Shown here in pieces: positions 1 to 20,573 of a stretch of DNA of 20,573 bases. The DNA comes from a virus, in the IMG/VR virus record IMGVR_UViG_3300042731_002243, positions 1 through 20,573 of that record; one strand, written 5' to 3'. Positions within the stretch are counted from its first letter, which is position 1. Every line of letters starts with the position of its first letter. The position numbers and the translations under genes were made by a program. The notes beneath the pieces were generated by a model. That model was given only the letters and a program-made list of their open reading frames with translations, searched no databases and was not told the DNA's origin.

Positions 1-2
1 GA

Positions 3-95
3 GGTGGTTCTCAATCAAGAGGACAGGGTAAAAAACCAATAAATGTTTCTACCCATACTGGTGGAAGAAAAAGTGGGACCGGAAAAGGTTCATAG
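3..95 (+). CDS. C-terminal end of an upstream gene (partial)
   Basis: An open frame runs from the window edge to a TAG at 93-95. Its 30 visible residues are rich in Gly, Ser, Lys and Arg (it ends GRKSGTGKGS), which looks like a disordered basic tail. It lies just upstream of the bS21 and scaffold genes. In T4-like genomes this place is often taken by the portal or prohead protease gene, but nothing visible identifies it as either. The other two forward frames stop within the first 45 bases, so this is the most likely coding frame. Confidence 0.5.
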   Translation, partial: GGSQSRGQGKKPINVSTHTGGRKSGTGKGS

Positions 96-98
96 TAT

Positions 99-110
99 AT
101 ATTTATATAA
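99..110 (+). promoter_or_regulatory. Candidate late promoter motif ATATTTATATAA
   Basis: The 12-mer ATATTTATATAA sits 20 bases before the bS21 start codon, immediately after the stop of the upstream gene. The same 12-mer or its first nine bases recur before several other genes (3468, 10905, 11530, 13783, 13826). T4-like late promoters are single AT-rich boxes read by a gp55-type sigma factor, so this is a plausible equivalent. The strand is uncertain, because the reverse complement contains TATAAATA. Confidence 0.45.
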
Positions 111-130
111 GTTACGTTAAAAAAAGGAGA

Positions 131-403
131 ATGAGTAAACACCCAAAACTAGTCTCAGTTCAAGTAAGAAAAGGAGACATACAAAAAGCATTAAAGATAT
201 TTAAGAGAAGAGTAAGTGAATCTGGTCACTTATTTGAAGTACGAAAAAGACAAGAATATACGAAACCAACTACAATTCGTAGAAAACAAAAACAACAAGC
301 TATTAGAGAAAACCAAAGAAATGTTATCTTACAAAAGATAGATGATGGTAATACCCAACTTAGATTAGTTACAAAGAAAAGAAAGAAGGGAAATAGAAAA
401 TAG
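131..403 (+). CDS. rpsU: Phage-encoded ribosomal protein bS21 homologue
   Basis: This 90-residue, strongly basic protein matches small-subunit protein bS21. The N-terminus (VSVQVRKGDIQKALKIFKRR, residues 8-27) is the family's short strand and first helix. The central VRKRQEYTKPTTIRRK region (37-52) matches the bS21 signature, in which an aromatic residue and a KP pair precede a run of basic residues. In bacteria bS21 sits near the 3' end of 16S rRNA and assists mRNA binding at initiation. The protein is about 20 residues longer than the usual 70, through a Lys/Arg-rich tail. Phage-encoded bS21 genes are known from marine and giant phages. The likely role is to enter host ribosomes and favour phage messages. 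It lies alone between a candidate promoter and a terminator. AAGGAG (124-129) ends one base before the ATG, unusually close, and no other start is available. Confidence 0.85.
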   Translation: MSKHPKLVSVQVRKGDIQKALKIFKRRVSESGHLFEVRKRQEYTKPTTIRRKQKQQAIRENQRNVILQKIDDGNTQLRLVTKKRKKGNRK

Positions 404-436
404 CGTTTTTTACTCTATCATAATACTTATATTAGT

Positions 437-464
437 AACACACACATCAGTTGTGTGTTTTTTT
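437..464 (+). terminator. Intrinsic terminator after bS21
   Basis: AACACACA (437-444) pairs perfectly with TGTGTGTT (452-459) around a seven-base loop, and the T run continues to 464. This 8-bp stem with a U tract is a typical rho-independent terminator. It separates bS21 from the head genes, so bS21 may be expressed at its own level. Confidence 0.75.
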
Positions 465-466
465 AG

Positions 467-494
467 TTGATTAATGAATACTCATCCTTATATG
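467..494 (+). promoter_or_regulatory. Weak candidate sigma70-like promoter before the scaffold gene
   Basis: TTGATT (467-472) and TATATG (489-494) are separated by 16 bases and lie right after the bS21 terminator. A promoter is expected here because transcription must restart before the scaffold and capsid genes. The ATATTTATA motif seen before other genes is absent. The match is loose and AT-rich DNA gives such matches by chance. The rest of the gap to 565 shows nothing else clear. Confidence 0.25.
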
Positions 495-565
495 TAGTGA
501 CCAAACAATCGACCTAACATTATTGAGAATCCCAAATATTTTCAGGCAAAAACGAAAGGCTAATT

Positions 566-1768
566 ATGGCAAATTCAAAACTATTGAAAGAAGCTATCGC
601 TGATGCTAAAGCCGTTAGAGAAACTGCAATTGCTAATGCTAAAATCGCATTAGAAGAAGCTTTTGCTCCTAAACTGCAATCTATCTTATCTAAAAAACTT
701 CAAGCAGAAATGAATGAAGAAGAAGAGGAAGATTCAGAAGAAGTAGAAGAAAATGTAGATTCAAGTAAAATTGGAGCTGGAGATAACAAAGAACCTGAGT
801 ACGATGAGGCTCATACTGACTTAGACCCAGAAACAACTAAACAATCTAGCGAAGTTGGTGCAGAAGATAGTAACCTTGACAAAGTTGATGACCTTAAAGA
901 AGGTGAAGAAGAAGAAGATGAAGAATCAGAAGAAGTAAGTGAAGCTGGAGAACCTGACTCAGATAGAGGCGGAGTTCCTGCGGATGTTACTAATGCTGAT
1001 GATGCTTCAATCTCAGAAGATTCACACGATGATGAGGAAGTTGACGAAAACATCGAGGAAGATTCACACGAAGAAGAAGATGTGGACGAAGAACTAGACC
1101 TTGAAGCTATCATTAGAGAGTTAGAATCTGATATGGAAGAAGAACTCGATGATGAAGAAGAAGGTGAAGTTGAAGATATCGCTAAAGACGTAGTTGACGG
1201 ACATGAGGAAGAACACCACGAAGGTGAGGAGCAGGAAGATGAAGCTCCAGCTGATGAAGTGGCAGAAGATTCTCACGAAGAAGATGAAGTTGAAGAAGAT
1301 ATCGACTTAGATGAAATTCTAAGAGAAATGGGATATGGTGAAGAAGAAGAAGTTGAAGAAGGTGACCACGAAGAAGTTGAAGAAAGCAATGAGTTAGAAG
1401 AAACAAAATCTGAATTAAAAGAGGCTATTTCTACTATCAAATCTTTAAAGAAAACTATCAACGAGGTAAATCTTTTAAATGCTAAACTATTATTCGCTAA
1501 CAAATTATTCCGTTCTTACAACTTAACTAATGACCAAAAAGTTAAGGTGGTTGAAACTCTTGACAGAACAACATCTGTAAGAGAGGTGAAATTGGTATTC
1601 AGTACACTCGCAGAATCAATGAAATTCATTGGTGGTACTAAGAAACAGAAAATCTCAGAAGGAATCGCTTCTAAGGCATCTGCTTCAACGGCTCCAAAGA
1701 AAGAAATAATCGAAGAGAGTACTAACGCTATTGCTGACAGATTTAAAAAGTTAGCAAACATTATTTAA
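566..1768 (+). CDS. 22: Prohead core scaffolding protein, gp22-like
   Basis: The 400-residue protein has an extremely acidic, low-complexity middle (about 45-290, dominated by Glu and Asp) between a short Ala/Lys-rich N-terminal helix and an ordered C-terminal domain. The C-terminal part (about 290-400, including LLNAKLLFANKLFRSYNLTN near 310-330) resembles the C-terminal domain of prohead core proteins in divergent T4-like phages. Such proteins form the internal core on which the capsid assembles and are then degraded by the prohead protease. The position immediately before the major capsid gene matches the 22-23 order of T4. An acidic DSHEE...DL..I.RE unit occurs twice (166-186 and 235-255). 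The ribosome site is weak (AAAGG). Identity rests on composition, C-terminal pattern and order. Confidence 0.75.
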   Translation: MANSKLLKEAIADAKAVRETAIANAKIALEEAFAPKLQSILSKKLQAEMNEEEEEDSEEVEENVDSSKIGAGDNKEPEYDEAHTDLDPETTKQSSEVGAEDSNLDKVDDLKEGEEEEDEESEEVSEAGEPDSDRGGVPADVTNADDASISEDSHDDEEVDENIEEDSHEEEDVDEELDLEAIIRELESDMEEELDDEEEGEVEDIAKDVVDGHEEEHHEGEEQEDEAPADEVAEDSHEEDEVEEDIDLDEILREMGYGEEEEVEEGDHEEVEESNELEETKSELKEAISTIKSLKKTINEVNLLNAKLLFANKLFRSYNLTNDQKVKVVETLDRTTSVREVKLVFSTLAESMKFIGGTKKQKISEGIASKASASTAPKKEIIEESTNAIADRFKKLANII

Positions 1769-1794
1769 TTTAATAATTTTAAGGAGAGAAAAAA

Positions 1795-3405
1795 ATGGCA
1801 AATTTTGATTTATCCAAACTGACAGAAGGAAAGAACCCACAATCAGTAATGCTCGAGGAAACAAGAGGATTAAAGAACAAATGGGAACAAACTGGACTTC
1901 TTGAAGGTTTGAAAGAAAGAGACCAACATCAGATGTCGGTTCTTTTAGAAAACCAAGCAAAACAATTGCTTGACGAAGCTAACTCTACTTCTACCGGAAC
2001 AGGTAATGAAGAGTGGAGTGGTGTAGCTTTACCATTGGTAAGACGTATCTTCGGTGAAATCAGTGCAAAGGAATTTGTTTCTGTACAACCGATGAACTTA
2101 CCTTCAGGTCTAATCTTTTATTTAGACTTTAAATACAACAACGGTCAATTTGGTGGCTCTAATTACTCTGGTTCTTCACTATTTGGTGGTGACGGAAGTG
2201 ATTTAGGTTCAACTAACGTAGCTAAAAACGGTCTTTATGGAGACGGTAGATTTGGTTACACACAACCTGACCAAAATAAATTCATCGCAAAAGCTGATGC
2301 AACTGTTGCAACTGCTTCTGTATATGATGATTTATACTACGACGGTAGATATACTGCATCTGTTGCTGCTGGAGACATCTTCAAAGTAACAATTGCAAAA
2401 TCTGATATCGATTCATCTGCTGATGATGACGCAATCAGAAGTTTTACTTTAACAACTAATTCTGGTTCATTTATTGACGAGAACTTAAGTGCATTCAACA
2501 GAGTATCTGGTGATAACTACGTTCTTTTCTTCTCTGGTTCAGAAAAAGTACAAGACGTTGAAGTAAACTTTTCTAAAGTAAACTCTGCTGGTGATAGAGG
2601 TGATTTTGAAGATAGAGATGCTATCTTAAACACTTCTGGTTCTGCAGGAACTGCGTTAGATATTCCAGAAATCGACCTAGAGTTGAAATCTGAGGCTATC
2701 GTTGCTAAGACTAGAAAACTAAAAGCAGTATGGACACCTGAGTTAGCTCAAGACCTTAATGCTTACCACAGTATTGATGCTGAAGCTGAATTAACTTCTA
2801 TGTTATCTGAGTATATCTCATTAGAGATTGACTTAGAAATCTTAGACTTGTTAAGAAGCAATGCTTTAACTACTGAGTACTGGTCTGTAAATATCGGTGA
2901 AGAATGGAATGGTTCAGCATGGAGTGCAGTAACAACTGGTGTTGCATACCAAAAGAACACATGGTTCCAGACTCTTGGTACTAAACTTAACAAAGTTTCT
3001 AACAAGATTCACCAATTAACACTTAGAGGTGGAGCTAACTTTATCGTTGCTTCTCCAGATGTATGTACTATCCTAGAATCTATCCCAGCTTTCTCTGTAA
3101 ACGCTGATAAAGATGCTGGACAGTTTGCAGCTGGTGTATCAACAGTTGGTTCTTTAGCTAACAGATATACAGTTTATAAGAATCCTTACCAAACTAACAA
3201 CGAAATCTTGTTAGGATTCAAAGGAAGTAACTTCTTAGAGACTGGAGCTGTTTACGCACCATACGTTCCACTTATCATGACTCCATTAGTATATGACCCA
3301 CAAAACTTCACTCCAAGAAGAGGTGTGATGACAAGATATGCTAAGAAGATGGTAAGACCTGAGTTCTATGGTAAAGTTTATATCAAAGATATACAAAACG
3401 TATAA
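1795..3405 (+). CDS. 23: Major capsid protein, gp23-like
   Basis: This 536-residue protein carries the hallmarks of T4 gp23. ALPLVRRIF followed by VSVQPMNLPSG (about 78-105) corresponds to the gp23 core start (VQPMNSPTG in T4). TRKLKAVWTPELAQDLNAYH (about 306-325) followed by DAEAEL matches the conserved central block, and ANFIVASPDV (about 414-424) and TPRRGVMTRYAKK near the end are also typical. It forms the hexamers of the capsid shell. By alignment with T4, the prohead protease probably cuts near LLDE/A (61/62), removing the N-terminal peptide. A strong AGGAG (1782-1786) lies eight bases before the ATG, as expected for the most abundant virion protein. A terminator follows at 3431. Confidence 0.93.
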   Translation: MANFDLSKLTEGKNPQSVMLEETRGLKNKWEQTGLLEGLKERDQHQMSVLLENQAKQLLDEANSTSTGTGNEEWSGVALPLVRRIFGEISAKEFVSVQPMNLPSGLIFYLDFKYNNGQFGGSNYSGSSLFGGDGSDLGSTNVAKNGLYGDGRFGYTQPDQNKFIAKADATVATASVYDDLYYDGRYTASVAAGDIFKVTIAKSDIDSSADDDAIRSFTLTTNSGSFIDENLSAFNRVSGDNYVLFFSGSEKVQDVEVNFSKVNSAGDRGDFEDRDAILNTSGSAGTALDIPEIDLELKSEAIVAKTRKLKAVWTPELAQDLNAYHSIDAEAELTSMLSEYISLEIDLEILDLLRSNALTTEYWSVNIGEEWNGSAWSAVTTGVAYQKNTWFQTLGTKLNKVSNKIHQLTLRGGANFIVASPDVCTILESIPAFSVNADKDAGQFAAGVSTVGSLANRYTVYKNPYQTNNEILLGFKGSNFLETGAVYAPYVPLIMTPLVYDPQNFTPRRGVMTRYAKKMVRPEFYGKVYIKDIQNV

Positions 3406-3430
3406 TCGATAATATAATACTTATTTTATT

Positions 3431-3459
3431 AAAGGGGGTGATTTTTCATCCCCTTTTTT
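3431..3459 (+). terminator. Strong intrinsic terminator after the capsid gene
   Basis: AAAGGGGGTGA (3431-3441) pairs with TCATCCCCTTT (3446-3456) around a TTTT loop. The 11-bp stem has one G-T wobble and the T run continues to 3459. It closes the head-gene transcription unit. Confidence 0.9.
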
Positions 3460-3467
3460 ATTGTCTT

Positions 3468-3477
3468 ATATTTATAG
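3468..3477 (+). promoter_or_regulatory. Candidate late promoter motif ATATTTATAG
   Basis: The nine-base core ATATTTATA lies nine bases after the capsid terminator and 29 bases before the next start codon (3506). This is where transcription of the neck genes would have to begin. The gene also has a well-spaced AAGGAG (3493-3498). Confidence 0.45.
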
Positions 3478-3505
3478 TTGGTAAAGTATATAAAGGAGAT
3501 ATCAT

Positions 3506-4657
3506 ATGAGTACACTAACATATTGGACTGGTTCAGTTGAAAACGATATATCAGGTTCAACTCCATTTGGTATTTATGATGCGGATACTACCTTCCAATC
3601 GGATGGCCCTAAGGTGGCTAATTGGTGTGCTAGAAGGTTAGGTTATCCAATCATAGATGTAGAACTAGTAGATTTAAATTTTTACGCTTGTTTTGAGGAG
3701 GCCGTATCTGAATATGGTGCCCAAATCAATCAATTTAACATTAGAAATAACTTGGGTTCAACATTAGGTAAACCGACTGGTTCAAACCTAACCCATCAAC
3801 AAGTTGCAGGTTCACCACTACCTCACACAATTAAATTATCAGAATCATATGGTACTTACGCCAACGTAGGTGGTAGAACAGATGTTAAAAAAGGATATGT
3901 AGAAACTAATCCTTACACACAATCGTATGATTTACAAACTTTATGGGGAGATGTTAGTGAAAGTAGTAAGAGATTAGATATAACAAAGGTATTTTACGAA
4001 GGTACACCATCAATTAATAGATTCTTCGACCCATATTCAGTTAGTGGTCAAGGAACACTTAACTTAGTTGATGAATTTGGATTCGGTTCATTCTCACCAG
4101 CAGCACAATTTATGTTGATGCCTATATTTGAGGATTTACAAAGATTCCAACATATTGAATTTAATGACCAGATAAGAAAATCTGCATTCACATTTAATAT
4201 TGTTAACAATAAATTACAAATATGGCCAAGACCAACTTCAACTTATAAACTTTGGTTTGAATATATTGTAAAAGATGATTATGATGATAACTCTACTGTT
4301 ATTACTCCAGGTGTAGTTGCAGATTATTCAAACATTGGATATGATTTTATGAACTACACACAAATAAATGATGTGGGTAAACAATGGATTAGAAAATATT
4401 CATTAGCATTGGCAAAAGAACTATTAGGAGCAATCAGAGAAAAGTATTCTACTGTTCCAATACCTGGTTCAGAGGTTTCTTTAGATGGTGCGGCACTTAG
4501 GGCAGAGGCACAAACAGAAAAAGATGCCCTTATAGAACAATTAAGAGAAAATTTACAAGAAGTTTCTAACAAAGTTAGGTATGAAACTGAAGCTGAAAAT
4601 GCTGAAAATCAACAAAAGTTGATGCAGAAAGTACCTATTAATATTTATATAGGATAA
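3506..4657 (+). CDS. 13: Neck protein, gp13-like
   Basis: The 383-residue protein matches in pattern the gp13-type neck proteins of divergent T4-like phages. The N-terminal part contains GPKVANWCARRLGYP (about 34-48) followed by a segment of aromatic and acidic residues. The C-terminal part contains LLGAIREKYSTVPIPGSEVS (about 310-329), a helix then a Pro/Gly turn, followed by a Glu/Lys-rich helix (about 335-375). In T4, gp13 and gp14 form the neck that closes the filled head and receives the tail. It is longer than T4 gp13 (about 309 residues). It is the first gene of a unit with the gp14-like and gp15-like genes, two bases before the next start. The gene name rests on remembered family pattern plus order. 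Confidence 0.65.
   Translation: MSTLTYWTGSVENDISGSTPFGIYDADTTFQSDGPKVANWCARRLGYPIIDVELVDLNFYACFEEAVSEYGAQINQFNIRNNLGSTLGKPTGSNLTHQQVAGSPLPHTIKLSESYGTYANVGGRTDVKKGYVETNPYTQSYDLQTLWGDVSESSKRLDITKVFYEGTPSINRFFDPYSVSGQGTLNLVDEFGFGSFSPAAQFMLMPIFEDLQRFQHIEFNDQIRKSAFTFNIVNNKLQIWPRPTSTYKLWFEYIVKDDYDDNSTVITPGVVADYSNIGYDFMNYTQINDVGKQWIRKYSLALAKELLGAIREKYSTVPIPGSEVSLDGAALRAEAQTEKDALIEQLRENLQEVSNKVRYETEAENAENQQKLMQKVPINIYIG
4641..4652 (+). promoter_or_regulatory. ATATTTATATAG motif inside the end of the gp13-like gene
   Basis: An 11 of 12 match to the upstream motif lies eight bases before the gp14-like start codon, but inside the preceding reading frame, where it encodes NIYIG. It could serve as an internal promoter or be a coincidence of coding sequence. 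A transcript starting about ten bases downstream would have almost no leader, which argues against it. Confidence 0.2.
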
Positions 4658-4659
4658 TT

Positions 4660-5115
4660 ATGGCTAGGTTTACAGGTCCAAATGATATAACTCTCTTCAA
4701 ACATTTTTCAGAGGAGTTAGTAGAAGATATTGTAACTACCACCATACAATTGTTTAAACTTTCAACATTTGAATCAAGAACAAATTTGTATGGGGAATCT
4801 TTAGGTAAGCAATATCATCAAGGAGTGGATGTAAACTGTCTAATCGAAAGACAAGAATCAGAAGTAAACTACGAAGGATTCGGATTCGATAGAAGTCAAC
4901 AAGTAGAATATAGATTTAACAGACACACATTGGAAGAAAAGGCATTATATCCAGAAATTGGTGATGTTATTTTCCATAACAATGGATATTTTGAGATTGA
5001 TAACGTAAGAGAGGACTTTATGTTAGCTGGTAGAACAGAATCTAAGTTCTCAATCATTTGTTCAACGTTTATGATGAGACGTTCTCAACTTAATATAGAA
5101 GAAAGGGCAGTATAA
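4660..5115 (+). CDS. 14: Neck / head-tail connector protein, gp14-like
   Basis: The 151-residue protein contains TNLYGESLGKQYHQGVDVNC (about 41-60), then an acidic FGFDRSQ segment, YPEIGDVIFHNNGYFEIDNV (about 105-124), and a terminal RRSQLNIEER. This set of blocks is typical of the short neck or connector proteins found beside gp13 in divergent T4-like phages. T4 gp14 is longer (about 256 residues), so this would be a compact version. Its expected role is joining the portal vertex to the tail top. AGGA (4651-4654) precedes the start, and its stop codon TAA shares one base with the next ATG (TAATG), suggesting translational coupling. Confidence 0.6.
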   Translation: MARFTGPNDITLFKHFSEELVEDIVTTTIQLFKLSTFESRTNLYGESLGKQYHQGVDVNCLIERQESEVNYEGFGFDRSQQVEYRFNRHTLEEKALYPEIGDVIFHNNGYFEIDNVREDFMLAGRTESKFSIICSTFMMRRSQLNIEERAV

Positions 5116-6236
5116 TGAAAGAACCATTCAAAGGGTCAAGTAAAAAAAATAGAGCTGAAGAAATTTCACTTCCTAAAAGTGAAAAGTTTTCAATAACTCT
5201 ATATGATGTAGATTTGGCAATCATGGAATACATGAGAGATGTTGTTTTGCCCGAACTTGATGAGAATGGAACTAAAATTAAAGTACCAGTCCTATATGGT
5301 AATCCAGAAAGATGGAAATCTGCAAGAAAAGACGGTGTTTTAAGAGATGTTCGAGGAAGATTACAGTTACCACTAGTAATGTACAAAAGAAACTCGTTAG
5401 AAAGAGATGCTGCATCTAATTCCATCAATAGATATCTATCATATCCAACATATCAAAAATATAACAACAAACAAAAGTACGATAAGTTCAGTTTAATGAA
5501 TGGTGTACAACCAAACACACAAAATTATAACATTACTGTACCAGATTATGTTAGTATTACATATGAAGTAATGATTTGGACATCATTTACAGAACATATG
5601 AATAAAGTAGTAGAACAATTCCAATATGCAACTGATGATTATTGGGGAAATAAAGATAAATTTAAATTTAGAGTAAGAATTGATTCATTTGATAATCAAC
5701 AAGAAGTAGGACAAGGTTCAGAACGTATTATCAGAACCACATTTAATATGGTTGCAAATGCTTATCTATTACCAGAGAAATTTAATAAAAAACCAACAAA
5801 TATATTATCATTTGGTCCAAAGAAAGTTATAATTGGACAAGAAACTGATTTGACTGGTGGTAAAAACAAGTATTCTGAACAAAGTTTACTCAATGAATAT
5901 TCAGATACTTTAGAATATATGGCTTTAAGAGGTGCTACATCTGGTTCATTAGTAGATGGAGATACATTTAAGATTACAAACGTAGAAGTACCATCAGTAC
6001 CACCATCGTTATCTAGTTCATTTACAAAAGACCAAAAATTCAATGTATATATTAATGGTTTAAAAATTCCACACACAAAATGGGATACAGAAGTAAGTGG
6101 AAGTGATTTACTATTTAACTTTACAAGTGGTTCACTAGATGGTGAAGGTAATTTAGTAGCAACATCAACAGATTTAGGTTATGAATTAGATAATAATGAT
6201 GAATTTGGAGTGACTGGAAAGTTTATTGAACTATGA
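5115..6236 (+). CDS. 15: Tail completion / sheath stabiliser protein, gp15-like, with an extra C-terminal module
   Basis: Residues 1 to about 265 resemble tail-sheath stabilisers of the gp15 type: a Val-Pro-x-x-Tyr-Gly segment (KVPVLYGNPERWKS, about 56-69), then RLQLPLVMYKR (about 82-92), then YEVMIWTSFTEHMNKVVEQF (about 154-173) and a conserved YWGN. In T4, gp15 caps the top of the sheath and joins tail to neck. Order 13-14-15 supports this. The protein is 373 residues against about 272 in T4. The excess is a C-terminal module (about 278-373) with FNVYINGLKI (309-318) and SGSDLLFNF (328-336). This module recurs as the body of each of the next two genes. The ATG overlaps the previous stop by one base, and the stop overlaps the next start by four. 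Confidence 0.6.
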   Translation: MKEPFKGSSKKNRAEEISLPKSEKFSITLYDVDLAIMEYMRDVVLPELDENGTKIKVPVLYGNPERWKSARKDGVLRDVRGRLQLPLVMYKRNSLERDAASNSINRYLSYPTYQKYNNKQKYDKFSLMNGVQPNTQNYNITVPDYVSITYEVMIWTSFTEHMNKVVEQFQYATDDYWGNKDKFKFRVRIDSFDNQQEVGQGSERIIRTTFNMVANAYLLPEKFNKKPTNILSFGPKKVIIGQETDLTGGKNKYSEQSLLNEYSDTLEYMALRGATSGSLVDGDTFKITNVEVPSVPPSLSSSFTKDQKFNVYINGLKIPHTKWDTEVSGSDLLFNFTSGSLDGEGNLVATSTDLGYELDNNDEFGVTGKFIEL

Positions 6237-6562
6237 TAAAAGATTTAAGAAACATATTACAACAAATTCATGAACCAGATGAATTTAGATTAACAGAATT
6301 AGATGGTTCACATCCGAATTATCATATTTTTTGTTTAAAAAATTCATCATTTAAAGATTTAAAATTAAAATTAAGAAAATATAGACCAGAACATGCAAGA
6401 TTTGATATTTTTATTAATGGTCAATACATACTAGAAGAAGATTATATTTTTGAACAAGATGGTTCTGATATATTAGTTAAATTTAAAAAAGAAAATTTTG
6501 ATTACTCGTTATCATCAATTGATAACATTGTAATTTCAGGAGATATACAAATAGATGGCTAG
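6233..6562 (+). CDS. Small protein related to the gp15-like C-terminal module
   Basis: This 109-residue protein starts in an ATGA overlap with the previous stop. It has no recognised family name. Residues about 24-107 follow the pattern of the gp15-like C-terminus: a DGS opening, then FDIFINGQYI (57-66), then DGSDILVKF (76-84) and ISGDI near the end. The spacing between the Gly of ING and the Gly of GSD is 14 residues, identical in all three copies. Chains of small beta modules like this are often hinges or fibre-attachment proteins, which is inference. It overlaps the next gene by eight bases. Confidence 0.75.
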   Translation: MIKDLRNILQQIHEPDEFRLTELDGSHPNYHIFCLKNSSFKDLKLKLRKYRPEHARFDIFINGQYILEEDYIFEQDGSDILVKFKKENFDYSLSSIDNIVISGDIQIDG

Positions 6563-6920
6563 AAAAAAACCAAATATAATTACACCACACAATGGAATAG
6601 CAACTGCTAACTCATTGGTTAACGCGGTTATTGATGATTTTTTGATTTATTCTCATACTCCTGATTCTATTTCATTAGATGGAGAATTGTTTACTTTAAC
6701 ACTAAGTAATAAAAAATTAGTGTACCAAGAAATAAAAATAGACAAAGACAAAGATTATTTTTATATTTATTTACAAGGGATTTTAAAAGATAGAACTGCT
6801 TACGAAATTGAAGATAATGGCAGTGATTTGGTTATAACATTTAAAGAAGGTATTGCATTAGAACCGAATGATATTGTTGCTAACGATTTCTTGGTTCGAG
6901 GAAAAATAGTGAGTAGATAA
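6555..6920 (+). CDS. Small protein, third copy of the ING/GSD module
   Basis: The 121-residue protein begins with a basic stretch (MARKKPN), then a segment with short hydrophobic runs, then the shared module from about 41: DGELFTLTL, YFYIYLQGIL (68-77), NGSDLVITF (88-96) and a closing VRGKIV. It pairs with the preceding gene as a likely tandem duplicate that has diverged strongly. AGGAG (6538-6542) inside the previous gene is its ribosome site. It lies one base before the first long fibre gene, so a role in attaching fibres to the tail is reasonable but unproven. Confidence 0.75.
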   Translation: MARKKPNIITPHNGIATANSLVNAVIDDFLIYSHTPDSISLDGELFTLTLSNKKLVYQEIKIDKDKDYFYIYLQGILKDRTAYEIEDNGSDLVITFKEGIALEPNDIVANDFLVRGKIVSR

Positions 6921-6921
6921 T

Positions 6922-9900
6922 ATGGCAACATTAATTTCAAGTAAACAGATACAGGGTGTAGTAACTGCTTCAGTAGTTGAAGGAGAATTTTTAGTTTCTG
7001 GCTCATTAGTAGTAACTGGTAGTGGTGTTGTTACTCAAGATTTAACTTCATCTGGTACTATAACTGCAACTGAATTTGTAGGTAGTGGTACTAATCTTAC
7101 GTTTAATGGTACTGGTATTGTATCTGGTTCATCACAACTTACAACAGAGTTTGATTCAAGATATTTAAATGCAAATGCAGATGGTGTAATTAGTGGTTCA
7201 TCACAATTAACATCTTCTTTTGATTCAAGATACATAAATACAAATACAGATAGTGTAGTTAGTGGTTCATCACAAATAAGTTTGAGTGGTGTACAAGGTG
7301 ATACAGATGATGTATCCGAAGGTTCATCAAATCTTTATTATACAGATGCAAGAGTTAAGACAAAATTAACTGCTGAGGGTGTAATTAGTGGAAGTTCACA
7401 AGTTACCATATCCCAAACTGGTGGATATACTGCCTTTAGTTCATCAATTGCTGCATCAGTATCTTCATCAACTTTACCTGAAGGAGTAGTTAGTGGTTCA
7501 TCACAAATTGATTATGATGATATAAGTGATAAACCTGCATTTATCGGAGGCACAAATGTAACTGTAACTTCTGGTAGTGGTGGTATTACAATTAACTCTA
7601 CTGGTGGTGGAGGCGGTGGTGGTTCAACAGATATTTCATATCTGAACCAATATACATCTTCAACCGATGCAAGATTTGGTATTATTGAATCCACAACTGC
7701 ATCTTTAGACCAAAGATTAGACCAAATAGAATCAAACACCGGTTCGTATGGTTCAGGTGGAGATATAAGTTCACTAAATACATTTACATCTTCAATACAA
7801 ACTGAAGTAGATGCAATATCTGCTGCAACATCTTCATATTTAACAGAAACACCCGCGGGAACAATTAGTGGTTCACAACAAATTACTGATTTAGGATTCA
7901 TTAGTTCATCCCATACAGATATAACATCACTTAATTCATATACATCTTCAACAGATACAAGATTAAGTGGTATAGATTCATTTACTTCATCTATTCAAAC
8001 AGAAGTTGATGCAATAAGTGCAACTACTTCATCTTATTTGACACAATTACCAAGTGGGGTAGTTAGTGGTAGTGTTTTAAGAACATTAGATGGTACTGAT
8101 GTTGTAAGTGGTTCAGTATTAAGAACATTAGATAGTACAGATGTAATAAGTGGTTCAGCACAAATAACTGCGTTTGGATTCGTATCAGAAAGTTCATCAG
8201 TCCCTGCAGGAACTATTAGTGGTTCAGCACAAATCACTGCTTTAGGATTTGTAAGTAGTAGTGGAGATAGTACACCTGCTGGAACAATTAGTGGTTCAAA
8301 ACAAATTACTGATTTAGGATTTATTTCTTCATCAGATTCAACAACGTCATTAAACTCATATACATCTTCAACAGATGTAAGATTAACAAATATAGAATCT
8401 ACAACCTCTTCATTAGACCAGAGGTTAGACCAAATAGAATCAAATACTGGTTCTTATAGTTCTACAACTGATATAACATCTTTAAATTCATTTACAGCAT
8501 CTATTGATACTACAATAAAAAGTAAATTAAATACAGAAAATGTTGTAAGTGGTTCTTTATCATCTTCAATTGCATTTGATGGAAATAGAACAGTATCTAA
8601 TACTGATTTACCAAGTGGTGTTTATAACAATAACTTTGGAACGAGTGGTTCAATACAAGATTTTATATCATCAGTATTTTTCCCAAACACGGCACCAACA
8701 ATAAACTCTACACAATTTACAATAGCAGAGTTTTTAACTAGTGGTTCAACTGTGGGTACATTATCAGCAACTGATGCCGAAGGACAGTCAATAACATTTA
8801 CTACACAATCTGCATATACTGATGATAAAGTAAAAGTTTCAACTGGTGGAGTTATAACTTTAACAGAAACTGCAACATCATCATCATATAATACGACATT
8901 AAGTGGTAGTATTCATGCACACGAAGTAGAAGTAACTGCTACAGATACATTTAATAGTTCAACAAATAAAACAATACACATTATAGTTACTCCAAACGAG
9001 GCCCCTAAATTTAGAGAAGGTTCAACTGGTGGTAATGTAATTACAAACGTAACGGCTAGTTTAAATGAGAATAGTTCAGATGGTACTTTAGTAAAAAGAG
9101 TATTTTTTACTGATGGAGAAAGTGATACAATTACAATTGATTCATCTTCAATATCACCTGCAAACCATTTTTCAATAACAAAATATTCAACTTACGTTGA
9201 TATAACACAAAATACAGGTTCATTAGATTATGAAACCTATCCAACATATACATTTAGTATATCTGCATCTGATGAACACTATCAGGCAGGACAAGATAAT
9301 GATGCAATAGTTACTTTACCAATATCAGTAAGTGTTGCAGATAATGCACACCCAACAATCAATAACCAAACTCTTTCATCTATAAATGAAAATAGTTCAA
9401 ATGGTGCAACAGTTGGTTCTATATCAGCAACTGATGTAGATTCAGATACTATAACATTTAGTAATTTTACATTGTATAAACTAGAATTGGATAATTCAAA
9501 TGTTTCAAGTGGTTCATATGGCGGAACATCACAGGCATCAGACCCACATGAAAATCCATTCCAAATGACTTCGGCCGGGCTTGTAACAAGAAAGACCGGA
9601 GTACATATAAATTCTGATTTGATAAACGAATATCAATATACAGTAATCGTAAAAGATAATTTTAACACTGCATCAAATGAGGCAATTGTTACCATACCAA
9701 TTGATGATGATACTCCTGCTAGTATTTCAACGAATGGAACGTTTAGAATTGTTGAATCGGCAGTAAGTGGTGCATTAATTAGAACAAATGCAAATGGATT
9801 TAGTGGTACACAAGCAGATTTAAGTTCAAATCAAAGTGGTACTTTCACAAACTCTTCAAATCCTGCTATTGCAGTTAATAGTTCAAATGGTAACTTATCA

Positions 9901-10905
9901 TTGGCAGTTGATTTAAGTGGTTCAGCAACTCAGAGTGGAGACACAATAACATCTAACGTAACCTTTACAAACACATTTGGTACAACAACTGTACAATCAG
10001 TAACAGCAAACGTAGTTGGTAACAGTGCACCAACAATATCATTTACAAATCAAACTGCAAAATTTGAAACAGATTTGGCATTAGATGGTGTAACTATGGT
10101 AAGTATGAGTGTAAGTGATACAGAAAGTGATACACCATTTTCTGCTTCACTTAGTGGTAGTAATCTAAGTTTAGTTTATTCTAACTCTGATTCAAGTTCA
10201 ATTGGTATTCATGCAAGTGGTAATTTAGCTGCTGGAACTTACACATATACTGTTAAAGTTACTGATTCATATGGAGAATCAACAACATATAGTGATAGAA
10301 GTTTTACAGTTTCAACATCAGCTGATTATGGTAGAGTGTTTGTTTATGATGTAGGATTTAACAACGCAACTTATAACACCGCAGTTGGTATTGATTCAGA
10401 AGATAGTTCAACACCACCGGTTGCAACACCACATTCAAATATTGGATTCTTAGATAAAATAAAAGATGATGATGTAATTGGAGATTCAACATTTACATAT
10501 TCTTATGGTGGAACACAAACTGCAACAAAATTAGGTGAAGCAAGTGGTTCTAATTTACATGATGTATTAAGAACAATGGGAAGTAGTGGTGTAATGAGTA
10601 GAAATTCAGCAAAACACTTTGTGGTTTTATTCCCAAGTGGTTCAGATATGGGAGGCATTCCAACAACTACAACAGATTCATATGGTGGTTCAACTGCAGG
10701 AGAGTATGTGTTAGAGGTAGGAACAGATGGAACTACAATTGATGGTTCTAATACATTAGAGGCATCTGAAATTAATCAAATAACATTAGCAACAGCTCAT
10801 GTAGGTTATACAACCTGGTTTATGGTAGGTGCTACAAACCAAGTTGCAAGTTCAACAAACTTTAACTTAGGATTAAACCCATCATCAGGTTCTGGAGGAG
10901 AATAA
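6922..10905 (+). CDS. Large tail fibre protein with SGSSQ linkers and cadherin-like domains
   Basis: This 1327-residue protein is built from repeats. Residues about 1-225 contain a series of V(V/I)SGSSQ units separated by beta-rich segments. A polyglycine run (about 228-234) follows, then a zone (about 240-580) with short coiled coils of the type LDQRLDQIESNTGS and more SGS units (SGSAQ, SGSKQ, SGSVL). Residues about 590-1130 hold three or four cadherin-like domains, seen from repeated NENSS, ATDxDxD and APTI signatures separated by about 100 residues. The final domain (about 1134-1327) is distinct, Gly/Ser/Thr-rich, and may be the tip. There is no S74 chaperone. No signal peptide is evident. 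Expected role: a trimeric fibre contacting the host surface. Cadherin-like domains suggest carbohydrate or calcium binding, which is inference. Confidence 0.85.
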   Translation: MATLISSKQIQGVVTASVVEGEFLVSGSLVVTGSGVVTQDLTSSGTITATEFVGSGTNLTFNGTGIVSGSSQLTTEFDSRYLNANADGVISGSSQLTSSFDSRYINTNTDSVVSGSSQISLSGVQGDTDDVSEGSSNLYYTDARVKTKLTAEGVISGSSQVTISQTGGYTAFSSSIAASVSSSTLPEGVVSGSSQIDYDDISDKPAFIGGTNVTVTSGSGGITINSTGGGGGGGSTDISYLNQYTSSTDARFGIIESTTASLDQRLDQIESNTGSYGSGGDISSLNTFTSSIQTEVDAISAATSSYLTETPAGTISGSQQITDLGFISSSHTDITSLNSYTSSTDTRLSGIDSFTSSIQTEVDAISATTSSYLTQLPSGVVSGSVLRTLDGTDVVSGSVLRTLDSTDVISGSAQITAFGFVSESSSVPAGTISGSAQITALGFVSSSGDSTPAGTISGSKQITDLGFISSSDSTTSLNSYTSSTDVRLTNIESTTSSLDQRLDQIESNTGSYSSTTDITSLNSFTASIDTTIKSKLNTENVVSGSLSSSIAFDGNRTVSNTDLPSGVYNNNFGTSGSIQDFISSVFFPNTAPTINSTQFTIAEFLTSGSTVGTLSATDAEGQSITFTTQSAYTDDKVKVSTGGVITLTETATSSSYNTTLSGSIHAHEVEVTATDTFNSSTNKTIHIIVTPNEAPKFREGSTGGNVITNVTASLNENSSDGTLVKRVFFTDGESDTITIDSSSISPANHFSITKYSTYVDITQNTGSLDYETYPTYTFSISASDEHYQAGQDNDAIVTLPISVSVADNAHPTINNQTLSSINENSSNGATVGSISATDVDSDTITFSNFTLYKLELDNSNVSSGSYGGTSQASDPHENPFQMTSAGLVTRKTGVHINSDLINEYQYTVIVKDNFNTASNEAIVTIPIDDDTPASISTNGTFRIVESAVSGALIRTNANGFSGTQADLSSNQSGTFTNSSNPAIAVNSSNGNLSLAVDLSGSATQSGDTITSNVTFTNTFGTTTVQSVTANVVGNSAPTISFTNQTAKFETDLALDGVTMVSMSVSDTESDTPFSASLSGSNLSLVYSNSDSSSIGIHASGNLAAGTYTYTVKVTDSYGESTTYSDRSFTVSTSADYGRVFVYDVGFNNATYNTAVGIDSEDSSTPPVATPHSNIGFLDKIKDDDVIGDSTFTYSYGGTQTATKLGEASGSNLHDVLRTMGSSGVMSRNSAKHFVVLFPSGSDMGGIPTTTTDSYGGSTAGEYVLEVGTDGTTIDGSNTLEASEINQITLATAHVGYTTWFMVGATNQVASSTNFNLGLNPSSGSGGE

Positions 10906-10916
10906 TATTTATATAA
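10905..10916 (+). promoter_or_regulatory. Candidate late promoter motif ATATTTATATAA
   Basis: An exact copy of the 12-mer starts on the last base of the preceding stop codon and ends 15 bases before the next start codon (10932). It fills most of the short gap between two fibre genes. Confidence 0.45.
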
Positions 10917-10931
10917 AAGAGAAAAAAAGAT

Positions 10932-11522
10932 ATGCCATCGTTTAGTTCAAAAGTACAATTATCATCAACTGCACAGAGTAACAATATAGTACTCGCTGAT
11001 GTAGATAGGATAAAAGGAGCATTTAAAACTTATGCATCTGCTTCAACAATGAACGCAACTTCTGTAAATTATTTTTCAGATGGTCAAATTGTATATGTAG
11101 AAGATAGTGGCTCTCTTTTCAAAGCAACAGTTACTCCAGCAAATCCTGGTCAAGGTCAATTTGATGATTTAGTAACATTTGCACCATTCTCATTTCATAG
11201 TGGTTCTTTTGTTAGTGCATCATTTGATGGAACACATACATTAACATTATTTGGAGAAAATCTAAGTGGTTCTACTCAAATATCAATGTCTGTTGATTTA
11301 TCTGCATTGACAGGTTCTGGTGGAGGCGGTGGCGGTAGTGGTGATATTACTGCTGTTTTTGCGGGAGATGGATTGACTGGTGGAGCTTCAAGTGGTAACG
11401 CTACTTTAGAAGTAGATGCAGGTGATGGTATAACTTTAACTGGTGGTGTCTCTGTTGATACAGGTTCAGTTCACTTTACAGAAGGTGTACAAAAAACGAA
11501 TTTAGACGGTGGTGAAGTTTAA
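10932..11522 (+). CDS. Short fibre-like protein
   Basis: The 196-residue protein has an N-terminal domain (about 1-85) with DGQIVYVEDSGSLFKATV (about 50-67), a pattern met at the start of other phage fibre proteins. A beta segment, a polyglycine linker (about 130-137) and a SGDITAVFAGDGLTGG module (about 138-153) follow. It ends soon after SVHFTEGVQ. The last part resembles an internal segment of the 1641-residue fibre (GDITAV...HFTQGV at 16198-16305), so the protein looks like a fibre lacking its distal part. It may be a short connector fibre or the remnant of a longer gene. No S74 domain is present. The ribosome site is poor. Confidence 0.75.
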   Translation: MPSFSSKVQLSSTAQSNNIVLADVDRIKGAFKTYASASTMNATSVNYFSDGQIVYVEDSGSLFKATVTPANPGQGQFDDLVTFAPFSFHSGSFVSASFDGTHTLTLFGENLSGSTQISMSVDLSALTGSGGGGGGSGDITAVFAGDGLTGGASSGNATLEVDAGDGITLTGGVSVDTGSVHFTEGVQKTNLDGGEV

Positions 11523-11529
11523 CCAACGT

Positions 11530-11541
11530 ATATTTATAAAA
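11530..11541 (+). promoter_or_regulatory. Candidate late promoter motif ATATTTATAAAA
   Basis: The nine-base core with a modified tail lies eight bases after the preceding stop codon and 86 bases before the next start. A palindrome with a T run follows immediately, which is awkward for a + strand promoter. Confidence 0.35.
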
Positions 11542-11545
11542 GAAT

Positions 11546-11566
11546 AATTCTATATAGAATTTTTTT
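11546..11566 (+). terminator. Perfect 16-base palindrome with T run, possible weak terminator
   Basis: AATTCTATATAGAATT (11546-11561) is a perfect palindrome that can fold as a 6-bp stem with a four-base loop, and the T run continues to 11566. The stem is AT-rich, so termination would be weak. It may instead be a processing site or a protein-binding site. Confidence 0.4.
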
Positions 11567-11627
11567 AATCGGAGTAAATACTCAAAAATGGTTACATATT
11601 AATTAAACAAAAAGGAAACTAAAAATT

Positions 11628-13712
11628 ATGGCTCAAACTATAAAACACAGAAGAGGTAAATTAGAGCGTATTGCAAGTATAACTCCGATTAGTGGTGAAT
11701 TAATCATAGCTTCGGGTTCTGACTTATCAGTACACCAATCTGGTTTACTGTTTGTTGGAGTTGATGGAAATGTATTAACACCTTCAAACAAAATTTTAAC
11801 AGGTTCGGCTACCGCACCCGATGTAACTGGTGGTTCATTCGACCATTCGGTTGACGGTATTCCTTACTATGAAACCGATGCTAAGAAATTAACAATTCTT
11901 GGTAAAGGTGGTAACACAGATGTAACATTGGCACATGGACAAATTGATTTCAATGGTTCAGGTATCGTATCATCATCTTCACAAGTATCTGAATTAGCTG
12001 GTATTAACGATTCAACTTTAACTATTACAGCTGGTGATGGTTTAAAAACAGGCGGTACATTCACAAGTAACCAAAGTGGAGACAGTTCAGTAACATTAGA
12101 TATTGATGTATCTGATTTTGCTGGTGCAGGTTTAGAAGATGATGGTTCAGAAAATTTAAGAATTGCTGCAGGTGGTGTAACCAATGCGATGTTAGATGGT
12201 TCAATCGCTAATGCAAAATTAAGTAATTCTGCTATTACAATTGCTGGTACATCTACTTCATTAGGTGGTTCAATCACATTAGCTACTATTACAAATGGTA
12301 GTGGAATTCAATCGGGTTCTATTACAAATGCTGATTTGGCTGGTTCAATCGCTGATAGTAAATTAAACACTATTTCAACTGCAAATAAAGTATCTTTATC
12401 GGCTCTTGATATTGATGGTGCGAGTGCTCTAGGTGGTGCTCCTGCTGGTGCTGATTTGATTCCTATTGATGATGGTGCGGGTGGTACTAACAAATCTATG
12501 ACCGTATCAAACTTACAGACATACATGCAATCAAACCTTTCATTCTCAAGTGGAGATATTGAAGGTGTAACTGCAGGAAGTGGTATTACTGGTGGTGGTA
12601 CATCAGGTACTGTTGTAGTAGGTGTTGATTCTGGTTCACTTGCTGGTAGTGGTTTAGCTGCTCCTGCGGGTGGTGCAATTAACGTAAATGTTGATGATTC
12701 TTCAATTGAAATTGACTCTGATACATTACAAGTTAAGGCAAGTGGTATTACAAATGCCATGTTAAATGGTTCAATTGCAAATGGAAAACTTGCAAACTCG
12801 GCTATTACAATTGCTGGTACATCTACTTCACTAGGTGGTTCAATTACTTTAGCAACAATCACAAATGGTAGTGGAATCCAATCAGGTTCTATTACAAATG
12901 ATGATTTAGCTGGTTCGATTTCGAATGATAAACTTGCTGGTTCAATCGCAAATGGTAAATTAGCTAACTCGGCAATTACAATTGCTGGTACATCTACTTC
13001 ATTAGGTGGTTCAATCACAGCCGATACAATTGCTGGACAGATTTCAGCTGGAACAATTACTAACGCACAATTAGATGGTTCAATCGCAAATTCAAAACTT
13101 GCAAATGATGGAATCACAATCGGTTCTACTGATACTTCATTAGGTGATACAATCACTGCAATTGTTGGATTAACAGATTTAGATTTAGCTGCTGGAGATA
13201 GAACAATCTTTGATACAGTTGGTGCAAATACACTTACAATTGGTGCTTCTTCAACTGATATCGTACTACCTGGTAACTTAACAGTTAGTGGTACTACAAC
13301 ATATATCGATACTACAAACGTAGCAATTGGAGATAACATTCTTGAATTAAATGCTGCTGGTAGTAACGATGGTGGTATTTATGTAAGAGATGCTGAAGGT
13401 ACTTCAAATTCTGGTTCATTACTATGGAATACAGGTGATGACAGATGGATTGGTGGAGTTAAAGGTTCAGAAAAAATCTTAACTTTCTACAATGCAGACC
13501 CAACAACTAATAACGTACAGAAGGTAAATTCTTCTAACCTATTAGTAGATTCAGCAATTTCTGATAATGGTACTGCAGTAACAATTAGTTCTAACTTAAT
13601 TATAAGTGGATTAACTGCTTCTCAATTAGTTGTAACTAATGGTTCAAAACAATTAGTATCTTCTACTGATATTTCATCTCTAACACTAACGTTAGATGGT
13701 GGAACGTTCTAA
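11628..13712 (+). CDS. Tail fibre protein with repeated ITIAGTSTSLGGSIT modules
   Basis: The 694-residue protein starts MAQTIKHRRGK, the short beta domain also seen at the start of two other fibres here and resembling the N-terminus of the major tropism determinant; it probably attaches to the tail. Most of the body (about 180-510) consists of repeats with GSIANxKL, AITIAGTSTSLGGSIT and GSGIQSGSITN elements, suggesting an elongated beta-rich shaft. Near residues 550-625 is a module with NLTVSGTTTYIDTTNVAIGD followed by LLWNTGDDRWIGG, common in phage fibres and related to two modules of the next gene. It lacks an S74 chaperone and ends LTLTLDGGTF. AAAGGA (11611-11616) lies upstream of the start. 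A strong terminator follows, so this fibre may be expressed separately. Confidence 0.85.
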   Translation: MAQTIKHRRGKLERIASITPISGELIIASGSDLSVHQSGLLFVGVDGNVLTPSNKILTGSATAPDVTGGSFDHSVDGIPYYETDAKKLTILGKGGNTDVTLAHGQIDFNGSGIVSSSSQVSELAGINDSTLTITAGDGLKTGGTFTSNQSGDSSVTLDIDVSDFAGAGLEDDGSENLRIAAGGVTNAMLDGSIANAKLSNSAITIAGTSTSLGGSITLATITNGSGIQSGSITNADLAGSIADSKLNTISTANKVSLSALDIDGASALGGAPAGADLIPIDDGAGGTNKSMTVSNLQTYMQSNLSFSSGDIEGVTAGSGITGGGTSGTVVVGVDSGSLAGSGLAAPAGGAINVNVDDSSIEIDSDTLQVKASGITNAMLNGSIANGKLANSAITIAGTSTSLGGSITLATITNGSGIQSGSITNDDLAGSISNDKLAGSIANGKLANSAITIAGTSTSLGGSITADTIAGQISAGTITNAQLDGSIANSKLANDGITIGSTDTSLGDTITAIVGLTDLDLAAGDRTIFDTVGANTLTIGASSTDIVLPGNLTVSGTTTYIDTTNVAIGDNILELNAAGSNDGGIYVRDAEGTSNSGSLLWNTGDDRWIGGVKGSEKILTFYNADPTTNNVQKVNSSNLLVDSAISDNGTAVTISSNLIISGLTASQLVVTNGSKQLVSSTDISSLTLTLDGGTF
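12180..12362 (+). repeat. Fibre repeat unit, copy 1
   Basis: This 183-base segment matches 12750-12932 at a fixed offset of 570 bases (190 codons) with no gaps that I could see. Differences are mostly at third codon positions. It encodes TNAML through the GSIANxKL, AGTSTSLGGSIT and SGSITN elements. Confidence 0.8.
12750..12932 (+). repeat. Fibre repeat unit, copy 2
   Basis: Second copy of the unit at 12180-12362. A third, partial copy begins 171 bases after the GSIAN part of this one. Confidence 0.8.
12939..13018 (+). repeat. Fibre repeat unit, partial copy 3
   Basis: This segment repeats the GSIANGKLANSAITIAGTS part of copy 2 and the following LGGSIT, then diverges. A more worn fourth start (GSIANSKLANDGITIGSTDT) follows at 13077. 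Confidence 0.75.
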
Positions 13713-13737
13713 ACGTAGGCACACATTTTATATAAAG

Positions 13738-13766
13738 AATCCTCACTTCGGTGGGGATTTTTTTTT
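13738..13766 (+). terminator. Strong terminator with a C(TTCG)G tetraloop
   Basis: AATCCTCAC (13738-13746) pairs with GTGGGGATT (13751-13759) with one G-T wobble, around the very stable TTCG tetraloop closed by C-G. A T run to 13766 follows. It separates the 694-residue fibre gene from the next one. Confidence 0.92.
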
Positions 13767-13782
13767 ATTATCAAATAAAATC

Positions 13783-13794
13783 ATATTTATATAA
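13783..13794 (+). promoter_or_regulatory. Candidate late promoter motif ATATTTATATAA, first of a pair
   Basis: An exact copy of the 12-mer 16 bases after the terminator and 60 bases before the next start codon. A second exact copy lies 43 bases downstream. Confidence 0.45.
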
Positions 13795-13825
13795 GTGAAG
13801 AATTACCTAATTATTGAGGTTTGGA

Positions 13826-13837
13826 ATATTTATATAA
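13826..13837 (+). promoter_or_regulatory. Candidate late promoter motif ATATTTATATAA, second of a pair
   Basis: An exact copy of the 12-mer 17 bases before the start codon of the largest fibre gene, similar to the spacings at 99 (20 bases) and 10905 (15 bases). AGGA (13843-13846) lies between motif and start. Confidence 0.5.
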
Positions 13838-13854
13838 AATTTAGGATGTAATTA

Positions 13855-16800
13855 ATGGCAGCTATTATACAATTAAGGAGAGGTTCATCCCCTTCATCGC
13901 TTTCTTATGGTGAAATATATGTAAACGATGACTCGGCATCATTGGTACTGAGATTATCAGGTTCGGGTGATATCGTAACATTAACAAAATTAGAACAAAA
14001 AAATCATGGTAACCTATGGATTGATGGTGATATAACAGCATCATCTATATCAGCAAGTGGTGATGTAAGAATCGGTGGCCAATTATTTTTAGGAGATGAG
14101 GCAACTGATGATATAGTTGTACAAGGTTCATTAAGTTCATCTTTAATACCAGAATCAAATGCTGCACATGATTTAGGTTCTTCTACAAAAAATTGGAAAG
14201 ACCTTTATGTTGGAACAATATATGCAACAAGTACAGTATTATCTGGTCAATCAAACCTATCAAGTTCAGCACAAATTACCGCTTTTGGATTCATAAGTGG
14301 TTCAGATTTAGATTCTTTAAATTCATATACATCCTCAACTGATATTAGATTAACAAATCTACAATCAACTACATCATCGTTTGATGTAAGAATTACACAA
14401 TTAGAAACCGATACAGGTTCACAAGACCAAAGATTAGATAGATTAGAATTAGAAACTGGTTCTCTAAACACTACTAATACTGCACAAAATACTAGATTAA
14501 CAACATTAGAAACTAAAACTGGTTCTTTAGATAGTGATATTACAACTATTAATGGTAGATTAGGTAATGTTGAAACTACTACTGCATCATTTGATAGTAG
14601 ATTGGATAATTTAGAATCAACATCAGGTTCATCTAACACCTTCCAGGCAGATGCTACAATTCAATTAAACAATATAGAATCAACTACTTCCTCTTTTGAT
14701 GGAAGATTAGATAATATAGAATCTACTACTTCATCTTTTGATGGTAGATTAGATAACTTAGAATCTACTACTGCATCTATTGATGTTAGAATAAATGGTA
14801 TTGATACTACAACCGCTTCTTTTGATGGTAGATTAGATATTTTAGAAGCAAAAAGTACAACAATTGGAACTGTAACATCTTCACTTGATTCAAGATTAGA
14901 TGTTCAAGAGGCAAAAAGTACAACAATTGGAACTATAACATCTTCTTTTGATGGAAGATTAGATAATATAGAATCTACTACCTCATCTTTAGATAGTAGA
15001 GTAGATGCACTAGAAACTAGTACAGCATCCTCAGACATAAGTGTAGATTCATTAAATACATTTACATCATCATTTAACACTGCAATTACATTAAATAGTG
15101 ATGATGTAACAGTATTAGGAAACTTAACAGTACAAGGTACACAAACACAACTTAATACATCAACTCTTAATATAGAGGATAAAAATTTACTTATAGCAAG
15201 TGGAGCAGCAGATTCATCAGCTGCAAATGGAGCAGGTATTACAATTGATGGTGCAGATAAAACATTAACATGGGACCACTCTAATACTAACTTTGTATTT
15301 GATGCAAGAGTAAGTTCATCAGTTGGATTTGCTGGAGATGGTAGTGGATTGACGGGTGTAACTGCAAATGCAGTTGCATTTAATAATATAACAAGTAAAC
15401 CAACATTAATTAGTGGTTCATCTCAAATAGACCACGATGCCACAGACAACTATGTTGCAGGTGAACACTTCTTACAATCAGCTATTACAACTGTGGGTAC
15501 TATTGGTACTGGTGTTTGGCAAGGTACTGTTATCGACAAACAATATTTAGATGATGAAGTTTTAAATACTTCATTAAATTCATATACTGCAAGTAATGAT
15601 ACTGCAGCAACTGTACAAAATAATAGATTATCAAGTTTAGAATCAACAACTTCTTCTTTAGATGGAAGATTAGATATTCAAGAGGCAAAAAGTACAACAA
15701 TTGCAGGTGTAACATCTTCACTTGATTCAAGATTAGATAATGTTGAAACTACTACATCTTCACTTGATTCAAGATTAGATAATATTGAAACTACTACATC
15801 TTCTTTAGACCAGAGATTAGATAGATTACAATTAGAAACTGCTTCTTTAAATACATCTGTAACTACAATCAATGGTAGATTAGATAATGTAGAATTAACT
15901 ACTTCCTCTTTTGATGGTAGATTAGATAACTTACAGGCAACAACTGAATCACTTGACCAAAGGTTAGATAGAATAGAATTATACACATCATCTAACGATA
16001 CAAGTTCATTCAATGCAAGATTTACAAATATAGAATCTACAACTTCTTCATTCGATAGTAGATTAGACCAATTAGAAACAAATACTGGTTCTCTTGGAAC
16101 TGCAGCATTCTTCAATGTTACGAGTTCTATATTTGGTGACTCAACAGTAGTACCAACTGCAGCTGCAGTAAACGATGCAATTGTTTCAGCGGGTGGTGGT
16201 GATATTACCGCCGTTGGTGCTGGATTAGGTTTAAGTGGTGGTGGAGTTTCGGGTGATATTACTCTTAACTTAAATACTGGCTCAACTCACTTTACACAAG
16301 GTGTAACTGCAATTGCAGGTGGAGCCGTTGATTTAACATCATTAAACTCATATACTTCATCAAATGATATTAAGATAACAAACATTCATTCTACAACTGC
16401 TTCATTCGATAGTAGATTAGATAACTTAGAAGGTGCAAGTGGTTCATACTTAACTGCTCACCCAAATATAAGTGCTGGTTCAAACATATCACAAGATAAT
16501 TCAGATGGTACTGTATTACAAGATTTAACAATCACATTAGATTCTAATGGACATGTAACTACTGCAACTTCTGCTACTGTAAATTTAGATGGAAGATATT
16601 ATACTGAAACAGAATCGGATACTTTATTTACAAAAAAAGGTGGACAAGGTGTAATTAGTGGTTCTTCACAAGTAAACGCTGATTCAATTACAAACTTTGA
16701 TGCAAATGTAGATACGAGATTAGATGCTAAAACAGTAATTAGTGGTTCTTCACAAGTAGTATTAGATAATGCAGATAAGACAGGATTTACTGCTGATGAT

Positions 16801-18780
16801 GTAATTGAAGGTTTAACTAATCTATACTATGATAACAATAGAGTAAAAACAAAATTAAACGAAGAAACTGTAATTAGTGGTTCATCTCAAATAGACCACG
16901 ACCAAACTACAAACTTTAATGCAAATGAACACTTTACACAAGCAAGTATTACAACTGTGGGTACTATCGGTACTGGTGTTTGGCAAGGTACTGTAATTGA
17001 TAAAACATATTTAGATGATGAGGTTTATAATACTTCACTAAATTCATATACTGCATCAAACGATACTAAGATAACAAATATTCATTCATTTACATCATCA
17101 TTTAATGATTCAATGTCAATTGATGCTGGTGGTGTAACAATTCTTGGTAATTTAAGTGTACAAGGAACACAAACTCAACTTGATACAACTACATTAAACG
17201 TACAAGATAAAAATATTACAATAGCAAGTGGGGCAGCAGATTCCGCGGCAGCTGATGGTGCAGGTATTACAATTGATGGTGCAAATGAAAGTTTAACATG
17301 GGACCACTCTGCTTCAAGATTCCAATTTAGTGATGATTTACATATTGTAGGAAATATAACTGTAAGTGGTAACGTAGATGGAATTGATATTTCGGCAATA
17401 GATACTGATGATGTAAGTGAGGCAACAAACAAATACTATACAGATGCAAGAGTAAAAACTAAATTAGATGCAGATGGAGTTATAAGTGGTTCATCTCAAG
17501 TAAACGCAAATAGTATTACAAACTTTGATGCTAATGTAGATACAAGGTTAGATGCCAAAACAGTAATTAGTGGTTCATCTCAAGTGGATGGTGCAAGTAT
17601 TACTAATAAATCAGTTTCATTCGGTGGAGTATCTGTAAACTTAGGTTCATCAGATGCAACTCCTGCATTTGATTTATCAGATGCAACTGCGTATCCAGGT
17701 GATAGTAGTTTAACAACATTAGGTACAGTAACAAGTGGTAATGTAACTGCAATTCTACCAACTGGTGTAATTTCAGGTTCGAGTCAACAAACATTCGAAT
17801 CTTCATCATTCGCAGAAACCGCATCTCTTGCAATTCATACTTCAGAATGGATATTAGGTGCAGATGGTTCTAATCATTATGTATTTACCGGACCAGGACA
17901 CTTAACTGGTTCAAATGACCCTGCTATTTACTTAACAAGAGGTCAAAAATATAGATTCACAAACAAATCAGGTGGACATCCATTTAGAATTCAATCAACT
18001 GCAAATGGTTCTGCAGGTACACAATATAACAATGGTGTAACAAATCAAGATGCAGGTAACAATACAACTTTGACATTTGATGTTCCATTTAACTCACCTG
18101 ATACTCTTTATTACCAATGTACTGCTCATGGTAATATGGGAGGCCCAATTTATATTACAAATCCAACCTCATATGAAAGAGTAGGAAGTGGAATCATATC
18201 AGGTTCATCTCAAGTATCTCTTGGTGGTGATTTAAGTGGAGGTGCAAACGCTGCAACAGTAGAAAAAGTTCAAGGTGTATCTTTAACAAGTGATGAGGCA
18301 ACTCAGTTAGCAAATATTGGAAGTACTACAATATCTTCAGCTCAATGGGGATATGTTGGAAATCTTAACCAAGATTTAAGAACAAGTGATAGTGTACAGT
18401 TTGGTAAAGTTGGTGTAGGTGGTGCAAGTGATGCAACATATGAATTGAAAGTAACAGGTGATGTTGGAGCAACAGGAGATATTGTTGCATATATTTCATC
18501 TGATAAAAGGTTAAAAGATAATATACAACCAATTGAGGGGGCTTTAGATAAAGTTTCTCAAATAAGTGGTAACACTTTTGATTGGAATGAAGAAAAACAG
18601 AATATTTATAAAGGAAAGGATTATGGTGTAATTGCACAAGAAATCCAAGAGGTTATGCCTGAACTCGTAGATACGAGAGAAAATGGTTACCTTGCAGTAA
18701 AATATGACAAAATTGTTCCTTTACTGATTGAATCAATTAAAGAATTGAAAAAAGAGATTGAGGAACTGAAATCTAAATAG
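13855..18780 (+). CDS. Giant tail fibre protein with coiled coils, cupredoxin-like domain and S74 chaperone
   Basis: The 1641-residue protein is the largest in the window. Residues about 1-50 form the MAAIIQLRRGS... attachment-type domain. Two arrays of 14-residue coiled-coil repeats lie at about 161-392 and 586-746. NLTVQGTQTQL modules start at 423 and, as NLSVQGTQTQL, at 1099. VGTIGTGVWQGT modules lie near 545 and 1040. A cupredoxin-like domain (about 1330-1437) carries His1375, Cys1422, His1425 and Met1428. The C-terminus (about 1545-1641) is a peptidase S74 intramolecular chaperone with SDKRLK giving the Ser1549/Lys1554 pair and a final helical Lys/Glu segment. In this family the chaperone drives fibre trimerisation and then cleaves itself off before the catalytic Ser, which would release about 93 residues. 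Expected role: a long host-recognition fibre. Confidence 0.88.
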   Translation: MAAIIQLRRGSSPSSLSYGEIYVNDDSASLVLRLSGSGDIVTLTKLEQKNHGNLWIDGDITASSISASGDVRIGGQLFLGDEATDDIVVQGSLSSSLIPESNAAHDLGSSTKNWKDLYVGTIYATSTVLSGQSNLSSSAQITAFGFISGSDLDSLNSYTSSTDIRLTNLQSTTSSFDVRITQLETDTGSQDQRLDRLELETGSLNTTNTAQNTRLTTLETKTGSLDSDITTINGRLGNVETTTASFDSRLDNLESTSGSSNTFQADATIQLNNIESTTSSFDGRLDNIESTTSSFDGRLDNLESTTASIDVRINGIDTTTASFDGRLDILEAKSTTIGTVTSSLDSRLDVQEAKSTTIGTITSSFDGRLDNIESTTSSLDSRVDALETSTASSDISVDSLNTFTSSFNTAITLNSDDVTVLGNLTVQGTQTQLNTSTLNIEDKNLLIASGAADSSAANGAGITIDGADKTLTWDHSNTNFVFDARVSSSVGFAGDGSGLTGVTANAVAFNNITSKPTLISGSSQIDHDATDNYVAGEHFLQSAITTVGTIGTGVWQGTVIDKQYLDDEVLNTSLNSYTASNDTAATVQNNRLSSLESTTSSLDGRLDIQEAKSTTIAGVTSSLDSRLDNVETTTSSLDSRLDNIETTTSSLDQRLDRLQLETASLNTSVTTINGRLDNVELTTSSFDGRLDNLQATTESLDQRLDRIELYTSSNDTSSFNARFTNIESTTSSFDSRLDQLETNTGSLGTAAFFNVTSSIFGDSTVVPTAAAVNDAIVSAGGGDITAVGAGLGLSGGGVSGDITLNLNTGSTHFTQGVTAIAGGAVDLTSLNSYTSSNDIKITNIHSTTASFDSRLDNLEGASGSYLTAHPNISAGSNISQDNSDGTVLQDLTITLDSNGHVTTATSATVNLDGRYYTETESDTLFTKKGGQGVISGSSQVNADSITNFDANVDTRLDAKTVISGSSQVVLDNADKTGFTADDVIEGLTNLYYDNNRVKTKLNEETVISGSSQIDHDQTTNFNANEHFTQASITTVGTIGTGVWQGTVIDKTYLDDEVYNTSLNSYTASNDTKITNIHSFTSSFNDSMSIDAGGVTILGNLSVQGTQTQLDTTTLNVQDKNITIASGAADSAAADGAGITIDGANESLTWDHSASRFQFSDDLHIVGNITVSGNVDGIDISAIDTDDVSEATNKYYTDARVKTKLDADGVISGSSQVNANSITNFDANVDTRLDAKTVISGSSQVDGASITNKSVSFGGVSVNLGSSDATPAFDLSDATAYPGDSSLTTLGTVTSGNVTAILPTGVISGSSQQTFESSSFAETASLAIHTSEWILGADGSNHYVFTGPGHLTGSNDPAIYLTRGQKYRFTNKSGGHPFRIQSTANGSAGTQYNNGVTNQDAGNNTTLTFDVPFNSPDTLYYQCTAHGNMGGPIYITNPTSYERVGSGIISGSSQVSLGGDLSGGANAATVEKVQGVSLTSDEATQLANIGSTTISSAQWGYVGNLNQDLRTSDSVQFGKVGVGGASDATYELKVTGDVGATGDIVAYISSDKRLKDNIQPIEGALDKVSQISGNTFDWNEEKQNIYKGKDYGVIAQEIQEVMPELVDTRENGYLAVKYDKIVPLLIESIKELKKEIEELKSK
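14335..15030 (+). repeat. First array of 14-residue coiled-coil repeats
   Basis: The encoded protein repeats a 14-residue unit of the form RLDNIESTTSSFDG, equal to two heptads, many times with small insertions (for example EAKSTTIGTVTSS). Leu/Ile/Val and Phe/Leu recur at heptad spacing. At DNA level neighbouring units are near copies, for example around 14690-14775. Confidence 0.85.
15409..15597 (+). repeat. DHD/GTIGTGVWQGT module, copy 1
   Basis: This stretch encodes LISGSSQIDHD, then TTVGTIGTGVWQGTVIDKQY and SLNSYTASND. Copies occur at about 16872-17066 in the same gene and 19326-19468 in the next gene, so the module has spread between fibre genes. Confidence 0.8.
15610..16092 (+). repeat. 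Second array of 14-residue coiled-coil repeats
   Basis: The same two-heptad unit as in the first array (for example RLDNVETTTSSLDS) is repeated about ten times, with LDQRLDRLQLETAS variants. The EAKSTTI insertion of the first array is also present, showing duplication between the arrays. Confidence 0.85.
16444..16677 (+). repeat. HPNISAGSNISQ module shared with the next fibre gene
   Basis: This segment encodes HPNISAGSNISQ, LTITLDSNGHVTTAT and LDGRYYTETESDTL, and is nearly identical in protein to 19123-19343 in the following gene. Long DNA identity (for example acaatcacattagattctaa, then tggaca) indicates recent duplication or recombination. Confidence 0.85.
16872..17066 (+). repeat. DHD/GTIGTGVWQGT module, copy 2
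   Basis: Second copy of the module at 15409-15597, with SGSSQIDHDQTTNFNANEHF followed by the same GVWQGTVID and SYTASND elements. It is closer to the copy in the next fibre gene over the first half (DHDQTTNFN) and to copy 1 over the second half (YLDDEV). Confidence 0.8.
17842..18165 (+). other. Cupredoxin-like domain encoded within the giant fibre
   Basis: Residues about 1330-1437 contain YLTRGQKYRFTNKSGGHPFR (1359-1378), a beta pair ending in the first His, and LYYQCTAHGNMGG (1418-1430), the Cys-x2-His-x2-Met loop of small blue copper proteins. The first His to Cys distance is 47 residues, as in plastocyanin, and the C-x2-H-x2-M loop is the amicyanin type. All four classical type-1 copper ligands are present. 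This supports a cupredoxin fold; whether copper is bound is inference. Confidence 0.75.
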
Positions 18781-18793
18781 AATTTTAGTTTAA

Positions 18794-20083
18794 ATGGCAC
18801 AAACAATAAAATTAAAACGTTCTTCCACAGCTGGGAAAGTACCTGGAACTGGTAATCTTGCCTTAGGTGAACTTGCCATCAATACCTATGATGGTAGAAT
18901 ATTCTTCAAAAAGAACGATGGCTCAGATGCAGTAGAACATATTGTAACTACTGATTCTATAACAACTGGTTCAATATCACTTACTAGTAAAGTAACAGCA
19001 GCAACACTTACACTTAGTGGATTATCTGCACAAAACTCAGAAGCAACTTCATTAATGATTAATGGTAGTGGTGTTGTTGGAACTAGAGAACTTGGTTCAA
19101 ATGCATTCAACTCAACATCATTTTTAACCGAACACCCAAATATAAGTGCTGGTTCAAATATATCACAAAATAATTCAAATGGTACTGTTATACAAGATTT
19201 AACAATCACATTAGATTCTAATGGACACGTTACCACCGCAACTGCAGGTACAGTAAATTTAGATGGAAGATATTATACTGAAACAGAATCAGATACTTTA
19301 TACACAAAAAAATTAGGACAAGGTGTAATTAGTGGTTCATCACAAATTGACCACGACCAAACTACAAACTTCAACACAAATGAACACTTTACTCAGGCTA
19401 ACATCACAACTGTTGGTACTATTGGTACTGGTGTTTGGCAAGGTACTGCAATTGCATCGGCTTACTTAGATTCAGATACTGCACACCTAAGTGGAACACA
19501 AACATTTAGTGGAGCAAAAACATTTAGTAGTGATTTAACAATATCAAATGCTGCACCAAAAATATATCTTACTGACACCAATAACAATGATGATTTTATA
19601 ATTGCCAATACAAATGGTGTTTTTCAAATTCAAGATGATGTTGGTGCTAGATTCCAAGTACAAAGTAGTGGTGTTGTAGAAGTAAAAACATCTACACAAT
19701 CAACTTCTAAAACAACAGGTGGATTAGTCGTTGATGGTGGTGTTGGTATCGCTAAAACACTTAATGTTGGTGAAGATGTTGTTGCATATGCTTCTTCAGA
19801 CGAGAGATATAAAGATAATGTTACACCAATTGAAAATCCAAATGATAAAATTAAACAAATCGGTGGATATACGTTTGATTGGAATGATAAACACGAAGTA
19901 TTCAAAGGTCAACACGATGTTGGTGTAATTGCACAAGAAATAGAAAAAGTATTACCAGAGATTGTAGAAACAAGAGAAAGTGGATATAAAGCGGTAAAAT
20001 ACGAAAAGATAGTAGCTCTACTAATAGAATCTAATAAAGAACTTCTTAAAAGAGTAGAAGAGTTAGAATCAAAAATCAAATAA
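18794..20083 (+). CDS. Tail fibre protein with S74 chaperone
   Basis: The 429-residue protein starts with MAQTIKLKRSSTAGKVPGTG and LALGELAINTYDGRIFFKKN (about 22-41), the clearest version in the window of the tropism-determinant-like N-terminal domain. A middle part (about 110-225) is shared with the giant fibre: HPNISAGSNISQ, YYTETESDTL, SGSSQIDHDQTTNFN and GTIGTGVWQGT. A beta segment (about 235-325) follows. The end (about 330-429) is a peptidase S74 chaperone with SDERYK giving Ser335/Lys340; self-cleavage would release about 95 residues. It lies 13 bases after the giant fibre gene with no clear ribosome site. It may be a shorter fibre, or an alternative adhesin sharing its shaft with the larger one. 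Confidence 0.87.
   Translation: MAQTIKLKRSSTAGKVPGTGNLALGELAINTYDGRIFFKKNDGSDAVEHIVTTDSITTGSISLTSKVTAATLTLSGLSAQNSEATSLMINGSGVVGTRELGSNAFNSTSFLTEHPNISAGSNISQNNSNGTVIQDLTITLDSNGHVTTATAGTVNLDGRYYTETESDTLYTKKLGQGVISGSSQIDHDQTTNFNTNEHFTQANITTVGTIGTGVWQGTAIASAYLDSDTAHLSGTQTFSGAKTFSSDLTISNAAPKIYLTDTNNNDDFIIANTNGVFQIQDDVGARFQVQSSGVVEVKTSTQSTSKTTGGLVVDGGVGIAKTLNVGEDVVAYASSDERYKDNVTPIENPNDKIKQIGGYTFDWNDKHEVFKGQHDVGVIAQEIEKVLPEIVETRESGYKAVKYEKIVALLIESNKELLKRVEELESKIK
19123..19343 (+). repeat. HPNISAGSNISQ module, copy in the last fibre gene
   Basis: This is the counterpart of 16444-16677. The next module (19326-19468, DHDQTTNF and GVWQGT) also follows in the same order, although in the giant fibre the two are separated by an extra segment of about 190 bases. 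Confidence 0.8.
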
Positions 20084-20573
20084 ATGTACGATATTTATTA
20101 CACAACTGGCGGTGGCCCTTATACCAACGCAGGTTCTGATAAATGGGTAAATGATTGGTTAGAATTAGTTGTACCAAAACTAGATGTAAAACCAATACTT
20201 CTTATTCATAGAAACAAACCAAACAATTTTGACCAAATTGATTATAAATTTCCAATCGAAACTTATTGGCATGGAGATGATATAGAAAAGTTTGAAGAAC
20301 TTTGTAATGGTGCCAGAAGAATCAATATACTTCATGGGCATTATACACCAATGAAATGTATTGTTGATAATAAACATAAGATACATTCAAATATATTACA
20401 TAATTCAGTAGACCATATACTAAAAGCAACAATGGGAACAGATTTAAGAGTTGTTCATGCACCATATATGGATTCTGCTTGGGAAAAGGAAGTTGTTGAA
20501 TATAGTAAACATAATATATGGGTTGGATTATTTGATATTCCTATATCTGATAAAACAATTACTAATCATTATG
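20084..20573 (+). CDS. Unidentified protein, cut off by the window end; possibly glycosyltransferase-like
   Basis: The ATG follows the fibre stop directly (TAAATG), and the frame stays open for 163 codons to the window edge. It reads MYDIYYTTGGGPYTNAGSDK and later RRINILHGHYTPMKC (about 86-100), HSNILHNSVDHILKA (about 110-124) and VGLFDIP (about 151-157). Ordinary composition with mixed helices and strands shows a globular enzyme-like protein, unlike the Ser/Thr-rich fibres before it. The N-terminal Gly-rich turn and the His-rich hydrophobic strands recall family 4-type glycosyltransferases, but no diagnostic motif is visible in the part present. A virion-modifying or surface-modifying role would fit the place after the fibres. 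The function is a guess; the coding call is firm. Confidence 0.8.
   Translation, partial: MYDIYYTTGGGPYTNAGSDKWVNDWLELVVPKLDVKPILLIHRNKPNNFDQIDYKFPIETYWHGDDIEKFEELCNGARRINILHGHYTPMKCIVDNKHKIHSNILHNSVDHILKATMGTDLRVVHAPYMDSAWEKEVVEYSKHNIWVGLFDIPISDKTITNHY

What the first reader, a model, noticed from the sequence alone, without database searches (positions are those of the whole stretch)
131..403. Ribosomal protein bS21 gene inside a phage head-gene module
The sequence shows a bS21-like core (VRKGD...ALKIFKRR, then RKRQEYTKPTTIRRK) with an extra basic tail of about 20 residues, sited between the tail of an upstream gene and the prohead scaffold gene. Phage bS21 homologues are known, but the place here, with its own candidate promoter and terminator, suggests timed production with the structural proteins. 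bS21 contacts the region of 16S rRNA that pairs with Shine-Dalgarno sequences. A phage version could shift host ribosomes toward messages such as the capsid and gp13-like genes, which carry strong AAGGAG or AGGAG sites.
Basis: partly seen in the sequence, partly recalled or inferred. Interest (0 to 1): 0.75.

Follow-up and report, generated by a model that had tools for sequence, protein, structure and literature searches.

The report
Phage ribosomal protein, possible translation switch
A marine virus of (probably) Bacteroidota bacteria carries its own copy of ribosomal protein S21 among its capsid genes, and because its virion genes (but not its replication genes) use ribosome-binding signals that such bacteria normally ignore, the protein may switch the host's ribosomes to reading virus late genes.

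Summary
The bS21 gene is real (131-403, +, 90 aa; Pfam E 2e-13). It sits on the same strand between the portal/protease block and scaffold/gp23, an order conserved in about 20 relatives. Phage bS21 in a head module is already published (Chen 2022). What is new is the company it keeps. (1) The residue that locks away the 16S anti-Shine-Dalgarno (ASD) in Bacteroidia ribosomes, Tyr54, is Arg59 here, invariant in 21 aligned homologues. (2) Early promoters of long relatives match the Bacteroidota consensus and the nearest isolate is a Flavobacterium phage, so the host is probably SD-blind. (3) Yet virion genes carry well-spaced SDs while replication/metabolic genes do not (48/75 v 6/79 in five relatives). 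T4 and a pelagiphage show no such split; Bacteroidota phages without bS21, or with Tyr54-type bS21, have almost no SDs (7/167 v 315/482 neighbouring genes). (4) bS21 itself carries a unique conserved GGAGA-ATG leader. Best reading: phage bS21 replaces host bS21, frees the ASD and favours SD-led late messages. This is inferred, not shown; the Arg/SD link has exceptions, and these SDs are weaker than the one shown to respond in F. johnsoniae.

The parts
3..95 (+). C-terminal end of the upstream gene (30 codons plus stop), cut by the window start
   Evidence: read from the sequence
100..107 (+). TATTTATA, putative phage late-promoter element
   Evidence: strand-specific enrichment upstream of genes in relatives: 21:0, 18:1, 10:0, 11:1; seven further + strand copies and none on the - strand in the window
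117..130 (+). bS21 leader TTAAAAAAAGGAGA with GGAG only 1 nt before the ATG; possible self-regulatory element (inferred)
   Evidence: GGAGA-ATG in 36 of 48 clade loci; among 779 genes of five relatives only bS21 genes have it
131..403 (+). phage bS21, 90 aa; Arg59 at the position of F. johnsoniae Tyr54; basic C-terminal extension from about residue 66
   Evidence: PF01165 E 1.9e-13; alignment to 7JIL bS21; Arg invariant in 21 relatives
437..459 (+). terminator-like hairpin followed by a T run
566..1768 (+). scaffold (gp22-like) candidate, acidic, 400 aa; no SD
   Evidence: position between protease block and gp23, homologue in the same place in immuto and relatives; leader
1783..1786 (+). GGAG of the SD (AAGGAG) of the major capsid gene, spacing 8 nt
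   Evidence: SD in all 38 MCP leaders checked in the Arg clade with bS21 in the head module
1795..3405 (+). gp23 major capsid protein
   Evidence: PF07068 E 3.6e-77
3495..3498 (+). GGAG of the SD (AAGGAG) of the gp13-like gene, spacing 7 nt
3506..4657 (+). gp13-like head-tail adaptor (neck)
   Evidence: phrog_211 E 2e-13
5115..6236 (+). gp15-like tail sheath stabiliser (weak match)
   Evidence: PF16724 E 0.0014, below the curated cut-off

Best explanation
A T4-like phage of a Bacteroidota host makes bS21 late, together with its virion proteins. Host ribosomes are normally blind to Shine-Dalgarno sequences because host bS21 (Tyr54), bS18 and bS6 hold the 16S 3' tail. Phage bS21 has the ordinary bacterial basic residue (Arg59) at the Tyr54 position and a basic tail. 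It replaces host bS21 on 30S subunits, the 16S tail is no longer held, and SD-led late messages (capsid, protease, neck, sheath, baseplate) gain an initiation advantage over SD-less host and early phage messages. Its own A-rich leader (A at -3 and -6, suited to SD-less initiation), with a GGAG too close to the start codon, may let it be made first by unaltered ribosomes and be damped once ASDs are free. Shown: protein identity, residue, gene order, SD distribution, promoter types. Inferred: incorporation, exchange, ASD release, selectivity, feedback.
For: bS21 identity. Arg59 aligned to Tyr54 of 7JIL, invariant in 21 relatives; Y54A or loss of the bS21 C-terminus in F. johnsoniae raises translation of a strong-SD message 3-5 fold (PMC9976891). 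Bacteroidota-type promoters in relatives: 19 v 0.6 expected, 13 v 0.4, 5 v 0.4; consensus TAHHTTTG from PMC6847099; TerL, portal, MCP and sheath near Flavobacterium phage immuto. SD in virion v other genes: 13/18 v 0/8, 8/12 v 0/11, 15/22 v 4/29, 7/15 v 2/25, 5/8 v 0/6, with a spacing peak at 7-9 nt; no split in T4 or Mosig. Neighbouring genes with SD: 315/482 with Arg plus GGAGA leader, 7/167 with aromatic 54. Late-type promoter motif before bS21. Conserved gene order.
Against: McNutt 2023 report that only exceptionally strong SDs (below -13 kcal/mol) respond to bS21 loss in F. johnsoniae; none of the 84 late leaders is below -10 in my estimate. Some Arg-type relatives have few SDs (L102-L106, L109, L021, L022). 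bS18 and bS6, which also hold the tail, are not phage-encoded (bS18 searched and absent). Related phages are not independent samples. A viral bS21 put into E. coli ribosomes largely inactivated them (PMC6375957). Host assignment is indirect.
Confidence: 0.5

Rival explanations
1. Phage bS21 simply keeps translation going: late infection needs many ribosomes, and extra bS21 completes or repairs 30S subunits without changing message choice.
For: bS21 is loosely bound and exchangeable (PMC6375957); Tyr54-type phage bS21 occurs in phages without SDs, so a bS21 gene need not go with SD use. SD-poor phages with Arg also exist.
Against: Does not explain the SD split between virion and other genes in a probable SD-blind host, the loss of Tyr54, or the unique leader.
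Confidence: 0.2
2. The host already reads SDs (for example a Bacteroidota-related lineage without Tyr54-type locking); phage bS21 is ordinary, and SDs mark highly expressed late genes.
For: McNutt 2023 note that Chlorobia bS21 lacks Tyr54; the host of the window is not known directly. Arg/Lys at this site is the ordinary state in other bacteria (E. coli Lys).
Against: T4 and Mosig, whose hosts read SDs, show SDs irrespective of gene class, whereas here early and replication genes are at background; promoters fit the F. johnsoniae consensus; close relatives L112-L114 carry Tyr at the site, as if their hosts lock the ASD.
Confidence: 0.2
3. The GGAG-like motifs in late leaders are not SDs but purine-rich unstructured leaders, or sites for an RNA-binding regulator or nuclease, used with the TATTTATA promoter.
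For: Bacteroidota initiation favours A-rich, unstructured leaders (PMC6847099). bS21's own GGAG is badly placed for an SD. 43 of 300 permuted ASD tails separate late from early leaders as well as the true tail.
Against: The most enriched 4-mers are the SD core words AGGA, GGAG and AAGG, and the spacing peak at 7-9 nt is close to those of T4 and Mosig.
Confidence: 0.1

Closest known systems
bS21-encoding Bacteroidetes huge phages (Chen et al. 2022, PMC9723584; L063-L083 here are bS21 loci of this Tyr/His54 type)
   Same: bS21 beside TerL, portal, protease and MCP; Bacteroidota hosts; late expression proposed; idea that phage bS21 favours phage messages
   Different: There bS21 is on the opposite strand, keeps an aromatic residue at 54, and in the Tyr/His54 loci examined here neighbouring genes have almost no SDs (7/167). 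Here it is co-directional, Arg59, basic tail, SD-rich late genes, GGAGA-ATG leader
Bacteroidia host bS21 and its autoregulation (F. johnsoniae, McNutt 2023, PMC9976891; structure 7JIL)
   Same: same family and ribosomal site; SD-related element in the leader of the bS21 gene
   Different: host protein has Tyr54 and no long basic tail; host leader has an extended SD, while the phage leader has GGAG 1 nt from the ATG, so any feedback would have the opposite logic (inferred)
Pelagiphage HTVC008M bS21 (Mizuno 2019, PMC6375957); Mosig as the sequenced relative here
   Same: phage bS21 that enters ribosomes; aquatic myovirus
   Different: alphaproteobacterial host; in Mosig, SDs are spread over gene classes and bS21 is not between protease and MCP
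Flavobacterium phage immuto (MW353176)
   Same: TerL 55%, MCP 48% identical; T4-like head module in the same order
   Different: no annotated bS21 in its head module; SDs at or below background
Microcystis phage Mel-JY01 (PP395634)
   Same: bS21 on the same strand between protease and MCP; Bacteroidota-type promoters
   Different: bS21 only 41% identical, Lys at the 54 site, no split of SDs between gene classes

Membership tests
Ribosomal protein bS21 (PF01165) | profile match above the curated cut-off over the core | tested here: met
   50.4 bits v 27, residues 9-61, profile 1-54 of 55
Ribosomal protein bS21 (PF01165) | helical fold of two to three helices | tested here: inconclusive
   AlphaFold helices 17-31, 33-40, 48-71, pLDDT 80 but pTM 0.37; Foldseek matches are mitoribosomal bS21 but weak, E 0.25 or worse
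Ribosomal protein bS21 (PF01165) | binds the 30S subunit | not testable with these tools
   needs ribosome purification and mass spectrometry
ASD-sequestering Bacteroidia bS21 | Tyr (aromatic) at position 54 | tested here: not met
   Arg59 at the aligned position, invariant in 21 relatives
Chen 2022 type of Bacteroidetes bS21 phages | bS21 near TerL, portal, protease and MCP | tested here: met
   synteny in relatives
Chen 2022 type of Bacteroidetes bS21 phages | bS21 on the strand opposite to the structural genes | tested here: not met
   same strand in the window and in relatives
Chen 2022 type of Bacteroidetes bS21 phages | aromatic residue at 54 | tested here: not met
   Arg
Chen 2022 type of Bacteroidetes bS21 phages | Bacteroidota host | tested here: inconclusive
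   promoter consensus and nearest isolate agree, but no direct host link for the window
Chen 2022 type of Bacteroidetes bS21 phages | late transcription | not testable with these tools
   only a late-type promoter motif at 100-107
Autoregulated rpsU of Bacteroidota (McNutt 2023) | extended, normally spaced SD upstream of the bS21 gene | tested here: not met
   AAAGGAG ends 1 nt before the ATG's preceding A, i.e. GGAG spacing 1

The most novel reading that the evidence does not exclude
A phage-made ribosomal protein turns SD-blind Bacteroidota ribosomes into SD-reading ones, so that early (SD-less) and late (SD-led) phage genes are translated by two ribosome types in sequence: a translational counterpart of sigma-factor switching, with the bS21 leader as its brake.
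Probability: 0.4. Interest if true: 0.93.

Novelty: new variant of a known kind. Interest (0 to 1): 0.75.

Why it matters
It is long debated whether ribosomes of altered composition select messages, and why so many aquatic phages carry bS21. This clade supplies a concrete, testable case: a phage paralogue lacking a residue known to matter for SD blindness, in a phage whose late genes, and mostly only those, carry SDs although its probable host should ignore them. If right, the timing of phage gene expression is partly set at the ribosome, and these genes become a tool to switch SD reading on in Bacteroidota.

Tried and rejected
Sigma-70 promoter scan: no more than chance. Rfam and tRNA searches of the window: nothing. 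Scan of bacterial genomes for the closest host bS21: only two Bacilli MAG loci at 38-48% identity, uninformative for host or origin. Phage-encoded bS18 and IF3 as helpers: none in eight long relatives. Foldseek of the bS21 model: only weak mitoribosomal bS21 matches. Reading the bS21 GGAG as a normal SD was rejected: spacing is 1 nt in 36 loci. An SD role for a downstream start was considered and dropped: no alternative start codon lies in range (sequence). A strict 'Arg means SD-rich' rule was rejected: L102-L106, L109, L021 and L022 break it. A first, looser promoter count in G004 gave little; the motif became clear only with gapped-word counts and the longer relatives. The primary structure paper (Jha 2021) is not held, so other ASD contacts of bS21 could not be compared.

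Full report
WHAT IS THERE. The window is a 20.6-kb virus fragment. ORF 131-403 (+) encodes 90 residues matching Ribosomal_S21 (PF01165, E 1.9e-13; PHROG ribosomal protein S21) and solved bS21 chains. It is followed by a terminator-like hairpin (437-459), an acidic scaffold candidate (566-1768), gp23 (1795-3405, E 4e-77), a gp13-like adaptor and a weak gp15-like match. It is preceded by the last 30 codons of another gene. Relatives show TerL, portal and protease upstream and scaffold-MCP-gp13 downstream, all on one strand.

WHAT WAS ALREADY KNOWN. Phage bS21 is common in aquatic phages and one enters E. coli ribosomes (PMC6375957). In freshwater Bacteroidetes phages it lies among head genes and is transcribed late, and selection of phage messages was proposed (PMC9723584). 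Those proteins keep an aromatic residue at Tyr54. In F. johnsoniae, bS21, bS18 and bS6 hold the 16S 3' tail, so SDs are ignored; Y54A or loss of the bS21 C-terminus gives ribosomes that translate a strong-SD message 3-5 fold better (PMC9976891). I found no paper that links phage bS21 to SD use (open-access papers only).

RESIDUE 54. The profile of 21 relatives aligns residues 15-59 with 10-54 of the F. johnsoniae chain 7JIL; that chain reads ...QKAAY54IQ. The phage clade has Arg59 there without exception among the 21 aligned; E. coli has Lys. So the phage protein has the ordinary bacterial state, not the Bacteroidia one.

HOST. TerL, portal, sheath and MCP are closest to Flavobacterium phage immuto, 'Microcystis' phage Mel-JY01 and an uncultured 484-kb phage. 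Upstream regions of long relatives are rich in TTTGG...TTCGTATATTTG: strict TTTG-N17-22-TAnnTTTG occurs 19 (expected 0.6), 13 (0.4), 5 (0.4) and 2 (0.1) times in G011, G012, G010 and G004, with no sigma-70 excess there and none of the motif in pelagiphage Mosig. The -7 part is the F. johnsoniae consensus TAHHTTTG (PMC6847099). A second strand-specific motif, TATTTATA, lies before bS21 (100-107) and before labelled virion genes more often than before other labelled genes (15/75 v 6/79). I take the host to be Bacteroidota, probable rather than proven for the window itself, which holds only late genes.

SD DISTRIBUTION. In five long clade members (G003-G006, G010), genes labelled by homology split: virion 48/75 with SD, replication/metabolic 6/79 (sum of per-genome counts; each genome alone p 0.03 to 0.0001). 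Motif positions peak 7-9 nt before the start in virion genes and are nearly absent in the others. Blocks are visible along the maps, with runs-test z of -3.4, -3.2, -2.7 and -1.7 against -0.2 for T4 and 0.6 for Mosig. Bacteroidota phages without a known bS21 are SD-less: immuto 0-2%, phi38:1 8% (background 15%), phiST 0%. T4-like P-SSM2 of Prochlorococcus is low throughout (virion-rich stretch 1/16). Mel-JY01 does not split (3/7 v 5/14).

ACROSS PHAGES. In 36 loci with Arg and the GGAGA-ATG leader, 315/482 neighbouring genes have SDs (background 24). In 21 loci with Tyr/His54, 7/167 (background 10). Orthologous MCP leaders: SD in 38/38 of the Arg clade with head-module bS21 and in none of the Tyr54 group (start choice was imperfect for that group and was rechecked). 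Exceptions: L112-L114 (Tyr, 3 of 17-19), and L102-L106, L109, L021 and L022 (Arg, SD-poor). In the G011/G012 lineage bS21 lies outside the head module (in G012 next to a giant fibre-like gene) and late SDs are fewer, though still biased to virion genes (6/14 v 0/23; 6/14 v 1/24). The MCP tree places these two as sisters of the window subclade inside the SD-rich group, so the change looks secondary.

LEADER. GGAGA directly before ATG occurs in 36 of 48 clade loci; of 779 genes in five relatives only bS21 genes have it. At this spacing it is a poor SD, but A-3 and A-6 suit SD-less initiation (PMC6847099). A brake that acts once ASDs are free is my inference.

MECHANISM AND DOUBTS. The simplest joint account is that phage bS21, made late, replaces host bS21, loosens the ASD and favours SD-led virion messages. 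Shown: sequence identity, residue, gene order, SD and promoter distributions. Inferred: incorporation, exchange, ASD release, selectivity, feedback. Main doubts: the reported response in F. johnsoniae needs an exceptionally strong SD, while these are ordinary AAGGAG-like (none below -10 kcal/mol); bS18 and bS6 remain host proteins; relatives are not independent samples; genes were called as longest ATG ORFs; the permuted-tail test discriminated only weakly (43 of 300 as good).

VERDICT. The gene and its place are an ordinary member of a known kind. The combination (Arg at the Tyr54 site, SD mainly on virion genes, SD-blind host type, odd own leader) is a new variant that makes the question 'do phage bS21s re-tool ribosomes?' directly testable.

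Noticed in passing
L025 and L062 (PP395634, Microcystis phage Mel-JY01): Deposited host is Microcystis elabens, but it carries Bacteroidota-type promoters (4 v 0.2 expected) and virion proteins 48-55% identical to this clade; the real host may be a Bacteroidota companion of the culture.
   Followed up: partly
window 100, 3469, 4642, 10906, 11531, 13784, 13827, 18603; G004, G006: TATTTATA on the sense strand only is a likely phage late promoter, the reverse complement of T4's TATAAATA.
   Followed up: partly
G011 227495-227653, G012 211157-211315, G016 19642-19794: bS21 lies outside the head module, in G012 and G016 just upstream of a giant fibre-like gene; L112-L114 (G016 = L114) have Tyr back at the 54 site.
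   Followed up: partly
L013, L014, L016, L018, L019 and others (bS21 C-termini): bS21 C-terminal extensions grow to about 45 residues of Lys/Asn-rich sequence in some relatives and are missing in the SD-poor L021 and L022 (72 aa).
   Followed up: no
window 6922-20083: Row of very long Ser/Gly-rich fibre-like ORFs (up to 1641 aa); the last one matches Peptidase_S74 (intramolecular chaperone of endosialidase; 18794-20083).
   Followed up: no

Follow-up and report, generated by a model that had tools for sequence, protein, structure and literature searches.

Why should the tail fibre of a marine bacteriophage contain a segment with all the ligands of a small blue copper protein, and what might such a segment do on the virion? 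The question is raised by a long fibre gene in the window, i.e., the whole stretch of 20,573 nucleotides analysed here, taken from a 20.6-kb virus record. The answer that we regard as probable is that the segment, a cupredoxin β-sandwich with a putative type-1 copper site, serves the tails of marine phages as a structural or adhesive module stabilised by copper. Overall, the observation made in the preliminary description of this DNA is confirmed and its interpretation is partly supported, since copper binding and the role of the module are what we infer from the fold and the ligands.

The fibre gene and its candidate ligands

Upstream of the fibre gene are a T4-type major head protein (phrog_138, E 5.9e-72) and a match to a head-tail adaptor (phrog_211); a second fibre, of 429 residues, comes after it, with tail-fibre PHROG matches and no cysteine. 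The nearest named-phage relatives of the head protein occur in Microcystis phage Mel-JY01 (50.7%) and Flavobacterium phage immuto (48.2%). The features of the fibre gene are the following:

13855..18780, plus strand: tail fibre gene of 1641 aa (open reading frame and translation), with a repetitive shaft and a C-terminal Peptidase_S74 domain
17503..18290, plus strand: variable cassette region containing the module, without DNA match in the module-less relative L118 (blastn of the window against L118)
17848..18159, plus strand: cupredoxin-like domain W1332-T1435, about 104 residues (family HMM boundaries, AlphaFold2 model, fold matches)
17977..17979, plus strand: H1375, candidate first equatorial copper ligand (paired by hhalign with the His of bacterial PF00127 proteins)
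18118..18138, plus strand: C-x2-H-x2-M loop (C1422, H1425, M1428), retained in 144 of 160 distinct domains
18118..18120, plus strand: codon of C1422
18127..18129, plus strand: codon of H1425
18136..18138, plus strand: codon of M1428
18496..18777, plus strand: Peptidase_S74 intramolecular chaperone and C-terminal helix (Pfam; domain start SSDKRLKDN at aa 1548)

The four proposed ligands and their spacings of 47, 3 and 3 are borne out by the translation of the open reading frame, and the HMM boundaries of the domain deviate by at most six bases at each end from the span first given (17842-18165). The domain, which ends at T1435, also lies N-terminal of the S74 chaperone as had been described, Peptidase_S74 (PF13884, E 2.9e-19) being recognized at aa 1549-1605 of a fibre that also matches tail-fibre PHROGs. 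A chance motif is ruled out by the rarity of the pattern H-x(30-60)-C-x2-H-x2-M, found in one of 20,000 shuffled versions of the fibre sequence and only once in the six frames of the window, at the site of the domain. C1422 is the sole cysteine of the 1641-residue fibre, so that a binuclear CuA cupredoxin, which needs two Cys ligands, was discarded.

Three other open frames were noted in the window: a 1327-aa ORF (6922-10905) with a weak PHROG match only and no Cys, a 694-aa ORF (11628-13712) with neither PHROG match nor Cys and, antisense to the latter, a 343-aa frame on the minus strand (12308-13339) which is probably a by-product of composition.

The predicted fold and the nature of the metal

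The AlphaFold2 model of the domain, built from an alignment of 90 sequences, those of the window domain and its relatives, consists of eight strands (pLDDT 89.3, pTM 0.85). Searched against the PDB with Foldseek, it gave 190 matches at E ≤0.001, and all 50 of the 50 listed possess a cupredoxin fold, including copper nitrite reductases, rusticyanin, amicyanin, AcoP, pseudoazurin, multicopper oxidases and factor V, the A domains of which derive from cupredoxins. VIA-align superposed the model on the first domain of the Hyphomicrobium nitrite reductase (2dv6_A, residues 24-137; Z 11.7, rmsd 2.8, 99 residues) and on rusticyanin (2cal; Z 9.9, rmsd 2.1, 96 residues). Even the poor model obtained without an alignment (pLDDT 53) had a Foldseek list restricted to copper proteins.

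Comparisons of profiles point in the same direction. The family profile matched 19 PDB sequences (up to E 10), 18 of them with a cupredoxin fold, among which nitrite reductase, plastocyanin, amicyanin, auracyanin, pseudoazurin and laccase, each match being weak (best E 0.0072). Aligned by hhalign with seven bacterial PF00127 proteins (E 2.7e-5, probability 74.5), the domain pairs H1375, C1422 and H1425 directly with their counterparts and M1428 after a two-residue gap. Among the 90 relatives, the Pfam families Copper-bind and At5g54830-like match 16 (best 2.9e-4) and 26 (best 6.9e-6) sequences, respectively, and the NCBIfam amicyanin family matches 10 (best 1.4e-4). Taken singly, the window domain scores 15.6 bits against Copper-bind (PF00127), under the gathering cut-off of 21.2, and is not filed as a member for that reason; its NCBIfam scores for halocyanin (0.012) and amicyanin (0.093) are far under the cut-offs, and none of its 14 matches in a PDB sequence search (best E 0.07) is a copper protein. 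The cupredoxin fold suspected in the preliminary description is thus supported by structure prediction, by the copper-protein matches of Foldseek and VIA-align and by the profile comparisons, and the full type-1 ligand set by the predicted fold, the hhalign pairing of all four residues and their conservation in homologues.

In predicted fold, ligand types and C-x2-H-x2-M loop, the domain resembles the small blue copper proteins (amicyanin, plastocyanin, pseudoazurin, rusticyanin) and the first domain of the nitrite reductase of Hyphomicrobium denitrificans. The His-to-Cys spacing of plastocyanin is likewise 47 and the loop of amicyanin is C-x2-H-x2-M, both as in the window domain. However, identity in the fold alignments is below 20%, the first ligand is followed by proline (HP) and not by asparagine (HN), and the domain belongs to a virion fibre instead of a soluble carrier, its copper being only predicted.

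It is quite unlikely that the site, although real, would hold zinc or iron in the virion, or stay empty until a host compartment is reached. Cupredoxin sites can take zinc in vitro. Metal in phage tails has so far been discussed for iron, which PMC11705849 reports in phage fibres, with iron-binding HxH sites proposed in T4 gp37. Against such a metal, the combination of His-Cys-His-Met with a cupredoxin fold is that of type-1 copper sites, and the profile matches are copper proteins. The gp37 sites also differ in motif and fold, and an iron-binding fibre of the HxH type was rejected, as no His-x-His occurs in the 1641 residues of the window fibre.

Conservation and joint loss of the ligands

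The survey set of 229 records, less two duplicates of the window, yielded 188 domain matches, corresponding to 160 distinct sequences. Besides the 144 domains with His, Cys, His and Met (HCHM), ten have both His and the Cys replaced, eight of which retain the Met, two have a changed Met (one with its first His outside the aligned part), and four are truncated. All ten equatorial losses are therefore triple, and no copy misses just one or two of these ligands; the loss of all three together is what is expected of one metal site. The proportion of 10/160 is not a natural rate, as one of the searches used a ligand-less query. Similarly, retention in the pattern-scanned loci is partly selected because the patterns include ligand residues: those of two scans of relatives, one of them limited to the best 80 of 544 relatives, included HPF and left out C1422, H1425 and M1428, and one of the six patterns of another scan included the C-x2-H-x2-M loop. 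In a set obtained by tblastn without patterns, 18 named phages taken from 359 records and spread over the ranking, all 21 intact copies are HCHM, including those of the Prochlorococcus podovirus P-GSP1 and the Methylophilales phage Melnitz-1.

Clustering of 172 domains at 50%, after removal of truncated domains and of those shorter than 75 residues (loci) or 65 residues (named phages), left 27 representatives, i.e., 20 HCHM, one HCHE and six triple losses. The only invariant columns of the 20 divergent HCHM representatives are the four ligands and Y1420. Under free permutation, the joint loss in 6 of 27 has an exact figure of about 1e-11, which overstates independence because the sequences are related.

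The ligand cysteine is the sole Cys in 58 of the 124 viral carrier proteins, and the carriers are otherwise poor in cysteine; outside the domains, 246 Cys were counted in 95,077 residues (136 proteins of at least 300 aa). For a lone conserved cysteine within the cupredoxin site of an extracellular protein, a metal is the best explanation.

Nine proteins carry a triple-loss copy, accompanied by an HCHM copy in six of them (L019, L203, L007, L199, L090, L082) and by none in L202, L205 and L226. Residues 232-330 of L019 offer an example of a ligand-less copy from which both His and the Cys have disappeared together. The existence of such copies implies that the fold can serve without metal, and their persistence in 10 of the 160 distinct domains, a set enriched by the ligand-less query, would suit a plain β-sandwich adhesin whose metal site is an inherited relic unused in the virion. 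This reading is nevertheless extremely unlikely, since no half-decayed equatorial set was found and conservation among the intact copies is highest at the ligand columns; a useless relic is disfavoured by the loss of the equatorial ligands as a set. The earlier argument that retention of the ligands speaks against a relic is accordingly strengthened, and a free loss of Cys or His among homologues was not encountered, though the ten ligand-less domains have lost the whole set.

Mobility of the module within the fibre

L118 is a syntenic relative of the window, sharing 82.7-93.0% of its DNA positions at either end and 72-78% inside the shaft, with an S74 domain 99% identical at the protein level. 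Its fibre of 1583 aa is devoid of both the module and any Cys, and the DNA similarity to the window ends at 17502 to restart at 18291. Another relative, L134, retains the module, with 92.4% DNA identity over 17433-18156, and diverges between the module and S74. Among 80 S74 relatives, 52 have at least 300 upstream in-frame residues, and the module occurs in two of these (L133, L134) and is absent from the other 50. Its absence from L118 and from 50 of 52 S74 relatives indicates that the module is an optional cassette in this fibre.

The gene order, with the module about 113 residues before S74, agrees with the earlier suggestion of a place near the tip of the window fibre, a placement which does not generalise, as the module ends gp9 in cyanophages. 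The S74 domains of known fibres are cleaved off after folding, and the module would then sit roughly 110 residues from the mature end. An exchangeable cassette near the distal end of a fibre, as host-range parts often are, might suggest that the module recognises, through its copper-loaded surface, one given molecule on the host, the metal being there for specificity and not for stability. We hold this unlikely: the same module ends gp9 of the cyanophages, annotated as the connector between baseplate and fibre, and a single receptor for all these places would be improbable.

Occurrence in cyanophage gp9 and other phage proteins

A tblastn search of 50,697 phage records placed the domain in 340 at 1e-5 and in 359 at 1e-2, almost all of which are cyanophages. 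In P-SSM7 it forms the C-terminal end of gp9, a protein which starts with T4_gp9_10_N (PF07880). The N-terminal 294 residues of this gp9 matched 547 records and were covered to at least 80% in 287, and the whole gp9 was covered to at least 80% in 287 records as well, an equal number in which the records were not paired one by one. The coliphage matches, among those listed, span only about the first 58 residues, and the gp9 of T4 likewise matches at its start alone. From these coverages, the gp9 of cyanophages would seem to combine a T4-like start with the module as its end, in about 287 records as judged from sequence matches.

The window fibre matches phrog_677, annotated as baseplate wedge tail fiber protein connector, at positions 305-409 of the profile (E 2.1e-36). 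The C-terminal domain of cyanophage gp9 (PHROG 677) is the same domain by sequence, with all ligands kept; the window protein, however, is a long S74 fibre and not a gp9, and the name of the PHROG does not refer to copper. PF07880 does not figure among the 25 families listed, of 46, for the window fibre.

The domain also occurs in other fibres (P-SSM2, S-SCSM1) and in S-SKS1. It stands between collagen-like repeats in one locus (L012), and some loci hold more than one copy. The GenBank label of the module-bearing protein of S-SCSM1 is 'virion protein'; for this phage, PMC9602691 reports 45 virion proteins identified by mass spectrometry. In frame 2 of P-SSM7, a gene adjoining gp9 forms a 1375-aa open frame, residues 389-456 of which match the domain with its H, C, H and M.

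Proposed role of the module

The segment would thus be a mobile cupredoxin domain, its mononuclear type-1 site (His, Cys, His and an axial Met) intact, which has spread by shuffling to many virion proteins of tailed marine phages. The fibre would fold in the reducing cytoplasm with its lone thiol intact and, after release, each module would take up one copper ion from sea water. Bound by both the H1375 loop and the C-x2-H-x2-M loop, the copper would fasten one to the other and so lock the β-sandwich, resulting in a rigid and stable globular module on the fibre or at the fibre-baseplate joint, which would serve assembly and adhesion, not electron transfer.

Type-1 copper proteins are classic electron carriers, and the fold neighbours of the domain include rusticyanin and amicyanin, which could speak for a redox or electron-transfer role, e.g., as a sensor or trigger on a redox-active surface of the host. 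Such a role is very unlikely, as the PHROG scan of ten neighbouring proteins recognised no redox partner gene and nothing hints at an electron path along the fibre. The presence of the module at different places of the tail favours the structural or adhesive role over a receptor-specific or redox one, and its occurrence at the end of gp9, annotated as a baseplate-fibre joint, makes a general role more likely than one that depends on the tip or on a single receptor.

The fold and the type of site are already known; new, in the open-access literature searched, are the place of the domain in phage tail proteins and the retention and joint loss of its ligands. That literature yielded no description of a cupredoxin domain in any virion protein of a phage (subscription papers and bioRxiv being outside its scope), and InterPro or UniProt may already label some of these proteins. 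If true, a type-1 copper site in the gp9 domain of hundreds of cyanophage records would be a new virion cofactor and would link the infectivity of phages with a trace metal of the ocean. Copper can limit or poison the same cyanobacteria. A broader proposal, possible though doubtful, is that surface-ocean tailed phages, including many of the sequenced marine cyanomyoviruses, possess tail blue copper sites whose copper occupancy controls rigidity, adsorption or triggering; infection would then depend on sea-water copper, and virions would form part of the marine copper-ligand pool.

Cellular homologues and other structural matches

Homologous HCHM domains occur in secreted-looking bacterial proteins from Marivirga, Flammeovirgaceae and Acidobacteria (L110), with 43-47% identity in the tblastn segments of L105, L106, L107 and L110. 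These carriers differ from the window fibre in being cellular, in having an N-terminal signal-like sequence and in lacking a fibre shaft. The domain closes the proteins of Marivirga, where it accompanies DUF7282, and a protein of Flammeovirgaceae, where it accompanies CHRD. Of 198 genomes from the Marivirga class, 16 were matched by a profile of distant members (A3), several of the matches being weak. In the Marivirga proteins of L105 and L107, four to six DUF7282 stretches precede the terminal domain, a pairing from which a metal-linked function of DUF7282 might be suspected. Finally, in BFVD the model matched three short 'beta-sandwich proteins' (A0A481Z6J5, A0A481Z7Q7 and A0A481YVH3) from deep-sea Pithovirus and Marseillevirus bins, with TM values of about 0.65-0.67.
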